Below the pieces are notes generated by a model. The model saw only the letters and a list, made by a program, of their open reading frames with translations. It was not told the origin of the DNA and did no database searches. Positions 1 through 64,000 of a DNA stretch of 64,000 nt are shown piece by piece (within the stretch, counting starts at the first letter, position 1; every line of letters begins with the position of its first letter). The DNA is from Flavobacteriia bacterium (GTDB lineage: Bacteria; Bacteroidota; Bacteroidia; Flavobacteriales; Weeksellaceae). Where the stretch lies: NCBI GenBank assembly GCA_015999765.1, contig JAECQR010000004.1, positions 124,001 through 188,000 of the forward strand, given 5' to 3'. The position numbers and the translations under genes were made by a program.

Positions 1-260
1 GCTTTTGAGCGGGCTTCAATTACTTTAGTTAAAGTTTCCTGCTCGAATTGCGAATAGGATTTTACAGTTCTCTCAAGATTTGGGATTAGGTTCGCACGCT
101 TCTGGTACACCGTTTCCACGTTAGACCATTTGGTATTCACGGTCTGTTCTTTGGTCGTGAAACTGTTATAACCGTTTTTGCCCCAGAAAAATAAAATTGC
201 GGCAATAACGAGAAGAGCAATACCGATGGTTCCGGCGCTCATACAACCTCTGTTTCTCAT
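1..260 (-). CDS. lemA: LemA family protein (5' part only)
   Basis: The reverse strand encodes 86 residues beginning MRNRGCMSAG and running off the left edge of the window. One N-terminal membrane helix (about residues 9-25, AGTIGIALLVIAAILFFWG) is followed by the LemA-type segment WSNVETVYQKRANLIPNLE, which starts the family's helical bundle. LemA proteins are small membrane-anchored proteins of unclear function, widespread in Bacteroidota. The gene is divergent from folA and has its own -7 box. The C-terminal half is outside the window, so completeness cannot be judged. Confidence 0.85.
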   Translation of the reverse strand, partial: MRNRGCMSAGTIGIALLVIAAILFFWGKNGYNSFTTKEQTVNTKWSNVETVYQKRANLIPNLERTVKSYSQFEQETLTKVIEARSK

Positions 261-293
261 AGTTTAATATTTTAATGTTTAATGTTTGGTACC

Positions 294-301
294 CAAATAT
301 A
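294..301 (-). promoter_or_regulatory. -7 promoter box of lemA
   Basis: On the minus strand the sequence reads TATATTTG, a match to the Bacteroidota -7 consensus TAnnTTTG, ending about 34 bp before the lemA start codon. Confidence 0.5.
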
Positions 302-313
302 CAAATTATGTGC

Positions 314-321
314 TAAATTTG
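314..321 (+). promoter_or_regulatory. -7 promoter box of folA
   Basis: TAAATTTG matches TAnnTTTG and ends 16 bp before the folA ATG. It lies back-to-back with the lemA box in the divergent intergenic region. Confidence 0.55.
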
Positions 322-337
322 TGAAAATTTAAGAAAA

Positions 338-832
338 ATGATCACAATTGTAGTGGCGATGGGTTTAAAGAATGAGATTGGTGCTGATAACAAACTGTTG
401 TGGCATTTGCCGAAGGATTTAAAACATTTCAAAGAAATCACTTCGGGCCACCCAATTATTATGGGAAGGAAGACCTACGAAAGCATAGGCAAGCCTTTAC
501 CTAACCGCACCAATATTGTTGTGTCGCGAAAAAAAGACTGGTTCGAAGAAGGAATTCTAATTGTCGGGAGTATAAAAGAAGCTTTAAAATTCGCTAAAAA
601 GATGGATGAAAACATCTTTGTCATCGGAGGCGGAAACATTTATGAGCAAACCATCGATATGGCCGACAGACTGGAAGTAACGCAGGTAAAAGCCGAACTG
701 AAGGCGGATGTCTTCTTCCCGAAAATCAACCCGAAAATCTGGCAGAAAACTTCGGAAATATGCCATGAAAAAGATGAGAAAAACAGCTGCGATTTCTGTT
801 TCCAGACCTTCGAAAAAAAGTCTGAAATCTAA
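338..832 (+). CDS. folA: Dihydrofolate reductase
   Basis: This 164-residue protein reduces dihydrofolate to tetrahydrofolate with NADPH in the cytoplasm, supplying one-carbon carriers for thymidylate, purine and methionine synthesis. The substrate-binding segment WHLPKDLKHFK carries the catalytic acid Asp27 at the same position as in the E. coli enzyme. The NADPH-binding motifs GRKTYESIGKPLPNRTN (about 43-59) and FVIGGGNIYEQ are intact. Length is normal for a chromosomal DHFR. No thyA is adjacent; the following gene is separated by about 50 bp with its own promoter box. Confidence 0.97.
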   Translation: MITIVVAMGLKNEIGADNKLLWHLPKDLKHFKEITSGHPIIMGRKTYESIGKPLPNRTNIVVSRKKDWFEEGILIVGSIKEALKFAKKMDENIFVIGGGNIYEQTIDMADRLEVTQVKAELKADVFFPKINPKIWQKTSEICHEKDEKNSCDFCFQTFEKKSEI

Positions 833-857
833 CTTCTCAAATTTAACCTCAAATTTC

Positions 858-865
858 TATCTTTG
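858..865 (+). promoter_or_regulatory. -7 promoter box for the gene at 884
   Basis: TATCTTTG followed by C is a near-ideal Bacteroidota -7 box, 18 bp before the ATG at 884. Confidence 0.6.
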
Positions 866-883
866 CAGTCATAAAATTTAACA

Positions 884-1450
884 ATGAACAAATACATAAA
901 ATTCGTTATTGCAGGCCTGATGATTGCCGCAGGAATTTATCTGATGATGAACAGGAATATCGGCTGGGGAATCGTGGTGGTCATCCTTTCAGCAATTCCT
1001 ATTCTTTTATTCTTTAAAAATGAGTTTATCCTTGGTTCCTTCTGGTATCTCAGAAAACAGAATATGGAGAAAGCCAGCAAATGGCTTTCAAAAATCACTA
1101 ATTTTGAATCTCAGCTTCACCGCTCGCAATATGGATATTTCCATTATTTACAGGGACTAACTTTAGCGCAGGAAAATCCTCAAAAAGTAGAACCCTTAAT
1201 GAAAAAAGCGCTTGAATATGGCCTGAACATGAAACACGACCGCGCCATGGCAACACTTAATATCGCGGCGGGAGCAATACAGAAAGGAAGAAGACAGGAA
1301 GCTACCAAACTTCTTGAAGAAGCTAAAAGATTAGATTCTGCAGGAATGATGACCGATCAGATCAAGATGCTGAAAGACCAGCTGAAAATGCCAACGATGC
1401 AGAAGCACATGCATAACCCAAACATGAGACAGCGCGGAAAATTCCATTAA
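884..1450 (+). CDS. Membrane-anchored TPR-like protein
   Basis: This 188-residue protein has two hydrophobic helices at the N-terminus (about 5-20 and 27-45) followed by a helical, TPR-like cytoplasmic or periplasmic domain with repeats such as HYLQGLTLAQENPQKVEPLMKKALEYGL. The C-terminus is Met/His-rich (MQKHMHNPNMRQRGKFH), which could bind metal, but that is only inference. I do not recognise a named family beyond tetratricopeptide-like architecture. It has its own promoter box and a strong terminator, so it appears monocistronic. Confidence 0.8.
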   Translation: MNKYIKFVIAGLMIAAGIYLMMNRNIGWGIVVVILSAIPILLFFKNEFILGSFWYLRKQNMEKASKWLSKITNFESQLHRSQYGYFHYLQGLTLAQENPQKVEPLMKKALEYGLNMKHDRAMATLNIAAGAIQKGRRQEATKLLEEAKRLDSAGMMTDQIKMLKDQLKMPTMQKHMHNPNMRQRGKFH

Positions 1451-1473
1451 GCCGTCATCTCTAAAAAAATCAA

Positions 1474-1500
1474 ATCCTGAATTCTTTCAGGATTTTTTTT
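1474..1500. terminator. Rho-independent terminator (bidirectional)
   Basis: ATCCTGA/TCAGGAT stem followed by eight T's on the plus strand and preceded by an A-run, so it can serve both the gene at 884 and the converging minus-strand operon. Confidence 0.75.
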
Positions 1501-1575
1501 GCGGTAAAGTTTATAAATTTTTTATCAAGAATTAAACAAGAAACATCCAGCTTCCAACAGCAGACAATTTACATT

Positions 1576-2214
1576 CTACATCTCCGTGTTCTGCTCAACC
1601 CCATAAAATTTGGGCATCTGCCAGTGGTATTTCACGGCCAGTGTTCGTATGGCAACAATGAGCAAAATAGTTGAAATCTGCACAAAAGTGTAGGAAAGCC
1701 GGGTATAGTTGATGAAAAGAAGAAAGACGCTGCCTCCTACGATACATGCTGTAGCATAAATTTCTTTCCTGAAAATCAGCGGAATCCTGTTAAGTAAAAT
1801 GTCACGGATAATTCCCCCGAAACATCCGGTAATGGTTCCTAAAGTAAGACATATCAGCGGATGAAGGTCTGCATTTAAACCTTTTTGAATTCCCACAATC
1901 GTAAAAAGTCCCAGCCCGAAACTGTCGAAAATAAACAGCGTAACCTGGAATTTTTTCTCGACCGATTTAAAAATCATCGAAAAAATACAGGTAATAAAAA
2001 TTACCGTACACATGATTAAATCGTGCATCCAGAACACGGGAACATCCAGAAGAAGATCGCGCACGGTTCCGCCGCCAACCGATGTGATAAACGCAATAAT
2101 TAAAACCCCGAAAGGATCGAGCCGCTTCTGCATGGCAGCAAAACTCCCCGACATGGCAAAAGCTACGGTACCGAGAAGTTCTATAGCGAGATTAAAATTT
2201 TCGTGGACCTGCAA
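1576..2214 (-). CDS. Trimeric intracellular cation (TRIC) channel family protein
   Basis: This 212-residue inner-membrane protein has about seven hydrophobic helices and two copies of the diagnostic glycine-rich motif: SVGGGTVRDLLLD in the first half and GCFGGIIRDILLN in the second. This duplication is the hallmark of the UPF0126/TRIC family, whose members form homotrimeric potassium-permeable channels. It begins 3 bp after coaD and is the last gene of a ddl-coaD-TRIC operon. The physiological role in bacteria is poorly defined. Confidence 0.9.
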   Translation of the reverse strand: MQVHENFNLAIELLGTVAFAMSGSFAAMQKRLDPFGVLIIAFITSVGGGTVRDLLLDVPVFWMHDLIMCTVIFITCIFSMIFKSVEKKFQVTLFIFDSFGLGLFTIVGIQKGLNADLHPLICLTLGTITGCFGGIIRDILLNRIPLIFRKEIYATACIVGGSVFLLFINYTRLSYTFVQISTILLIVAIRTLAVKYHWQMPKFYGVEQNTEM

Positions 2215-2217
2215 ATT

Positions 2218-2691
2218 TTATTTCTTTAGTGGAACCCTTACTGTTACCGGAACCAAAAGCTCATAATCGCCGCCGAACGTAATAATTTCTCTTACGATAC
2301 TGCTGCTGATGAATGATTTGCCGGCTGATGTTAAAAGGAAGATGGTTTCGATCTGATTCTCTTTGGTCAGTTCCCGGTTAGTTTGGGCGATCGCTTTTTC
2401 AAACTCAAAGTCTGCAGGATTTCTTAGTCCACGCAGAATAAAGTTTACATTTTTGCTGTGGCAGTAATCAATAGTCAACCCTTCAAAATGGTCTACTTCC
2501 ACATGGGGAAATTTTTCAAAGGTTTTTTTAATGAACTCTACCCTTTGCTCCAGTGAAAACATATATTTTTTCTGTGAATTCTGACCGATAGCAATAATAA
2601 TCTTATCAAAAAGAGGCGCTGCTCTTTCCACAATATCGTAATGCCCAAGCGTAATCGGGTCAAACGAACCCGGAAAAACAGCGACTCTCAT
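2218..2691 (-). CDS. coaD: Phosphopantetheine adenylyltransferase
   Basis: The 157-residue enzyme transfers AMP from ATP to 4'-phosphopantetheine, the penultimate step of coenzyme A synthesis. The nucleotidyltransferase signature is complete: GSFDPITLGH (residues 8-17, T/HxGH motif) near the N-terminus and SSSIVREI near the C-terminus. Length is typical. It lies 13 bp downstream of ddl. The last CoA-pathway enzyme, coaE, is also in this window at 56.3 kb. Confidence 0.97.
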   Translation of the reverse strand: MRVAVFPGSFDPITLGHYDIVERAAPLFDKIIIAIGQNSQKKYMFSLEQRVEFIKKTFEKFPHVEVDHFEGLTIDYCHSKNVNFILRGLRNPADFEFEKAIAQTNRELTKENQIETIFLLTSAGKSFISSSIVREIITFGGDYELLVPVTVRVPLKK

Positions 2692-2704
2692 AGTTTTTTA
2701 GTTT

Positions 2705-3691
2705 TTATTTTTTTGCCAAAGCTTTTTCAACTTCGTTTCCGCACAAATCCTTAATCGAAATTCCGTAGATTTTTGCCTGTTGCGGCAGGATTGAAGCCGG
2801 TGAAAATCCAGGATTGGTATTCATTTCCAGCATATACGGAATCCCGTTCATAATAATAAATTCGCTTCGGGAAAAACCACTCATTCCTAAAGAATTATAG
2901 GCTTTTTTAGCAATCTCTTCCACTTTTATGCGTGTTTCTTCATCAATTCTGGCGGGCGTAATTTCTTCAGATGCACCTTCGTACTTCGCTTCGTAGTCGA
3001 AAAATTCTTTATGCGGAACAATTTCGGTAATTCCCAGCACAATTGTTTCGCCGTTGAAATCTACCACCCCCACAGAAACCTCCATTCCGTTCAGGAAACT
3101 TTCAATTAAAATTTCGTCGTCTTCAGCAAAGGCAAAATCTACTGCTTTCGGAAATTCCGACTTGTCTTTTACCTTTGTGATTCCAAGCGAAGAACCGCTT
3201 TGGTTAGGCTTTACAAAAAGCGGGAGTTCTAATTCCTCCATGATCTGATCTGCATTGAAATCATCTCCTTTTCTTAAATAAATACTTTTTGCGGAAGGAA
3301 TTCCGTATTTTGACAATACCGCAAGGGTATCTTTTTTATTGAATGTTAATGCACTCTGGTAAAAACCGCAACCGGTATATTTCTGACCGATGGTGTCCCA
3401 ATACGCCTGAAGTTCGCCATTTTCTCCCGGTTTCCCGTGAATAATGTTGAAACAGACATCAAATTTAACTTTGAAATCACTTTCCATGGTGACGGAAAAA
3501 TCTGCCTTGTTGATGGGAAGATTCTGGTCTCTGTCATCTACAAAATACCATTCGTCTTTCAGAATCACGACTTTATAAACATTATATAAGTCGCGGTCGA
3601 GTGAGTCGTAAATAAGCTGCCCGCTTTTCAGGGAAACCTTGTACTCGTCGGAATAACCACCCATCACGACGGCTACATTTTTCTTTTTCAT
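2705..3691 (-). CDS. ddl: D-alanine--D-alanine ligase
   Basis: This 328-residue ATP-grasp ligase joins two D-alanines for the peptidoglycan precursor. The N-terminal KNVAVVMGGYSDEYKVSLKS substrate segment, the ATP-grasp loop FVKPNQSGSSLGI and the Mg-binding EMNTNPGF near the C-terminus are all visible. It is the first gene of the ddl-coaD-TRIC operon and faces lpxK across a 155-bp divergent intergenic region. Confidence 0.97.
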   Translation of the reverse strand: MKKKNVAVVMGGYSDEYKVSLKSGQLIYDSLDRDLYNVYKVVILKDEWYFVDDRDQNLPINKADFSVTMESDFKVKFDVCFNIIHGKPGENGELQAYWDTIGQKYTGCGFYQSALTFNKKDTLAVLSKYGIPSAKSIYLRKGDDFNADQIMEELELPLFVKPNQSGSSLGITKVKDKSEFPKAVDFAFAEDDEILIESFLNGMEVSVGVVDFNGETIVLGITEIVPHKEFFDYEAKYEGASEEITPARIDEETRIKVEEIAKKAYNSLGMSGFSRSEFIIMNGIPYMLEMNTNPGFSPASILPQQAKIYGISIKDLCGNEVEKALAKK

Positions 3692-3841
3692 GGCTTTTAA
3701 TCTAATCTAGCAAATTTAAACAAAATGTTTAAAATTTGGGGAACAGCGCCGAATTATTCTCTGGCGTACCCGAAAATAAAAATCACTAAAAACCATGATA
3801 AATTTAGTGGGTCCTGTCTTTTCTTTACCCCGAAAAATACC

Positions 3842-3849
3842 TATTTTTG
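3842..3849 (+). promoter_or_regulatory. -7 promoter box of lpxK, probably leaderless
   Basis: TATTTTTG followed by C ends only 6 bp before the ATG at 3856, so transcription should start at or next to the start codon. Confidence 0.6.
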
Positions 3850-3855
3850 CAGCCT

Positions 3856-4884
3856 ATGAAAAGATGGTATCTCTACCCTTTTTCCCTTGGTTATCATTTC
3901 GTAACAAGTATCAGAAACGTAATGTATGATTGGGGAATCTCTAAATCAACCAAATTTAAAACTCCGATCATCAATGTCGGAAACCTTTCTGTGGGCGGAA
4001 GCGGAAAATCGCCAATGGTGATGTATCTTGCTGAATTCCTTTCCAAAAATTACAGAACCGGCGTCCTGTCTCGCGGTTACGGAAGACTGACAAAAGGTTA
4101 CGGTATTACCAATTACGACAGCAATTATAAAACGGTGGGCGACGAGGCGATGCAGCTATTCGAACGTTTCAAAAACCGCTTTGTAATCGGTGTTTCTGAA
4201 GAGAGAGTTCCGGGCGCAAAAAAGATGATTGATGATATGGATTTGGATGTGCTTATTCTGGACGATGCCTATCAGCACCGCAAAATAAAACCCGGATTCA
4301 GTATTCTGATGACGGATTATAATGATCCGTATTTTAAAGACTTTCTGCTTCCCGCAGGTGATTTACGCGAAAGCCGGAGCGGCGCCTCAAGATCGCAGAT
4401 CATTATGGTTTCTAAATGTCCCGAGGATTTAACTGAGGAAAAGAAACAGTATTATATTTCACGAATTAAGCCCCAGCATTACCAGAAAGTATTTTTCTCC
4501 GGCATTGGCTACGACGAGAATATTTACAGCAAAGACAAAATGCTGCCGGATAACAATCTGAGTTATTATGATATCCTGCTGATAACCGGAATTGCGAATC
4601 CAAAACCCCTAATCAGTCATCTCGCGAAATTCTCGCAAAGGGTGAAGCATCTTAAATTTAAAGATCATCATAATTTCACCGATCAGGACATTAAAAATAT
4701 TGTAGCAGAGTATAAAAAATTAGGTGAATACAAAATTATTCTCACCACCGAGAAAGATTATGTAAGACTTAAAACCTTTGATTATCTACGGGATCTGGTC
4801 TATTACTGGCCGATTAATGTGAACATTGATAAAAAAGAAGAGTTCAATAAAACTGTACTGACATACGTAGAGAACAACAGATAA
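3856..4884 (+). CDS. lpxK: Tetraacyldisaccharide 4'-kinase
   Basis: LpxK phosphorylates the 4' position of the lipid A disaccharide at the inner-membrane face. The Walker A region NVGNLSVGGSGKSP (about 41-53) and the DDAYQHRKI motif that follows the Walker B strand are present, as is the C-terminal TTEKDYVRL. I place the start at the ATG at 3856 (MKRWYLYPFS), giving 342 residues; an in-frame TTG at 3847 lies within the -7 box and is unlikely. It is followed by a strong terminator. Confidence 0.95.
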   Translation: MKRWYLYPFSLGYHFVTSIRNVMYDWGISKSTKFKTPIINVGNLSVGGSGKSPMVMYLAEFLSKNYRTGVLSRGYGRLTKGYGITNYDSNYKTVGDEAMQLFERFKNRFVIGVSEERVPGAKKMIDDMDLDVLILDDAYQHRKIKPGFSILMTDYNDPYFKDFLLPAGDLRESRSGASRSQIIMVSKCPEDLTEEKKQYYISRIKPQHYQKVFFSGIGYDENIYSKDKMLPDNNLSYYDILLITGIANPKPLISHLAKFSQRVKHLKFKDHHNFTDQDIKNIVAEYKKLGEYKIILTTEKDYVRLKTFDYLRDLVYYWPINVNIDKKEEFNKTVLTYVENNR

Positions 4885-4890
4885 AAAAAT

Positions 4891-4926
4891 AAAAAAACCG
4901 TTTTGATGACTTCAAAACGGTTTTTT
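4891..4926. terminator. Bidirectional terminator between lpxK and the DOMON operon
   Basis: CCGTTTTGA/TCAAAACGG stem flanked by an A-run on the left and a T-run on the right. Confidence 0.8.
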
Positions 4927-4946
4927 ACTGCGCTGAAATTTTTCAG

Positions 4947-5708
4947 TTAATTCTTAATTAATTTCTCAAAAGATTTCACGCCATCATTTGCTTCAATTTC
5001 CAGAAAATAAGTGCCGGGACTTAATCTGTTTAAATCGATGCTGCTGTTTTTAAGTTTCGGAGATACAATAAATCTTCCGGAACTGTCGTAAACACGAATT
5101 GATTTAATGCTCTCTGAGTTTTTAAAATTCACTGTTCCTTTGGATGGGTTAGGATACATCATAATTTTTCCCTGCAGATTAACATCATCCGCCGCCAGGG
5201 CAGCATCATAATTCATTCCCAAAGTAGCATAATCCCGTTTGGCTGCGCCATGATAGGAAAGCGTAAGTGTACCGTCTCCTCTTGCGACAAAGACATTTAC
5301 CGTTCCAGCCGCATTAGCAATGGGCGCATCGCCGGCCCCACCTGAGAGACTTCTTGTTGCAACGACTGTTCTTGTACTTCCGGAAATAGTATTCGAAGTC
5401 ACCGTCCAGTCCTGAGCAGCATCTGCTGATGGCGTTACACCTACTCCGTTGAATGTATAGTCCCTTGCAGAAGCAGAGTTGTAAATAAATCCGTCGGCTC
5501 CTGATGCCATACCTTCATCGCCAGCTCCGAGTCCCAGAAACGAGTTACTCGGTCCTGAAAGGGTGAGTCTTACCATGGTTGGCATTGTTTCCATCTTTAC
5601 AGAAACCCCTGTACTTCCAACGAGGAAGGGCGTTCCTGAACTGTATTGTGCACCGATTAAAATACAGGCACAAAAACTGGATAAAATAAGTAGAAGTTTT
5701 CTTTTCAT
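4947..5708 (-). CDS. T9SS type A exported DOMON-like domain protein (putative heme b protein)
   Basis: This 253-residue protein has a signal peptide (ending near ILIGA at 20), a domain at about 25-165, and a C-terminal T9SS type A sorting domain (MMYPNPSKGTVNF at 183-195, ending SFEKLIKN). The middle domain resembles DOMON: small hydrophobic FLGLGAGDEGM, then QDWTVTSN, a long strand pair and LTLSYHGAAKRDY. Met67 and His153 sit where the axial heme ligands of the cellobiose-dehydrogenase cytochrome (Met65/His163) would be expected. This assignment is made by eye and needs a profile search. It is the last gene of an operon with a c-type-heme lipoprotein and a YceI-like protein, which fits a surface redox role. 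Confidence 0.75.
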   Translation of the reverse strand: MKRKLLLILSSFCACILIGAQYSSGTPFLVGSTGVSVKMETMPTMVRLTLSGPSNSFLGLGAGDEGMASGADGFIYNSASARDYTFNGVGVTPSADAAQDWTVTSNTISGSTRTVVATRSLSGGAGDAPIANAAGTVNVFVARGDGTLTLSYHGAAKRDYATLGMNYDAALAADDVNLQGKIMMYPNPSKGTVNFKNSESIKSIRVYDSSGRFIVSPKLKNSSIDLNRLSPGTYFLEIEANDGVKSFEKLIKN

Positions 5709-5709
5709 T

Positions 5710-6234
5710 TTATTGCATTTTTAAAAGGTTAATAATATTCTGTCTTTGAGTTTGCACAGCATATTCAAAGGGTTTAATTCCCATGTGATCCGGCTGTTCT
5801 TTTTTAGCGCCGTACTTCAGCAGCATTTTCACCAACTCTTCGTTTCCTGTTTTTACTGCCCAGATGAGCGGTGTGGTGCCATTGGCATCTGCAATATTCG
5901 GATCGGCTTTTTTAGCTAGAAGCGCCTCCGCAAGGTCCTTTTGATACCTGATACACAAACCTGCAAGAGCGGTCCCCTCAGGACTTTTGTAATTGATATC
6001 TTTTACATGCTCAATCAGAAATTTTGCCACGTTGGTATTGCCACGGTAGCAGGCCAGAATCAAAGGAGAAAAACCCATAGAATTTGTGCTGTTAATCACA
6101 TCTGGATTTTGTTTAAGCAGCTGTTGCATTTCTTCTACTGTTCCGGATCTCGCTACATCAAAAACATCTTTCTGCTGAGCGTTTATCAACATTACGCCAA
6201 GCAGTAGTATGATTAAAGAAAGAGCGGTTCTCAT
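5710..6234 (-). CDS. Secreted ankyrin-repeat protein
   Basis: This 174-residue protein has a signal peptide (MRTALSLIILLLGVMLINAQ) and about four ankyrin repeats, with clear copies at about 54-85 (GFSPLILACYRGNTNVAKFL) and 119-150 (GTTPLIWAVKTGNEELVKML). It should be periplasmic. Ankyrin proteins of this size often accompany periplasmic redox or heme enzymes, but the partner here can only be guessed from the operon. The start overlaps the YceI-like gene by 4 bp, which implies translational coupling. Confidence 0.88.
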   Translation of the reverse strand: MRTALSLIILLLGVMLINAQQKDVFDVARSGTVEEMQQLLKQNPDVINSTNSMGFSPLILACYRGNTNVAKFLIEHVKDINYKSPEGTALAGLCIRYQKDLAEALLAKKADPNIADANGTTPLIWAVKTGNEELVKMLLKYGAKKEQPDHMGIKPFEYAVQTQRQNIINLLKMQ

Positions 6235-6776
6235 ATTTTCTCAAGTTCAAAATTATAATCCACATTCACGGTCTCTGCAATCTTCTTTTTAATTACACTT
6301 GGGATGCTGATATTATATTCCGCAGGTTTTGCAGAAAATTTTCCTGAAATATAAATTTTATCATCCTTACGGTAGATTTGTGCCGTGGATGAAACGTTAT
6401 TCTTCACCCCATGAAATGTTAGTGATCCTGACACCGTATAGCTGCGGGGCGAAGTGTTAAGTTCTTCCAAACTGTAATTTTCAATCTTTCCTACAAAAAC
6501 TGCTTTAGGATACTTAGAAGATTCAGCATAATTTTCATTGAAATGTTCTTCCATGAGCGCACTTTTGAACTTAAAGTTCTTATTCATTGCGATGCTTGCA
6601 ATATCACCTGTTTTTATATTTAAAACAGTTGCTACGCTTGAATTTTTAGCATCCACGTCCTCGAAAAGCGGAACATTTGCTTCAAAATGTACGGTTCCGG
6701 TCTTGGTACTATATTTCTGCGAAAATGCCAGATTTCCTAAAATCAAGGCTGCTAAAATGATAAGTCTGTTATACAT
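6231..6776 (-). CDS. YceI-like domain protein, periplasmic
   Basis: This 181-residue protein has a cleavable signal peptide (ending LAFSQ) and the YceI lipocalin-like pattern: TGTVHFEANVP near the start, SKYPKAVFVGKIENY in the middle and GSLTFHGVKNNVSSTAQI after it. YceI proteins bind polyisoprenoid lipids or quinone-like ligands in the periplasm and are often next to cytochromes. Here it sits between the c-type-heme lipoprotein (18 bp upstream) and the ankyrin gene (4-bp overlap). It is distinct from the YceI lipoprotein at 42850. Confidence 0.85.
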   Translation of the reverse strand: MYNRLIILAALILGNLAFSQKYSTKTGTVHFEANVPLFEDVDAKNSSVATVLNIKTGDIASIAMNKNFKFKSALMEEHFNENYAESSKYPKAVFVGKIENYSLEELNTSPRSYTVSGSLTFHGVKNNVSSTAQIYRKDDKIYISGKFSAKPAEYNISIPSVIKKKIAETVNVDYNFELEKI

Positions 6777-6794
6777 TGTTGCGATTTTATTTAA

Positions 6795-7148
6795 TTATTC
6801 TTTTAAACCGTCATTCTTCCATTTTTTCAGAAGATCAATATTACTTGGGGACAAACTGCCGCCCTGAGGCATTTTTTGAGGATCCCCGTTAGGCCGCTGC
6901 ACCCTGTCCAGAATATTATCAATAGCATTTTTAACCAAGGTGTAATCCGTGAGCGGAAAGAATCCAGACGCTCCACCCGGCGAATGGCATACCGTACAGT
7001 TAGTTGCAATCAGCGGTTTAATATCATTGGTATAAGCTACTGTTGCAGGAAGACTTACTTTCTCGGAGATGTCGTCATAAGTCCGGGTATCACAGCCGAG
7101 AAGTGCAAAAAGAGCGAGAGTCGTTAATAGGTTAAACGGTTTTTTCAT
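6795..7148 (-). CDS. Mono-heme c-type cytochrome lipoprotein
   Basis: This 117-residue protein has a lipoprotein signal (lipobox LLGC, Cys19) and one heme c attachment motif CTVCH at 51-55, in the context IKPLIATNCTVCH. A Met in the following KMPQGG segment could be the distal heme ligand. This layout resembles small cytochrome c domains found at the ends of Bacteroidota surface lipoproteins. It is second in the operon, between the β-barrel protein and the YceI-like protein, and provides the covalent heme of the proposed redox chain. Confidence 0.88.
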   Translation of the reverse strand: MKKPFNLLTTLALFALLGCDTRTYDDISEKVSLPATVAYTNDIKPLIATNCTVCHSPGGASGFFPLTDYTLVKNAIDNILDRVQRPNGDPQKMPQGGSLSPSNIDLLKKWKNDGLKE

Positions 7149-7160
7149 GATGCTGATTCT

Positions 7161-8003
7161 TTAGAATACACGGTATAAATTGAAGCCGAAAAAGAAATGA
7201 CCTTTCCCCCAGTTTCCGGTAGCGTTGCTGATGTATCCAACTTCAGTAATCGGTTGCGAATTGGTAAAGACCAACTGAAAAATGTGACCTCCCGTATCAA
7301 TATCCATCCCTACAGATAAAGGATTCTGATAATAATTTTCATCCTCCATGTTCAAAAAATATTCAGCATTCAGTGAAACTCTTTTTGATATTTTATATCT
7401 TCCGCCAATTCCTGCCGCAAAAAGATTTTCATTCTCAATCTCCGGATTGATGAGGTTTCTGTGGATATAAGTAGGCGTTAGCTGCATACTGAAACTTTCA
7501 GAGAATCTTCGGGAAATAAGGATCTGAGTTAGATAAGCCATACGGTCGGTGAACCTAAGGTTTGGATAATTATCCCGGTCAAGTTCCGAATTAATGTCGA
7601 TAACATGATATCCAACTACGTCAAAAGGCATTTCGCCCATCTGTTTTAGCAACCGGTATTTTGCGCCAAATTCATAGGTTTTCTGATAGGTATGTCTGGC
7701 AGCGCTTAGCGATATGCCATCCGTTAAACCATAAATTACTCCCAATTTGGTTGTAGCGTGATCAAGACCAAAAAAAGTTTTAAACCCATCGCTTACATCA
7801 CCGAAACGGTGAGAAATATCTACATAAAATTCTTTCTTAGCCGGCATCTTTGTTGATTGTCCTGTTACAATCTGAAGCGCCTTGAAACTGGGTTGGTAAA
7901 TTTCTGCGGACGCTACTGTGTCGATCTCCTTCAGTAAATCTTCCTGTGAAAATGCAGCAAAACCCGTAAAAATAAAGAGCAAAAATGTAAATTTCTGTAT
8001 CAT
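7161..8003 (-). CDS. Outer-membrane β-barrel protein, DUF5777 type
   Basis: I start this gene at the ATG at 8003 (MIQKFTFLLFIFTGFAAFSQ), which gives a clean signal peptide and 280 residues; the longer reading frame up to 8180 overlaps the promoter and the operator. The mature part has alternating β-strand character with DISHRFGDVSDGFKTFFGLDHATTK near the start and a C-terminal GHFFFGFNLYRVF typical of outer-membrane barrels. It matches my recollection of DUF5777 proteins found in front of cytochrome c/YceI genes. It is the first gene of a five-gene operon running to 4947. Confidence 0.8.
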   Translation of the reverse strand: MIQKFTFLLFIFTGFAAFSQEDLLKEIDTVASAEIYQPSFKALQIVTGQSTKMPAKKEFYVDISHRFGDVSDGFKTFFGLDHATTKLGVIYGLTDGISLSAARHTYQKTYEFGAKYRLLKQMGEMPFDVVGYHVIDINSELDRDNYPNLRFTDRMAYLTQILISRRFSESFSMQLTPTYIHRNLINPEIENENLFAAGIGGRYKISKRVSLNAEYFLNMEDENYYQNPLSVGMDIDTGGHIFQLVFTNSQPITEVGYISNATGNWGKGHFFFGFNLYRVF

Positions 8004-8092
8004 TAAATACTTTTTTAAGATTAAACCAACATTTTCCCGGCACAAGAAACCTGCGCAGAGACTTATTTTGTCGACCTGCACGAAAGGCCTAA

Positions 8093-8100
8093 CAAATTTA
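8093..8100 (-). promoter_or_regulatory. -7 promoter box of the DOMON/cytochrome operon
   Basis: On the minus strand this reads TAAATTTG. It lies about 90 bp before the ATG at 8003 and 37.5 bp downstream of the centre of the GTGAC-N4-GTCAC palindrome. Confidence 0.6.
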
Positions 8101-8123
8101 TATCTTAAAAAAGTAAAAAAGCG

Positions 8124-8137
8124 GTGACTAAAGTCAC
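8124..8137 (-). promoter_or_regulatory. Predicted Crp/Fnr operator (GTGAC-N4-GTCAC)
   Basis: GTGACTAAAGTCAC has perfect 5-bp CRP-like half-sites, GTGA-N6-TCAC in CRP terms, with the spacing of an E. coli CRP site. It overlaps the stop codon of the adjacent Crp/Fnr gene. Its centre lies 37.5 bp from the end of the operon's -7 box, the place expected for a class II activator. That the neighbouring regulator binds it is inference. Confidence 0.65.
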
Positions 8138-8769
8138 AGGGATTTAACAACCTCAATACCAGTAACATCCTGCCGGACATTTCCCTCGTGTTCGAATTTT
8201 TTCAGGATCCTGCTTACGACTTCGCGGGCAGTTCCCAGACTGTTGGCAATTTCTTTATGCGAAACTTTTACAGGGTTTTTTCCGGTAATTTCTATCTTGT
8301 TCTGAAGATAGTCCATGACCCGCCGGTCCAGGCGGTGAAAAACTACTTTGTTCGTCATATCAATCATCTCGGCATATCTTAAATCATATTCTCTGTAGAA
8401 GAACTGGTTGATTTCCGGATAAGTGATAATCCATTTTTTCATATGCTGTACCGGGATCAGCATCACCTCGGAAGACTCATCAGTGGACGCAAAAACCTTA
8501 CTGATCCCATCCTTAAACATTGTTGAAAAAGTCATAATACAACTCCGTCCCGGTCTTACAAAATAATAAACAAGTTCGCGGTCACTGCTCATCGTGTACA
8601 CTTTCACCAAACCGCTCAAAACAATCGGGACATACTTCACCCGCTGCCCTTCCTGCATCAATTCTGTTTTGGGACCGAATTTCTGAACTACAGATTTCTC
8701 ACGCAGTTCATCCTGGAAATCATTTCCAAGAAAGTGGAAAGGCTGCTCGATTGTAAAGTCGCTGCTCAT
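8134..8769 (-). CDS. Crp/Fnr family transcriptional regulator (Crp1)
   Basis: This 211-residue protein has an N-terminal cyclic-nucleotide-binding-like β-roll (about 20-120), a dimerisation helix and a C-terminal winged helix-turn-helix (about 170-195, HKEIANSLGTAREVVSRILK). Alignment to E. coli CRP gives Arg182, Glu183 and Arg187 at the positions of Arg180, Glu181 and Arg185, the residues that read GTGA half-sites. It has one Cys (77) and no Fnr-type N-terminal Cys cluster. It is transcribed toward the DOMON/cytochrome operon, whose promoter carries a GTGAC palindrome. Confidence 0.93.
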   Translation of the reverse strand: MSSDFTIEQPFHFLGNDFQDELREKSVVQKFGPKTELMQEGQRVKYVPIVLSGLVKVYTMSSDRELVYYFVRPGRSCIMTFSTMFKDGISKVFASTDESSEVMLIPVQHMKKWIITYPEINQFFYREYDLRYAEMIDMTNKVVFHRLDRRVMDYLQNKIEITGKNPVKVSHKEIANSLGTAREVVSRILKKFEHEGNVRQDVTGIEVVKSL

Positions 8770-9024
8770 GATTTTTTTTATAAAATTATATATTATATTG
8801 ATAACTGCGGTTTTTAAATCATTAATTCTGACCCGTAAAACGTAAATATTAAAAAAAACTATGCATTACAGAACTTACTGTGAATTAGTTCATAACCTTT
8901 TATTTAATACTCTGGCAAAGAGATAAATATTCACATTTCATTGTAAGCAAACAGTTGATACAACGTTGAGAATTAAAAGCCGTTTTATTTGCTTTTAAGG
9001 ATCTGACGGTAGTATTTTTACATC
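8770..9024. other. Intergenic stretch, AT-rich
   Basis: No gene is visible. TATAATTTTA-like sequences just upstream of 8769 could be the Crp1 promoter. A TTTG at 8988-8991 and TATTTTTA at 9013-9020 are spaced 21 bp apart and could be a plus-strand promoter for the candidate RNA downstream. Confidence 0.35.
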
Positions 9025-9569
9025 ACCAATCAAGTCAGAATGCATAGCTGAATGGAAGCTTAACAGCTAAAATTTCACGCTTAAAATCTTTAAAGATGGT
9101 CAGAAATCTGAAAGCTGAGGCAATCAACTGGAAACCGAAAGGAGTAGGCTGAAAACCCGGAGAATCAAAATCCGATAAATTCTTTACTGATGCACGACGA
9201 CAAAGGCGCGGTACACACAGAGTTGAAAAAAGAAAAATCCGACAGGAACTTTCTTCATTAAAACTGGTATACCGAATAAAAAGTGGAACTTACGAGGTGA
9301 AAGAAGGTTTTTACCAGTCTCAGAAGAAGACGATGTTGAAAAACTAAATCTGAAGTCTGCAGCCAACAGGTAGAAATCAGGAATCACATCAACATTGAAA
9401 CTTAAAGTGTTTACTGATGAAACGATGATAAAAACGAACCGCAGGGAACTTTTTAAAATCAAAATTTTTGAAGTCAGTACTTAAAGTTGAAGTAAGAAGT
9501 GAAGCTTAACTGATGATTCAGCAAAAAGATTTGCAAATAATCCCCTTGCCGGACCATCAGTTTTTTTTT
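9025..9569 (+). ncRNA. Candidate long non-coding RNA
   Basis: About 545 bp of purine-rich sequence without a convincing reading frame on either strand; stops are frequent in all plus frames. It is preceded by a promoter-like pair (TTTG, 21 bp, TATTTTTA) and ends in a structured terminator. It does not carry the signatures I would recognise for tmRNA, RNase P RNA or SRP RNA. This is a weak call from layout alone; covariation or RNA-seq evidence would be needed. Confidence 0.3.
9509..9569 (+). terminator. Structured terminator of the candidate RNA
   Basis: Outer stem ACTGATG (9509-9515) with CATCAGT (9555-9561) followed by nine T's; inside lies a second hairpin GCAAA-AAGA-TTTGC (9521-9534). 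Confidence 0.6.
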
Positions 9570-9595
9570 ATGCTTTTTTCGGAAAGCAATTTTCT

Positions 9596-9603
9596 TAATT
9601 TTG
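9596..9603 (+). promoter_or_regulatory. -7 promoter box of dinB, leaderless
   Basis: TAATTTTG followed by CC ends 4 bp before the dinB ATG, so the mRNA should begin at or almost at the start codon. Confidence 0.6.
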
Positions 9604-9607
9604 CCTC

Positions 9608-10690
9608 ATGTTACCCGAGCGCAAAATCATCCACGTCGATATGGACGCGTTTTACGCTTCCGTAGAGCAGCATGATAATCCTGAACTTCGCGGCAAACCC
9701 ATTGCGGTGGGTGGTGGGCAATATGGCGTGGTGGCAGCAGCAAGTTACGAGGCCCGAAAATTCGGAGTCCGTTCTGCAATGCCCGGCAGATTGGCGCAAG
9801 AGAAATGCCCGCACTTAATTGTCGTAAAACCCAGGTTCCAGCGCTACAAAGAGATTTCGCAGCAGATTCGAAAAATTTTCTATGATTATACCGACCTGGT
9901 AGAACCGCTTTCACTAGATGAAGCTTACCTGGATGTAACTGAAAATAAAAAGGGAATAGAGTCCGCCAACGATATCGCCAGAGAAATCAGGCAAAGAATT
10001 TTTGAAGAAACCGGACTCACGGCTTCTGCGGGAATTTCGGTGAATAAATTTCTGGCAAAAGTAGCCTCAGATTATAACAAACCCAACGGGCAAAAAACCA
10101 TTCATCCCACGCAAATCCTAGAGTTCATGGAGGAACTGCCGATTGAAAAATTCTACGGTATCGGGAAAGTAACGGCCAACAGGATGCACGAAATGCACAT
10201 CTTTAAAGGAGCCGACCTTAAGAAAAAATCACTCGAAGAACTTATCAATCTCTTCGGGAAATCAGGAAACTATTATTATAACGTAGTTCGCGGAATTCAT
10301 AACAGCGAAGTAAAACCCCACCGCATCCAGAAAAGTGTAGCGGTGGAGGAAACTTTTTGGGAGAATCTGCTGGATGAAGACTCGGTTTTCAAGCAGCTTC
10401 AGCTCATCAGTGAAGAACTCGAAACCCGACTCGGCAAAAAAGAAATCAAAGGAAAATCTTTAACCCTGAAAATAAAGTACAAAGATTTCACGCAGTACAC
10501 GCGCAGTACGACGCGGGAAAACTATTTTGGTGATGCCGAAGATTTCTATAAAACGGCCAGAAAACTCTGGGAACTGCGCCCTTTCGACAAACCGGTCCGG
10601 TTGCTGGGACTTTCGCTTTCCAACCTCAACACTCAGGAAAAAAAACAGGTGTCTGTACAGCTGAAAATCCCTTTCGAAGAATTTGAGTGA
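9608..10690 (+). CDS. dinB: DNA polymerase IV (Y family)
   Basis: This 360-residue translesion polymerase has the catalytic HVDMDAFYASVEQ at 9-21, the YSxxE-type palm motif LSLDEAYLDVT (about 102-112), the helix-hairpin-helix region IEKFYGIGKVTANRM and the little-finger domain near the C-terminus. The protein ends QLKIPFEEFE, in which QLKIPF resembles a sliding-clamp-binding motif. Length and motifs are normal for DinB. It is monocistronic; the next genes converge from the other strand. Confidence 0.97.
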   Translation: MLPERKIIHVDMDAFYASVEQHDNPELRGKPIAVGGGQYGVVAAASYEARKFGVRSAMPGRLAQEKCPHLIVVKPRFQRYKEISQQIRKIFYDYTDLVEPLSLDEAYLDVTENKKGIESANDIAREIRQRIFEETGLTASAGISVNKFLAKVASDYNKPNGQKTIHPTQILEFMEELPIEKFYGIGKVTANRMHEMHIFKGADLKKKSLEELINLFGKSGNYYYNVVRGIHNSEVKPHRIQKSVAVEETFWENLLDEDSVFKQLQLISEELETRLGKKEIKGKSLTLKIKYKDFTQYTRSTTRENYFGDAEDFYKTARKLWELRPFDKPVRLLGLSLSNLNTQEKKQVSVQLKIPFEEFE

Positions 10691-10720
10691 ACCGGAAATC
10701 TTAATATGTAAGTGATTTAA

Positions 10721-10930
10721 TTACAAGCAGCAGCTGTCGCCAGCGTTGTCCCTAATTCCGAATTTTTCAAGGATATTCCCAAGCAGACACCAATTGGTAA
10801 AAGCCGACTGAAAGAGATTGATGCCTACAAATCCGGTAAGGAAAAACCAGTTCTGGTGTACAAAAATCCCCAAAAGAAGGCTTACTAAAATCATGGTTCC
10901 GGCTACAGCGTGAATCGTTCTTGTTTTCAT
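10721..10930 (-). CDS. DUF2892 small membrane protein
   Basis: This 69-residue protein has two hydrophobic helices separated by a short turn (TMILVSLLLGIFV, WFFLTGFVGINLFQSAFTNWC) and a Cys-containing tail (NAGDSCCL). The pattern is that of DUF2892, the membrane module of the YgaP rhodanese. DUF2892 proteins are common beside sulfur-transfer and thiol-redox genes. It is the last gene of the RND efflux operon, and a second DUF2892 protein is in the sulfur cluster at 20170. Confidence 0.85.
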   Translation of the reverse strand: MKTRTIHAVAGTMILVSLLLGIFVHQNWFFLTGFVGINLFQSAFTNWCLLGNILEKFGIRDNAGDSCCL

Positions 10931-10947
10931 AATTGTCTGTTTTGTTG

Positions 10948-11253
10948 TTAAATAATCTGTTCTACTCCAACAGCAGCCAGGTGAATTCTGGACTCGAACT
11001 CCTGCTGGGTATTGAATTTACGGATGTGTTCAATAATCTTTTCAAGCACTTCGTCATTTGCAAATATGGTAAACATTAAAGATTCGGTCTCCACACCTGA
11101 AGAGGCAAACCAGTTGTCGGAAGAAGATACCGAGCTGTTGGCCTTAAATCCGCGGACTTCATGATAAGAAAATACCTGAACTCCGGAATGCAGCAAAATA
11201 TCTTTTACTTTTTTCTCGAATTCCTTTACTGCAGTAATATGAATGAGTTTCAT
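10948..11253 (-). CDS. Small PII-like/DUF3240-type protein of an efflux operon
   Basis: This 101-residue cytoplasmic protein has a ferredoxin-like βαββαβ pattern: MKLIHITAVKEFEKKVKDIL, then VQVFSYHEVRGF, a long loop rich in Ser, LMFTIFANDEVLEKIIEHI and HLAAVGVEQII. It resembles PII-like small proteins encoded beside RND pumps (DUF3240 type), where a regulatory role is assumed. It contains no PII uridylylation T-loop that I can identify. It lies 75 bp after the RND pump gene and 17 bp before the DUF2892 gene. Confidence 0.6.
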   Translation of the reverse strand: MKLIHITAVKEFEKKVKDILLHSGVQVFSYHEVRGFKANSSVSSSDNWFASSGVETESLMFTIFANDEVLEKIIEHIRKFNTQQEFESRIHLAAVGVEQII

Positions 11254-11328
11254 TGTTTTGAAATTTAAACGGACACAGTCGGCGCGATACCGGCCGTGTC
11301 CGGAGATTAATGATTAGTTAAACTGAAA

Positions 11329-14300
11329 TTATTCAGGTAAATTAGGGTTTCCGTTGTGATTAAATTCTTCTTCATCGGAAGCATCTGCTGCCTGAATTTT
11401 ATCCCACTTTTTCTTTTCGGTCATGTAATAGATCAGCGGAACTACAATGAGGGTAAGCACTGTGGAAACAATCGCTCCGAACACCAGTGAAATCGCAAGT
11501 CCCTGGAAAATTGGATCGAAGAGGATAATCACAGCGCCGATAACTACTGCACCCGTTGTTAATAAAATTGGGGTCGTGCGCACGGCTCCAGCTTCAATAA
11601 TCGCCTGTTTGATGGGAATTCCTTCATTCAGACGGATTTCAATAAAGTCGATGAGGAGAACAGAGTTTCTTACCATAACCCCTGCAAGGGCAATCATCCC
11701 GATAAATGAAGTCGCGGTAAAGAACGCGCCCAGCAGCCAGTGTCCCAACACGATTCCCACCAAAGAAAGCGGAATAGCGGCCATCATCACCAGCGGTGTT
11801 TTGAAGTTCTGGAACCAGCCCACAATCAGCATATAAATGATGATGATTACCACTGCAAACGCAACACCCAGATCGCGGAAGACTTCAAGCGTAATCTGCC
11901 ATTCGCCGTCCCACTTCACGGTATAGTCGCTTTCATCTTTTGGCTGCGCCATATACAGTTCGTTGATTTTGTAACCTGCCGGAAGCTTAATTTTGTTTAG
12001 TTTTTCTTCCATCCCAAGAATCGCGTAGGCTGGACTTTCCAACTCACCCGCCATGTCAGCAAGAACATACACCACTCTTTTCTGGTCTTTTCGGTAGATG
12101 CTTTTCTCCAGCGTATCTCTTTCAATTTTTATAACATCGCTCACAGGCATCATATTTCCTGCGGCACCTTTTACTTTCAGCGCAGTGATATCCTGTATGG
12201 TTGATTTTTCGCTGTTATTGAGCTTCATCACCATGTTAACGGGCTGGCTGCTTTTTTCGTCATAAAGGGTGGAAACCGGATATTCTCCCAAAAGATAGTT
12301 CAGATTTCCTACCAGCTGCTGTGGCGCGATGCCATTCAGCATACTTTTCTCTTTATCTGGAATGATTTTGAATTCACCCTGTGGCGCTTCCACCATCCAG
12401 TCAACATCTACAACATCTTCTGTATTGATGAGGATTTTCTGAACTTCGTCTGCAATCCGAATCTGTTCGTCATAGTCAGGTCCGTAAACTTCTGCAACAA
12501 TGGTAGAAAGTACCGGCGGTCCTGGAGGAACCTCAACAATTTTAATATTCGCTCCGAATTTCCTGGCAATCTTCTGGATTTCCGGACGGATGGTTTTGGC
12601 TACATCATGACTTTGTTTTGAGCGTTCGCTTTTGTTCAGTAAATTAACCTGAATATCTGCAGTATTGCTCGCCCCACGCATATCGTAATGTCTTACAAGT
12701 CCGTTGAAGGTAATTGGTGATGAAGCACCCACATAATTCTGGTAATTCACGATTTCCGGAACGGTTCTCAGATACTGAGAAACCTCTTTGGCTACGACGG
12801 AAGTTTTCTCGAGTGTCGTACCTTCTGGCATATCAATCACGACCTGGATTTCATTTTTATTATCGAACGGAAGCATTTTCACGGCTACCCATTTGGTAAA
12901 GAATGCGAGCATAGATATCATCAGTAAAACTCCGGTAACCGCCAACATTGTCCATCTTTTCTTTCCACTGTCCAGGAACGGCTGTTCGATTTTCTTGTAC
13001 CATTTATAGATCAAACCGGTCTCCAGTCCCTGTTCTTCCTGATGTTCCTTTTCGTCTTTCACTTTAAGCAAATGATAACCCAGATAAGGAGTCACCGTCA
13101 ATGCAACGAACAATGAAAGCAGCATGGCAATCGATGCTCCGATCGGCATCGGCGACATATAAGGTCCCATCATTCCCGATACAAATGCCATCGGCAGAAT
13201 GGCGGCAATTACGGTAAAGGTTGCCAGAATTGTTGGGTTTCCGACTTCATTAATCGCATAAATAGCAGCCTGTTTAAAGGGCAGTTTCTTCATATGGAAA
13301 TGCCTGTGCATATTCTCTGCGATAATGATACTGTCATCTACGACGATTCCCACCACGAAAACAAGGGCAAAAAGCGTAATCCTGTTCAGGGTGTACCCCA
13401 GCATATAGTAGCTGAAAAGGGTAAGTGCAAAGGTAAGCGGCACCGAAAGGAACACGACCAAACCACCGCGCCAGCCCATCGCCAGCATTACGAGAATGGT
13501 TACTGCAACAATCGCGACACCTAAGTGAAGCAAAAGTTCGGACACTTTATGGGAAGCGGTTTCACCATAGTTTCTCGTAACTTCCACATGAACATCATTG
13601 GGAATTAAAGTTTTCTTTAAAGATTCCACTTTCTCCAGAAGCTGCTCAGAAATCATCATCGCATCCGCCCCTTTCACTTTTGATACAGACAAGGTAACTG
13701 CGGGATATTCTGACGGATTCTTAGCTCCTTTTTCGGTTCCTTTCCCGAAGCCCATGCTTACATAATTGGCAGGCGAGGCAGGTCCGTCGGTCACCGTTGC
13801 GATCTGTTTCAGATAAACCGGCATCGATTGTGAAGTGCCAACCACCAGATTTTCAACATCTTCCTGGGAAGTGAGGAACTGGCCGGTTTTCAGCAGATAT
13901 TCGGTATCGTTGCTTACAAAACTTCCGCTCTGTGCGCTGCCGTTGTTGGCCTGAATCATCTGCATTACCGCCAGCGGATCGACAGCGCTTTCAGCCATTT
14001 TCTCCCGGTCGAGCGTAATTTTCAACTGTCGCGGGCGGCCTCCGATTACGGTGGTCTGGGAAACGTCTTTTTCTTTTTTGATTTCAGAAGCCAGCTCTTC
14101 GGTGATCTGTCTCAGCTGGAAATCATCATATTTCTCGCTCCACAGGGTGAGTCCTAACATGGGAACATCATCAATGGAACGGGTTTTCACCATCGGTTCC
14201 GAAATACCCGGCGGGAATATGTTCTTATTTTTCATGAGCTCGTCATACAGCTTCACATAAGAGCGTTCGGTATCTTCGCCTACATAGAACTGAACGATGA

Positions 14301-14586
14301 TCATGGCACGGCCGTTCATGGCCATGGCATGCACATGTTCTACTCCTTTGATATTGGAGATGAGTTTTTCTAAAGGTTTTACGACGCGGCTTTCCACTTC
14401 TTTGGGACTGGCGCCGGGATAACCCACCATCACATCGGCCATCGGCACAATGATCTGCGGTTCTTCTTCTCTTGGTATTAATGTCGAACTGTACACTCCG
14501 ATGATCATCAGTCCAATCATTAACAGAATGGTTAATTTTGAATTGATAAAAAACTCGGCAATGCGTCCTGCGATTCCTTTTTCCAT
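11329..14586 (-). CDS. RND efflux pump permease
   Basis: This 1085-residue inner-membrane protein has the RND layout: TM1 at about 14-32, a periplasmic porter domain, a TM2-6 block, a second porter domain and a C-terminal TM block. TM4 carries the paired acidic residues VVGIVVDDSIIIAENMHRH that relay protons, as in the hydrophobe/amphiphile efflux (HAE) branch rather than the heavy-metal branch. It is encoded with a lipoprotein adaptor and a TolC-type channel, forming a complete tripartite pump. The substrate cannot be read from sequence; the shared operator with the sulfur cluster suggests a role in electrophile or sulfur stress. Confidence 0.93.
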   Translation of the reverse strand: MEKGIAGRIAEFFINSKLTILLMIGLMIIGVYSSTLIPREEEPQIIVPMADVMVGYPGASPKEVESRVVKPLEKLISNIKGVEHVHAMAMNGRAMIIVQFYVGEDTERSYVKLYDELMKNKNIFPPGISEPMVKTRSIDDVPMLGLTLWSEKYDDFQLRQITEELASEIKKEKDVSQTTVIGGRPRQLKITLDREKMAESAVDPLAVMQMIQANNGSAQSGSFVSNDTEYLLKTGQFLTSQEDVENLVVGTSQSMPVYLKQIATVTDGPASPANYVSMGFGKGTEKGAKNPSEYPAVTLSVSKVKGADAMMISEQLLEKVESLKKTLIPNDVHVEVTRNYGETASHKVSELLLHLGVAIVAVTILVMLAMGWRGGLVVFLSVPLTFALTLFSYYMLGYTLNRITLFALVFVVGIVVDDSIIIAENMHRHFHMKKLPFKQAAIYAINEVGNPTILATFTVIAAILPMAFVSGMMGPYMSPMPIGASIAMLLSLFVALTVTPYLGYHLLKVKDEKEHQEEQGLETGLIYKWYKKIEQPFLDSGKKRWTMLAVTGVLLMISMLAFFTKWVAVKMLPFDNKNEIQVVIDMPEGTTLEKTSVVAKEVSQYLRTVPEIVNYQNYVGASSPITFNGLVRHYDMRGASNTADIQVNLLNKSERSKQSHDVAKTIRPEIQKIARKFGANIKIVEVPPGPPVLSTIVAEVYGPDYDEQIRIADEVQKILINTEDVVDVDWMVEAPQGEFKIIPDKEKSMLNGIAPQQLVGNLNYLLGEYPVSTLYDEKSSQPVNMVMKLNNSEKSTIQDITALKVKGAAGNMMPVSDVIKIERDTLEKSIYRKDQKRVVYVLADMAGELESPAYAILGMEEKLNKIKLPAGYKINELYMAQPKDESDYTVKWDGEWQITLEVFRDLGVAFAVVIIIIYMLIVGWFQNFKTPLVMMAAIPLSLVGIVLGHWLLGAFFTATSFIGMIALAGVMVRNSVLLIDFIEIRLNEGIPIKQAIIEAGAVRTTPILLTTGAVVIGAVIILFDPIFQGLAISLVFGAIVSTVLTLIVVPLIYYMTEKKKWDKIQAADASDEEEFNHNGNPNLPE

Positions 14587-14606
14587 AATTTAATCAGGTA
14601 ATTAGT

Positions 14607-14698
14607 TGATGTGTTGATGAGTCGATGTGTTAATGTGCTGATGAGATCATTTTAACTGCTGACAACAAATCAGCACATCCTCTCATCACCTCATCATC
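14607..14698. repeat. Intergenic inverted repeat of GATGTG-like words
   Basis: Between the pump and adaptor genes lies a run of related words (GATGTGTTGATGAG...) on the left and their complements (ATCAGCACATCC...) on the right. The core is a perfect 10-bp inverted repeat, ATGTGCTGAT at 14633-14642 and ATCAGCACAT at 14669-14678. Such imperfect word repeats are typical mobile-looking intergenic elements of Chryseobacterium-type genomes. Confidence 0.6.
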
Positions 14699-14701
14699 AC
14701 A

Positions 14702-15787
14702 TTATTTTGTAGATACTTTTGCACCGTTAAACAATTTTCCCTTTGCGGAAACGATATAAGGTTCTTTGGCGGTAAGGCCGGAAAGAATTTCCACCTGATC
14801 ACCCATCACTTTACCGGTTTTCACCCAACGGAGAAGAGCGGTATTGGTTGAACTTACGGTGTAGATTCCTGTAAGCTGTCCGTTTTCTACCAATGCAGCT
14901 TTCGGCACAGTTAACGATTGCTGAAAATCCTGATTTACACTTCCGCTTCTTTTGAATGGGAACTGCACATTCACATACATTCCCGGCAGATATTCTTTAC
15001 TTTGGGGAACACTGATTTTTACAACATACTGCCCGCCGGTATTTGCAGCGGAAAGACTTACTTCAGATACCTGTCCAGCAACTTCTTTATTGGTAGATTT
15101 CATAAGAACTTTTACCGGCATACCGGTTTTGATTAAGGTAATATCCTGCTCAGAAACCAGAACCTGTGCAAGTAAGTTCCCGGAACTTTCGATGGTAAGG
15201 ATCGGCATTCCCGGATTGGCAAGATCGCCCTGACTCGCATACTTTGCAGTAACCACGCCGGAAATGGGAGCGGTAACATTGGCGTAGCGGTACTGTGAAT
15301 TCACTTCGCTTTTCATCATTCTCGCGCCGTCCAGGGTAGCTTTAGCCATTTCATAACGGGCGCGCATATCATCAAGCTCTTTTTGGGAAGCACTTTGTGA
15401 GTTATACAAATTCTGGAAACGCTGGTAATCCTTCGAAGCACTGTTAAAAGCTGCCTGCGCCTGGGCAATCTGGGCATTCGCCTGTCCGCCTTTTGCCTGG
15501 ATATCAGTATTATTAATGCTTACAAGGGACTGACCTGCACTTACAAAATCTCCGACATCGGCTCTGAGCATCGTGATATAGCCCATCATTCGGGTAGATA
15601 CATTGACGGAGTTTTTCGCCACGAGCTTTCCACTAGCGTTTACATAGCCAAGTGCGTCGGTGGTCGCCGTGTTGCTGAGCGTTACCTGAACAGGTTTGGT
15701 GTTGTCGGCAGTTTCTTTCGGATCGGCTGAACAGCTCGCAAGAAGGGCTGAACCAAGCAGTAATGAAAGATAAATATGTTTTTTCAT
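14702..15787 (-). CDS. RND efflux periplasmic adaptor lipoprotein
   Basis: This 361-residue membrane-fusion protein has a lipoprotein signal (LLASC, Cys19), a split biotinyl-lipoyl domain (GYITMLRADVGDFVSAGQSL and YANVTAPISGVVTAKYASQGDL), an α-hairpin between them (about 80-145) and β-barrel and membrane-proximal domains. It links the inner-membrane pump at 11329 to the TolC channel at 15829. It is second in the operon, 41 bp after tolC. Confidence 0.93.
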   Translation of the reverse strand: MKKHIYLSLLLGSALLASCSADPKETADNTKPVQVTLSNTATTDALGYVNASGKLVAKNSVNVSTRMMGYITMLRADVGDFVSAGQSLVSINNTDIQAKGGQANAQIAQAQAAFNSASKDYQRFQNLYNSQSASQKELDDMRARYEMAKATLDGARMMKSEVNSQYRYANVTAPISGVVTAKYASQGDLANPGMPILTIESSGNLLAQVLVSEQDITLIKTGMPVKVLMKSTNKEVAGQVSEVSLSAANTGGQYVVKISVPQSKEYLPGMYVNVQFPFKRSGSVNQDFQQSLTVPKAALVENGQLTGIYTVSSTNTALLRWVKTGKVMGDQVEILSGLTAKEPYIVSAKGKLFNGAKVSTK

Positions 15788-15828
15788 AAGAGATTATTTT
15801 CTGAGTTTTTAATTTTTTTAGCTTTCGT

Positions 15829-17133
15829 TTATTTCAAGAATTTATAATATTCCAAAGCGGTATTGTATTCCAGCACCGACTGGTGATATTCGAGTTCTTT
15901 TTTAGACATGAGGGTTTCGGCATTCAACACATCTGAAGCTTTTTCAAGTCCCTGCTCATATCGGTTTTTGCGGATGCGGTAGGCTTCGGCGGTTTGCTCC
16001 CAGGCCTGTTTGCTGAGTTTCACTTTATGGTCAGCGTCTGCCACCTTTCGGAAAGCTTTGGTGAGTTCCAGAGTGCTCTGTTTTTGATACTGTACAACCT
16101 CTGTTTCAGATTTCGCCAGATCGGCTTTGTATTTTGCGATTTCGCTTTTGGCTTTCATTCCGTCGAAAATATTCCAGGAAAGCTCAACTCCCACCAAATA
16201 ACCGTTGGCATCGAACTGATAAGGTTTATTGTCGTACAGTTCAAAACTTCCGAAAGCATTCAACCTGGGCAGGAACTTAGCTTCTGAAGATTTTACTAGA
16301 TAATCATAGGACTCCAGGGATCTACGGAAGGCCTGAATATCCTTCCTGTCGTTACTCAGCAAAGGATCCAGTGCAAGCAGATCATCCTGATATTCCAGGG
16401 TTTCTGCCGGTTTCATCACTTTGTTTTCCGGAGATTCATCAAGCAGATAAAAAAGATAGTCTGAGGCGTTCTGCACATTCGATTTTGCAAAACGGATCTG
16501 GCTGTCGATTTCTGCTACACGGACATTCATGTCCAGAACATCAGATTTCTGTATCATTCCGTTTTTAAAATAATTGTCGATGACTTTCTTATTGGCCAGA
16601 ACGGTGTTTCTAGCGCCTTCCAGCACTTCCACGTTTTTATAAGCCATCTGCAGCTGCATATAGGCTTTGTTCAGTTCGAATTTCAGGTATTCGCGGGTGC
16701 GTTCCTGTTTCAGTTTCAAAACCTCAACCTTTACTTCACCGGCTTTCTTCATATACACCGCATCTTTATTGTAAATGGGCTGCTGCACTTCGAGCTTGGT
16801 AGCGAAATTGAAAAAATTCTTGGGATTGTTGAGGTTGGCAGGATTAAAATCCTCCATCGTCACCCGTTCCTGATTGAGTTTCGAGCCAAAGGCCATCAGC
16901 GGATTGTTGGTTGAAATCCCGGTATAGCTGGCTTTAATGTTGGGCAGATGCATCGCACGGGACATCAGCAGATCGGCCTCAGCAGAATGTACTTCTGCAG
17001 ACGCAATTTTAAGCTGAAGGTTTTTACTTTCGATTCTTGCTTCCAGATCCTGCCTGGAAACCTGCACGGTCTCCTGTCCCCAGAGGACTGGCGTGAAGAG
17101 CATTGCAAATGCGGTAATTAATAGTTTTCTCAT
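15829..17133 (-). CDS. TolC family outer-membrane efflux channel
   Basis: I start at the ATG at 17133 (MRKLLITAFAMLFTPVLWGQ), which gives a signal peptide and 434 residues; the in-frame TTG at 17154 overlaps the -7 box. The mature protein is the tandem coiled-coil repeat of TolC, with repeated helices such as KAYMQLQMAYKNVEVLEGA and the second-half equivalent LTKAFRKVADADHKVKLSKQ. It is the first gene of an operon tolC-adaptor-RND-PII-like-DUF2892. Confidence 0.92.
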   Translation of the reverse strand: MRKLLITAFAMLFTPVLWGQETVQVSRQDLEARIESKNLQLKIASAEVHSAEADLLMSRAMHLPNIKASYTGISTNNPLMAFGSKLNQERVTMEDFNPANLNNPKNFFNFATKLEVQQPIYNKDAVYMKKAGEVKVEVLKLKQERTREYLKFELNKAYMQLQMAYKNVEVLEGARNTVLANKKVIDNYFKNGMIQKSDVLDMNVRVAEIDSQIRFAKSNVQNASDYLFYLLDESPENKVMKPAETLEYQDDLLALDPLLSNDRKDIQAFRRSLESYDYLVKSSEAKFLPRLNAFGSFELYDNKPYQFDANGYLVGVELSWNIFDGMKAKSEIAKYKADLAKSETEVVQYQKQSTLELTKAFRKVADADHKVKLSKQAWEQTAEAYRIRKNRYEQGLEKASDVLNAETLMSKKELEYHQSVLEYNTALEYYKFLK

Positions 17134-17151
17134 GTTCCGTATAATTTGGTG

Positions 17152-17159
17152 CAAATGTA
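17152..17159 (-). promoter_or_regulatory. -7 promoter box of the RND efflux operon
   Basis: On the minus strand this reads TACATTTG followed by C, 18 bp before the ATG at 17133 and 36.5 bp from the centre of the operator. Confidence 0.65.
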
Positions 17160-17181
17160 TAGGCTATACGGAGTTGAGAAG

Positions 17182-17195
17182 GTAACCTGAGTTAC
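17182..17195 (-). promoter_or_regulatory. Predicted Crp2 operator of the efflux operon (GTAAC-N4-GTTAC)
   Basis: GTAACCTGAGTTAC is a perfect palindrome in its two 5-bp half-sites. Its centre is 36.5 bp from the end of the efflux operon's -7 box, and it lies 68 bp downstream of the Crp2 stop codon. The same element in the same geometry precedes the sulfur cluster at 17974. Confidence 0.72.
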
Positions 17196-17263
17196 ATAGG
17201 AAAAAAACGGAATCAAAAAACACGGCCGCGGGGCCGTGTGCACTATTTTATAATATGACTTGT

Positions 17264-17893
17264 TTAAAAATCTTTCAGCAGCTTGATCTGGTTCCGGTAA
17301 AGCAGCACTTTACCGTCGTTTTCCAGTTTTTTCAGAAGACGGCTGATGACCACGCGGGAGCTTGCCAGATCGTTGGCAATTTCTTCATGGGAGACATTCA
17401 GCACTGTTTTTCCGGAAATCTTTGATTTTTCTCTGAGGTAATTGCTGAGCCTCACGTCCAGACCATTGAAAACTACCATGTCCAAAGCCCTGAGCATTTC
17501 GAAAAAACGGTTCTGCATGGTACGCATCACGAAACTCTTCCAGCTCGGATATTTGTGCATCCAGGAATCCATATATTCCACAGGGATCATCCACATTTCC
17601 ACATCGTCTTCGGCTACGGCCATAATCTCGCTTTTCGCTTCCTGCATACAGCAGGTAAACGACATGGCGCAGCCTTCGCTGGCACTCAGATAGTACATCA
17701 GCAGTTCGCGCCCGTCGGGCTGCATCATCGATACTTTCACGGTTCCCTCAAGTACGATGGGCATGAAAAGCAAACGCTGACCGATGCTGATGATCACCTC
17801 ACCTTCTTTAGCAGTTTTTCTTTTACCCACGGCAAGAATTTCCGCCATCAGTTCAGGCTCGAAAATATCTTTCAGTAATTCGTTGACTTCCAT
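17264..17893 (-). CDS. Crp/Fnr family transcriptional regulator with Cys-rich patch (Crp2)
   Basis: I start at the ATG at 17893 (MEVNELLKDI), 5 bp after a -7 box, giving 209 residues. A cyclic-nucleotide-type β-roll (about 25-110) contains EGCAMSFTCCMQ with Cys75, Cys81 and Cys82; Crp1 has only one Cys in the matching GRSCIMTFSTMF. The C-terminal winged HTH (HEEIANDLASSRVVISRLLK) has Arg180, Val181 and Arg185 at CRP positions 180, 181 and 185. Val replaces the Glu that recognises G:C at operator position 7. The Cys patch suggests redox or persulfide sensing, by inference. It is flanked by the efflux and sulfur clusters. Confidence 0.93.
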   Translation of the reverse strand: MEVNELLKDIFEPELMAEILAVGKRKTAKEGEVIISIGQRLLFMPIVLEGTVKVSMMQPDGRELLMYYLSASEGCAMSFTCCMQEAKSEIMAVAEDDVEMWMIPVEYMDSWMHKYPSWKSFVMRTMQNRFFEMLRALDMVVFNGLDVRLSNYLREKSKISGKTVLNVSHEEIANDLASSRVVISRLLKKLENDGKVLLYRNQIKLLKDF

Positions 17894-17897
17894 GATG

Positions 17898-17905
17898 CAA
17901 AAATA
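17898..17905 (-). promoter_or_regulatory. -7 promoter box of Crp2, leaderless
   Basis: On the minus strand this reads TATTTTTG followed by C; the ATG at 17893 begins 4 bp after it. Confidence 0.6.
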
Positions 17906-17973
17906 CGCAATTCCGCTGCTCTGTACAATGACTGCCGATTCCATTTAGCCACAGATCACGATCATACCTTTAA

Positions 17974-17987
17974 GTAACTTATGTTAC
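17974..17987 (+). promoter_or_regulatory. Predicted Crp2 operator of the sulfur cluster (GTAAC-N4-GTTAC)
   Basis: GTAACTTATGTTAC has perfect half-sites. Its centre is 36.5 bp from the end of the plus-strand -7 box at 18010-18017, identical to the efflux promoter. It is 82 bp upstream of the Crp2 -7 box on the other strand, so effects on crp2 itself would need a different geometry. Confidence 0.72.
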
Positions 17988-18009
17988 CTTATGCCGGCTT
18001 CAGTTGTAT

Positions 18010-18017
18010 TATTTTTG
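18010..18017 (+). promoter_or_regulatory. -7 promoter box of the sulfur cluster
   Basis: TATTTTTG followed by C; the first gene starts 75 bp further on, leaving a leader of about 70 nt. Confidence 0.65.
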
Positions 18018-18092
18018 CATTGTAAAAAATTGGTGAAGACAGAAATGAATGCAGGTTTTTTTATAAATCAGTAACTTTATATTAAATAATTA

Positions 18093-18709
18093 ATGGGCCA
18101 GGGAAGTTTTTGGAATGAAAGATATGCGCACACAGGTTATGCCTACGGAACGATACCGAATGCGTATTTAAAGGAAAAAGCAGCAGGACTGGCTGCCGGA
18201 CTATACTTCTCCCTGCGGAAGGTGAAGGCCGGAACGCTGTGTTTCTCGCAACACAGGGCTGGGAAACCTATGCCTTTGACCAAAGCGTTGAAGGTGGAAA
18301 TAAAGCATTGCTCCTTGCGGCACAAAACGATGTGGAAATCAGTTACACCGTTTCGGAAGTGGAAAACATCCGGTATCCTGAAAAAAAATTTGATGCTTTG
18401 GCACTGATCTTTGCGCACTTCCCGGGAGCGGACAGAAGGACCTATCACCGCAAACTGAGCAGTTTCCTGAAACCGGGCGGCCATCTCATTATTGAAGGAT
18501 TTTCGAAAAATCATGCGAATTATCAGCAGCTCAACCCGAAAGCGGGCGGACCTCGGGACCTCACGATGTTGTATGACCTGGAAGAACTGAAAGAAGATTT
18601 TAATGATTTTGAATTTACCGAAGCAGCAGAACAGCAGGTAACACTTTCCGAGGGAGAATTTCACCAGGGCGAGGCCTCGGTAATCCGGATTTTCGCCGTT
18701 AAAAAATAA
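18093..18709 (+). pseudogene. TehB-like SAM methyltransferase, frameshifted
   Basis: The N-terminus (MGQGSFWNERYAHTGYAYG) is in one frame and the rest (ILLPAEGEGRNAVFLATQGW onward) in another. The glycine-rich SAM-binding motif LPAEGEGRNAVFLA becomes readable only after a shift at about 18201-18202, where one base appears missing (GCCGGACTATACTT; an added G would give Arg-Ile-Leu-Leu). The reconstructed protein has about 205 residues, with FLKPGGHLIIEGF as the later methyltransferase motif. TehB-type enzymes methylate chalcogen or thiol compounds. It is first in the Crp2-flanked cluster. A sequencing error is as likely as true decay. Confidence 0.8.
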
Positions 18710-18768
18710 GGTACCGGATTTCATACCTGATGAAAACACAAATAACAACCAATTAAAAAATATTTACC

Positions 18769-20160
18769 ATGTTCTTTAAACACATTTATGATACCAGTTT
18801 GGCGCAGGCCAGTTATTTAATCGGCTGCCAGGCAAAAGGAGAAGCAATTGTGATCGACGCGAAACGCGATGTCGACACCTATCTGCAGATCGCAAAAGAA
18901 AATAATCTTAAGATTACCCATATTACCGAAACGCATATTCACGCAGATTTTCTTGCGGGTTCACGCGAACTTGCAGAAATTACCGGCGCTCAGCTGTATC
19001 TTTCGGATGAGGGCGGCGCGGACTGGCAATATGAATTTCCCCATAAAGGTTTGAAACACGGCGATAAAATCAAAGTCGGAAACCTGACATTAGAAGTCAT
19101 TCATACCCCGGGACATACCCCAGAAAGCGTCAGTTTTCTGCTTACCGATCATCCTGCAAGCGATGAACCCGTGATGATTTTCACTGGAGACTTTGTTTTT
19201 GTGGGCGATATCGGCCGCCCCGACCTGCTCGAAAAAGCGGCGGGACTTACCGGCACCCAGGAAAAAGGGGCACACGAAATGTACCAGTCTGTAAAGGATT
19301 TTTCACAACTGCCGCCCCACATTCAGGTGTGGCCCGGACATGGCGCGGGATCTGCCTGCGGTAAAGCGCTGGGCGCTGTTCCAAGTTCTACTGTTGGCTA
19401 CGAGAAGATGAGAAACTGGGCATTCCGCTTCGAAAGTGATGAAGAAGGTTTTGTGCAATATCTCCTGGAAGGTCAGCCGGAACCGCCGAAGTATTTTGCC
19501 ATGATGAAAAAGCTCAATAAAGTTGACCGGCCTTTGCTGACAGAGGTTCCCAAACATCCGAAACTTTCGGAAACGGAATTCCTTCACAAATATAACGATG
19601 CCGTAAAAGTTATTGATACACGCAATAAAATGGAATTTGCAAAAGGTTTCATTCCCGGAAGCATCAATATCCAGAACAACAAAACCCTGAGTACCTGGGC
19701 GGGCTGGCTGCTGAGTTACGATGAAGATTTCGTGATCGTGGCTCCGGAAGAAGAAATGGAGGAAATCACCAGAAAACTCATGCGCATCGGTCTCGACCGG
19801 GTCGCCGGATTTATTTCCGACGTCAATTTACCGGGCATTGAACTCCAGAAAGCCGACGTTATCGGTATCGAAGAATTTAAAACCTATCTTGGCAAAGAAG
19901 AAGTGCAGATCGTAGATGTAAGAGGAAAAACCGAATATGAAGAAGGGCATGTGGAAGGTGCAGAAAATGTTTTTGTAGGAATGCTTCAGCAAAACCTCGA
20001 TAAAATAAGCAAAGAAAGACAGGTGATTATTCACTGCCAAAGCGGCGACCGCTCTGCGATTGCCTACTCCGTGCTCAGAAGAAACGGGTTCAATAATGTA
20101 AAAAACTATTCCGGTGGGATGAAGGAATGGCGCGAAAAAGAAAATCCCGTAATATCTTAA
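18769..20160 (+). CDS. MBL-fold metallohydrolase fused to two rhodanese domains (persulfide dioxygenase-like)
   Basis: This 463-residue protein has an N-terminal metallo-β-lactamase fold with ETHIHADFLAGS (His56, His58, Asp60), HTPGHTPES and GDFVFVGDIGRPDL, the layout of the ETHE1 type of iron-dependent persulfide dioxygenase. Two rhodanese-like domains follow: one at about 270-360 without an active-site Cys (VIVAPEEEME) and one at about 370-460 with an active CQSGDRS loop. The fusion suggests oxidation of sulfane sulfur and transfer to or from a thiol carrier. It is 59 bp after the methyltransferase and 9 bp before the DUF2892 gene. Confidence 0.93.
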   Translation: MFFKHIYDTSLAQASYLIGCQAKGEAIVIDAKRDVDTYLQIAKENNLKITHITETHIHADFLAGSRELAEITGAQLYLSDEGGADWQYEFPHKGLKHGDKIKVGNLTLEVIHTPGHTPESVSFLLTDHPASDEPVMIFTGDFVFVGDIGRPDLLEKAAGLTGTQEKGAHEMYQSVKDFSQLPPHIQVWPGHGAGSACGKALGAVPSSTVGYEKMRNWAFRFESDEEGFVQYLLEGQPEPPKYFAMMKKLNKVDRPLLTEVPKHPKLSETEFLHKYNDAVKVIDTRNKMEFAKGFIPGSINIQNNKTLSTWAGWLLSYDEDFVIVAPEEEMEEITRKLMRIGLDRVAGFISDVNLPGIELQKADVIGIEEFKTYLGKEEVQIVDVRGKTEYEEGHVEGAENVFVGMLQQNLDKISKERQVIIHCQSGDRSAIAYSVLRRNGFNNVKNYSGGMKEWREKENPVIS

Positions 20161-20169
20161 AAACCAAAA

Positions 20170-20415
20170 ATGATTCAGAATATCACCACAAACTGGAATA
20201 TCTTCCGCATCCTCCGTCTGGCATTAGGCCTTTTCCTGATGACAGAAGCCATCAGGACCGGCAATTGGTTCATGACGGTATTTGCCACGGCAATGATCAT
20301 CATGCCGCTGCTGAACATCGGCTGTTGTGCGGGCGGGAACTGTGCCGTACCGGACAGTAAATCATCAGGCTCCGATGCGGAAGAAGTAGAATTCGAAGAA
20401 GTACAATCAAAATAA
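20170..20415 (+). CDS. DUF2892 membrane protein with Cys motif
   Basis: This 81-residue protein has two hydrophobic helices (RILRLALGLFLMTEAI and FMTVFATAMIIMPLLNIGCC) followed by GCCAGGNC and an acidic tail. This is the DUF2892 module that anchors the YgaP rhodanese in E. coli. Between an MBL-rhodanese and a thioredoxin gene it probably belongs to sulfane-sulfur handling at the membrane; the exact function is not known. Confidence 0.88.
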   Translation: MIQNITTNWNIFRILRLALGLFLMTEAIRTGNWFMTVFATAMIIMPLLNIGCCAGGNCAVPDSKSSGSDAEEVEFEEVQSK

Positions 20416-20425
20416 AGTAAAAAAC

Positions 20426-20722
20426 ATGTCAAAATTTCAGGAACTTATCAGTCAGAACAAACCTGTTTTGGTAGACTTTTTTGCAGAATGGTGCGGCCCG
20501 TGCAAAATGCAGGCACCCATTCTGGAAGACCTTAAAAAACGGGTAAACGACCAGGCGACCATCATTAAAATCGATGTCGATAAAAACCAGGGCGTTGCGG
20601 CAAAATACGGAATCAGAAGCGTTCCTACGCTGATGATCTTTAAAAACGGAGAAGTAAAATGGAAACAGTCGGGGGTATTTCCCGCCGAAGAACTGGAACG
20701 TTTAATCAAAGAAAACAGTTAA
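20426..20722 (+). CDS. trxA: Thioredoxin
   Basis: This 98-residue cytoplasmic thioredoxin has the classic active site WCGPCK (Cys23 and Cys26) and the cis-Pro segment IRSVPTLMIFKNG. It has no signal peptide. Its place between sulfur-transfer genes suggests that it reduces persulfides or disulfides formed by the rhodaneses. The next gene starts 3 bp after its stop. Confidence 0.95.
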   Translation: MSKFQELISQNKPVLVDFFAEWCGPCKMQAPILEDLKKRVNDQATIIKIDVDKNQGVAAKYGIRSVPTLMIFKNGEVKWKQSGVFPAEELERLIKENS

Positions 20723-20725
20723 AAT

Positions 20726-21433
20726 ATGTACAAAAGCGTCATCATCGCTCTTTTCGCTCTGGTCATGATCAGCTGCAGCAAAGCCCAGAACACCGCAAGC
20801 ACAACATCACTTTCTGCGACCGAGTTTTCAGAAAAACTAAAAAAAACTCCTAATGCCCAAGTGGTGGATGTAAGAACCCTTAACGAATATAAAAAAGGGC
20901 ATATTCAGAACGCGGTAAACATCGACTGGAATGCTGACGATTTCGCAGAAAAAGCAGCCACTCTGGATCCGGCAAAACCTGTTTTTGTGTACTGCCTCAG
21001 TGGGCCCCGAAGTGAAGCCGCAGCAGAAAAGCTGAAGGAAATGGGCTACAGTGAAATCTATGAGATGAAAAGAGGCATGATGGAATGGCGCAGCAAAAAC
21101 CTGCCCGAGTTAAAATCCGCAGCAGCTACGCAAGGCATGAGTTTACAGCAATACAATGAGGAGCTGAAAAGCGACCGTTTGGTGCTTGTCGATTTTTATG
21201 CTGACTGGTGTGCGCCTTGTAAAAAAATGGAACCTTACCTGAGCAAAATAGCCGCAGAAATGCCTGAGAAAGTTAAAATTGTAAGGGTGAATGCCGATGA
21301 CAATACAGAACTGTGCAAAGCGATGAACGTTTCTGCCCTGCCGGTTCTTAAATTATACAGAAACAACGAAATCATTTGGGAGAGCCTTGGCTTTGTAGAA
21401 GAAGCCGAAGTGCGGAAACAGCTCCTGAAATAA
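20726..21433 (+). CDS. Rhodanese-thioredoxin fusion lipoprotein
   Basis: This 235-residue protein has a lipoprotein signal (MISC, Cys17), a rhodanese domain (about 30-125; active loop YCLSGPRS, Cys90) and a C-terminal thioredoxin domain (about 140-235; WCAPCK, Cys162 and Cys165; cis-Pro SALPVLKLY). A sulfurtransferase and a dithiol reductant in one envelope-anchored chain suggest that it accepts sulfane sulfur and releases it as sulfide or passes it on. It is tightly coupled to trxA (3 bp). Confidence 0.93.
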   Translation: MYKSVIIALFALVMISCSKAQNTASTTSLSATEFSEKLKKTPNAQVVDVRTLNEYKKGHIQNAVNIDWNADDFAEKAATLDPAKPVFVYCLSGPRSEAAAEKLKEMGYSEIYEMKRGMMEWRSKNLPELKSAAATQGMSLQQYNEELKSDRLVLVDFYADWCAPCKKMEPYLSKIAAEMPEKVKIVRVNADDNTELCKAMNVSALPVLKLYRNNEIIWESLGFVEEAEVRKQLLK

Positions 21434-21452
21434 CAGATCAACAAACTTAAAA

Positions 21453-22055
21453 ATGGAGAAAATTAAAATATGGTTCAGGAAAAACTGGAGTACTGCAATT
21501 CTTTTTGCGTTCTTCGTCCTGCTGCTCGTGAGCCCCGATGCAAAAGCATGGTTCATGCGGCAGATCATTTCTACCGGAATTATGAATTCCAGCGTGGAAA
21601 AGAAATCCGAAGCTGAGACCGAAGCCAATGATACCAAAATCATAACGGAAAACTTCACGGTGGCAGACCAGTCCGGCAACACGATCAGCACTGCAGACCT
21701 GAAAGGGAAAGTCGTGTTTATGAATTTCTGGGCATCGTGGTGTCCGCCCTGCCGAGCGGAGTTCCCTTCGATTCAGAAGTTTTACGACAAATATAAAAGT
21801 AATCCGAATGTCGTTTTTCTCACCGTGAATCTTGATGACCAGGCATCACTGGGCGAAAATTATTTGAAAAAGGAGAATTACACCATTCCGTTTCTTGTTC
21901 CGGCGGGAAGTATTCCAACAGCTTATTTCAACGGATCACTTCCGACTACGGTGGTGCTCGACAAAACCGGGAAAATCCGTCTTCATCACACTGGTATGGC
22001 CGATTACAGCAAAGCGTCTTTTTATAAAGAAATCGATGCACTTTTAAATGAATAA
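21453..22055 (+). CDS. TlpA-family membrane-anchored thioredoxin-like reductase
   Basis: This 200-residue protein has one N-terminal membrane helix (STAILFAFFVLLLVS), a linker and a TlpA/ResA-type domain with GKVVFMNFWASWCPPCRAEF (Cys97 and Cys100) and GSLPTTVVLDKTG around the cis-Pro. TlpA-type proteins reduce disulfides in the periplasm, often during cytochrome c maturation. A heme-binding protein is encoded directly after it, which fits that role. Confidence 0.92.
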   Translation: MEKIKIWFRKNWSTAILFAFFVLLLVSPDAKAWFMRQIISTGIMNSSVEKKSEAETEANDTKIITENFTVADQSGNTISTADLKGKVVFMNFWASWCPPCRAEFPSIQKFYDKYKSNPNVVFLTVNLDDQASLGENYLKKENYTIPFLVPAGSIPTAYFNGSLPTTVVLDKTGKIRLHHTGMADYSKASFYKEIDALLNE

Positions 22056-22124
22056 TAAGACAGAAATCGGCCTTTATATTCTTTAAATTCGAATGAAAGC
22101 ATCTTAACCTTAAAACACACACTC

Positions 22125-22720
22125 ATGAAAAAAGTGATCATCGTAGCAGCAGGAGTTTTATTAATGACGGCTTTAAGCTGCCAGAAAGAGCAGACCAAGG
22201 TAACAGAAAACACCGCAACTGAAGTTCCGGCTGGAAAAAAGGAGGGAATTCCGGACGGGGAAATTCTGAAAAACTACGCCGCGGAAGCCCAGCAGCTCCT
22301 CGGCTCGCAACTTAAACAGAAGATCGCGGAAGGCGGCCCGGAAAACGCACTGGAATTCTGCAACATCAATGCGATACCACTGACGGACAGTATTTCAAAA
22401 AAATATAAGGTAACCATTAAAGGGTTTCGGATCAATACCGGAATCCCGACAATGCTGCCAATCCTTCAGAGCTCGCGGTCATTACAACCTATAAAGCCAT
22501 GCTTGCTGCCGGTAAAATGCCTGAAGGCCTCCTGAAAGACGGCTATTATTATTCCCCGATCGTCACAAACGCCATGTGTCTGCAGTGCCACGGAACGCCC
22601 GGCAAAGAAATGACCGAGCAAACCCACAAGAAAATTAAATCCCTTTACCCGCAAGACAAAGCCACCGGTTATGGCGTGGATGAACTGAGAGGGATTTTCA
22701 GCATTGCGGTGAATCCGTAA
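22125..22720 (+). pseudogene. DUF3365-type c-heme lipoprotein, frameshifted
   Basis: The first part (22125 on) has a lipoprotein signal (ALSC) and a helical sensor-like domain (ILKNYAAEAQQLLGSQLKQK). Its frame breaks at about 22421-22422, where AAAGGGTTTCGG would read Lys-Arg-Val-Ser if a C were restored. The other frame continues VSDQYRNPDNAANPSELAVI and ends YYYSPIVTNAMCLQCHGTPG with a heme c motif CLQCH. The rejoined product of about 198 residues fits the Tll0287/DUF3365 family. A one-base error in the assembly cannot be excluded. Confidence 0.8.
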
Positions 22721-22741
22721 CAACCTCCTAAAATATTAGCC

Positions 22742-23206
22742 ATGAAGACGACGACACAGGACTATATTTTCGTAGGGCTGCAGTTTGTGCTTTTCGCCGG
22801 CTATGTGTTTGAATGGCTTCCAAGGGTGAAAGTTCCGCCTGCGGTTACCGTTTCGGGAATGGCTTTGGCGGTTCTCGGACTCGCCATCGCCGTATTTTCA
22901 GTAATTAACCTGAACAGAAGTCTTACCGTTTTTCCCACCTCAAAAAAAGGAGCCGAGCTTATTGAATCCGGCCTGTACCGGTGGGTAAGACACCCGATTT
23001 ATACAGGGATTATCCTTTTGGTGTTTGGATTTGCCGCAGGCATCGGTTCGGTACACAAATTGGGTATTGCCATCTGTATGCTGGTTCTTTTCTATCTGAA
23101 ATCCACTTACGAGGAAAAGCAGCTCCTGAAGCAGTATCCCAACTATGCGGACTACCGCAGGCGGACCGGAAGATTTTTCCCAAAGTTATTTAAAATCTTT
23201 CGTTGA
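22742..23206 (+). CDS. Isoprenylcysteine carboxyl methyltransferase (ICMT/PEMT) family membrane protein
   Basis: This 154-residue integral membrane protein has four hydrophobic helices and the ICMT signature GLYRWVRHPIYTG (about 76-88) followed by EEKQLLKQYPNYADYRRR near the C-terminus. Family members methylate thiols, lipids or isoprenyl-cysteine with SAM. In this cluster, a small-thiol or sulfide methyltransferase activity is a reasonable inference. It ends 2 bp from the converging rhodanese gene. Confidence 0.9.
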   Translation: MKTTTQDYIFVGLQFVLFAGYVFEWLPRVKVPPAVTVSGMALAVLGLAIAVFSVINLNRSLTVFPTSKKGAELIESGLYRWVRHPIYTGIILLVFGFAAGIGSVHKLGIAICMLVLFYLKSTYEEKQLLKQYPNYADYRRRTGRFFPKLFKIFR

Positions 23207-23208
23207 TT

Positions 23209-23571
23209 TCAGGCAGAACATTCTTTGGAAAGCGACAGGGAATGTGAAATAAAATCCGGCGGAGTTCCGGTCATTGGCAGGCCATTCTGTTGCCATTTCA
23301 CCAGACCGCCCATCACGGAGACCACATCGGCAATACCTCTTTCCGCAAGAAACTGCACCGCGGTTCTGCTGCGCAGTCCGTTGTTGCAGATCAGTACGGT
23401 TTTTCTGTTTTTATCGAGATTCGGAAGTTCCTCATCGAATTCACTGAAAGGGATATTCTTTTGATCGGGAAAAACTGCGCGGTAGGTATTGAATTCAAAC
23501 CGCTCACGGATATCGAGGAGCAGAAAATCTTCTCCTAAAGAAGCAAGGTGGGAGGGACAGATGGTATTCAT
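23209..23571 (-). CDS. Single-domain rhodanese
   Basis: This 120-residue cytoplasmic rhodanese has the substrate loop LLDIRERFEF and the active-site loop CNNGLRSRTA. No signal peptide is present. It converges with the sulfur cluster but has its own promoter region with a GTAAC-type operator, so it is probably co-regulated with the cluster. Confidence 0.93.
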   Translation of the reverse strand: MNTICPSHLASLGEDFLLLDIRERFEFNTYRAVFPDQKNIPFSEFDEELPNLDKNRKTVLICNNGLRSRTAVQFLAERGIADVVSVMGGLVKWQQNGLPMTGTPPDFISHSLSLSKECSA

Positions 23572-23582
23572 TTCTTTTTTTA

Positions 23583-23590
23583 CAAAGTTC
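23583..23590 (-). promoter_or_regulatory. -7-like box of the rhodanese gene
   Basis: On the minus strand this reads GAACTTTG, one mismatch from TAnnTTTG, ending 11 bp before the ATG at 23571. Confidence 0.4.
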
Positions 23591-23612
23591 AGTTAATCCG
23601 TCTTTATTTCCT

Positions 23613-23626
23613 GCTACTTAGGTTAC
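23613..23626 (-). promoter_or_regulatory. Half-degenerate Crp2 operator of the rhodanese gene
   Basis: On the minus strand this reads GTAACCTAAGTAGC: a perfect GTAAC half, four bases, and GTAGC in place of GTTAC. Its centre is exactly 36.5 bp from the end of the -7-like box, as in the two other Crp2-type promoters. It overlaps a perfect palindrome GGTTACACAAGTAACC at 23621-23636, whose arms run the other way. Confidence 0.55.
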
Positions 23627-23658
23627 ACAAGTAACCATTGAGGACGTGGAAAGAACTT

Positions 23659-24105
23659 TTATTTCTTTATTTTCAGTTTTGAAATCAGCTTCAGCAAAGC
23701 GTCTCTGTTTTTGGCTTCGTGGTAAAAGCGCGGCAGTTTTTCAAGAAGTGTAAAATGCGACCGGTCTTTATGTTCGCGCAGCGTGGCAGAAATATAAGCT
23801 TCCAGATAATCCAGATGTTCGCGGTTAAATGCCGCGAACGATTCATTTTTAAAAGGTGCCGTATACCACAGTTCCGCGTCGAAATATGCATTTGCTGCCA
23901 CCTTTAGATGTGCACGCATGCCCAGCACTTCTATAGCTGTACCGGTGATTTTCGAATAGCCACAGTGCAGACAGTTGATTCGGGCCTCTTTCTTTTCGTG
24001 GTCTGCAGTGGCCGTTGCCTTTTTGCCACAGCCCGGACATACCACATCGACGTGATCCTGGAAATGGCTGAGGCGGTGGTTCTGGTCCTGGAAACGGGAG
24101 CTCAT
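23659..24105 (-). CDS. Hypothetical zinc-ribbon protein
   Basis: This 148-residue protein has an N-terminal zinc ribbon with two Cys pairs (CPGC at 23-26 and CLHC at 45-48) followed by a helical domain containing AYFDAELWYTAPFKNESFAAFN and HLDYLEAYISATLRE. I do not recognise the family. A nucleic-acid-binding or metal-stabilised adaptor role is possible, but no neighbour gives a clue. It lies about 90 bp beyond the rhodanese promoter. Confidence 0.75.
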   Translation of the reverse strand: MSSRFQDQNHRLSHFQDHVDVVCPGCGKKATATADHEKKEARINCLHCGYSKITGTAIEVLGMRAHLKVAANAYFDAELWYTAPFKNESFAAFNREHLDYLEAYISATLREHKDRSHFTLLEKLPRFYHEAKNRDALLKLISKLKIKK

Positions 24106-24174
24106 GGGAGATAGTTTGCCTGTAAATGTATTAATGTTTTTTGAAATTGAATTCTGCTGCCTTCCTTAATTACC

Positions 24175-24657
24175 CTACCATTCAACAGCCGCAGAATCAA
24201 CTACTGCAGCGGCGGAATCAATCAGGTAATCATTGTAGAAATAGCTTTCATCATCGTCCGCGCAAATGTGGTTATAAATGATTTCTCCCACTGTTCCCGG
24301 TACTACAGGATCTTTAATAGCTACATAAGAATCGCTTCCCAGCACTTTTCCGTTTCTGTCGTAGCTGATGACGCTGGTAATATCATACTCCCGTTCATAG
24401 CAGGATGCTTTCCATAGCTGAAGAACCTGTTTACCGCCGGTTGTGATGTGTTTTCCGCTCTTGGCCTTAACCCTTTTGGTAGGATACTGCAATTTGACCC
24501 ATGCACTGGAAGAAGTTTCACGGCTTGCAGAAACGGTAAATTCCGCGCTTCTGTAAATTTCTATAAATCCGTTCTTGCTTTCTTTTTTCTTAAAGCCCAG
24601 AACCAGGAGCATCCCTAACAAAACGGCTGCAGTGGTAAGTAGATAATTTTTCCTCAA
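24175..24657 (-). CDS. Hypothetical membrane-anchored or exported protein
   Basis: This 160-residue protein has an N-terminal hydrophobic segment (YLLTTAAVLLGMLLVLGF) followed by KKKES, so it may be anchored rather than cleaved. The rest is mixed β-strand sequence with one Cys in KASCYERE and one in HICADDDE. The C-terminus is acidic and Ala-rich (YLIDSAAAVVDSAAVEW). No family is recognised. It sits on the left edge of the accessory stretch. Confidence 0.65.
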   Translation of the reverse strand: MRKNYLLTTAAVLLGMLLVLGFKKKESKNGFIEIYRSAEFTVSASRETSSSAWVKLQYPTKRVKAKSGKHITTGGKQVLQLWKASCYEREYDITSVISYDRNGKVLGSDSYVAIKDPVVPGTVGEIIYNHICADDDESYFYNDYLIDSAAAVVDSAAVEW

Positions 24658-24764
24658 TCTGTTTTATTTTTATATTTATTAATTCTTTCTTATGGCTCTT
24701 ATCCGTGGGCTGTCGGCGGCAATGAATTCCCGGAGCCTCCGCCATTCGGAAGCCTCAGGGAACC

Positions 24765-25208
24765 TCAGGCATCGGGTGAAGGATCGGTATAACGCACCTC
24801 ATCGATTTCCTTCATCAACCGTTCCGTATTCATCATCGCATAGATCATTTTCTGGTAATGCAACACGTCCTGGAAATCCAGTGTGTGGCCTTTGCGGTCA
24901 AAATTCAGGTAATCGGTAATGATGAGGTTCGACAGCGCGTTACGGTAGCGGTCGAACTGCGGCTTGTTCTTTTTATGGTCAATCCCGAGTTTCAGATCTT
25001 TGGCTTCAATAAAACCTACGGGAATATCCTTTTTTGAAATGATATAATCGGGCGCACCACAGGCCTGACGCTGTGGTTCATTAATGACGGAGAATTCCTT
25101 TCCGAGGATTTCCTGAAGCAGGGACTGAAGGTCGCCACGGTAGGAATGTTCGGTCGCGTTGCCGTTAAAATAAAGTTGAGAGAGTTTGCGTAAGTAATGC
25201 TGAATCAT
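24765..25208 (-). CDS. N-terminal fragment of a type IIG/ISP restriction-modification enzyme
   Basis: From the ATG at 25208 this encodes 147 residues. The segment SYRGDLQSLLQEIL, then GAPDYIISKKDIPVGFIEAKD, is the PD-(D/E)xK nuclease start of large single-chain restriction-methyltransferase-helicase enzymes, with the pattern D...ExK in PDY...FIEAKD. The homology stops after SNLIITDYL; the normal helicase and methyltransferase parts (over 800 residues) are missing, and the tail HTLDFQDVLHYQKMIYAMMN is unrelated. It is either a decayed remnant or a stand-alone nuclease domain. Confidence 0.65.
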   Translation of the reverse strand: MIQHYLRKLSQLYFNGNATEHSYRGDLQSLLQEILGKEFSVINEPQRQACGAPDYIISKKDIPVGFIEAKDLKLGIDHKKNKPQFDRYRNALSNLIITDYLNFDRKGHTLDFQDVLHYQKMIYAMMNTERLMKEIDEVRYTDPSPDA

Positions 25209-25226
25209 AGTTATTCGTATGCTCAA

Positions 25227-25581
25227 ATATAAAACAATCCCTCGAAACTGTAAGAATATTCAGCCTTAATCAAGCGCGTTACTTCCCGCCAACGATCCTG
25301 GAGCCCCTGTATAGTTCTTTCAGGATGAGCATTTATATTTGTATAGTGCGTTCAGGATTGATTGAGTAACCTGCACCGCTATTTTAGGACGGGTCAGAAA
25401 AAAGGATGCTTCATGGATACTTTATGGATAGTTCATGGATGCTTCATGGATAGTTGATGAAAACGGACATACAAAAAATGAGAAAATGAACTGCCCGTGC
25501 GGTGGGATTCTTCCTCATTCGGGTTCCTCAGAGTAGATCGACCATCGCCTGATGATTTTATCCTGTGGCATCGCGGTGTTA
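25227..25581. repeat. Gene-free stretch with short tandem and direct repeats
   Basis: No gene is visible. A run of five 11-bp units related to TTCATGGATAG spans 25408-25462. Two copies of a 21-bp word beginning TGTATAGT and ending TTCAGGATKA lie at 25308-25328 and 25340-25360. Confidence 0.6.
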
Positions 25582-25929
25582 TTATCCCTTAAAACAGTGA
25601 TAGGTGTCTTCGTGCACCGTTTTCAGAAATCTTTCCAAGGTTTTTACCTTAGGAAGCGGATCGTAGGCATACCACTTCAGATCGGAACGCATCCAGTAAA
25701 TATTCCACTGGTTTTTGGAGCGGACAAAAGTGGCTTTGGCATAAGGCGATCGCTGGATTACCTCCGGATTTCGCCATAGTGGCCGGATCTCAACAATATA
25801 CACGCTCTGCCCGTCGATTTCGTAACCCACATCCAGTTTAGGTCTGATTTCCACCGGAGGTCGTACGTTGTCAACATGGTTGCGAAGAATTCTTTCATAT
25901 TGTACTCGTTCGGTTTCGCTGAAAGCCAT
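25582..25929 (-). CDS. DUF3024 domain protein
   Basis: From the ATG at 25929 (MAFSETERVQ) this encodes 115 residues. The pattern VRPPVEIRPKLDVGYEIDGQSVYIVEIRPLW and KATFVRSKNQWNIYWMRSDLKWYAYDP is that of DUF3024, a small cytoplasmic family often found in accessory regions. The function is unknown. It is isolated, with repeats on both sides. Confidence 0.78.
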   Translation of the reverse strand: MAFSETERVQYERILRNHVDNVRPPVEIRPKLDVGYEIDGQSVYIVEIRPLWRNPEVIQRSPYAKATFVRSKNQWNIYWMRSDLKWYAYDPLPKVKTLERFLKTVHEDTYHCFKG

Positions 25930-26071
25930 GGAAATGATATTAAAAATTAGCATCTAAATTTATGAAATTCCTCGGATAACTCCCGGTTCCTCCCCCTTCC
26001 CCTTGAACACTTCGAAAGTCTCAGGATACCCCGGGCCCCGGATGATGGACCAACCGATCATATTATACTAA

Positions 26072-26197
26072 TGAAATTTGTGTTTCATACCAGTGAAACT
26101 TTTGTTTCATACTATTGAAACTTTTGTTTCATACTACTGAAACTTTTGTTTCATACTGTTGAAACTCATGTGTCATACGTATGGAACTTTTGTTTCA
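26072..26197. repeat. Six tandem 22-bp palindromic units
   Basis: Six copies of TGAAACttttGTTTCA-type palindromes (6-bp arms, 4-bp centre) repeat with an exact 22-bp period: 26072-26087, 26094-26109, 26116-26131, 26138-26153, 26160-26175 and 26182-26197. The 6-bp linkers are mostly ATACTR. Units 2-4 are perfect; units 1, 5 and 6 carry substitutions. Confidence 0.9.
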
Positions 26198-26299
26198 CTA
26201 TCGTAAGATCTCCTACTTGACCGACGCATGAAAAATTCAGATGAATTGACGGGTTTCATCTGTCCCGGATTCTCAGGAATAGGTTGGGAAAACACACCA

Positions 26300-26332
26300 A
26301 ACTTTGTCAAAGTTCTGAACTTTGACAAAGTT
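26300..26332. repeat. Nested palindrome of AACTTTG units
   Basis: AACTTTGTCAAAGTT, then CTG, then AACTTTGACAAAGTT: a perfect 15-bp inverted repeat in which each arm is itself a palindrome. Confidence 0.85.
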
Positions 26333-26363
26333 GAATTTTAAAAACAAGCACGTTTCTTCGGGA

Positions 26364-26401
26364 GTTGTTGCGGAGTTGTTGCCGAACAAAGCCGCAACAA
26401 C
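26364..26401. repeat. Hairpin-forming inverted repeat
   Basis: GTTGTTGCGG (26364-26373) pairs with CCGCAACAAC (26392-26401); a second partial copy of the left arm (GTTGTTGCCG) lies in the loop. Confidence 0.6.
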
Positions 26402-26418
26402 CTGAGCAGAATGTACAT

Positions 26419-26449
26419 AAAAAAGCCGGCTGAAGGAACATCAGCCGGC
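26419..26449 (-). terminator. Terminator of the SusCD-phosphodiesterase operon
   Basis: GCCGGCTG/CAGCCGGC stem followed on the minus strand by a T-run (26419-26424), 25 bp after the last stop codon. A GA dinucleotide run (26450-26462) lies in between. Confidence 0.8.
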
Positions 26450-26473
26450 AGAGAGAGAGAGAAATTATTGAAA

Positions 26474-28060
26474 TCAGGGTACCGGATTCGGTTCCTTTAC
26501 TTCAAATTCCTGTTCGGCCGTATGGATCTTTCCATAGCGGTCCGTGGCACGTACCTGAAGTTTGTGCTTCCCAAGTCCTAATTTACCTGGGAAAGCAGCC
26601 ATCCAGAGGTGCTTTGAATCTTCGGGGTTAGAGGGTCTTCTGCCCTGCAAAAGTTCGGTCGCTACATCCCATCTTAGGACGGATTGAAGGAAAGATGGAT
26701 CCATGGTTTCGGTGTAAGCCATAGGCTTCCATTCACCGTCATCTATGCGGTATTCTACCAGATCGGTTTTGCTTCCCATGAAGAAATTCGCGGCAATTCG
26801 GGCTGAATTTCTGCGGCTTGCAATTACTTTCGGCACATAAAGGCTGATCTGGAACTCGTCAGGATGCCCTGCAGCTTTGTACTGAATGCTGTATTTATTG
26901 TCTTTGAAATCGATAAACGAATAGCCGCGGTACGTTCCGTCGCGCATCACCGAGGCAGGAACCCCTGTTGCATCGGCTGTTCCCGAATACCAGTCGCCGG
27001 AAGTGGTTCCTGCATTGTATTCGTGGAGATCGGCAGCACCTTCCCACCCGTCGCCTTTGGAATAGAAAATTTGGGTCTGTTTGTGGGTGTGTGCAGACAT
27101 CATCAGGACATTTTCAAAAGGTTTCAGCAGTTCGAAAAGTCTTTTGCGGTCTTCCATCCGGAAGTGGTCGTCGCCTTCGCGCTCCGGCATCATCTGGATA
27201 TGGAATGCAAGAACAACGAGTTTATCTTTAGGAACCAGTTTCAGATTGTTTTCGATAAATTTAAGCTGGTCCTCACGGAAGCCTCCCCAGTAGCTTTTGC
27301 CGTCGCGCGGATCCGGATACAGGATATCATCCAGCACCAAGAAATGTACATTTCCGTAATTGAATGCGTAATTGGCAGGACCGAAGTTTTCTTCAAAAGT
27401 TTCGTCGGATAACCGGTCTTCTTTCGCATCATAATTCATATCGTGATTCCCCATCACATTATACCATGGCAGGCCAATTTCCTTTACCGCAGCGATATAG
27501 GGCGGATGAAGAGAAAGATCATCGCCTACAAGATCTCCCAGACTGATGCCGAATACCGCATTCTTTCTGTTGTTTTTTACTTCATTGATGATGCCCCTTT
27601 TGAAATAGTCGATTTCTTTCAGCGTGTATGGCTGCGGATCACCAAATACGAGAATCTGAAAATCTTTATTCTCCACAGTGCTGTAAAGCGCAAAATTCAC
27701 TTCAGTGGGAAGTTTACCGGTGGGTGCCGTTCCTTTGTATTTGAAATCTGACGGCGAACCGTTGGGTTTGTGGTGATAATAAAACTTCGGCAGGTTATTG
27801 GCGTCGGTTTTGGTGCGGAAACCGGCAGGTTTAATGACAAAAATAGTCTGGTCACCATAGAGCGGTAAAGAATAGCGCCCGCTTTTATCGGTCAGGGTTA
27901 CTTCTACCCCATTGGAAACCGCTACGCTTCTGATTCCTTTTTCCTTTTTATCTTTTACTGAGTTTCCGTTGGCATCCTCAAATACATATCCGGACACGGA
28001 AGTCTGGGCGAATGCAAAGGAGGAAAAGAGTACACAAAGTACTGATATTTTAAAATTCAT
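26474..28060 (-). CDS. Secreted calcineurin-like phosphoesterase with N- and C-terminal accessory domains
   Basis: This 528-residue protein has a signal peptide (ending FAFAQ), an N-terminal β-sandwich (SGYVFEDANGNSVKDKKEKG, about 22-100), a metallophosphoesterase core and a C-terminal β domain (about 360-520). The binuclear-metal motifs are FGDPQ, SLGDLVGD, MGNHD and the SAHTH variant of GHxH. It should hydrolyse phosphodiesters or phosphomonoesters in the periplasm or at the surface. It is the last gene of an operon with SusC, SusD and GDPD, 5 bp after GDPD. Confidence 0.92.
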   Translation of the reverse strand: MNFKISVLCVLFSSFAFAQTSVSGYVFEDANGNSVKDKKEKGIRSVAVSNGVEVTLTDKSGRYSLPLYGDQTIFVIKPAGFRTKTDANNLPKFYYHHKPNGSPSDFKYKGTAPTGKLPTEVNFALYSTVENKDFQILVFGDPQPYTLKEIDYFKRGIINEVKNNRKNAVFGISLGDLVGDDLSLHPPYIAAVKEIGLPWYNVMGNHDMNYDAKEDRLSDETFEENFGPANYAFNYGNVHFLVLDDILYPDPRDGKSYWGGFREDQLKFIENNLKLVPKDKLVVLAFHIQMMPEREGDDHFRMEDRKRLFELLKPFENVLMMSAHTHKQTQIFYSKGDGWEGAADLHEYNAGTTSGDWYSGTADATGVPASVMRDGTYRGYSFIDFKDNKYSIQYKAAGHPDEFQISLYVPKVIASRRNSARIAANFFMGSKTDLVEYRIDDGEWKPMAYTETMDPSFLQSVLRWDVATELLQGRRPSNPEDSKHLWMAAFPGKLGLGKHKLQVRATDRYGKIHTAEQEFEVKEPNPVP

Positions 28061-28065
28061 GATGT

Positions 28066-28815
28066 TTAATTTTTAAGAAGTTGTTCGGGAATATTGGTGG
28101 TAACAAAGTCGATTCCCTGATTTTTAAGCTGTTCGTAAATTTCCGGATCATTCACGGTCCAGGCATTGGTTTTAAGTCCGAGTGCACGGGCTTCGCGAAT
28201 CCATTCCGGGTGTTTTTCGGTGAGCACTTTATAATGATAGTCGAGTCCGTTGAGATTTTCAGCTTTCAGCTGCCGCGGCGACAGGTCACCATTAAGGTAA
28301 TGCACCACAAGATCCGGCGCCTGCTTTCTGATTTCTCTGCAGATATTCAGGCTGAAGGAAATAAACTCGGTCTGGGATTCAATGCCCTGTTTCTTTACCA
28401 GCTGAAGCGTCTGCTTTACGATTTCGTCTTCCAGTATTTTTGTTTTTGCCGGTTTCAGTTCAACAATCAATTTAACCTCAGGGTCGCGCTTGCCATGCTT
28501 CAGATACTGTTTCAGGGTTGGAAGCTTTTCACCGTTTGAAAGCATTAGTTTCTTTAAGTCTGCATAAGGAGTTTCAGCGATTTCCATGTCTCCATGGTGC
28601 TCATCATGATTTACCACGAGAACGCTATCGGCAGACCGCCGCACATCAAATTCAGAACCGTAGACTTTCAGTGCCTGGGCATTGTGCAGAGCCTTCAGCG
28701 AATTTTCTGCGGTGGCCGGATCCGTCTGGAAATAGCCACGGTGTGCGATAATGCGCGTCTGTGCGTTCATGAGTATGGTGCTGAACACAAAGATCAGTAA
28801 AAAAACGTTTCTCAT
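28066..28815 (-). CDS. Secreted glycerophosphodiester phosphodiesterase
   Basis: From the ATG at 28815, which shares one base with the susD stop codon (TAATG), this encodes 249 residues. A signal peptide (ending LMNAQ) precedes the GDPD TIM barrel with RIIAHRGYF, then ENSLKALHNA, FDVRRSADSVLVVNHDEHH and LIVELKPAK. The enzyme releases glycerol 3-phosphate from glycerophosphodiesters. With SusC/D and a phosphoesterase it forms an uptake-and-cleavage unit for phospholipid head groups or teichoic-acid-like material. Confidence 0.93.
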   Translation of the reverse strand: MRNVFLLIFVFSTILMNAQTRIIAHRGYFQTDPATAENSLKALHNAQALKVYGSEFDVRRSADSVLVVNHDEHHGDMEIAETPYADLKKLMLSNGEKLPTLKQYLKHGKRDPEVKLIVELKPAKTKILEDEIVKQTLQLVKKQGIESQTEFISFSLNICREIRKQAPDLVVHYLNGDLSPRQLKAENLNGLDYHYKVLTEKHPEWIREARALGLKTNAWTVNDPEIYEQLKNQGIDFVTTNIPEQLLKN

Positions 28816-30269
28816 TATTTGTTCCACCACATTTTTACATTAATATCATCACCCCCCATCGCAGTTACCGCAGCATTGTAGTTTTGGGTATTCATGATTC
28901 TCGGGTTGGTTGGGTACATCATCCTTTGAGGCATTTGCCCGTTATTAAGCAGTCCGCCGTTATTCGGCATTACAGGGTAACCCGTTCTGCGCTGCTCGTA
29001 CCACTGCTGGTGATCTACAAAAAACAGGGCTATGTATTTCTGGGTCATGATCTGCTCGAGGGTACCGTTATATGCCATTTTCGGATTGGCAAAATAATTT
29101 GCAGGCACCGTATCTCCCCACTGTTCCAATGTTGCTTTTACCCCATTTTCATAGAAGGTCTGGGCACTGCCGGAAATAATTCCTTTCTGCGCCAGTTCCG
29201 CAAGCGTGAACTGAAGTTCTGCGTAAGGATATACGAGAATCTTCAATGGTGCCTTTGCCAGGTTCTGGTTCATGTTCGAAGGCTGATAGGTGAAGACCGT
29301 TCCCGGCGCATAACCGGCTGGTGCACCGAAATAGCCGATGTTCGGGTTCGGGGCTGTAAGACTTTTGGCCTGTGTAAAGAACTTAGCCAACCGCGGATCA
29401 TTGTTATCTTTCAGCGTATTCACAAACAGTTCACCCGCTGCGCGGTAAGACGTAAAATCCTGAGGTCTTGCAATAGGCGGCGTAAAAGGTGCCACTCCGG
29501 AAATATCGAGCACCACCCCGTCAGCATTATTCTGGAAGATCGGGTACGTGGCAGGATCATTTACAATTTCCTGAATACGGGCGTACACGTTTACTTCACC
29601 GTTTCTTTTCTGGATTCTGTTCAGTAATCTCAGTGAAAGCGAATTGGCAAATTTTTTCCACTTCACCATATTGGCAGCAGAAGCTTCACCATGGAAAAAC
29701 AGATCGGTTTCTGTGAGTGGTTTGGTGGTATCAAAGAGGGCATTTGCCGCTTTCAGGTCATCGAGTAAAGTGATGTAAATATCTTTCTGGCTGTCGAATT
29801 TTGGCCGGATCATATTTTCCTCAAGTCTCAGCGCTTCAGAAAACGGAATATCTCCGAAGGCATCTGTAAGGTTGGCGTAAATAAAGGCATTCAGCACCAT
29901 GGCGATAGCCTGATAATTCTTCTGGTTTTCAGCCACAGCAAAGGTGTGCATTTCTTTCACCTGTTTCAGCCATTTGTAGCTCGTATTCCAGTATCCGCTT
30001 CCGGTACCTTCGGTAAGGTAATAGCGGCTTACCGTATTTCCTTCATTAGGAAATGGAATAGCAACCTGCATGATCTGAAAGGTAAAATCGTCGGCACGGT
30101 TATAGCCATAAGAAGCCATATCGAACTGTACGGGCGAGAGCAGGCTTCCGGCTGTAGGGCTGATGATTTTACTGGTGTCGGTATTTATTTCTTCGAACGT
30201 TCTGCCACAGGAGTTGAGAAACATCATGGCGGAAAGTGCGAGACTGATATTGATAATGATTCGTTTCAT
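28815..30269 (-). CDS. SusD/RagB-like surface lipoprotein
   Basis: I choose the ATG at 30269 (MKRIIINISLALSAMMFLNSC), which gives a typical lipobox; an ATG at 30314 in the same frame adds 15 residues. The mature part is the helical TPR-like SusD fold (SusD-like_2 type), with ADDFTFQIMQVAIPFP near the start and PNNGGLLNNGQMPQRMMYP near the end. SusD proteins bind the substrate and deliver it to the SusC channel. The gene follows susC closely. Confidence 0.92.
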   Translation of the reverse strand: MKRIIINISLALSAMMFLNSCGRTFEEINTDTSKIISPTAGSLLSPVQFDMASYGYNRADDFTFQIMQVAIPFPNEGNTVSRYYLTEGTGSGYWNTSYKWLKQVKEMHTFAVAENQKNYQAIAMVLNAFIYANLTDAFGDIPFSEALRLEENMIRPKFDSQKDIYITLLDDLKAANALFDTTKPLTETDLFFHGEASAANMVKWKKFANSLSLRLLNRIQKRNGEVNVYARIQEIVNDPATYPIFQNNADGVVLDISGVAPFTPPIARPQDFTSYRAAGELFVNTLKDNNDPRLAKFFTQAKSLTAPNPNIGYFGAPAGYAPGTVFTYQPSNMNQNLAKAPLKILVYPYAELQFTLAELAQKGIISGSAQTFYENGVKATLEQWGDTVPANYFANPKMAYNGTLEQIMTQKYIALFFVDHQQWYEQRRTGYPVMPNNGGLLNNGQMPQRMMYPTNPRIMNTQNYNAAVTAMGGDDINVKMWWNK

Positions 30270-30317
30270 TGGACTTCTTTTATTGATTTTAAGGGAAGTG
30301 ATCTGAGATTTCATGGA

Positions 30318-33299
30318 TTAAAATTTCACATTAAGCTGGAACCCGATGGTTCTTGCGGAAGGCAGCTGCCCGATTTCAACTCCCGGGGTAATGGTACTGT
30401 TGTCGAGGGTTGCCACTTCAGGATCAAACATTGGGAATTCAGTCCACATCCAGAGGTTTTTTCCGAAGACAGCAAGCGTAAGCTCATTCACTTTTAAAGG
30501 CTGAATTACCGATTTTGGTAAAGAATAAGCAATTCTGGCATCTCTGAGTTTGATGAAAGAAGTGTCGAACGTATTGGTTTCCACATTCGCGCGGCGGTAA
30601 TAATCTCCGTAATATGACGTGAGGTTTACCGGTTTGGTGTTCGGGCTGAAACTGCCGTCGGCATTCTGCACCACCCCTACACCAACGATGGTTCCGTTCG
30701 GGTTGTCCCTTCCGATCAATGTGTGGCCAAGTTTACCCTGCTCTGACATTTTGTGATGGGTTTGGGAATATGCCATTCCGCCATACTGCCCGTCGAAAGA
30801 GAAGCTCAGGGAAATATTCTTATAACTGAATTCGTTCTGGAAGCCCGCTCTCCATTTTGCGAAGGCATTGCCTACCTTTTCTACATTCACCGGTCTTGCA
30901 GGAAGGCCGTTATCGCCATAAATCACCTGCCCATCGGGAGTTCTGAGAAGTTTAAACCCATAAAGATCACCGAGGGAACCGCCTACCACAGCGTTGAAAT
31001 ATACTACTCCGGCAACAGTGGCCATGGTGTAAGGTTCACCACCAAACTCATCAGGAAGGCTCATGATTTCGTTTTCGTTCAGAGACCAGTTGGCACCCAA
31101 TTTCCAGCGGAAATCCTGGGTTTTCACGGGGGTATAATCAAGGCTCATTTCCACACCGCGGTTACGGATTTCGCCGGCGTTGATCCAGCGGTGTGCATAA
31201 CCGGTTTCGTACATCATCGGCACGCGGATAATCTGATCGGCGGTATTGTTCTGATAGAGGGTAAAACTGTAATTCAGTCTGTTTGCGAAAAGACCAAGGT
31301 CCATTCCCGCTTCAATATTGGTGTTGATTTCCGGTCTCAGATTAGGGTTAGGAAATACCGAAGGTGGGGTAACACCGCCCGGAATATCATCCAGGTCATA
31401 GTATTTTTCCAGCTGGTATGGTGAACCGTCGATCCCTACTTTTGCCCAGGATCCGCGGAGTTTCCAGTAGCTGAGTCCGGAAGATTTAATATTGAAAAGA
31501 TCTGAAAGGATGAAACTTGTACTCACCGATGGATAGAAGAACGAGCGGTTTTCTGCGGGCAGCGTACTGCTCCAGTCGTTTCTGCCAGTTACATCGACAA
31601 AGACTTTATTATCCCAGTCGAAGGTTACCAGCGCATAGGCACTGTTCACCTGCTCATCATAAGGCTTAGGTACTTTGGTGATCAGGGAAATGGCATTGGT
31701 AAGGGTATAATCTCCGGCAATTTTAAGTCCTTCGGCACGGTAATCATTCATGATATACTCGTTATAACGCATACTTCCGCCGACAGAAGCTGAAACACCG
31801 AACCTGCCAAAACTGTTTTTGTAATTAAAGAGTACATCACTGTTATATTCCTGATTGGTGATGAACTGCTCGCGGTAGAAACCTTTCAGGTAGTTGGCAG
31901 AACTCCATGGTCTTTTGGTCGTACGCTCTTCATTCAGCACCTCAATTCCGGACCGGAGCATCATGCTGAAATGATTGTTGAAGTTATAATCTATGGTCAT
32001 GCTTCCGCTGATGGTTCTTTTATCTACACCATTAAGCATTTCGTAAGCGATGAGGTAAGGATTGTCGATAAAAGAACTGAAAGGGTGAATCTGGTCGATC
32101 TGTTCCTGACCGTTTTTCCATATCGGCTGGTACCATTTCAGATCCACATTCGGGTTCTGGAAGATCATAAAGTAAGAAATCGACTGGTTGTTGTATCCTG
32201 TCGCCGGAAGGTTGTCACTTTTCATACGGCTGTAGTTAAGTTTTGTGGAAATCTTCAGCCGGTCATTCAATTTATGGGAAAGTGAGCCTGCAAAGTTGAA
32301 ACGGTTGAAACCGGTATTCGGCATCATCCACTCATTGTCGAGGTAAGTTAATGAAGTACGGAAACTTGTTCTGTCATTAGACTGCTCCAGTGAAACGCTG
32401 TTGGAATAGGTAGAACCCACTTCCCAGAAGCCTTTTACATTGTCTTTATAAGGTCTCCACAGCTGTCTTGTTGGGCTCTGTCCCTGCACCGTAGGATCAT
32501 ACTGGAAATAATACTGTCCGTCGAACTTCGGTCCGAAGGCACTGCTCGTTCCACCTGTGCTCACGCCGTCAGTAGACTGGCCGTAAGAATAATAAAACTG
32601 TCCGTCTTTATTTTTTGCGAGGGTTCCCTGGCCGTATTCATATTGGTAATCCGGCCATTTCAGCACAGAATCGAAACTTGCGGAGGAATTGAAAGAGACC
32701 TGCATTTTTCCGTTCTTGCTTTTTCCGGATTTAGTGGTGATCATCAAAGCTCCGTTGGCAGCTCTGGACCCGTAAAGTGCAGCCGCGGACGCGCCTTTGA
32801 GTACGGTTACACTTTCGATATCATCGGGGTTAATGCTGTTGAGTCCGTTACCTAAATCAATGGGAAGATCTCCACCCGAACCTGCACCATAAGCCGGTGT
32901 TCCGGTACCGGAATTTACTCTTGGTCCGTCGCTGAGCGGTATTCCGTCCACTACAATCAGTGCGTAGTTGTTATCCATAAACATGGATTTCTCCCCGCGG
33001 AGGGTAATTCTGGCAGACCCAAGCGGACCTGCGCCGGCAGTCTGTACTTTCAGGCCTGCCACCTTACCTTCCATTGCCTGCACCCAGTTGTTGTTCTGGG
33101 TTTCTTCAAAAGTTTCGGCGCCTACGGTTTCTGCAACATAACCAAGGGATTTGTCCTGTCTTTTAATTCCCAAAGCGGTCACTACCACTTCTTCAATCTT
33201 TTTTTCTTTAAGCGTATCCTTACTCTTCTGCGCTGCCATTTCTACAGATACGGTTCCCGCAAGAATGAGAATAAGGATTTTCTGAAGGTTTCTTTTCAC
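30318..33299 (-). CDS. SusC/RagA-type TonB-linked outer-membrane transporter
   Basis: This 993-residue protein has a signal peptide (ending EMAAQ), a short linker with the TonB-box-like EEVVVTALG, a plug domain (about 60-210; QAMEGKVAGLKVQTAG, SARITLRG, PDDIESVTVLKGASAAALYG) and a 22-strand barrel ending TIGFQLNVKF. The carboxypeptidase-like N-terminal domain seen in many SusC proteins is absent. It imports the ligand bound by SusD. It is the first gene of the susC-susD-GDPD-phosphoesterase operon. Confidence 0.96.
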   Translation of the reverse strand: MKRNLQKILILILAGTVSVEMAAQKSKDTLKEKKIEEVVVTALGIKRQDKSLGYVAETVGAETFEETQNNNWVQAMEGKVAGLKVQTAGAGPLGSARITLRGEKSMFMDNNYALIVVDGIPLSDGPRVNSGTGTPAYGAGSGGDLPIDLGNGLNSINPDDIESVTVLKGASAAALYGSRAANGALMITTKSGKSKNGKMQVSFNSSASFDSVLKWPDYQYEYGQGTLAKNKDGQFYYSYGQSTDGVSTGGTSSAFGPKFDGQYYFQYDPTVQGQSPTRQLWRPYKDNVKGFWEVGSTYSNSVSLEQSNDRTSFRTSLTYLDNEWMMPNTGFNRFNFAGSLSHKLNDRLKISTKLNYSRMKSDNLPATGYNNQSISYFMIFQNPNVDLKWYQPIWKNGQEQIDQIHPFSSFIDNPYLIAYEMLNGVDKRTISGSMTIDYNFNNHFSMMLRSGIEVLNEERTTKRPWSSANYLKGFYREQFITNQEYNSDVLFNYKNSFGRFGVSASVGGSMRYNEYIMNDYRAEGLKIAGDYTLTNAISLITKVPKPYDEQVNSAYALVTFDWDNKVFVDVTGRNDWSSTLPAENRSFFYPSVSTSFILSDLFNIKSSGLSYWKLRGSWAKVGIDGSPYQLEKYYDLDDIPGGVTPPSVFPNPNLRPEINTNIEAGMDLGLFANRLNYSFTLYQNNTADQIIRVPMMYETGYAHRWINAGEIRNRGVEMSLDYTPVKTQDFRWKLGANWSLNENEIMSLPDEFGGEPYTMATVAGVVYFNAVVGGSLGDLYGFKLLRTPDGQVIYGDNGLPARPVNVEKVGNAFAKWRAGFQNEFSYKNISLSFSFDGQYGGMAYSQTHHKMSEQGKLGHTLIGRDNPNGTIVGVGVVQNADGSFSPNTKPVNLTSYYGDYYRRANVETNTFDTSFIKLRDARIAYSLPKSVIQPLKVNELTLAVFGKNLWMWTEFPMFDPEVATLDNSTITPGVEIGQLPSARTIGFQLNVKF

Positions 33300-33316
33300 G
33301 ATATATTATTTTCGTG

Positions 33317-33324
33317 CAAAATTA
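33317..33324 (-). promoter_or_regulatory. -7 promoter box of the susCD operon
   Basis: On the minus strand this reads TAATTTTG followed by C, 17 bp before the susC ATG. Confidence 0.6.
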
Positions 33325-33388
33325 CCCCTCAAAAACCGGGAGGAGATTAACCTATCTTTAAGCGTTTGTCACTAAACAGAGACGTATA

Positions 33389-33410
33389 TTTTAACAGAAT
33401 TTTAACAGAA
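33389..33410 (-). promoter_or_regulatory. Pho-box-like tandem 11-bp direct repeat upstream of susC
   Basis: On the minus strand TTCTGTTAAAA is repeated twice without change. The 11-bp period and the CTGTTA cores resemble the PhoB box (CTGTCAT units every 11 bp), and the plus strand reads TTAACA-N5-TTAACA like a Bacillus PhoP box. It is about 82 bp from the -7 box, further than a classical Pho box, so the role is uncertain. Confidence 0.4.
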
Positions 33411-33590
33411 CGGACAACCTTCTGAAAATCAGCACTGCGGTGATGTTTCTTTTTTTTAATATTGACTTCGAATCTCTCAGCGAACCGCTGATGAACTGTT
33501 AACATAAGCAGACTTCGCTACCAAACTATTTCCAAATCATAATTTTGTTATCTTTATCCGGGTCGACAATCGATAAATGAAAACAAACAA

Positions 33591-34043
33591 ATGATGAATA
33601 CTCAGAAAATTATAATCCGGATTTTAACAGGCATGCTGGCTTCAGTTATTGCTTTTCATTTTCTGATATTTTTCAAAATCATTCATTTCAATATTGTATG
33701 GGGTGGACGGCTACAATCCGAACAGGAAATGTATATGTTTGAAGGTGTCTCGATTATTTTAAATCTGTTGCTGATCTGGATACTATCATTAAAAGCAAAA
33801 AATGTTAACCGTAAATATGTTGACATCATCCTTTGGGTTTTCTTCATCATATTTTCATTAAATACGATTGGTAATTTATTTGCTCAAACGAACTTTGAAA
33901 AATATTTCTCAATCCTAACCCTGATCTTCGCATTACTTTTATGGAAAATTCTGCGGGAGAAAAATAAAGAACAGCTTACAACAAAAAGAAACCAAAGACT
34001 ATCTGAGCCAAAAACAGATAGTGAACTACATGGAACGAAATGA
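33591..34043 (+). CDS. Hypothetical four-helix membrane protein
   Basis: This 150-residue protein has about four hydrophobic helices (ILTGMLASVIAFHFLIFF, VSIILNLLLIWILSL, IILWVFFIIFSLNTIGNLF, YFSILTLIFALLLWKIL) and a charged C-terminal tail. No family is recognised with confidence. The codons are AT-rich compared with the flanking operons. It starts the AT-rich patch at 33.6-37.7 kb. Confidence 0.7.
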   Translation: MMNTQKIIIRILTGMLASVIAFHFLIFFKIIHFNIVWGGRLQSEQEMYMFEGVSIILNLLLIWILSLKAKNVNRKYVDIILWVFFIIFSLNTIGNLFAQTNFEKYFSILTLIFALLLWKILREKNKEQLTTKRNQRLSEPKTDSELHGTK

Positions 34044-34326
34044 GAATAGAAAGGATTCCGGAAAATGAGAAAAACGCGTATGCACAAGTACAGATAATGA
34101 ATGGAACCAAAAAAAATGTCGGCGAATGTTCCTTTACCGGAATGTGTGACTGAAGTTTTATAGAACATTTGTTTAATTAATGTTTTTTTGGGTGATTGTT
34201 CATTTTATTTTCAAAGGAATCAGAGAATTTAGGGTTTTGTTTCACATTTTTAGTTAAATTAGTTTCAAGAAAAATTAATAACCCCACAAAGTTTTTACCA
34301 TAATATTTGTCATTTAATCCCCACAG

Positions 34327-35370
34327 ATGAGAAAAATCTATTACCTGTCCCTATTTGTTACCAATATCCTCCTTGCACAAAATGCAGAGCACGCCTATAA
34401 AAAAGTTGATGAAGGAATTGAACTTCACGATGCAGGAAAATACGACGAGGCTCTATCCAAATATAACGAAGCTTTAATCTTGGATAAAGACAATTCTTTT
34501 GCACTGTATGAAAAGGCAATGACCCTAGAAGCTTTAAAAAGATACGATGAGGCTGTTGAAACTTCTAAATATATTTTGAAGTTATATCCGAATGATGACA
34601 ACAAAACAGTATATGTTACTTATGGAAATGCTTTAGATCATATGGGCAAACCAGATTTAGCTTTAAAAATCTATGATGAAGGACTAAAAAAACATCCTTC
34701 TTATTACCATTTATATTTTAATAAAGGAATTACTTTAGCTACTAGCAGGAAAAATGAAGAGGCAATAAAAGCTTTTCAGGCTTCTACAAAACTAAATCCC
34801 AACCATCCGGGTTCATTTAATGCTTTAGCGGTATTAAGTTCTTCTAACAGGATAGCTTCCATCTTAGCCTCAAGCAGATATCTTATTCTAGACAATAAAA
34901 GCACCCGGGCAAAAGGTAATCTCGATGCGATTATTTCGTTGATGAATAAAGGTGTTTCTAAACAGGGTGACAATTCAATTTCGTTAACAATAGATGAAAA
35001 CACGCTGAATAAAGTAAATAAGAAAAGGAAATCAGAGAATGATTTTGCGACAGCTGATGTGGTTTTATCAATGTCTGCGGCGTTGGATTTTGATGAAAAA
35101 AACAAGAACAAAACTGATATTGAGAAATTTGCAGAGAAGTTCAAAAGTATCTGTGGTGCTCTGGATGAAACGAAAAAAAATCAACAGGGTTACTTCTGGG
35201 AATTTCTGGCTCCCTATTTCATAGAAATGAAAAACAGGAATTTAATTGAACCTTTTTCAAACATCATATTTCTATCTGCAAATAATGGTCATGCTACAGA
35301 ATACAGCAACCTAAACCCAGACAAAATCGACGAATTTTATCTCTGGTCAAAAAACTATGATTGGAAATAA
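34327..35370 (+). CDS. Exported TPR-repeat protein
   Basis: This 347-residue protein has a short signal peptide (ending LLAQ) and four to five tetratricopeptide repeats at about 20-165, such as GIELHDAGKYDEALSKYNEA and EKAMTLEALKRYDEAVETS. The C-terminal half is a helical domain (VVLSMSAALDFDEKNKNKTDI) that I do not recognise. It probably acts in protein-protein contacts in the periplasm. The gene is AT-rich. Confidence 0.82.
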   Translation: MRKIYYLSLFVTNILLAQNAEHAYKKVDEGIELHDAGKYDEALSKYNEALILDKDNSFALYEKAMTLEALKRYDEAVETSKYILKLYPNDDNKTVYVTYGNALDHMGKPDLALKIYDEGLKKHPSYYHLYFNKGITLATSRKNEEAIKAFQASTKLNPNHPGSFNALAVLSSSNRIASILASSRYLILDNKSTRAKGNLDAIISLMNKGVSKQGDNSISLTIDENTLNKVNKKRKSENDFATADVVLSMSAALDFDEKNKNKTDIEKFAEKFKSICGALDETKKNQQGYFWEFLAPYFIEMKNRNLIEPFSNIIFLSANNGHATEYSNLNPDKIDEFYLWSKNYDWK

Positions 35371-35599
35371 CCGCTCTTCTCCAAAAAGTGTATTGGCGTA
35401 AAGAAGTTTTAAATACAGCATTGCCTGGTTCCCGTAAATTTACTATTTCATATAGTTTTCAATTGATTTAGACAATCTGAATAGGCATTTGCCTCAGTCT
35501 GTTTTTTCACTTTTGGTTTCGGCCTTCCCGTTCTTCACATTTTTTTCTTAATTAATTTTTTATCCAACTTTGGTCATCAAAAAATAATAAAAACAAAAC

Positions 35600-37678
35600 A
35601 TGAACATTCAAATATCATCGAACTTCAAAAAAATGACGGGTAAGGCTGTTTTTGCTATTATTTTGTTCATACTTGTTTATCTGCTTCTTTTGTCTTTAGC
35701 AGTTGGAATAACCGTTCTCTGCGTTATTGGAGGAATTGCGCTGATTGCAGCAAAACCCAGTATAATAACATTGGGACTGGGAATTGGCCTGGCGAGTCTG
35801 GGCTTTTTCATTATTATCTTTTTGTTTAAATTCCTTTTCAAACAGCATAAAATTGACAGAAGCCATCTGATTGAGATTTCTGAGCATGAAGAGCCAAGGC
35901 TGTTTTCTATTATAAGAGAAATTGTAGATGAAGTGCAGACGGACTTTCCTAAGAGAATATATCTGTCCAGTGATGTAAATGCCTCTGTATTTTACGACTC
36001 TAATTTTTGGAGCATGATATTTCCTGTTCGTAAGAATCTACAGATTGGATTAGGCTTGGTGAATACAGTTTCAGAACAGGAGTTCAAGGCAATGTTAGCT
36101 CACGAATTTGGCCATTTTTCGCAACGCAGCATGAAAGTAGGCAGCTATGTTTACAATGTAAATCAGGTGATATTTAATATGTTAAATGATAATGATTCAT
36201 TTGACAATATGATGCAGAAATGGGCAAATATTAGCGGATACTTTTCAATATTCGTTGCCATTGCAGTAAAGTTAATCCACGGCATTCAGTGGGTTTTAAG
36301 AAAAATGTACGATTTTGTAAATGTCAGTTATATGGCATTGTCGAGAGAAATGGAATTTCATGCGGATGAAATTGCTGCAAATGTTGCAGGATATGTACCT
36401 CTGAAAGAATCTTTGCTAAGAATAGATTTAGCAGAGCATTCCTATAGCACGGTATTAAACTATTATGAAGCAAAAATACCGGAGAACATTAAAAGTAAAA
36501 ACATATACAGGGAGCAGGAATTTATTATGAATTTTTTAGCAACCCAAAATAATCTTTCCTTCCGGAATAATTTGCCGGTCGTATCTGAACTGGACTTGAG
36601 TAAATATAATAAATCAAAATTAACAATTAAAGACCAGTGGGCATCTCACCCAAGTACCGAAGAAAGAATAAAGGCATTGGAATTGACTGGCATCCATAAA
36701 ACAGGAGTTGAAAAACCCGCAATTCTATTGTTTGAAGACCAAGAAAATATACAGGAGAAAATCACAGAAAAACTGTTTTCTTCGGTTACATATGATCACA
36801 GTGCCTTGTCTTTGGATTTTGAAGAATTTAAAAAAGATTATGTCGACACATTTAATAAAAACAGTTTCCCTCTTGAATATAACGGCTATTATGACGACAA
36901 AAATCCGGTTGAATTTGACGTAAATAATTGTTTTGATTTTGATAGTACAGAAACCTTGGATCTCCTTTTTAGTAAAGAAAAGGGAGATATGGTTTATGAT
37001 GATATTGCTTTTGAAAACGACAGGAATATATTACTTAGTATTGCCAATAAGTCTATAGATATAAAATCATTCGACTATGATGGTCAAAAATACAAATCAG
37101 CTCAGGCTCAGGATTTAATCCCAAAAATAGAAAAACAACAAAACGCCATTCGGGAAAGAATAAAGGAAAACGATGTGAAAATTTATAAGTTCTTCTATAA
37201 TGAAGCGCTAAAAAAAGGAAATGCAGCGGTCTTAAAAGAAAAGTACATCAGTTTCTTTAAACAGGATTCAGAATATGAAGATAAGGGATCATTGTATAAC
37301 AACCTCTCTATGGCAACAGCGTTTATAAGCGTGGTAACACCATTTAAGCAAATAAAAGAGAATTTCAAAGCTCTTCTGCCTAAAGAAATTGAATTAAAAG
37401 AGGAAATAAAAAAATTGATGGTAGATGAAACTTTAAGTAGTGAAATACCCGCGCAGACTACAGAAAATTTTGAGAAGTACCTCTCAAAAGAATGGGAGTA
37501 TTTTAATGGCGAGGCTTATTCCAACGATAATCTTCAAATTCTTTTCGCTGCCATGAATGATTACTACTACCTCATATCCAGAAAGTACTTTTTAACTAAA
37601 GTAGATTTATTAAGTTATCAAATGGCGCAACTTGAACCAACTGAAAAACTGCAATTTAGCTCCTGTCTTACTCCCTAA
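35600..37678 (+). CDS. M48-family membrane metalloprotease
   Basis: This 692-residue protein has two or three hydrophobic helices at the N-terminus (about 15-50 and 56-80), the zinc-binding motif HEFGH at 168-172, a further hydrophobic stretch (about 210-235) and the third ligand region SREMEFHADEIAA (about 248-260). The fold is of the HtpX/Ste24 type; the long C-terminal half (about 350-692) is not a standard part of either enzyme. It would cleave membrane or envelope proteins. The gene is AT-rich. Confidence 0.88.
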   Translation: MNIQISSNFKKMTGKAVFAIILFILVYLLLLSLAVGITVLCVIGGIALIAAKPSIITLGLGIGLASLGFFIIIFLFKFLFKQHKIDRSHLIEISEHEEPRLFSIIREIVDEVQTDFPKRIYLSSDVNASVFYDSNFWSMIFPVRKNLQIGLGLVNTVSEQEFKAMLAHEFGHFSQRSMKVGSYVYNVNQVIFNMLNDNDSFDNMMQKWANISGYFSIFVAIAVKLIHGIQWVLRKMYDFVNVSYMALSREMEFHADEIAANVAGYVPLKESLLRIDLAEHSYSTVLNYYEAKIPENIKSKNIYREQEFIMNFLATQNNLSFRNNLPVVSELDLSKYNKSKLTIKDQWASHPSTEERIKALELTGIHKTGVEKPAILLFEDQENIQEKITEKLFSSVTYDHSALSLDFEEFKKDYVDTFNKNSFPLEYNGYYDDKNPVEFDVNNCFDFDSTETLDLLFSKEKGDMVYDDIAFENDRNILLSIANKSIDIKSFDYDGQKYKSAQAQDLIPKIEKQQNAIRERIKENDVKIYKFFYNEALKKGNAAVLKEKYISFFKQDSEYEDKGSLYNNLSMATAFISVVTPFKQIKENFKALLPKEIELKEEIKKLMVDETLSSEIPAQTTENFEKYLSKEWEYFNGEAYSNDNLQILFAAMNDYYYLISRKYFLTKVDLLSYQMAQLEPTEKLQFSSCLTP

Positions 37679-37716
37679 GCCTGTCCCATTTTGTCGGGCG
37701 GTTACCATCAAATGAT

Positions 37717-37724
37717 TAACTTTG
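37717..37724 (+). promoter_or_regulatory. -7 promoter box of the AraC regulator
   Basis: TAACTTTG followed by C, with TTG (37691-37693) 23 bp upstream as a possible -33 element. Confidence 0.55.
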
Positions 37725-37740
37725 CCCAAACCGTAATCCT

Positions 37741-38574
37741 TTGGAAAGTCCTATTCAGATTTTTGATGCCCGCAATATTTTCGATTATATCGAACTTAAA
37801 CATCCGCATCACCCTAAAAATCCAGCGTTTTTCATCCTGAAGAAAGGACGGGTTGTTTATACTGAAAACGTTGAGAGGATTGAACTGAACGAAAATTATG
37901 TAGCCCTCATCGATTCACGCCGGGTCTATGAAATTCTGGAAATCAGCGATGATCTGGAATTGCTGCTGGTCGCATTTTCACGGGAATACACCGAAAAACT
38001 GCCTCTGAAAATCAACCGCCTGAATGCCTTCGTATATTTCCGTAACGAACTCCTGCGCCACTTTCGGCTGGAGCGGCAGCCTTTCGACAGTATCTGGAAA
38101 ACTACCGATCTTTTGAAAAGTGTGCTGGAGAAACAGGAACCCTCCGCGCACCACGACGAAATCATCCGTCACCTTTTTTCGTCCACTGTTTACATGTTTG
38201 GCGATATGATTGCCCATGCCTCAAGATTCTCCAAAGATAAAATTTCAAGAAAGCAGGAAATCGCGCTGCAGTTCCTTAAAAACGTAGGCGAATGCTATCT
38301 GGAGGAACGGGAAGTGAGTTTCTACGCTGATAAGCAGTTTATTACTTCCAGACATCTTACCGCTGTTCTAAAAGAGGTGACCGGACAAACAGCCGGACAA
38401 ATCATCGCGGCTTTTGTGATGAAGGAAGCCAAAGCGCAGCTTTCTTCCTCAGACCAATCCATCTATGAGATTGCACTCAATCTTAAATTCAGTGACCAGT
38501 ATTCCTTCGGACACTTCTTCAAGAAACATTCCGGAGAAAGCCCCAACGCTTACCGCAAACGTTTTAAAGCTTAA
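37741..38574 (+). CDS. AraC family transcriptional regulator
   Basis: This 277-residue protein has an N-terminal cupin-like sensor region (PAFFILKKGRVVYTENVERIEL) and a C-terminal AraC double-HTH domain ending SDQYSFGHFFKKHSGESPNAYRKRF. I accept the TTG at 37741 as start: no ATG precedes the sensor domain in frame, and the -7 box lies 17 bp upstream. It sits directly before a tripartite efflux operon in the same direction and is its likely regulator. Confidence 0.92.
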   Translation: MESPIQIFDARNIFDYIELKHPHHPKNPAFFILKKGRVVYTENVERIELNENYVALIDSRRVYEILEISDDLELLLVAFSREYTEKLPLKINRLNAFVYFRNELLRHFRLERQPFDSIWKTTDLLKSVLEKQEPSAHHDEIIRHLFSSTVYMFGDMIAHASRFSKDKISRKQEIALQFLKNVGECYLEEREVSFYADKQFITSRHLTAVLKEVTGQTAGQIIAAFVMKEAKAQLSSSDQSIYEIALNLKFSDQYSFGHFFKKHSGESPNAYRKRFKA

Positions 38575-38634
38575 ATCTTACTTTTGAACATTTTATTCAT
38601 TCTTTACGTCATTTTATAAGGCTAAGGACCAAAC

Positions 38635-38642
38635 TACCTTTG
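38635..38642 (+). promoter_or_regulatory. -7 promoter box of the EmrAB/TolC-type operon
   Basis: TACCTTTG followed by C, 23 bp before the ATG at 38666. Confidence 0.6.
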
Positions 38643-38665
38643 CACTCTTAAAATCAACGGAATTT

Positions 38666-39976
38666 ATGAAACTGAAAAACAAAATGACTCTGCTGGTACT
38701 GAGTCTGCTTTTTTCTGCCGCCAGTGCCCAGACTACAGAGCGTAAGATGATTTTGGACGAAGTGATAGAGCTCGCGCTGGAAAACCATACCCAACTGAAA
38801 CTCTCCAGGGAAAACATACAGATTGCAAAGCAGCAGACCAGAATTGCTGAACTGCAGAAACTGCCTTCGGTTACCGCATCAGCCAATGCTTTTTATCTGG
38901 GTGACGTGCTGCTGCTCGACAAAGACATGTCGAAAGTTGCTACGGTAGATATGCCGCATTTCGGAAATACGTACAGCATACAGGCTTCTGAGCTCATTTT
39001 TAAGGGCGGGCTTGTGAAGAAATCTATCGAAATGACTGAACTGCGCACTCAACTTGCAGAGTTGGATCATGAGAAAGACACACAGAACATCAAATTTCTG
39101 GTAACGTCAGCTTATCTGGATCTGCAGAAGATCATCAACCAGAAAAACGTGTACCTCAACAACCGGAAACTTGCCACCGAAAGACTCGAAAACGTAAAAA
39201 AATTCTACAAACAGGGCATGGTGACGCGGAACGAAATCATCCGCGGAGAACTTTTTCTGAAAAACCTCCAGCAGGGAATCCTCGTTCTTGAAAATAACAG
39301 GGCGGCATTGAATTATCAGCTTGCCACTGCCATCGGTATCGCGCCGGAGGTGCTTATTGAACCGGTTACTTCTTTTGGCAATGTGGCTGAAACCCAGCTT
39401 TTACAGTATTATCTTGACCTGGCGCATCAGAATCATCCTGTTCTGAAATCCGCACAAACCGGCATCGATATCGCAAATAAGAATATCGAAATCATCAAAA
39501 CCGATAAAATGCCCACCATTGCTGCATTCGGCGGTTACAACATGGCAAGACCGGTCACCAGTTCGCTTCCCGCAAAGGATCTGTACACCAACACGTGGCA
39601 GACGGGAGTTTCCATCAGCTATAACATCGACAATCTTTATAAGACAAAGGAAAAGGAACAGCTCGGTAAGTATCAGCTCAATCAGGCGAAAGATCTCCTC
39701 ATGCTTCAACAGCAGAATCTCGATGTACAGACCAATGCGGCTTATCTGAAATGGCAGGAAGCCCTTCAGCAGGCACAGCTATATAAAGAAAGTGAAGAAC
39801 TCGCCAATGAAAACTACCGCATTATCGAAGCCAAATACCTGAACCAGCTGGCACTTCAGGCAGACATGACCGATGCCACCAATGCCAAACTTGAAGCGGA
39901 ACTGCTCTACGCCAACAGCGAGATCAATGTGCAGTACCAGTACTATAATTTAATGAAAACAACAGGAACCTTATAA
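38666..39976 (+). CDS. TolC family outer-membrane channel
   Basis: This 436-residue protein has a signal peptide (ending AASAQ) and the duplicated TolC coiled-coil repeats (ENHTQLKLSRENIQIAKQQT, then LAHQNHPVLKSAQTGIDIAN). It serves as the outer-membrane exit of the EmrAB-type pump encoded next. It differs from the TolC protein of the RND operon at 15829. Confidence 0.93.
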   Translation: MKLKNKMTLLVLSLLFSAASAQTTERKMILDEVIELALENHTQLKLSRENIQIAKQQTRIAELQKLPSVTASANAFYLGDVLLLDKDMSKVATVDMPHFGNTYSIQASELIFKGGLVKKSIEMTELRTQLAELDHEKDTQNIKFLVTSAYLDLQKIINQKNVYLNNRKLATERLENVKKFYKQGMVTRNEIIRGELFLKNLQQGILVLENNRAALNYQLATAIGIAPEVLIEPVTSFGNVAETQLLQYYLDLAHQNHPVLKSAQTGIDIANKNIEIIKTDKMPTIAAFGGYNMARPVTSSLPAKDLYTNTWQTGVSISYNIDNLYKTKEKEQLGKYQLNQAKDLLMLQQQNLDVQTNAAYLKWQEALQQAQLYKESEELANENYRIIEAKYLNQLALQADMTDATNAKLEAELLYANSEINVQYQYYNLMKTTGTL

Positions 39977-39987
39977 AACCAAAAGAG

Positions 39988-41139
39988 ATGTCAGAAAAAA
40001 ATACAGCTGCTGAAAATATTCAGCCGGAAACCGAAACTAAGGTTACCGCACCTAAAACGGAAGAAAAACCTCCTCATGCTCAGAAAAAAGCAAAGAAAAA
40101 ATCGAACAGACTAAAGACCACAGTGACTAATTTACTCGTTTTTGCAATGGCAGTCGGTGGTTTTTATTGGCTTGTAAAGCATTATTTCCATTTGAGTGAA
40201 GACAATTTCACCAATTCCGCGCAGGTGGAAGAATTCATCAATCCTGTGAATACAAGGGTGGCGGGATACATCAAAGAGATTAAATACAACGAACACCAGG
40301 CTGTAAAAAAAGGAGACACCCTGGTCGTTCTGGACGAGAGGGAAATCCGCACCCAGCTGGCTCAGGCTGAAGCTGCCTACCAGAATGCCCTGGCTTCAAG
40401 AAATGTAACCTCATCCGCGGTGAATACAGTTTCCAACAACGTAAATGTGGCAGATGCCAATATTGCAGGAGCAAAAGCCAGACTCTGGAATGCTGAACAA
40501 AACCTGAAGCGTTACCAAAACCTTCTAGCCTCCGAAGCAGTGACAAGACAGCAGTATGATCAGGTAAAGACAGAGTACGATGCCACAAGAGCAGCTTACG
40601 AAACACTCCTCAGCCAGAAAAATTCCGCGAGCCTTGCTACCGGCGAAACCCGCAGCCGTCTGGGAGTAAATGATGCTGAGATCAAAAGAACCGCGGCCAT
40701 GCTCGAAATGGCAAAGATCAACCTTTCCTACACCGTAATCACCGCACCTTATGACGGGATTATGGGAAGAAGACTCATCAATGAAGGCCAACTCGTACAA
40801 CCCGGCCAGCAGTTGGGAACCATTGTGCTGAACGGCCAGAAATGGATTACCGCCAACTTTCTCGAAAGCCAGATGCCCGCTGTGAAATTGGCTGAAAAAA
40901 TGACGGTGACAGTGGATGCCCTGGGCGGGAAAAAATTCGTGGGGATAGTGACCGCAATTTCCGCAGCTACAGGTTCAAAATATTCGAATGTGCCTGTTGA
41001 CAATTCCACCGGAAACTTTGTGAAGGTTCAGCAGCGGATTCCTGTTAGAATTGAATTCACTCCCGAAAACAAAAAAGTAGAACTCGATCAGCTGCGTGCC
41101 GGAATGAACGTGAATGTGACCATAAACAACATCAAATAA
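39988..41139 (+). CDS. HlyD/EmrA-type membrane fusion protein
   Basis: This 383-residue protein has a cytoplasmic Lys/Glu-rich N-terminus, one membrane helix (TNLLVFAMAVGGFYWLV, about 47-64), a split lipoyl domain (VAGYIKEIKYNEHQAVKKGD and VITAPYDGIMGRRLINEGQL) with a long coiled coil between, and a C-terminal β-barrel. It bridges the MFS pump to TolC. It starts 11 bp after tolC and ends 1 bp before the MFS gene. Confidence 0.94.
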   Translation: MSEKNTAAENIQPETETKVTAPKTEEKPPHAQKKAKKKSNRLKTTVTNLLVFAMAVGGFYWLVKHYFHLSEDNFTNSAQVEEFINPVNTRVAGYIKEIKYNEHQAVKKGDTLVVLDEREIRTQLAQAEAAYQNALASRNVTSSAVNTVSNNVNVADANIAGAKARLWNAEQNLKRYQNLLASEAVTRQQYDQVKTEYDATRAAYETLLSQKNSASLATGETRSRLGVNDAEIKRTAAMLEMAKINLSYTVITAPYDGIMGRRLINEGQLVQPGQQLGTIVLNGQKWITANFLESQMPAVKLAEKMTVTVDALGGKKFVGIVTAISAATGSKYSNVPVDNSTGNFVKVQQRIPVRIEFTPENKKVELDQLRAGMNVNVTINNIK

Positions 41140-41140
41140 A

Positions 41141-42718
41141 ATGTCGGATTACAATAAAGGACTTTTTAAAAGCTGGGTTCCGAAACCGGTACAGCTTTTA
41201 CTGATCCTCATTTTTACCATTGTCATCATGTCGGTGAATCCTGTAAATACCGGGAACATCAGCATGATGGTAGGCGATCTGGGCACGATGCCCGAATACC
41301 TGATGATGGCCAACTTCGCCTCTTTCATTGGAATGGCCACTTCTATGCCTTTGGTTTTGAGGGTAAAAATGCGTTTCCGGACCAAAGAGATTATGATTGT
41401 CTCTCTGGCCGTAACCGCAATCCTGTCCTTCGTTATCGGCACCACGCAGGTGCCGGAAATCATCATTGCCGCTTCGTTGCTCATGGGCTTTTTCAAGATG
41501 TTCATGATGATGGAATTCATTCTTCCGCTGATGTTTATTCTGAGTCCGGATGGAAAACGCGGAAGATTTTATGCTGTATTCTATCCGTTTTCTATTATTA
41601 CAGGAAATATTGCCGGATATTATTTGTCCAAACTCGCCTACCACGCGACGTGGCAGTACCCTCATCTGCTGACTGCCGGAATCTGCCTCATCCTGATAAT
41701 GATCGTAGTGATCTTCCAGCATAACCAGCGGTTTGCCCGGAAGATGCCATTCTCGCAAATCGACTGGCTCAGTATCGTACTCTTTTCCGGTACTTTTATG
41801 TTTATGGCGTTCTTTCTGTCTTTCGGAAAAACCCTGAATTGGTTTGAAGCGGAAAATATCCGCATTTCATTCTGGGGCACGCTCATCAGTTTTGTACTGC
41901 TCGCGCTGCGTCAGCTTTCACTGAAGAGAAGTTATATTTCCTTTGGAATCTTTACCAAAACCAATGTACAGAGCGGTTTGCTGATGCTGCTTTTTACCGG
42001 TGTGTTTCTGGGAGCAGGAACACTACAGAACACTTTTACCATAGGGATCCTGGGCTATGATATGATCACCAATGCTTCGCTGAATATGATGATGATTCCG
42101 GGGGTATTCCTTTCCGGCGTTGTTGCGTTCTACTGGTTCAAAAACGAAAGACCGCTTAAAATGTTTGTCTTCTCCGGTTTTGCCGCTTTTTTCCTGAACT
42201 CCGTGATGATGTACTTCATGATGGCGACAGAGCTGAACTACGAAAGCTGGCTACTGCCGATGATTCTGAAAGGGTATGGATTGGGCGCGCTCTTTATCGC
42301 GGTATGGTTCTACACCCTGGATAAACTCGAAATGGAATCGATGTTGCAGGCGATCGGTCTGATTCTCGTGTTCAGAAGTTTTGTGGCTACCGCAGTGTTT
42401 TCTTCCTTCTTTTCATGGCTTCAGTACCGGTTTCAGTGGGAAAGCGTGAATAACCTGGCAGTATATCTTGACGGAAATCTGATGTCGCCGCAAACAGCAC
42501 TGGCAGGCTATAAAAACATACAGCTGAATGCGATTCTCGTTGCCAATAAAAAAATATACGGGCTGATTTCCATCGCCGGAATTGGAATGATGATCTATGT
42601 TTTACAGCATCATTTCGGGAAACTGAGGTTTACAAGATTCCGCTGGACTAAGGCACGTTTGAACGGTAGCTCGAGACGGCGGAAAAAAGCGGAGAAAGAA
42701 ATCTGCGCGAACGGATAA
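41141..42718 (+). CDS. MFS drug exporter (EmrB-like, DHA2 type)
   Basis: This 525-residue inner-membrane protein has about 14 hydrophobic helices, the number of the DHA2 drug-proton antiporters. The loop GKRGRFYAVF resembles a family sequence after helix 4. It pairs with the HlyD-type adaptor and the TolC channel as an EmrAB-TolC-like export system. The substrate is unknown. The last residues are strongly basic (RRRKKAEKEICANG). Confidence 0.92.
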   Translation: MSDYNKGLFKSWVPKPVQLLLILIFTIVIMSVNPVNTGNISMMVGDLGTMPEYLMMANFASFIGMATSMPLVLRVKMRFRTKEIMIVSLAVTAILSFVIGTTQVPEIIIAASLLMGFFKMFMMMEFILPLMFILSPDGKRGRFYAVFYPFSIITGNIAGYYLSKLAYHATWQYPHLLTAGICLILIMIVVIFQHNQRFARKMPFSQIDWLSIVLFSGTFMFMAFFLSFGKTLNWFEAENIRISFWGTLISFVLLALRQLSLKRSYISFGIFTKTNVQSGLLMLLFTGVFLGAGTLQNTFTIGILGYDMITNASLNMMMIPGVFLSGVVAFYWFKNERPLKMFVFSGFAAFFLNSVMMYFMMATELNYESWLLPMILKGYGLGALFIAVWFYTLDKLEMESMLQAIGLILVFRSFVATAVFSSFFSWLQYRFQWESVNNLAVYLDGNLMSPQTALAGYKNIQLNAILVANKKIYGLISIAGIGMMIYVLQHHFGKLRFTRFRWTKARLNGSSRRRKKAEKEICANG

Positions 42719-42811
42719 AAGAAATAGAAGACGCCGCGGGTTCTGTTCTGTAAAGTTCGGCTTCCTGAGTGTTTCTTATCATACATCAATTCTAAGGCGG
42801 ATTTCAAAGGC

Positions 42812-42819
42812 TACTTTTG
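42812..42819 (+). promoter_or_regulatory. -7 promoter box of the YceI lipoprotein
   Basis: TACTTTTG followed by C, 30 bp before the ATG at 42850. Confidence 0.6.
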
Positions 42820-42849
42820 CAACCGAATTAACAACTAATTATTTATACA

Positions 42850-43524
42850 ATGAAAAAATTATCAATTTTGGCACTTTCTGCAGCTCTTGTTGCTGTATCA
42901 TGTAAGGAATCAAAAACCGACACCGTAAATGTGGCTACTGAGCAGGCTGTTGCTGAAAGTACCGGCGAAACTTTTAACGTAAACACCGACAGTTCTACAG
43001 TAAAATGGACTGCCTACCATAAAGGCGGACTTAACCCAAGATTTGGAACTACCAAAACTGCAGGAACATTTTCTGTACAAAACGGAAACCTGGTATCCGG
43101 AAGCCTTACTTCAGACCTGAACACTTTAACTACTGACCCTGCTGCGGTTGATCCTGCAATGAGCGACGGAAAAACTTCTACTGATCTGGACGGTCACCTT
43201 AAAAGCGCAGATTTCTTTGATACTGAAAAATACCCAAGCGTAAAATTTGATATCACTAAAGTGGAAGACCTTGCTGCTGGTACTGTAAGTAAATTGGTGG
43301 GTGCGAATAAAACAGTAAGCGGAAACCTTACCATTAAAGACAAAACCGTAAACGTGACTTTCCCTGCTAAAGTAGAGGTTACTGAAAACGGACTTACAAT
43401 GGTTTCAAACTTTACCATCAACAGACAGGACTGGGGACTTGCTTACGGAACTGAAGGAGATCCAAAAGACTGGATGATTTCTCAGGAAGTTGATTTGGAA
43501 CTGAATATTGTTGCAGGTAAATAA
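42850..43524 (+). CDS. YceI family lipoprotein
   Basis: This 224-residue protein has a lipoprotein signal (AVSC, Cys19), an acidic linker and a YceI domain (about 45-222) with VNTDSSTVKWTAYHKGG near the start, SADFFDTEKYPSVKFDI in the middle and GNLTIKDKTVNVTFPAKVEV after it. The family binds isoprenoid or quinone-type lipids in the envelope. Monocistronic, with its own promoter and terminator. Confidence 0.95.
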   Translation: MKKLSILALSAALVAVSCKESKTDTVNVATEQAVAESTGETFNVNTDSSTVKWTAYHKGGLNPRFGTTKTAGTFSVQNGNLVSGSLTSDLNTLTTDPAAVDPAMSDGKTSTDLDGHLKSADFFDTEKYPSVKFDITKVEDLAAGTVSKLVGANKTVSGNLTIKDKTVNVTFPAKVEVTENGLTMVSNFTINRQDWGLAYGTEGDPKDWMISQEVDLELNIVAGK

Positions 43525-43545
43525 TCCTCTGACATCCTAAAACTT

Positions 43546-43574
43546 AAGGCTGCATTGATCTGCAGCCTTTTTTT
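43546..43574 (+). terminator. Terminator of the YceI gene
   Basis: AAGGCTGCA/TGCAGCCTT stem followed by a run of T's. Confidence 0.8.
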
Positions 43575-43718
43575 GTGCCGTTCTTAGGCTGTTTGCCGCG
43601 ACAAAGTTTTATTAAAGGTAAAATATCAGACGGGTTTTTGGTAAAATATTTGATTAATAAAAAATGACTTCTCTTTTATTTATATCCTAATTATTAACAC
43701 CTAAAAACCACAAACCTA

Positions 43719-44138
43719 ATGGAAAAAGTATCTTTAAAAAAATTAGCAACCATTATGAAAAATCTTGATTTCTGCATGATGGTCACCAAAGATGGGCGCA
43801 ACACACTCCATTCACGGCCAATGAGCAACAACGGAAAAGTAGATTACGACGGTGATTCGTATTTCTTTTCGTACCGTGATTCCAACAAAGTAAAACAGAT
43901 CGAAAACAATCCTATGGTGTCGCTGATTTTCCAGACCGATGATATGACTTTTGTCGACTGCTACGGAATGGCAAGCGTAACCGAAAACCGAAAATTGCTT
44001 GAAGAAAAATGGGTAAAGGGTTTGGAGATGTGGTTTCCTGAAGGCATTAATACGGACGGAATCTGCCTCATCAAAGTCTCTGCACACCGGGTACAGTTCT
44101 GGGGTAAAAACGGCGACGGGGAATACAGAACTGAATAA
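43719..44138 (+). CDS. Pyridoxamine 5'-phosphate oxidase-like (general stress) flavoprotein
   Basis: This 139-residue protein has the split-barrel FMN fold of the pyridoxamine-phosphate-oxidase-like general stress proteins: MMVTKDGRNTLHSRPMS, SYFFSYRDSNKVKQIENNPM and a C-terminal AHRVQFWG. It probably binds FMN or a related cofactor; the true substrate is unknown. The next gene follows after 56 bp. Confidence 0.9.
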   Translation: MEKVSLKKLATIMKNLDFCMMVTKDGRNTLHSRPMSNNGKVDYDGDSYFFSYRDSNKVKQIENNPMVSLIFQTDDMTFVDCYGMASVTENRKLLEEKWVKGLEMWFPEGINTDGICLIKVSAHRVQFWGKNGDGEYRTE

Positions 44139-44194
44139 ATCAATTGTACACATTGGGACGATTTTTGCTCATGCGGTGGTATTAAATTTTTACT

Positions 44195-45688
44195 ATGAAT
44201 GCGACGATGATTCAGTTTTTCCACTGGTATTCGGATGGGGACGGTAAATTGTATGACGAAGCTGCAAAAGCTGCCGATTACCTGAAGGAACTGGGAATCA
44301 CAGCGGTTTGGTTTCCGCCTGCCTACAAGGCAAATGGCGGCGGTTATTCTGTGGGTTATGATCCTTATGACCTCTACGATTTAGGAGAATTTGACCAGAA
44401 AGGTACCATTCCGACAAAATACGGAACCAGAGAACAGTACATCGCAGCATGTAATATGCTTCAGAAAAAAGAAATTTCTGTAATCGCCGACATTGTTCTG
44501 AATCATAAAGCCGGAGGAGACAAAACAGAGAAATTTCACGCCGTAAGAGTAAATCCCGAAAACCGCCAGGAAAACATTTCCGAACCTTTCGAGATTGAAA
44601 GCTATACGAAATTTACTTTCCCGGGACGTGGCGACCAATATTCCGATTTCCAGTGGGATTTCAACTGTTTTTCCGGCGTAGATTATGCTGAAGGCGAAGA
44701 ACCGGGAATTTTCCAGATTATCCACGATCACGGTGACGGCTGGGAAGAAATGATTGATGATGAAAAGGGCAATTACGATTATCTGATGTATAACGACATC
44801 GAGCACCGAAACCCTTTCGTGCGGGAAGAACTTAATAATTGGGCAGCCTGGTATCATGATCAGATTCATTTCGACGGCGTCAGGTTGGATGCCGTAAAAC
44901 ACCAGTCTCCAAAATTTTACAAAGAATGGCTTCAGTTGCTGAGGTCCAATACCGGCAAGAACATTTTTGCTGTAGGCGAATACTGGGCGCCCGGCGAACT
45001 GAATTTATTGGAAAAATATATTGAGGCCACCGAGGGTTGTATGAGTCTGTTCGATTCATCGCTTCAGCATAATTTCCATCAGGCTTCGCTTGCAGGGGAA
45101 CATTATGATCTAAGGACGATTTTTGATGAAACCCTCACCCAGTCCAATCCGTTTTTATCCGTAACGGTGGTTGATAATCACGACACCCAGCCTCTTCAGG
45201 AACTCGAAGCACCGGTGGAACACTGGTTTAAACCGCTGGCTTATGCTCTGATTTTACTTAGAGAAAGCGGGTATCCGTGTGTATTTTATCCGGATCTTTT
45301 CGGAGGTCATTATACCGATAAAGACAAAGAAGGCAATGACCAGGAAATATTTCTGAATAAGGTTGAAAAGATTGAGGAACTTTTAAAGGCACGACAGCAG
45401 TTCGCTTATGGTGCACAGAGGGATTATTTTGAGGACGCCAACTGTTTAGGCTGGGTTCGCGAAGGTGATGATGAACATCAGGGTTGCGCTGTGGTGTTAA
45501 GCAATAAAGAGGCGTACGAAAAACCCATGGAAATCGGCTCACAGTATGCCGGCAAAAACTTTTACGATTTCCTAGGCTGGTTTCCTCAGGACGTAACGAT
45601 TGATGAAAACGGGTGGGGCCATTTCCCAGTACCTGCCGGAAATGTAAGTGTTTGGGTTCCAAAACCAGATAGTGAAATACATTCTTAA
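44195..45688 (+). CDS. Cytoplasmic α-amylase (GH13)
   Basis: This 497-residue enzyme has no signal peptide. All catalytic residues of GH13 are visible: nucleophile Asp232 in GVRLDAVKH, acid/base Glu262 in AVGEYW, and Asp330 in VVDNHDTQ; the first conserved region is VIADIVLNHKAGGD. The length and motif spelling fit the intracellular GH13_5 amylases that act on glycogen or maltodextrins. No other glycogen gene is nearby. Confidence 0.95.
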   Translation: MNATMIQFFHWYSDGDGKLYDEAAKAADYLKELGITAVWFPPAYKANGGGYSVGYDPYDLYDLGEFDQKGTIPTKYGTREQYIAACNMLQKKEISVIADIVLNHKAGGDKTEKFHAVRVNPENRQENISEPFEIESYTKFTFPGRGDQYSDFQWDFNCFSGVDYAEGEEPGIFQIIHDHGDGWEEMIDDEKGNYDYLMYNDIEHRNPFVREELNNWAAWYHDQIHFDGVRLDAVKHQSPKFYKEWLQLLRSNTGKNIFAVGEYWAPGELNLLEKYIEATEGCMSLFDSSLQHNFHQASLAGEHYDLRTIFDETLTQSNPFLSVTVVDNHDTQPLQELEAPVEHWFKPLAYALILLRESGYPCVFYPDLFGGHYTDKDKEGNDQEIFLNKVEKIEELLKARQQFAYGAQRDYFEDANCLGWVREGDDEHQGCAVVLSNKEAYEKPMEIGSQYAGKNFYDFLGWFPQDVTIDENGWGHFPVPAGNVSVWVPKPDSEIHS

Positions 45689-45772
45689 AAAGTAAAAATC
45701 AGGCAAAATTATTGCGCATCAATAAATGGTATAATAATGTTCTAATTTTTAATTTATTAGATATTATTTTAC

Positions 45773-45780
45773 TATTTTTG
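45773..45780 (+). promoter_or_regulatory. -7 promoter box of the radical SAM/DNA-repair pair
   Basis: TATTTTTG, 23 bp before the ATG at 45804. Confidence 0.6.
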
Positions 45781-45803
45781 TTCTTTCAACTTAACATAAT
45801 AAA

Positions 45804-47060
45804 ATGAATTTTGAGCGCATTCAGGAAAAATTGGAAATACTGGCAGACGCTGCGAAGTATGATGTTTCCTGTTCTTCCAGTGGCGGCAACCGGAAAAACA
45901 AAGGCGGATTAGGCAACAGCCACGCTTCGGGGATCTGTCATACCTACACGGAAGACGGAAGATGCGTTTCGCTCCTCAAAATTCTTTTAACAAACCACTG
46001 TATATACGATTGTGCATACTGCGTTTCCCGTAAAACGAACGATGTCAAACGCGCCGCTTTTACCGTTGAAGAAGTCGTGGATCTGACCATTAATTTTTAC
46101 CGCAGAAATTATATCGAAGGTTTATTTTTAAGTTCCGGAATTTTTAAAGATTCCGACACCACCATGGAAAGACTGGTTCGCGTTGCAAAAAAATTGCGAC
46201 TCGAACATAATTTTAATGGTTACATTCACCTGAAATCGATTCCCGGCGCGAGTGACGAATTGATGAAGGAAGCCGGATTATACGCCGACAGGCTTTCAAT
46301 CAATATTGAAATTCCCACTGAAAAAGGTCTCAAACTTCTTGCTCCCGACAAGTCGCATTCAGAGATGCTGAAACCAATGAGTCTGGTTAAAAACGAACTG
46401 ATCTTATACAAAGAGGAGAAAAAAACCTTCAGGAAAGTTCCGAAATTCGCACCAGCAGGGCAATCTACCCAGATGATTGTCGGCGCTACAGATGAAACGG
46501 ATTTGAAGATTATTAAAGTCGCCAATCATTTCTATCAGAATTTCAATATGAAACGGGTGTATTACTCAGGTTATGTTCCCGTCCTGGAGGACAGCAGGCT
46601 TCCGTCTATTTTTTCGCAAGTCCCGATGCAACGAGAAAACCGACTATATCAAGCGGATTGGCTCATGAGATTCTACGGTTTTGAAGCCAATGAAATTCTG
46701 GATCCCACCAACCCTTTTCTGGATCTGGAAATCGATCCGAAATTAGCCTGGGCATTGCGAAACCGGGAAAAATTTCCGGTGAATATCAACACCGCTTCCA
46801 AAGAAATGATTTTAAGAGTTCCGGGAATTGGTACGAAATCTACAGGCAAAATTTTAATGGCAAGAAGATTTCAGAAACTCAATCTCGAACATCTTAAGAA
46901 AATGGGCGTAGCCGTAAACCGCGCCAAATATTTTGTGGAATTTGAAAGTACAAACATATTTAACCGATTTATCGATGAGCAGAATTTCCGGAAAATTATC
47001 CTTGCAGGAATGAGTTCGAAATACCAAAATCCATTTTCACAGCAGCTTTCGCTTTTCTAA
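45804..47060 (+). CDS. Radical SAM putative DNA modification/repair protein
   Basis: This 418-residue protein binds a [4Fe-4S] cluster through CIYDCAYC (Cys66, Cys70, Cys73) in LLTNHCIYDCAYC. After the radical SAM barrel it has a helix-hairpin-helix DNA-binding segment (NINTASKEMILRVPGIGTKS, about 332-351). This combination is the putative DNA modification/repair radical SAM family. It overlaps the next gene by one base (TAATG), as these two genes usually travel together. Confidence 0.93.
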   Translation: MNFERIQEKLEILADAAKYDVSCSSSGGNRKNKGGLGNSHASGICHTYTEDGRCVSLLKILLTNHCIYDCAYCVSRKTNDVKRAAFTVEEVVDLTINFYRRNYIEGLFLSSGIFKDSDTTMERLVRVAKKLRLEHNFNGYIHLKSIPGASDELMKEAGLYADRLSINIEIPTEKGLKLLAPDKSHSEMLKPMSLVKNELILYKEEKKTFRKVPKFAPAGQSTQMIVGATDETDLKIIKVANHFYQNFNMKRVYYSGYVPVLEDSRLPSIFSQVPMQRENRLYQADWLMRFYGFEANEILDPTNPFLDLEIDPKLAWALRNREKFPVNINTASKEMILRVPGIGTKSTGKILMARRFQKLNLEHLKKMGVAVNRAKYFVEFESTNIFNRFIDEQNFRKIILAGMSSKYQNPFSQQLSLF

Positions 47061-47821
47061 TGACGACTTTAGTTTACGACGGATCTTTCGAAGGTTTGAT
47101 GACCGCTGTTTTCGAGGTTTTCGAATACCGATTTGAACCTGTGGAAATCATCAGCCGGGAACATTATGCTGAAGATATTTTTTCAACGATTCATGAAGTC
47201 ATCACAGACAGCGAAAAAGCTGACCGCGTCATTAAAACACTCGAAAATAATTTAGGAAAAAGCGGCGTGAAGCAGCTCTTGCTCGTTTATCTTTCTGAAA
47301 GACCTGATTCCGGGAATCTAATTTTGTCTGCGGTAAAACAGTCGGTTAAAAATCCACACGAAAATATCCTGCAGAATTTTGCAGATTCTGATATCATGGA
47401 AATATCTAAAATCTGTAAGAGTATGGGTCGTGAAATTCACCGCCTGCATGCTTTTGTGCGTTTTGAAAAACTGGAAGACGGAACTTTCTTTGCAAAGATC
47501 GAACCGGATTTCAATGTGCTTCCGGTAGGTTTTAAATTTTTTAAGGACCGATACGCAGACCAAAAATGGATGATTTATGACCTGAAAAGAAAATTCGGAA
47601 TCATGTATGATTTGCAACATACAGAATTCTTTTATCCGGAACAGGAGCAGTTCAACACTTTGAAAAATTCAGAACTTCTGCATCACGAAGAAGAGAAGAA
47701 ATATCAGAAACTCTGGCAGCGCTATTTTACAAAAACCAATATTACGGCAAGAAAAAACATGAAACTTCATGTGCAGCATGTCCCGAAACGTTACTGGAAA
47801 TATCTCACGGAAAAAATTTAA
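47060..47821 (+). CDS. Putative DNA repair partner protein (TIGR03915 type)
   Basis: This 253-residue protein begins MTTLVYDGSFEGLMTAVFEV, the family signature, and has a conserved MGREIHRLHAFVRF and a C-terminal MKLHVQHVPKRYWKYLTE. Its stop/start overlap with the radical SAM gene implies a common function. The chemistry of the pair has not been established as far as I know. Confidence 0.93.
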   Translation: MTTLVYDGSFEGLMTAVFEVFEYRFEPVEIISREHYAEDIFSTIHEVITDSEKADRVIKTLENNLGKSGVKQLLLVYLSERPDSGNLILSAVKQSVKNPHENILQNFADSDIMEISKICKSMGREIHRLHAFVRFEKLEDGTFFAKIEPDFNVLPVGFKFFKDRYADQKWMIYDLKRKFGIMYDLQHTEFFYPEQEQFNTLKNSELLHHEEEKKYQKLWQRYFTKTNITARKNMKLHVQHVPKRYWKYLTEKI

Positions 47822-47913
47822 TAATTAAGAATTTTAAGAAAGATTTAATAGAAGACATGCGCAGTGTTTTCAGTAAATTTGAACTTTAATTTTAGCAAAA
47901 AAAAAATAGAAAT

Positions 47914-48972
47914 ATGAGCACAACTCAGGTTAAAGCTTTTGGAACGGAAGCGAAAGATAAAGACTTACAGGAAATGCAGATCGAGCGACGCGATGTGCGG
48001 CCAACAGACATTGAAATTGATATTCTGTACTGCGGCGTTTGCCACAGCGACCTTCACACTGCCCGAAACGACTGGGGCGGAACGAAATATCCTTCAGTTC
48101 CCGGCCATGAAATTATTGGGAAAATCACAAAGGTAGGTTCTGAGGTCACTAAATTTAAAGTAGGCGATTTAGCGGGAGTTGGCTGTCTGGTAGATTCATG
48201 CCGCGAATGCGAAAGCTGCAAGCAAGATCTGGAACAGTACTGCTTAAACGGTTCTACAGGAACTTACAACAGTAAAGACCAGTTCTTGGGCGGACATACC
48301 TTCGGAGGATATTCTGAAAAAGTGGTTGTTGATGAATCTTTTGGACTACTGATCCCTGAAAACCTAGATCTGAAAGCAGTTGCACCATTACTTTGCGCAG
48401 GAATTACAACCTGGTCTCCACTCAAACACTGGAATGTAGGTCCGGGCTCGAAAGTGGCCGTTGTGGGATTGGGTGGTTTAGGTCACATGGCGATTAAACT
48501 GGCAAAAGGTCTTGGCGCAGAGGTAACTTTATTCTCCAGAAGTCCGGATAAAATTCAGGATGCTTTAAATTTAGGCGCTGATGCGGTGGTGATTTCTACC
48601 TATGAAAATGAAATGACCGCGGCAAAAGGCAAATTCGATTTAATTATCGATACAGTGCCTTACGATCACGATATCAATCCGTACATTTCAACATTGGGAG
48701 TCAGCGGAACTTTGGTTTTGGTCGGCTATATCGGCAAAATGGATGACGGACTTTTCACGCCACCAATGATTGGCGGCAGAAGATCTGTTGCAGGTTCTGT
48801 AATCGGCGGAATTAAAGAAACTCAGGAGATGCTTGATTTCTGCGGTGAACATAATATTCTTCCTGAAATTGAAATGATCAACATGCAGGACATTAACACG
48901 GCTTACGAAAGAATGCTGAAAAGTGATGTGAGATACCGATTTGTTATCGATATGCAGAGTTTGAAAAATTAA
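47914..48972 (+). CDS. Zinc-dependent NAD(P) alcohol dehydrogenase (YahK/cinnamyl type)
   Basis: This 352-residue medium-chain dehydrogenase has catalytic zinc ligands Cys40 (CGVCHSD) and His65-Glu66 (PGHE), structural zinc Cys96, Cys99, Cys102 and Cys110 (DSCRECESCKQDLEQYC) and a Rossmann motif VGLGGLGHMA. It most resembles broad-range aldehyde reductases of the YahK/CAD group that use NADPH. It appears monocistronic; its terminator lies inside the end of the converging gene. Confidence 0.95.
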   Translation: MSTTQVKAFGTEAKDKDLQEMQIERRDVRPTDIEIDILYCGVCHSDLHTARNDWGGTKYPSVPGHEIIGKITKVGSEVTKFKVGDLAGVGCLVDSCRECESCKQDLEQYCLNGSTGTYNSKDQFLGGHTFGGYSEKVVVDESFGLLIPENLDLKAVAPLLCAGITTWSPLKHWNVGPGSKVAVVGLGGLGHMAIKLAKGLGAEVTLFSRSPDKIQDALNLGADAVVISTYENEMTAAKGKFDLIIDTVPYDHDINPYISTLGVSGTLVLVGYIGKMDDGLFTPPMIGGRRSVAGSVIGGIKETQEMLDFCGEHNILPEIEMINMQDINTAYERMLKSDVRYRFVIDMQSLKN

Positions 48973-48974
48973 TT

Positions 48975-50303
48975 TCACTGTTGATACAACGACAGTACCT
49001 TATAAATAAATCCGGCTGATTCAGCCGGATTTTTTTTTGACTTGAGGACTTTCTTTGCTGTACAACTTTTTCCGTCGATGGATTCTGTAATTTCCAGCCC
49101 GAGAATTTCAGCCACCATCGGATAAATATTGACGTTTGTGAACTGGCCGATCTTCTTCCCTTTTTTAAAAGCCGGTCCCGAAGCAGCAAAACTCGCCTTC
49201 ATCTTCGGAACTTTGAAAGGATTATAGCCGTGTTTGCCCGGAGTCTTTCGGGCGTTGGGTTCCAGAAATATTTTTGGAGCATCGGGAACGAGTAAAATCT
49301 GTCCGATTCTTCCAAAACGGTCATCGGCTGTGCGGTAATGTAATCTTCTTGGAAATTTTTCGGTGAGATAAACTTTGTAACCTCCGGTTTTATTCCTCCT
49401 TAATTCGCGGTAAACCTCATTAACTTCGATTTCATTTTTTACCGTTATGCGCAGCAAAGTCTGTGCATTGTTAACAATGAAACGGTTTTTATCCTGAAGC
49501 AGAGCCGGAATTTCCAGTGTGCTTTCTACATCTACATCAATCATCCCATGATCCGATACAAAAATGAAATTTACATTCGGAAGCTGTAGCTGGTTCACTT
49601 TATCCATCAGTTTCCCAATAGCGTCGTCGACAAACTTTACCGCATTTTGGACTTCCAGAGATTCAGATCCGTACAAATGTCCGTTTTTATCAACTTCCGG
49701 GAAATAAAAGGTAATGAAATGCGGTCTTTTTTCTTCGGGAAGTTTCAGCCAGTTCAGTACAATATTGATTTTCTCATCTGCGGTAAATTTTTCGTGATAA
49801 TTGTAATAATAGGTAGGTCTTGTTCCGCCGGCGTCGCTGTTTGAAGCTACCCAAAATAAAGATGCTGCCAGCACTCCCTGCTGTTCGGCAAGACTCCAGA
49901 GCGGCGTGCCGCCGAGCCAGGATCCATCGGATATTTTTGACTGCAGACTCATCCCGAAAAGATCATTCCTTTTTTTATCGTAGAAATAATTATCAACAAA
50001 ACCGGTATGCGAGGGATAAAGGCCTGTAATCATGGTGTAATGATTCGGTCCTGTAATAGAGGGATAACTGGGAATTACGGCCTTTGCTGAAACACCGTTT
50101 TCTGCCAGTTTCAGGATATTTTGCGCATTGTATTTTTTGGCATAGTCATGTCGGAAACCGTCGGCAGAAATCAAAATCACATACGGCTTTGAAAGCGCCT
50201 GCACTGAATTTGTCCGGCCGGGAACTACAATCTGAGCCGTATCAGTTTGGGGAAACCCTAATACAGACAGCAAAACAAAAAACCCTAAAAATAATCGTTT
50301 CAT
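48975..50303 (-). CDS. Secreted nucleotide pyrophosphatase/phosphodiesterase (NPP-like)
   Basis: This 442-residue protein has a signal peptide (ending GFPQ) and the alkaline-phosphatase superfamily fold. The NPP metal-site and nucleophile regions are visible: ILISADGFRHDY, then PSITGPNHYTMITGLYPSHTGF with the Thr nucleophile in SITG, DHGMID later, and KHGYNPF near the end. It should hydrolyse nucleotide or other phosphodiester bonds outside the cytoplasm. It starts near 50303 and converges with the adh gene with 2 bp between the stops. Confidence 0.93.
   Translation of the reverse strand: MKRLFLGFFVLLSVLGFPQTDTAQIVVPGRTNSVQALSKPYVILISADGFRHDYAKKYNAQNILKLAENGVSAKAVIPSYPSITGPNHYTMITGLYPSHTGFVDNYFYDKKRNDLFGMSLQSKISDGSWLGGTPLWSLAEQQGVLAASLFWVASNSDAGGTRPTYYYNYHEKFTADEKINIVLNWLKLPEEKRPHFITFYFPEVDKNGHLYGSESLEVQNAVKFVDDAIGKLMDKVNQLQLPNVNFIFVSDHGMIDVDVESTLEIPALLQDKNRFIVNNAQTLLRITVKNEIEVNEVYRELRRNKTGGYKVYLTEKFPRRLHYRTADDRFGRIGQILLVPDAPKIFLEPNARKTPGKHGYNPFKVPKMKASFAASGPAFKKGKKIGQFTNVNIYPMVAEILGLEITESIDGKSCTAKKVLKSKKNPAESAGFIYKVLSLYQQ
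49010..49038 (+). terminator. Terminator of the adh gene inside the end of the NPP gene
   Basis: ATCCGGCTGA/TCAGCCGGAT stem followed by nine T's on the plus strand, 37 bp after the adh stop. On the other strand the same bases encode NPAESAG of the NPP-like protein. Confidence 0.75.
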
Positions 50304-50477
50304 ACTGGAATTTATCTTACAAATTTAAATGAAATTGTCATGGATTCAGGTTAATTTCAGGTAATATGGTTAGAAAAAAGTTAACATAAAATTCAGGCAT
50401 AAGCAACCAAAAAGCTCACTTTACCTCTATATAGTTAACAATTATTAACTAAATTTTAGAAATTATTAATAAAATAT

Positions 50478-50485
50478 TACATTTG
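50478..50485 (+). promoter_or_regulatory. -7 promoter box of the giant T9SS protein
   Basis: TACATTTG, 21 bp before the ATG at 50507, inside a very AT-rich upstream region. Confidence 0.55.
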
Positions 50486-50506
50486 TAGAGAACTCTATAT
50501 TTTACC

Positions 50507-53500
50507 ATGAAAAAACTTTTACTCCTTCTCTACATTTTTATTTCTTTTTCATCCTATGCCCAGCTCGACCGGGAGCATTGGTTTGCACCGATGGTGGATC
50601 GGGTAAGCAACTCCTTTACCTCTAATTTCCAGTCTATCTATATGTCTACCAGTGAGACAATCCCATTTAAAGTTGACGTTTATTTCAATAATACTGTTGT
50701 CGGCAGTGTAACAATAAGTAAAAACAATCCAGACAAATATGAGATTCCATCAGCACTACGTAATAGAATTATTACTACTTCGCAAAGTGATCTGTTCAAA
50801 CCTGTCGCAATGGGATTCTATCTTAAGGGTGATAAACCTTTTTTTGCGAGCTTAAGATTCTCAATTACAAATCACGGTGAGATTCAGACTTCAAAAGGAA
50901 CAGCAGGAATCGGAACCGAATTTCGGGCAGTGATGGCACCTATTACCGTAAACAACAGCATTCTTAACTTCATGACGAGTGTGATGGCTACAGAAGACAA
51001 CACAACTGTAACTGTTACTGAATTTAATCCCAATGTTAGATTTTCGGATAATATTACCCGTACCCAGATTAATTTTACTCTTAATAAAGGACAATCTTAT
51101 ATTATTGACGGAAGAGGAAATAACTTCCAGAATTATACTGGATTTATCGGTGCTAAAATCGTGTCCAATAAGCCTGTAGTAATTGCTAACGGAAACTTTA
51201 ACGGTCAATATGCAGGCAGCTATTCGTTGGCATCTGATATCTTAATGGATCAGGGAGTCCCTATCGATAAATTAGGGAAAACTTTTGTTTTAGTGAAAGG
51301 AAATGGTGCGAACAGCTTCAGTGGTGGCACGGAAACGATGGAAAAAGCCATTGTTGTTGCAGTAAAAGACGGTACACAAATATATCTTAACGGAGGAGCA
51401 ACTCCTGTAGCCACACTCAATGCAGGACAGTCATACCAAACACCCCCAAATAGTTATATCAATCAAGGTATTAATCATTATAACATGTACCTTTCTTCGT
51501 CAGAAGATGTCTATGTTTATCAACTTTTAGGAGGAGTAGCAAGTACAAGTAGTACATCTAATCTAAATGGAGAAGCTACGGGTGGCTTTAATTATATTCC
51601 TCCGCTTAGCTGTTATCTCCCAAAAAAAATTGATGAAATCGGCAAAATAAATGAAAACGAATACGAAGAAAATAATGGCAGCAGTGAAACAGTCCCCACT
51701 AAGCTCAATATTATTACCGAGCGCGGTGCAACTGTTGATGTAAAAAGAAACGGAACATCAATGGTTTTGAGTGCTTTAAACGGACCTTTTGATGTAACCG
51801 GGAATCCTAACTGGGTGACCTATTCAATTCCGGGCATTTATGGAAACATCGCAGTTTTTTCTTCCAAAGCTGTTACCGCAGGAATTTCCGCAGGAAATGG
51901 TGCCGTAGGTTACGGCGGTTATTTTGCAGGATTTTCTTTTATACCCGCCATTACGAAAACTGAAGGAGACTGTTTGCCCGGTGTAAAACTGGAAGTTACG
52001 GAAGGATTTGATTCTTACGAATGGTTGATTAAAAACCCCGACGGAACGTACAGTCCGGCTCCGGGAACCAACAATACTTTTACGTATATTCCGCCACAGG
52101 CAGGGATTTATGCCGTAAAAGTAAAACAGGGATCGTGTGCAGAAATACAGACCCAGGATTTCAAATTCTATAACTGCACCACCTTTACGAATTACGACTT
52201 CAACAGCTGTGGCACCGAGACCATCACCCCCGCATTTGCTTTAAGCAGCCAGGCGGTAAATCCTTCCACCGTTCAGGTCGTAACACCGCCAACAAAAGGA
52301 ACACTGAACATTGCTGCGGACGGAAAAATAACCTATACTGCCAATCCTGGTGTAAGCGGAACCGATACTTTTAAATTTTCTTTCTGCGGAATCGGACCGA
52401 TTCCTGATTGCGAAACCGTGCAGATCACCATTAAAATGATCGAGAAGTACGACAAAGTTCTGGAAGAATGTTCAACTACAGGTATCGCTACTTACAACTT
52501 GACACTGGCTCCTGTTTCTCCTGATACGGATATCACCAAGACCTATTTTACCAGCCAGAACGGTGCTGAAAATGATATCGCTGCGGAGAGGATTTCTAAT
52601 TTCACAGGATATACCACAGCGAATACCTCAGTATATGTCCGTATTAAAAACAGTATCGGCTGCGTTGCGGTGGCAAAAATTGATCTGCGTGCAAAACTGG
52701 CCCCCGAGGTGAAGGAAAATCTTTATACCAAACTGCACTGTGATGAAGATGTGGACGGAAAGATCGACGGAATTTATAAAATTGACTTAACCAGCGTAAC
52801 GCCGACAGTTTTGGTACAGCCTTCCAACTTTGTGGTGAAATATTACGATACCCTTCCAAAAGCAACTGCCGGTCTGAACAATAACATCACAGGGATTTTC
52901 TCCTTTACAGTCAACACTTCTGTATGGATCAGAGTGGATGCGCCGAATGGCTGTTCTCCTGTAATCAAAGAAATTCAGCTGAAAATCGGCACTAAATTCA
53001 CGGTTGCAACACCACAGTCAAAAATCGTCTGCGACACTAACCTGGACAACACAGAAAGCATCAGCCTTAATGACTATCTTTCGATGTTTACCGGCGACAC
53101 TTCAGCGACTGTGAAATTCTTCTCGACATTAGCAAACGCCCAGAACAATACACCTGCAATTACAGGAAATCAGACCATTACTGCAGACAAGACCTTTTAC
53201 TACAGATTCTCGAGAACTGGATTCTGTGATGAAATCGGTGTTCTTAATATTTTATTTAAAAAAGCTACCCCGTCACCCACCCTTCCGGCAAATGTTACCG
53301 TTTGCCAGGGCGGTACGACAATTCTGGATGTGGGAACCGGCTATACGGGAATTCTCTGGAGCACGGGTGCCACCACACAAACGATTACTGCAGGTGCCGG
53401 AACCTATACCGTTGATTTTACGAATGCTGACGGCTGCACCTACCGGCAGACCGTAACGGTAACCGATTCGCCAAAACCACAATGGAATGTTGCGGCTTAC

Positions 53501-56206
53501 AATGCGGTGAACTGCGACGATAATTTCGACGGCATCATTAATGTGAGATTCTCCACCATTACACCGCTAATCGTACAGAACTCTGCACTGTTTACCGTGG
53601 AATATTCACTTTTCTCGGACTTCAGGACACTTTTGCCTAACATCTGGACTTACTCTGCAGATACCCGGGTTTTTGTGAGAGCGTATTCAACGGTTTGTCC
53701 GGCTGAAGGAAAACAGATCGATTTCAAAATCGGGAATACGCTTCCCCTGATTGTTGCGACCGACACCGTAACAGTTTGCGATAATGACGCGAACGGTACG
53801 GAAAACATCAACCTGGCAACATACAGAAATCTTTTTACCACCGATGCGGCTGCTACCGTACGATATTTCGCAACGCTGGCAAACGCTCAGGCGAATACTC
53901 CTACAATAAGTGCTGCACAGGCGATTACCGGAAACAAAACTTTTTATTACAGATTCAAGAAAACAGGTTTCTGCGATGTGATCGGGACTTTAAATGTAGA
54001 ACTGAAAGCCGCAACTCCTTCCACCACACTTCCGGCAACAGTAAATGTGTGTCAGGGAGCAACAACGACTTTAAATGTCGGTACAGGTTATACCACAGTA
54101 TCCTGGAGCACAGGTGCTACCACTCCAACTGTAAATTTAGGTGCAGGAAACTATTGGGTTGACCTTACCAACGCTTCAGGATGTGTATATCGACAGAACG
54201 TAACAGTGGTGGATTCTCCGAAACCGCAATGGAATATCGCGGCTTACAATGCGGTAAACTGTGATGATAATTTCGACGGTATCATTACTGTGAAATTCTC
54301 TGCCATTACACCACTGATCATACAAAACGCTGCGCTGTTTACGGTGGAATACTCACTTTTTTCAGACTTTAGGACACTTTTGCCTAGCGACTGGACATAT
54401 ACCACCGACACCACGGTTTTTGTGAGAGCGTATTCAACGGTTTGTCCGCCTGAAGGAAAACAGATCGATTTCAAAATAGGGAATACGCTTCCGCTGATTA
54501 CTCCTACGAACACAGTAACTGTATGCGACAATGATGTGAACGGTACGGAAAACATCAACCTCGCAACATATAGAAATTTATTTATCACCGACGCAGCTGC
54601 TACTGTAAGATATTTCGCAACACTATCAAACGCTCAGGCAAACACTCCGACAATAAGTGCTGCACAAGCTCTTACCGGAAACAAAACCTTCTATTACCGC
54701 TTCAAGAAAACGGGCTTCTGTGATGTCATCGGAACTTTAAATGTAGAATTTAAAGTTTCTACACCAACTGCATTGCTGGATTCCTATACGGTTTGTCAGG
54801 GAAGCTCGGTTACCCTTAACGCAGAATCTACCTACACCGCCTGGCTCTGGAAAAAAGGAACAGTAACCGTTTCCACCACATCCACCGCGGTTCTTTCTAC
54901 GGGAGTTTATACCGTAGCATTTACCAATGCATCCGGCTGTGTTTTCACCAAAACCATTACGGTAACAGATTCACCAAAACCAATCTGGAATGTCGCCGCC
55001 TATAACGCAACGCACTGTGATGATGACTTTGACGGAGTGATTAAAATTGATCTCTCTAAAGTTACGCCTGTCGTTTTGACCAATCACAGTCTTTTTACAG
55101 TACAATATTATACCGATAAAGACCTGAAAAACCTCATTTCAAATCCAACAACCTGGACGTATTCTTCAGATACTACGATTTATATTGAAGCCACTTCGCC
55201 GGTCTGTCCGCCTGAATCTAAGCCTATTGATTTTAAAGTTGGAAACTCACTTCCGCTTCTTCGGGCAAACGCTACCGTAAAAGAATGCGATGATGATTCC
55301 GACGCAGTTAAAACTGTTAATCTGGCGAATTACAGGCAACAGTTTACCACAGATACCGGCGTAACAGCAACGTATTACCAGACATTGGCTGATGCGCAGA
55401 ATAAGACTAATTCAATTTCGAATCAGGTGAGCGTTAATGGAACCGGAACTTATTATCTGAGATTCCATAAAAATAATTTCTGTGATGTGATTGCGGAATT
55501 AAAAGTTAATATTCAGATTCCGAAACAATCCACACAACTTACCGACCAGCAAATCTGTCCGGGAACCACTACTTTACTGGATGCAGGTTCTGGATTCGAT
55601 GCTTACCTGTGGAGCAACGGAGCTACCACTTCATCAATCAGTGCTCCGGTAGGTGAGTATTGGGTAGATCTTACGCATAATGGATGTACCTACAGACAAA
55701 CAGTTTCTGTGACTGCAGTTTCGCTTCCTGAAATCACCGGTGTTGTAATACAGGGAAGTACGGTAACCGTGACTGCCACAGGTGGAAACGCACCTTATCA
55801 GTATGCCATCGACGGTGGAACATACCAATCATCCAATATATTTACGAATGTAAGAGGCGGCGACCACATCATTTCCGTAATTTCTGCTGATAACTGTTCA
55901 CCTGTGACCACGACGATTAATGTTATTGAACTTTACAATGCCATTACTCCGAATGGAGACGGGATTAATGATGTGCTGAGTTACTCTGCGCTTCTGAAAA
56001 AAGAGGAAGCATTCCTGCAGATTTATGACCGTTACGGTAAACTGGTTTTCACCGGAGACCAAAACAACCGATTTACCTGGGATGGTAAAATATCCGGGAA
56101 AAGTCTCGGCACCGGAACTTTCTGGTATGTGATGAAATGGAAGGAACCGGGATCAGGCACCGTTACCGAATACAGCGGCTGGGTGCTGGTAAAGAACAGA
56201 GAATAG
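50507..56206 (+). CDS. Giant T9SS type B surface protein with IgGFc-binding-like N-terminus and repeats
   Basis: This 1899-residue protein has a signal peptide (ending SSYAQ), an N-terminal domain resembling the IgGFc-binding N-terminal family (about 20-480), a short linker domain (about 485-720), about four Ig-like repeats of roughly 250 residues (about 728-1730) and a type B (gliding-motility-type) sorting domain starting ITPNGDGINDVLSYS and ending SGWVLVKNRE. Repeat starts in protein positions are near 987, 1236 and 1488 (DSPKPxWN). The middle repeats are nearly identical in DNA. It is probably a cell-surface adhesin; monocistronic with a strong terminator. Confidence 0.93.
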   Translation: MKKLLLLLYIFISFSSYAQLDREHWFAPMVDRVSNSFTSNFQSIYMSTSETIPFKVDVYFNNTVVGSVTISKNNPDKYEIPSALRNRIITTSQSDLFKPVAMGFYLKGDKPFFASLRFSITNHGEIQTSKGTAGIGTEFRAVMAPITVNNSILNFMTSVMATEDNTTVTVTEFNPNVRFSDNITRTQINFTLNKGQSYIIDGRGNNFQNYTGFIGAKIVSNKPVVIANGNFNGQYAGSYSLASDILMDQGVPIDKLGKTFVLVKGNGANSFSGGTETMEKAIVVAVKDGTQIYLNGGATPVATLNAGQSYQTPPNSYINQGINHYNMYLSSSEDVYVYQLLGGVASTSSTSNLNGEATGGFNYIPPLSCYLPKKIDEIGKINENEYEENNGSSETVPTKLNIITERGATVDVKRNGTSMVLSALNGPFDVTGNPNWVTYSIPGIYGNIAVFSSKAVTAGISAGNGAVGYGGYFAGFSFIPAITKTEGDCLPGVKLEVTEGFDSYEWLIKNPDGTYSPAPGTNNTFTYIPPQAGIYAVKVKQGSCAEIQTQDFKFYNCTTFTNYDFNSCGTETITPAFALSSQAVNPSTVQVVTPPTKGTLNIAADGKITYTANPGVSGTDTFKFSFCGIGPIPDCETVQITIKMIEKYDKVLEECSTTGIATYNLTLAPVSPDTDITKTYFTSQNGAENDIAAERISNFTGYTTANTSVYVRIKNSIGCVAVAKIDLRAKLAPEVKENLYTKLHCDEDVDGKIDGIYKIDLTSVTPTVLVQPSNFVVKYYDTLPKATAGLNNNITGIFSFTVNTSVWIRVDAPNGCSPVIKEIQLKIGTKFTVATPQSKIVCDTNLDNTESISLNDYLSMFTGDTSATVKFFSTLANAQNNTPAITGNQTITADKTFYYRFSRTGFCDEIGVLNILFKKATPSPTLPANVTVCQGGTTILDVGTGYTGILWSTGATTQTITAGAGTYTVDFTNADGCTYRQTVTVTDSPKPQWNVAAYNAVNCDDNFDGIINVRFSTITPLIVQNSALFTVEYSLFSDFRTLLPNIWTYSADTRVFVRAYSTVCPAEGKQIDFKIGNTLPLIVATDTVTVCDNDANGTENINLATYRNLFTTDAAATVRYFATLANAQANTPTISAAQAITGNKTFYYRFKKTGFCDVIGTLNVELKAATPSTTLPATVNVCQGATTTLNVGTGYTTVSWSTGATTPTVNLGAGNYWVDLTNASGCVYRQNVTVVDSPKPQWNIAAYNAVNCDDNFDGIITVKFSAITPLIIQNAALFTVEYSLFSDFRTLLPSDWTYTTDTTVFVRAYSTVCPPEGKQIDFKIGNTLPLITPTNTVTVCDNDVNGTENINLATYRNLFITDAAATVRYFATLSNAQANTPTISAAQALTGNKTFYYRFKKTGFCDVIGTLNVEFKVSTPTALLDSYTVCQGSSVTLNAESTYTAWLWKKGTVTVSTTSTAVLSTGVYTVAFTNASGCVFTKTITVTDSPKPIWNVAAYNATHCDDDFDGVIKIDLSKVTPVVLTNHSLFTVQYYTDKDLKNLISNPTTWTYSSDTTIYIEATSPVCPPESKPIDFKVGNSLPLLRANATVKECDDDSDAVKTVNLANYRQQFTTDTGVTATYYQTLADAQNKTNSISNQVSVNGTGTYYLRFHKNNFCDVIAELKVNIQIPKQSTQLTDQQICPGTTTLLDAGSGFDAYLWSNGATTSSISAPVGEYWVDLTHNGCTYRQTVSVTAVSLPEITGVVIQGSTVTVTATGGNAPYQYAIDGGTYQSSNIFTNVRGGDHIISVISADNCSPVTTTINVIELYNAITPNGDGINDVLSYSALLKKEEAFLQIYDRYGKLVFTGDQNNRFTWDGKISGKSLGTGTFWYVMKWKEPGSGTVTEYSGWVLVKNRE
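53465..54967 (+). repeat. Near-identical 250-residue repeat pair inside the giant T9SS gene
   Basis: Units starting at 53465 and 54212 (747-bp period) share long identical DNA stretches, for example around TTTGTGAGAGCGTATTCAAC. A third, more diverged unit starts at 54968, and an earlier partial one near 52690. Such pairs recombine easily and may be mis-assembled. Confidence 0.85.
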
Positions 56207-56222
56207 CAAAAACCAACGCCAT

Positions 56223-56259
56223 AAAAAAACCTGAATTCCGAGGATATTCAGGTTTTTTT
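56223..56259. terminator. Bidirectional terminator
   Basis: ACCTGAAT/ATTCAGGT stem with an A-run before and a T-run after, between the converging giant T9SS gene and coaE. Confidence 0.8.
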
Positions 56260-56275
56260 ATTTTAGAATTTATTA

Positions 56276-57034
56276 TCATTCGCTTAAGGCGGTGAGTTTA
56301 AGGAGCATCTTTTCGGTCTCCGTTTTTAGCTCTTCAATCCCATCATTATTAAAAATGACGAAATCAGCACGTTTTATTTTATCTTTCTCGGGCATCTGTT
56401 TGTCCATCACGGCTTCAATTTCGCGGTAGGTTTTACCGTCTCGGTCCATCACGCGCTTAATTCTGATATTGTCATCAGCGGTTACCAGAACTGATTTATA
56501 GCAGCTTTCATTCAATTTTAATTCAAACAGCAAAGCGGTTTCTTTAAAGAGAAATTCAGCATCCTGACTTCGTACCCAGTTTTCAAAATCAGCTTTAACA
56601 GCTGGATGAATTAATGAATTGAGTTCCAGCAATAATTCCTGATTACCGAATACCCTTTCTGCAACATATTTGCGGTTATAAAAACCGTTTTCATTATAGG
56701 CTTCCTGCCCTAAAAGATTTTTGATCTGTTGTTTTAAATCCTCATCTACATTTACAATGTGTTTGGCGCGGTCATCAGAATAATAAACCGGGAAGCCTGC
56801 TTCTTCTATGAATTTGGCGACCGTAGTTTTTCCGGAACCAATACCGCCGGTTAAGCCGATTACTTTTGTTGAGGGTTGATGGTTAATAGTTGCTTGATCA
56901 AACATAAAAATTTGTTCTGCGTTTGAAGGAAATTCAGAATGAATCGCAAAATTTGGCTCTTTGTCGGTATGGCCGTCATAATCATTTGTATGATCGGGAT
57001 TTCCACCGAAATCTAATCCTGTATCTTCACTCAT
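56276..57034 (-). CDS. coaE: Dephospho-CoA kinase with unusual N-terminal extension
   Basis: The kinase core begins VIGLTGGIGSGKTTVAKFIEE, with the P-loop GGIGSGKTT, and contains the CoaE segments FPVYYSDDRAKHIV and KLNESCYKSVLV. It makes coenzyme A from dephospho-CoA. The frame starting 3 bp after the upstream MBL gene adds about 58 residues (MSEDTGLDFGGNPDHTNDYD...) that normal CoaE does not have. A start near MFDQATINHQPST, 43 residues in, is more likely, but the longer frame is translationally coupled. Confidence 0.9.
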   Translation of the reverse strand: MSEDTGLDFGGNPDHTNDYDGHTDKEPNFAIHSEFPSNAEQIFMFDQATINHQPSTKVIGLTGGIGSGKTTVAKFIEEAGFPVYYSDDRAKHIVNVDEDLKQQIKNLLGQEAYNENGFYNRKYVAERVFGNQELLLELNSLIHPAVKADFENWVRSQDAEFLFKETALLFELKLNESCYKSVLVTADDNIRIKRVMDRDGKTYREIEAVMDKQMPEKDKIKRADFVIFNNDGIEELKTETEKMLLKLTALSE

Positions 57035-57037
57035 CTT

Positions 57038-57904
57038 CTAGTAACCGAAAACATCGTTCATGCTGAAAGTTTCATCCAGACGCACGCCTTTTTCAGTCAT
57101 TTTCAGACTGGCAAGTTCGTTGTGGGCATCGTGTTCAAAAAAGAGCAGATACTCGTTATCCACGCACTGCTTCAGAAATTTGCCTTTTTCCTCCATTGTA
57201 AGCAGTGGACGCGTATCGTAACCCATCACATAAACCTGGGGAATATGCCCGGCTGTCGGGATTAAATCTGCGGCGAAAACAATGGTTTTTTCCTGATACT
57301 GAATTACGGGAAGCATCTGCTTTTCGGTATGTCCGTCTACGAAAATTACATCCATTTTAAGGTCGGGTGCGAAGCCGTAGTTACCATTCTGCGGAGTCGG
57401 TAAGAAGTTCAGTTGACCGCTTTCCTGCATCGGGAGTATATTTTCTTTCAGAAAACTTGCTTTTTCGCGAGGATTGGGTTCTGTGGCCCATTTCCAGTGT
57501 TCTTCATTGGTCCAGAAGTGTGCATTTTTAAAAGCCGGCCGGTAACCTGTTTTGTCATCATTCCATTCAATCGCGCCGCCACAGTGGTCGAAATGAAGGT
57601 GAGTAAGGAAGACATCGGTAATATCTTCGCGTACAAAGCCGTATTTTTTCAGGTTTTTATCCAGAGAATCATCGCCCCAAAGTGAATAATGTCCGAAGAA
57701 TTTTTCGTCCTGTTTGTTTCCCAGTCCGCAGTCGATAAGGATTAATTTTTTTCCGTCTTCTACCAAAAGCGATCGGGTCCCAAGTTCAATTAGGTTTCTT
57801 TCATCTGCAGGATTTGTTTTCTCCCAGATGGTCTTCGGGACGACGCCAAACATGGCACCGCCATCAAGCTTAAATTTTCCGCACTGTATAGGATAGAGTT
57901 TCAT
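57038..57904 (-). CDS. MBL-fold metallohydrolase
   Basis: This 288-residue cytoplasmic protein has the MBL metal site FLTHLHFDHCGGAIEW, FVDGHTEKQ and a later FFEHDAH. It resembles the lactonase/AttM-like branch of the family; the substrate is unknown. It overlaps the PaiB-like gene by 4 bp and is followed after 3 bp by the coaE frame, so the three genes form an operon. Confidence 0.93.
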   Translation of the reverse strand: MKLYPIQCGKFKLDGGAMFGVVPKTIWEKTNPADERNLIELGTRSLLVEDGKKLILIDCGLGNKQDEKFFGHYSLWGDDSLDKNLKKYGFVREDITDVFLTHLHFDHCGGAIEWNDDKTGYRPAFKNAHFWTNEEHWKWATEPNPREKASFLKENILPMQESGQLNFLPTPQNGNYGFAPDLKMDVIFVDGHTEKQMLPVIQYQEKTIVFAADLIPTAGHIPQVYVMGYDTRPLLTMEEKGKFLKQCVDNEYLLFFEHDAHNELASLKMTEKGVRLDETFSMNDVFGY

Positions 57905-58530
57905 ATATTTTGTTTTGTGATTTCTAAATTTTCTTTCATTTTCTCAGCGATTTTTACTGAATCCGCGTGATGGGTTTCTTTTAAACTGCTGATTATTCTT
58001 TCGGTATTTACCTCATCCCGGTTTTGCGAGAGTTTCGAGGCAATATGAATTTCTGTTGGAAAAATATTGATTCCGAAAGCACCTTTCATTTCCTTTCTCA
58101 CATAATCATCGCCCATATTCTCTACCAGCATTGGGCATTTCTGTACTTTTTCATATTTGAAAGTCAGCTTTCGCAGGTGTTCGTAAAGTTCGTCATCCGT
58201 CATCAGTTTGATTTTCCCGCGGATTTGCACTGCTTCATAATTCCAGGTCGAAACATTTTTGTGATCGTACCAGGAAGACGAGATATATGAATGCGCGCCG
58301 AGGAAATCGCATAAAACGTCATTGCCGTCTTTCAATACTTTCGCCTGAAAATTGCCTTTCGAAATATGCGTTTCCAGATAAAACCCTTCCTGCGATTCAT
58401 TGATCAAAAACATGGAATGTGTTGCCGCCAGTTTTTCCTGATCGGAAATCAAAAGGGCAAAACCGTTTTCACTGATGATTTCTTTCATCAGTTCCGTGTC
58501 TTCACTTCTGTAGATTTTTGGGATGTACAT
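57901..58530 (-). CDS. PaiB-like FMN-binding protein
   Basis: This 209-residue protein starts MYIPKIYRSEDTELMKEIIS, the typical PaiB start, and carries FLGAHSYISSSWY and VSTWNYEAVQIRGKI of the FMN-binding split barrel. PaiB proteins are described as negative transcriptional regulators in Bacillus, but in other bacteria the role is open. It is the first gene of the paiB-MBL-coaE operon. Confidence 0.93.
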   Translation of the reverse strand: MYIPKIYRSEDTELMKEIISENGFALLISDQEKLAATHSMFLINESQEGFYLETHISKGNFQAKVLKDGNDVLCDFLGAHSYISSSWYDHKNVSTWNYEAVQIRGKIKLMTDDELYEHLRKLTFKYEKVQKCPMLVENMGDDYVRKEMKGAFGINIFPTEIHIASKLSQNRDEVNTERIISSLKETHHADSVKIAEKMKENLEITKQNI

Positions 58531-58555
58531 ATTGGGCGTTAACTTTTATCAATCG

Positions 58556-59164
58556 TTATTTACAGATTGCGTCAGATATTTTCAGCAGTTCTTCATCAGT
58601 ACTTCCGAAAGAAATTGCTTTTTTAAAATCTTCGCAAGCGCTTTTCAGATCGCCTTTACCTAAAACAATTTTTCCTCTGGCAAAATATCCGTTAGGATCC
58701 TGTGTCGCCTCAACATATTTGTTTAAGTCCACCACAGCCAGATCAGGCTTTTTCAATGACAGCAGCAGCATTGCCCTGTTATAATAATTTCCGGCGTACG
58801 AAGCAGGATCCATTTCAATGGCTTTGTCCAGATCCTCCAGAGCAAGATCATTTTTTTCCGTCATATTGTACGCAAAGGAACGTAATGTATAGAGTTTTGC
58901 GTCGGTGTAGCCCAATTTTTCTGCTTGGTTAAAGTCGGACACAGCACTTTCAAAGTCCTTCAACAAATTGTAAGTCAGTCCCCGGGCAAAGAACGATTCG
59001 GCGTTGGCGGGATTTTTTTCTATTGATTTAGTAAATAATTTTACGGCTTCATCAAAATGCTGATTGGCCATTTCTACCTTTCCAAGCTGCAAATACTGAG
59101 TATCCTTTTTAGAGGCACACGCATTAAACAGAAGAAATATGATTACAGCTAGAACTTGCTTCAT
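58556..59164 (-). CDS. TPR lipoprotein
   Basis: This 202-residue protein has a lipoprotein signal (FNAC) and four to five tetratricopeptide repeats (HFDEAVKLFTKSIEKNPANA, AESFFARGLTYNLLKDFESA, and so on). It probably scaffolds envelope proteins. It lies between ruvB (17 bp upstream) and the paiB operon. Confidence 0.9.
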   Translation of the reverse strand: MKQVLAVIIFLLFNACASKKDTQYLQLGKVEMANQHFDEAVKLFTKSIEKNPANAESFFARGLTYNLLKDFESAVSDFNQAEKLGYTDAKLYTLRSFAYNMTEKNDLALEDLDKAIEMDPASYAGNYYNRAMLLLSLKKPDLAVVDLNKYVEATQDPNGYFARGKIVLGKGDLKSACEDFKKAISFGSTDEELLKISDAICK

Positions 59165-59181
59165 AAATAATAAAAAATAGT

Positions 59182-60204
59182 TTAAAATAGCGTATCAGGT
59201 CGTTTTGGCACCGAAATATTTAAGTGTTTATAAGCTTTTTCCGTCACTTCCCGTCCTCTCGGAGTTCTAATGATGAAGCCTTCCTGAATGAGAAACGGCT
59301 CGTAAACTTCTTCCAGAGTTTCGGGATTTTCACCTATTGAAGTTGCTAACGCTGAAATCCCTACCGGTTTCCCGCGGAAGTTTTCAATCATCACGCGCAT
59401 AATACGGTTGTCCATATCATCTAATCCGAATTCATCGACATTTAATGAATTTAGCGCAAATTTGGTAATCTCAATTTCAATTTGTCCGTTACCTTTAATC
59501 TCTGCAAAATCGCGCACTCTTCTCAACAAAGCGTTGGCAATTCTCGGTGTTCCGCGGCTTCTTCTGGCAATTTCAAGCGCCGCGTCTTCGTAGATTTTCA
59601 CTCCTAAAACCCGCGCACTTCTTTCGATAATCATCCCGAGAAGTTCAATGGTATAATATTCCAGCCTACTTTGAATTCCAAATCTTGCAAGCATAGGTTT
59701 AGTCAGCATTCCGCTTCTTGTTGTTGCTCCAACCAAAGTAAAAGGATTCAAACCGATCTGTACAGAACGTGCATTCGGCCCGGTTTCGAGCATGATATCG
59801 ATTTTGTAATCCTCCATCGCGGAATACAGATATTCTTCAACAATGGGAGAAAGCCTGTGAATTTCATCGATGAAAAGTACATCGTTTTCTTCCAGATTAG
59901 TCAGTAATCCGGCAAGACTTCCGGGTTTGTCCAAAACTGGCCCTGATGTAATTTTACATCCCACTCCCAGTTCGTTTGCAATGATGTGGGCCAAAGTGGT
60001 TTTTCCCAGTCCCGGCGGACCGTGAAGAAGAACATGATCCAAAGCACCGCCGCGGTTTTTGGCAGCCGCCACGAAAACTTCCAGATTATCCAAAGTCTTC
60101 CTCTGTCCGGCAAAATCCTGAAAACTCTGTGGCCGGATTTTCTCTTCCTGCATCAGTTCATCATCCGAAAAATTCTCTCTATCTGCGTGCAAAAAATCGG
60201 GCAT
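59182..60204 (-). CDS. ruvB: Holliday junction branch-migration helicase RuvB
   Basis: This 340-residue AAA+ motor drives branch migration of Holliday junctions with RuvA. It starts with a short N-terminal tail, then [18 protein letters not shown], Walker [14 protein letters not shown], Walker [10 protein letters not shown], sensor GATTRSGML and the winged-helix C-terminus [20 protein letters not shown]. Full length. No ruvA or ruvC is in the window. Confidence 0.98.
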
Positions 60205-60354
60205 TTATTCTTAATTTGTATATTTTCAAAGGTAGAATTTTTTTATTGAAATTAAGAAAACTAAGCCGCGAAGAATCTGTGCGCTATAAGCTGGCATTCT
60301 TAAGATTCAGAAAAAAGTTGCTGTGTTTTGGGTTTAAACATTAAATTTACCACT

Positions 60355-61578
60355 ATGAAACTAATTGGTCCTTTTAAACAAATTGTTACACTTGCCAATC
60401 TTCCTTTGCGCGGAAAACTAAGCGATGATCAACTTCAAATCATTAAAGACGGCGGAATTATTTCCGAAAACGGAATCATCCGGAAAACAGGAAATTATAA
60501 AGACCTAAAGTCTGAATTCCCCGATATCGAGACTGAAACTATTGAGTCAGTACAGGTTGCACTACCAGCATTTACCGATTCCCATACCCACATCTGTTTC
60601 GGCGGAAACCGTGCCAATGACTTTGCGATGAGAAACGCTGGAAAAACCTACCTGGAAATTGCAGAAAGCGGCGGCGGAATCTGGAGTTCAGTTCAGCATA
60701 CAAGAAACGCTTCGGATGAAGAACTTCTTAAAACCACTTTAGAAAGAATCAACTTTCTGATTTCTTTGGGAATTACCACTATTGAAATAAAATCCGGTTA
60801 CGGACTCGATGTTGAAAACGAACTGAAAATGCTTCGCGTGATCAAAAAAGCACAAAATTTCACTAAGGCAACATTGGTTCCGACATGCCTTTCTGCCCAT
60901 TTAAAACCAAGAGATTTTGAAGGAAATAATGAAGAATATCTGAATTATATTCTGGATGAAATCCTTCCGAAAGTAAAAGAAGAAAATCTCGCAAACCGTG
61001 TTGATATATTTATTGAAAAATCAGCTTTTCAACCAGAAGAAAGCAAATCATTTTTACTGAAAGCGAAAGAAATGGGTTTCGAAATCACTGTTCATGCTGA
61101 TCAGTTCACCGCCGGAAGTTCCAGAATCGCGGTGGAAGTTGGAGCAAAATCTGCCGACCATCTGGAAGCGACGGTTGATGAGGATATTCAGTTTTTAGCA
61201 GATTCAGAAACAGTAGCTGTGGCGCTTCCCGGAGCAAGTTTAGGTTTAGGCGAAAAATTTACGCCCGCGAGAAAAATTCTGGATGGAGGCGGAATTCTGG
61301 CCATTGCAAGCGACTGGAATCCCGGTTCGGCACCGATGGGAAATTTAATTACACAGGCTTCCATTTTGGCGACATTCGAGAAGCTTTCAACCGCCGAAGT
61401 TTTGGCAGGAATTACCTTCCGTTCGGCTTTTGCTTTAAATTTAGAAGATCGCGGAACTTTAGAAGAAGGCAAAAAAGCAGATTTCGTCACTTTTAAAACA
61501 GATAATTTCCAGAATGTATTTTATCAGCAAGGCAGTTTGAAAGCCGAAAGTGTCTATATCGACGGGGAAAAGATTTAA
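60355..61578 (+). CDS. hutI: Imidazolonepropionase
   Basis: From the ATG at 60355 (MKLIGPFKQI) this encodes 407 residues; a TTG 27 bp upstream is rejected. HutI opens the imidazolone ring in histidine degradation. The amidohydrolase metal site is seen in PAFTDSHTHICFGGNRA, the substrate region in ITTIEIKSGYGLDVENE, and later ligands in VHADQFT and ASDWNPGSAPMGN. No hutH, hutU or hutG is next to it; instead the paa genes follow in the same direction after 39 bp. Confidence 0.96.
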   Translation: MKLIGPFKQIVTLANLPLRGKLSDDQLQIIKDGGIISENGIIRKTGNYKDLKSEFPDIETETIESVQVALPAFTDSHTHICFGGNRANDFAMRNAGKTYLEIAESGGGIWSSVQHTRNASDEELLKTTLERINFLISLGITTIEIKSGYGLDVENELKMLRVIKKAQNFTKATLVPTCLSAHLKPRDFEGNNEEYLNYILDEILPKVKEENLANRVDIFIEKSAFQPEESKSFLLKAKEMGFEITVHADQFTAGSSRIAVEVGAKSADHLEATVDEDIQFLADSETVAVALPGASLGLGEKFTPARKILDGGGILAIASDWNPGSAPMGNLITQASILATFEKLSTAEVLAGITFRSAFALNLEDRGTLEEGKKADFVTFKTDNFQNVFYQQGSLKAESVYIDGEKI

Positions 61579-61617
61579 AAAAATAATTTATCTTTATCAG
61601 CATTAAAAAAACAATCA

Positions 61618-61899
61618 ATGAGCAATTTAGATGTATGGGAAGTTTTTATCCAGACAAAACCCGGACTTTCCCATAAACACGCAGGAACCGTGCAGGCACC
61701 AACTGCCGAAATGGCTTTGCAGAACGCACGCGACGTGTACACAAGACGAATGGAAGGCACTTCAATCTGGGTAGTTCCGAGCAAATATATGGTGACATCT
61801 GAAGGGGTAGATAAAGAAGCTTTCTTTGATCCGGCTGATGATAAACTCTACCGTCACCCTACTTTTTATCAGATTCCAAACGACGTGAAAAATATGTAA
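61618..61899 (+). CDS. paaB: Phenylacetyl-CoA epoxidase subunit PaaB
   Basis: This 93-residue protein starts with SNLDVWEVFIQTKPGLSHKH and contains TAEMALQNARDVYTRRMEGTSIWVVPS, the PaaB pattern. PaaB is a structural subunit of the PaaABC(D)E multicomponent monooxygenase that makes ring-1,2-epoxyphenylacetyl-CoA. Unusually, no paaA is in front of it. It is first of paaB-paaC-paaD-paaG here. Confidence 0.95.
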   Translation: MSNLDVWEVFIQTKPGLSHKHAGTVQAPTAEMALQNARDVYTRRMEGTSIWVVPSKYMVTSEGVDKEAFFDPADDKLYRHPTFYQIPNDVKNM

Positions 61900-61905
61900 A
61901 TTCTT

Positions 61906-61960
61906 AGAACCAAGATTCAAGAATCAAGATCTTAAATGTTGGTTCTTGGCTCTTGGTTCT
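61906..61960. repeat. Inverted repeat between paaB and paaC
   Basis: AGAACCAAGA (61906-61915) pairs with TCTTGGTTCT (61951-61960), with further related words GATTCAAGAATC and TTGGTTCTTGGC between. It is the kind of intergenic word repeat common in this group. Confidence 0.6.
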
Positions 61961-61984
61961 CGGCTTATAAATCTTTAAAAATAA

Positions 61985-62734
61985 ATGAATCCACTTTATA
62001 ATTATATCTTAAAACTTGCCGACGATACTTTGATTTTCGGGCAGCGTTTAGGGGAACTTACGGGTCAGGGACCGTATCTTGAAGAAGATATCGCGCTTAC
62101 GAATATTGCCCTGGATTATCTGGGACAGTCTAGTAATTTATACAAATATGCAGCCCAGATTCAGGGCCAGGGAAAGACCGAGGATGACCTTGCTTTTCTG
62201 CGTCTGGAAAAAGAATATCTGAATTGCCAGCTCTCCGAATTACCCAACGGGGATTACGCAAATACAGTGCTGAAAGTGTATTTCTTTTCCCTATATCAGA
62301 AAATTCTGTATATGATTCTGACAAAAAGCAGCGATGAACAGCTTGCTGCGATTGCCGAAAAGTCTCTGAAAGAAGTAAAATACCATTATACCCACACTTC
62401 GACGTGGATCAAAATGTTTGCAGGCGGAACCGAAGAAAGCCAAACAAGACTCAAAACCGCCGTGGAAAACCTTTGGGAATATACTGCGGGAATGTTTGCA
62501 GAAACCGAAGGCGAAACGGATCTGGGCCATCTCGGAATTGCACCAAATGCGCAGGATCTCTATGAAAACTGGAAATTTTTAGTTGCCGAGGATTTCCGGA
62601 ATTTCGGTATTGAAATCCCGGAAAGCGAATTCATGCAGAAAGGTTCCAGAACCGGTTATCACACGGAATATTTCGGATTTATTTTATGTGAGCTTCAGTA
62701 TATGCAGAGAACGTATCCGAATTGTGTTTGGTAA
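61985..62734 (+). CDS. paaC: Phenylacetyl-CoA epoxidase subunit PaaC
   Basis: This 249-residue helical protein is the ferritin-like structural partner of PaaA. It carries DDTLIFGQRLGELTGQGPYLEEDIAL near the N-terminus and EKSLKEVKYHYTHTSTWIKMF in the middle, as in PaaC. It lies in the paaBCD order with small gaps, broken only by the inverted repeat after paaB. Confidence 0.95.
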   Translation: MNPLYNYILKLADDTLIFGQRLGELTGQGPYLEEDIALTNIALDYLGQSSNLYKYAAQIQGQGKTEDDLAFLRLEKEYLNCQLSELPNGDYANTVLKVYFFSLYQKILYMILTKSSDEQLAAIAEKSLKEVKYHYTHTSTWIKMFAGGTEESQTRLKTAVENLWEYTAGMFAETEGETDLGHLGIAPNAQDLYENWKFLVAEDFRNFGIEIPESEFMQKGSRTGYHTEYFGFILCELQYMQRTYPNCVW

Positions 62735-62761
62735 AACTAATTAAATTGTTATCAGATTATT

Positions 62762-63226
62762 TTGAATTATCTATTAGAACTTCTTTCCGAGATTCCGGAT
62801 CCTGAAATTCCCGTGATCAACATCATAGAACTGGGGATTGTTCGGGAAGCGAAGATGATTTCTGATCAGGAAGCTGAAATTGTAATCACACCCACCTACT
62901 CTGCCTGTCCCGCCATGTTTAATATTGAAGAGGATATTATTAAACTGTTTAAGGAAAAAGGAATTACCGCTAAAGTAATTACCAAAATCTCTCCCATCTG
63001 GACGACGGACTGGATTACCGATGAGGCTCGGGAAAAACTCCGCGTGTACGGAATTACACCGCCGGAAAAAGGGTCTCATGAAGATCACCTCAACATTCCA
63101 AAAAAATGCCCGAGATGCGGCTCGGAAAACACCAGACAGATCAGCCGTTTCGGTTCTACCCTCTGCAAAGCAAGTTATCAGTGCAATGACTGCCTGGAAC
63201 CTTTCGATTATTTTAAATGCCACTGA
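62762..63226 (+). CDS. paaD: PaaD, Fe-S/maturation protein of the phenylacetyl-CoA epoxidase
   Basis: The protein (154 residues) must start at a TTG (62762), since the next ATG would cut off the conserved LLSEIPDPEIPVINI segment. A DUF59-type domain is followed by a C-terminal zinc-finger-like region with Cys pairs (CPRCGS and CNDC) around SRFGSTLCKASY. PaaD is needed for the epoxidase, probably for its iron centre. Confidence 0.94.
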   Translation: MNYLLELLSEIPDPEIPVINIIELGIVREAKMISDQEAEIVITPTYSACPAMFNIEEDIIKLFKEKGITAKVITKISPIWTTDWITDEAREKLRVYGITPPEKGSHEDHLNIPKKCPRCGSENTRQISRFGSTLCKASYQCNDCLEPFDYFKCH

Positions 63227-63303
63227 TTTAATTTACTGCATAGTTTTAATTCTTTCGGACTTAAAAAATATTGGTAAATTGGAGCAAATATAAACTCAAT
63301 AAC

Positions 63304-64000
63304 ATGTACACTCATCTCGAAATAGAAACCCACCTTGAAGGCAAACTTCAAATCGCCTACCTCAATCAGCCAGAAACATACAACAGTTTAAACAAAACTT
63401 TGCTGAAAGAAATCCGGAGTTTCGTGCACGAAGGTTCTAAAAATCCCGAAGTAAGGTGTCTCGCCATTTCCGGACGTGGAAAAGCGTTCTGCTCGGGTCA
63501 GAATCTTAAAGATGCAATGTCTTACGGTGGCGACGATGACGAAAGAGTAATCCAGAGAATTGTGATCGATTATTACAATCCTATGGTAAAGGAAATCGCA
63601 AAATGCAGAAAACCCGTTATATCCTTGGTGAATGGGCCCGCAGTAGGCGCCGGTGCGATGTTGGCATTAATATGTGACATTACTTTAGCGACCGAATCTT
63701 CTTATTTTTCGCAGGCTTTTGTAAACATTGGTTTGATTCCTGACACAGGCGGAACCTATTGGTTGCCAAAACTTTTGGGCCGTCAGCAGGCAAATTACCT
63801 CGCTTTTACGGGCAAGAAAATTTCTGCTACAGAAGCAAAAACCATGGGCTTGATTGCCGATGTTTTTGAAGATGAAAATTTTATGGTGAATTCGATGGGG
63901 ATTTTAGAACAAATCTCCAATTTGCCGACAAAAGCAATTTCCTTAACCAAAAAAGCGTTCAACGAATCTTATGATAACAATTTAAGCCAGCAGCTTGATC
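63304..64000 (+). CDS. paaG: Enoyl-CoA hydratase/isomerase, probably PaaG (3' end outside the window)
   Basis: The first 232 residues are present. A crotonase fold is seen in GKLQIAYLNQPETYNSLN, SGRGKAFCSGQNLKDAMS, GPAVGAGAMLALICDITLA and IPDTGGTYWLPKLLG. As fourth gene of a paa operon it is most likely the ring-1,2-epoxyphenylacetyl-CoA isomerase PaaG, though PaaF cannot be excluded from the partial sequence. Confidence 0.85.
   Translation, partial: MYTHLEIETHLEGKLQIAYLNQPETYNSLNKTLLKEIRSFVHEGSKNPEVRCLAISGRGKAFCSGQNLKDAMSYGGDDDERVIQRIVIDYYNPMVKEIAKCRKPVISLVNGPAVGAGAMLALICDITLATESSYFSQAFVNIGLIPDTGGTYWLPKLLGRQQANYLAFTGKKISATEAKTMGLIADVFEDENFMVNSMGILEQISNLPTKAISLTKKAFNESYDNNLSQQLD

Follow-up and report, generated by a model that had tools for sequence, protein, structure and literature searches.

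An exported DOMON protein paired with an ankyrin protein in a conserved, probably redox-related six-gene set of Chryseobacterium-like bacteria

A set of six genes, for whose conserved arrangement in Chryseobacterium-like bacteria no description was found in the literature searched, probably serves to bring a heme protein to the cell surface, to load it by a dedicated helper and to couple it to envelope redox proteins. The present analysis of a 64,000-nt stretch of DNA (the window) establishes the content and order of the gene set, the fold of the exported protein, the conservation of its candidate heme ligands, the promoter architecture and the pairing of ankyrin and DOMON genes (Table 1). As a whole, the set is best explained as an envelope redox module that is controlled by Crp and includes a b-type cytochrome at the surface, an explanation to which we give an even chance of being correct.

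Results

Table 1. Position of the six genes and associated features in the window.
Feature	Position	Strand	Basis or remark
Regulator of the Crp/Fnr family, opening the conserved set	8134-8769	-	profiles; Cys77 in 71/71
Crp-type operator GTGACTTTAGTCAC, palindrome, overlaps crp at its 3' end	8124-8137	.	
Promoter element of -7 type, TAAATTTG (TAnnTTTG); distance to the operator centre 30 nt	8093-8100	-	
Outer-membrane beta-barrel of the DUF5777 family, modelled with low confidence as 12-stranded	7161-8003	-	PF19089
Mono-heme cytochrome c, predicted lipid-anchored; Cys19, CTVCH 51-55, Met93	6795-7148	-	
YceI-family lipocalin, signal peptide by eye	6231-6776	-	PF04264
Ankyrin-repeat protein, signal peptide by eye, candidate heme-loading partner	5710-6234	-	Tyr63 in 86/86
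Exported DOMON protein (predicted): signal peptide, DOMON at residues ~20-178, T9SS type A sorting domain 184-253	4947-5708	-	
Modelled DOMON domain, 159 aa	5175-5651	-	structure model and profile
Met67 codon (M48 of domain), candidate axial heme ligand	5508-5510	-	60/60 and 23/23
His153 codon (H134 of domain), sole His there and candidate axial ligand	5250-5252	-	alignment
T9SS type A C-terminal sorting domain	4950-5159	-	PF18962, TIGR04183
Inverted repeat with A/T runs, located between lpxK and the DOMON gene (convergent pair)	4891-4926	.	by eye

All named genes were found on the minus strand with profile matches, in the case of the cytochrome c with a score below the cut-off combined with its CTVCH motif. 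The five genes from the DUF5777 barrel to the DOMON protein are spaced by 12, 18, -4 and 1 nt, and the order Crp, DUF5777 barrel, cytochrome c, YceI, ankyrin, DOMON is kept in 71/71 named loci. The original prediction had read these genes as one operon and called for a comparison of gene order among relatives, which bears this reading out. The inverted repeat downstream of the DOMON gene is likely a bidirectional terminator, as judged from its sequence.

According to profiles and structure model, the 4947-5708 product is a predicted secreted protein with a DOMON domain. The Pfam DOMON profile (PF03351) matched 19/21 scanned homologs with E-values of at most 0.1 (lowest 8.2e-12), while the domain of the window itself scored E 2.4e-4 and 21.7 bits, under the curated cut-off of 32.7 bits. 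A search of the own genome with this profile returned nothing at E 0.001, 11/295 genomes of the class carried DOMON domains above the Pfam cut-off, partly of other subfamilies, and sequence and profile comparisons of the domain with solved heme DOMONs gave no useful match. Structure prediction, which had been suggested as a check, resulted in a confident model (pLDDT 92, pTM 0.87) with clear matches to the DOMON group. The top Foldseek matches were DBH, ethylbenzene dehydrogenase gamma, the cytochrome b of pyranose dehydrogenase and CDH; VIA-align matched DBH, CDH, pyranose DH, EBDH gamma and NXR C. In the structure alignment, ten entries of the heme-type DOMON/CDH/dopamine beta-hydroxylase group reached Z 9.8-12.7, followed by the CBM9 group at Z 6.9. 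Hence, the DOMON identification made originally is confirmed by the homologs together with the model. The claimed export via the T9SS likewise agrees with the tail, which matched PF18962 (4.6e-13) and TIGR04183 (5e-15), and with the presence in the genome of a gene for SprA, the T9SS gene sought (SprA_N 2.7e-154); the signal peptide was recognised by eye.

Met67 is kept in 60/60 close and 23/23 divergent aligned rows. His153 is found in its column in 57/60 close and 22/23 divergent rows and, being shifted in four rows, within four columns in 60/60 and 23/23. Both residues, which had been proposed as heme ligands, thus occur in all rows when small His shifts are allowed. Their spacing of 86 residues resembles the 84 residues between M90 and H174 of HYP1 (PMC10784544). 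According to another report (PMC10691727), heme DOMONs conserve a Met/His pair that sugar-binding DOMONs and DBH lack, and DBH, whose structure matched best here, does not bind heme; the fold alone does therefore not demonstrate heme. It would be hardly probable that a sugar or some other ligand takes the place of heme in this domain. The CBM9 domains, the next fold group, are sugar-binding, DBH binds neither sugar nor heme, and the own DOMON score lies under the Pfam cut-off; however, Met and His are present in all aligned homologs whereas sugar DOMONs and DBH are described there as being without them (PMC10691727), and a clear Z gap separates the DOMON group from CBM9. On alignments and model, we consider it likely, with considerable confidence, that the DOMON protein binds heme.

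An exported heme protein might also act as a hemophore that captures outside heme, with ankyrin and barrel aiding uptake. The exported heme-domain candidate and an ankyrin protein with heme precedent would suit such a function, but Met/His ligation is typical for cytochrome-type DOMONs rather than for heme capture, and the profile scan revealed no TonB receptor among the six conserved proteins, making a hemophore quite improbable.

The near-constant pairing of ankyrin and DOMON genes is the most informative new fact. The two genes adjoin each other in 91/92 loci, or in 87/88 after removal of selected or repeated ones, and in 10 of the 91 no barrel, cytochrome c or YceI was detected in the respective stretch. 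Among 296 genomes of the family, 153 harbor the DOMON gene and all 153 also the ankyrin gene. The ankyrin protein itself matched PF12796 at 1.2e-25, and its Tyr63 is invariant (86/86); the original prediction had assigned it no role. Two divergent DOMON genes, L239 and L201 (near a contig end), encode Met and His and have no adjoining ankyrin gene, which shows that a DOMON protein can do without the ankyrin. A precedent exists in Cj1386, which binds heme via Tyr57 and supplies KatA (PMC11442138). From the pairing and this precedent we propose that the DOMON protein receives its heme from the ankyrin, an analogy-based assignment that may equally well prove right or wrong. The likeness to Cj1386/AnkB consists in a small ankyrin encoded next to a (candidate) heme protein and in an invariant Tyr, which may or may not correspond in position to the heme-binding Tyr57 of Cj1386. 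In contrast, the partner here is a DOMON protein and not a catalase, none of which was detected among the operon proteins by profile scan, and heme binding of the present ankyrin is only proposed. Moreover, Cj1386 is described as cytoplasmic (PMC11442138), unlike the signal-peptide-bearing ankyrin here, which counts against the analogy.

The cytochrome c scored 19.5 bits with PF13442, under the 27-bit cut-off, and contains the CTVCH motif. A single CxxCH, Cys19 and Met93 were present in 72/72 sequences, in line with the mono-heme c lipoprotein originally proposed, yet the lipobox pattern at the Cys19 lipid-anchor site matched only 61/72. YceI (PF04264, 1.7e-12, 48.4 bits, cut-off 23.7) and the DUF5777 barrel (PF19089, 1.4e-90, 303 bits, cut-off 23.1) were clearly assigned. 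The 12-strand barrel model had a pLDDT of only 62.7, and its best matches were the narrow channels FapF, KdgM and COG4313 and autotransporter barrels (Z 14-15). These findings bear on the suggestion that the barrel helps to carry electrons through the outer membrane, i.e. as part of a porin-cytochrome-type conduit in which it forms a sheath between two heme carriers. As in the MtrCAB type, an outer-membrane barrel and a cytochrome share one conserved operon, here together with an exported heme candidate. However, the barrel appears narrow in the low-confidence model, each cytochrome has one CxxCH, no multiheme cytochrome was found among the operon proteins by profile scans, and the DOMON gene occurs without a barrel in 10/92 loci and in L239. 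This part of the original prediction is not supported, and such a conduit seems very improbable.

Membership of the YceI family raises another possibility, namely an envelope antioxidant system in which reduced quinone carried by YceI quenches lipid peroxyl radicals and is recharged by the cytochrome c, while DOMON and ankyrin proteins handle oxidants at the surface. Its counterpart would be the Burkholderia system BcnA-LcoA, except that other heme proteins replace cytochrome b561; BcnA is a YceI lipocalin linked to a cytochrome b561 and lowers lipid peroxidation (PMC9113575). Ankyrin proteins elsewhere promote catalase activity (PMC10294975), and one locus (L056) harbors a YceI-ankyrin gene fusion. 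Nevertheless, the scan of the operon proteins detected neither a cytochrome b561 nor a catalase or peroxidase, and T9SS export of the DOMON protein would be left unexplained; hence we regard an antioxidant system as rather unlikely.

The regulator exceeded the cut-offs for a cNMP-binding domain (PF00027, 30.9 vs 27.5 bits) and a Crp-type HTH (PF13545, 39.3 vs 27 bits). The operator GTGACTTTAGTCAC is the only GTGAY-N4-RTCAC site within the window. Within 190 nt upstream of DUF5777, TGAY-N4-6-RTCA was found in 69/71 loci compared to ~4% in shuffles, i.e. the Crp-like site is conserved beyond chance, and in 69/70 site-bearing sequences its distance to the promoter element is 29-30 nt, consistent with the class II-type position assigned to it originally. 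The sequences suggest that this Crp binds this operator. A paralog of 40% identity (17264-17944) adjoins rhodanese-like genes and shares Cys77, the residue invariant in the 71 regulators. It might be possible that the regulator of the six-gene set, as a paralog of this Crp, senses reactive sulfur via Cys77 and that a sulfur compound is the target of the heme proteins. Two ankyrin-DOMON loci adjoin a TauE/SafE-like gene and two a rhodanese-thioredoxin-like gene, all named by sequence reading, but such neighbours were not noticed on reading the other ankyrin-DOMON loci, and the Crp paralogs are only 40% identical. A sulfur-linked module has accordingly a small chance.

Discussion

In the Crp-controlled envelope redox module that we favor, the Crp would bind GTGAC-N4-RTCAC at the class II position and switch on the five genes. 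The periplasmic ankyrin would act as a dedicated partner and most likely pass heme to the DOMON protein before export. The latter, as a b-type cytochrome with Met67/His153 ligation, would then be taken by the T9SS to the surface or outside, on the assumption that it is exported folded and heme-loaded. The cytochrome c, with its predicted lipid anchor, and the YceI lipocalin, a putative quinone or isoprenoid binder, would form the periplasmic half, and the DUF5777 barrel might let a small substrate or redox shuttle pass through a narrow channel instead of sheathing a cytochrome. The surface cytochrome would finally donate electrons to, or accept them from, an extracellular partner. Neither such a partner nor an inner-membrane donor (e.g. 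b561) was found among the operon proteins, which counts against the explanation.

DUF5777, cytochrome c and YceI genes are neighbours in 28/35 loci hand-picked across the phylum, and DUF5777 is present in 153/395 genomes; none of the papers in the collection searched contained the word DUF5777. Compared to this Bacteroidota set, the same three families are here joined by Crp, ankyrin and DOMON. In many genomes the pair of ankyrin and DOMON genes was found apart from the barrel/cytochrome/YceI set, and because they are separable, linkage is no proof of an electron link. That electrons do pass between the two halves can thus be proposed only tentatively, with somewhat less than even chances.

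In fungi, plants and animals, where DOMON cytochromes are best known, they form part of larger enzymes. The present protein resembles the cytochrome domains of CDH and pyranose dehydrogenase in its fold (Z 10.0-11.5), and shares with these, CYBDOM (HYP1) and AIR12 the similarly spaced Met and His and a predicted secreted or extracellular location. It differs from all of them as a stand-alone protein of Bacteroidota with a T9SS tail and an ankyrin partner, having no fused dehydrogenase or b561. With BcnA-LcoA the set has in common a YceI lipocalin beside envelope heme proteins, but cytochrome c, barrel, ankyrin and DOMON proteins occur in the absence of b561 among the operon proteins. A more far-reaching reading, which we consider doubtful, is that in Bacteroidota a T9SS-exported surface DOMON b-type cytochrome is loaded in the periplasm by a dedicated ankyrin chaperone and is wired in the Chryseobacterium group to a Crp-controlled set of cytochrome c, YceI and narrow barrel, so that envelope and surroundings would be in redox contact, with a small diffusible carrier replacing a multiheme wire.

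The regulator, the likely operator and the partner genes are strictly conserved. If our explanation is true, common soil and water bacteria would possess a stand-alone surface DOMON cytochrome with a candidate heme-loading partner, and the T9SS would be able to deliver a heme protein to the surface. Furthermore, a first testable role would be at hand for the neighbourhood of DUF5777, YceI and cytochrome c, which is uncharacterised although common throughout Bacteroidota.

Operon layout and conservation

The original prediction of a single operon is supported by the arrangement of the genes in related genomes. A scan of named genomes yielded 71 loci, and in 71/71 the Crp, DUF5777, cytochrome c, YceI, ankyrin and DOMON genes follow in this order on one strand (coordinates for the window are compiled in the table). 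The Crp gene is situated immediately ahead of DUF5777 in 69 of these loci; in the two others, L066 and L123, it is separated from DUF5777 by two additional genes. These extra genes (L066:3701-6394, L123:3716-6403) code for a protein with a T9SS tail and for a protein of 620 aa that has a single CxxCH close to its C-terminus; the L066 copy of the latter gave no Pfam match at E 0.01.

Genes of the operon in the window, beginning with the regulator
Gene product	Position	Strand	Remark
Crp/Fnr	8134-8769	-	First of the set; 130 nt ahead of five tightly packed genes
DUF5777 outer-membrane barrel	7161-8003	-	
Mono-heme cytochrome c lipoprotein	6795-7148	-	
YceI lipocalin	6231-6776	-	
Ankyrin-repeat protein	5710-6234	-	
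Protein with T9SS type A tail (DOMON)	4947-5708	-	

The unit is closed by lpxK on the opposite strand, and an inverted repeat, recognized by eye between lpxK and the DOMON gene, looks like a shared terminator. Only 15 of the 71 named loci have lpxK inside the stretch that was fetched and the flanking genes vary, hence the kept gene order is not mere chromosomal inertia. A functional link of the operon to LpxK was rejected for the same reason. At the protein level, Cys19, the CxxCH motif and Met93 of the cytochrome c are retained in 72/72 sequences, and the lipobox pattern around its anchor Cys was matched in 61 of them. Two loci show additional arrangements. In Chryseobacterium potabilaquae (L056:7937-8935), the ankyrin protein forms one fusion with a second YceI domain, which links YceI with ankyrin, and L068 carries a second DUF5777-cytochrome c-YceI set directly after the operon (10214-11980), which is neither followed by ankyrin and DOMON genes nor preceded by a Crp site.

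Putative regulation by Crp

In the window, the candidate Crp-type palindrome GTGACTTTAGTCAC is located upstream of DUF5777. Using a looser pattern, such a palindrome was detected within 190 nt upstream of DUF5777 in 69/71 loci compared to about 4% in shuffled sequences. At L068, one of the two loci without a match, the measurement used the second DUF5777 copy, while the site lies at the first; the other, L106, displays a one-base variant of it. Furthermore, the motif TAnnTTTG, which we take to be the Bacteroidota-type -7 element, occurs at a distance of 29 or 30 nt from the centre of the palindrome. This holds for 69 of the 70 sequences that bear a site, the window included, whereas shuffling predicts the motif anywhere in 60 nt in only about 5 of 70. 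Because of this fixed distance, the Crp-type site would be placed near -41, the position of a class II activator, as had been proposed initially. Autoregulation of crp via the same site was also considered; it was not seen, since the 200 nt upstream of crp contain a match in 1/71 loci, and that a weaker one.

The regulator itself has Cys77 in 71/71 loci. Its nearest paralog in the genome (17264-17944, 40% identical) has the same Cys and adjoins rhodanese-like genes. Judged by reading the sequences, the region 17264-23571 combines this paralog with metallo-beta-lactamase/rhodanese, rhodanese-thioredoxin and TlpA-like genes, a set that reads as a sulfur cluster at 9 kb distance from the operon; a role of the operon itself in sulfur metabolism is regarded as a rival explanation only. 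Rfam searches of the window at gathering scores found nothing, including the approximately 840 nt that separate crp from a dinB-like gene (8770-9607), which show weak direct repeats and no convincing ORF.

The exported DOMON protein and its putative heme ligands

With the full-length protein of 4947-5708, the T9SS tail was the only Pfam match above the cut-off. Its N-terminal 159 residues have homologs in 153 of 296 family genomes and 16 of 395 phylum genomes, and 19 of the 21 family members that were scanned singly matched PF03351 (DOMON) at E 0.1 or better (best 8.2e-12); the domain of the window itself reached 2.4e-4, which is under the curated cut-off. The AlphaFold2 model built with 60 homologs (pLDDT 92, pTM 0.87) was compared with the PDB using Foldseek, and the top matches were dopamine beta-hydroxylase, ethylbenzene dehydrogenase gamma, pyranose dehydrogenase cytochrome b, cellobiose dehydrogenase and nitrite oxidoreductase C. 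In VIA-align these groups obtained Z 9.8-12.7 (ten entries), followed by CBM9 at Z 6.9. The exported protein is accordingly assigned to the DOMON proteins. When the DOMON profile was run against the sequences of solved structures, no heme DOMON came up with a useful E-value, the best match being a nitrite oxidoreductase subunit C at 0.18.

The fold alone leaves the ligand unsettled, because the best structural match, dopamine beta-hydroxylase, binds no heme according to an excerpt of PMC10691727. The conservation of the candidate axial ligands Met67 and His153 speaks in favour of their initial assignment. Met67 is identical in all 60 rows of a close alignment (the window and 59 of the 71 named loci) and in all 23 rows of a divergent alignment extending down to 21% identity, where it is one of only three fully invariant columns. 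His153, the sole His of the window's DOMON domain, occupies its column in 57/60 and 22/23 rows, respectively, and the remaining four rows have a His at most 4 columns away. The Met-His spacing of 86 residues resembles that of M90/H174 in HYP1, a protein of plants (PMC10784544, in part). Moreover, the excerpt of PMC10691727 describes the Met/His pair as kept in heme DOMONs and absent from sugar DOMONs and dopamine beta-hydroxylase, and gives an animal DOMON motif, SXDXXMGXD, which is similar to GDEGMASGAD of the window. Hence, the DOMON protein likely binds heme. Sugar binding, raised by the CBM9 matches, has a low probability given the Z gap to CBM9 and the invariant Met/His.

Pairing of the ankyrin and DOMON genes

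Outside the Chryseobacterium group the gene set comes apart. Of 395 phylum genomes, 153 have DUF5777. Hand-picking among the best-scoring DUF5777 and DOMON matches gave 40 stretches (L169, a 100-base placeholder, was dropped); in 35 hand-picked DUF5777 loci YceI was near 31, a related cytochrome c near 31, both near 28, and ankyrin near only 5. Cupredoxin, Rieske and other cytochrome proteins each turned up as neighbours at one or two loci, and Pfam confirmed three of them. A cluster of DUF5777 neighbours in 14 fetched loci also includes a 129-aa OB-fold protein (L133:7785-8171, L137:6558-6944, L140:6721-7107), tRNA_anti-like in the L137 copy that was scanned.

The ankyrin and DOMON genes, by contrast, form a pair. 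Among the 92 loci with a DOMON score >30 bits (71 named and 21 unnamed annotated stretches), the ankyrin gene adjoins the DOMON gene on the same strand, in either order, in 91, or in 87/88 when L224-L226, opened for their ankyrin, and L241, taken as a repeat of L079 because the two contigs are equally long, are left out. Ten ankyrin-DOMON loci show none of barrel, cytochrome c and YceI within the stretch. In the family draw, ankyrin occurred in all 153 DOMON-positive genomes and alone in 16 further genomes, and all 4 of these that were opened have a divergent DOMON gene as its neighbour. Exceptions are L239 and L201, with divergent DOMON genes lacking ankyrin. Outside the 92 loci are L201 (26 bits), L202 (weak match), L223, with ankyrin and a DOMON that the profile missed, and L192-L194.

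The latter (L192:5955-6464, L193:6122-6634, L194:5933-6439) encode a short protein of another DOMON subfamily adjoining a MarR-like regulator gene, without adjacent ankyrin. Ankyrin-DOMON pairs of another family were read beside TauE/SafE-like genes (L195:5042-6666, L196:5063-6746) and rhodanese-thioredoxin-like genes (L197:5050-6643, L198:5565-7296). Plasmid records contained no DOMON relative and five ankyrin relatives. For four of them the gene table shows neither catalase nor DOMON within 3 kb, and for the fifth it has no entries whatsoever; as this table is incomplete, the plasmids are uninformative.

A precedent for ankyrin proteins beside heme enzymes is Cj1386, which uses Tyr57 to bind heme and acts as supplier of the catalase KatA (excerpts of PMC11442138 and PMC4178425); in other systems, too, the activity of catalase is promoted by ankyrin proteins of this kind (PMC10294975, in part). 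The operon ankyrin keeps one Tyr, Tyr63, in 86/86 sequences. However, Cj1386 serves KatA and is placed in the cytoplasm by the review (PMC11442138, in part), whereas the operon ankyrin has a signal peptide, as judged by eye, and a DOMON protein as neighbour. Its most economical role would be to load heme into the putative exported DOMON cytochrome in the periplasm.

Barrel function and proposed mechanism

The DUF5777 barrel was modelled with AlphaFold2 from 35 homologs, and the resulting modest model (pLDDT 62.7, pTM 0.64) has 12 strands. Structurally it is closest to the channels FapF, KdgM and COG4313 (Z ~15), and autotransporter barrels come next; according to the model, the barrel could pass a small molecule or peptide. 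In porin-cytochrome conduits, a wide barrel houses the cytochrome, while the modelled DUF5777 barrel would not house one. Such a conduit was put low in view of the 12-strand model with its channel-type matches and the one heme per cytochrome c. The electron route across the outer membrane envisaged originally is improbable as a wire through this barrel, given that each cytochrome c carries a single heme.

Every part of the operon belongs to a known family. In the literature searched, with most subscription journals outside the search, we found no description of the gene combination, a T9SS-exported DOMON cytochrome or an ankyrin-DOMON pair, no paper on DUF5777 or on YceI with cytochrome c and the outer membrane in Bacteroidota, and nothing on the subject of DOMON proteins in Bacteroidetes, Chryseobacterium or other bacteria, of such proteins in connection with sugar recognition, or of T9SS with cytochromes or extracellular electron transfer. 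The strongest rival to electron transfer is an antioxidant role of the operon, because ubiquinone-8 has been detected as a ligand of YceI proteins and the BcnA-LcoA pair gives protection from lipid peroxyl radicals (PMC9113575, in part). In the electron-transfer mechanism that we propose, a signal would reach Crp, which would activate the operon. The ankyrin protein would load heme into the DOMON protein, to be carried out by the T9SS, and in the periplasm cytochrome c and YceI would handle electrons or quinones. The inner and outer halves might then be joined by a small shuttle passing through the barrel.
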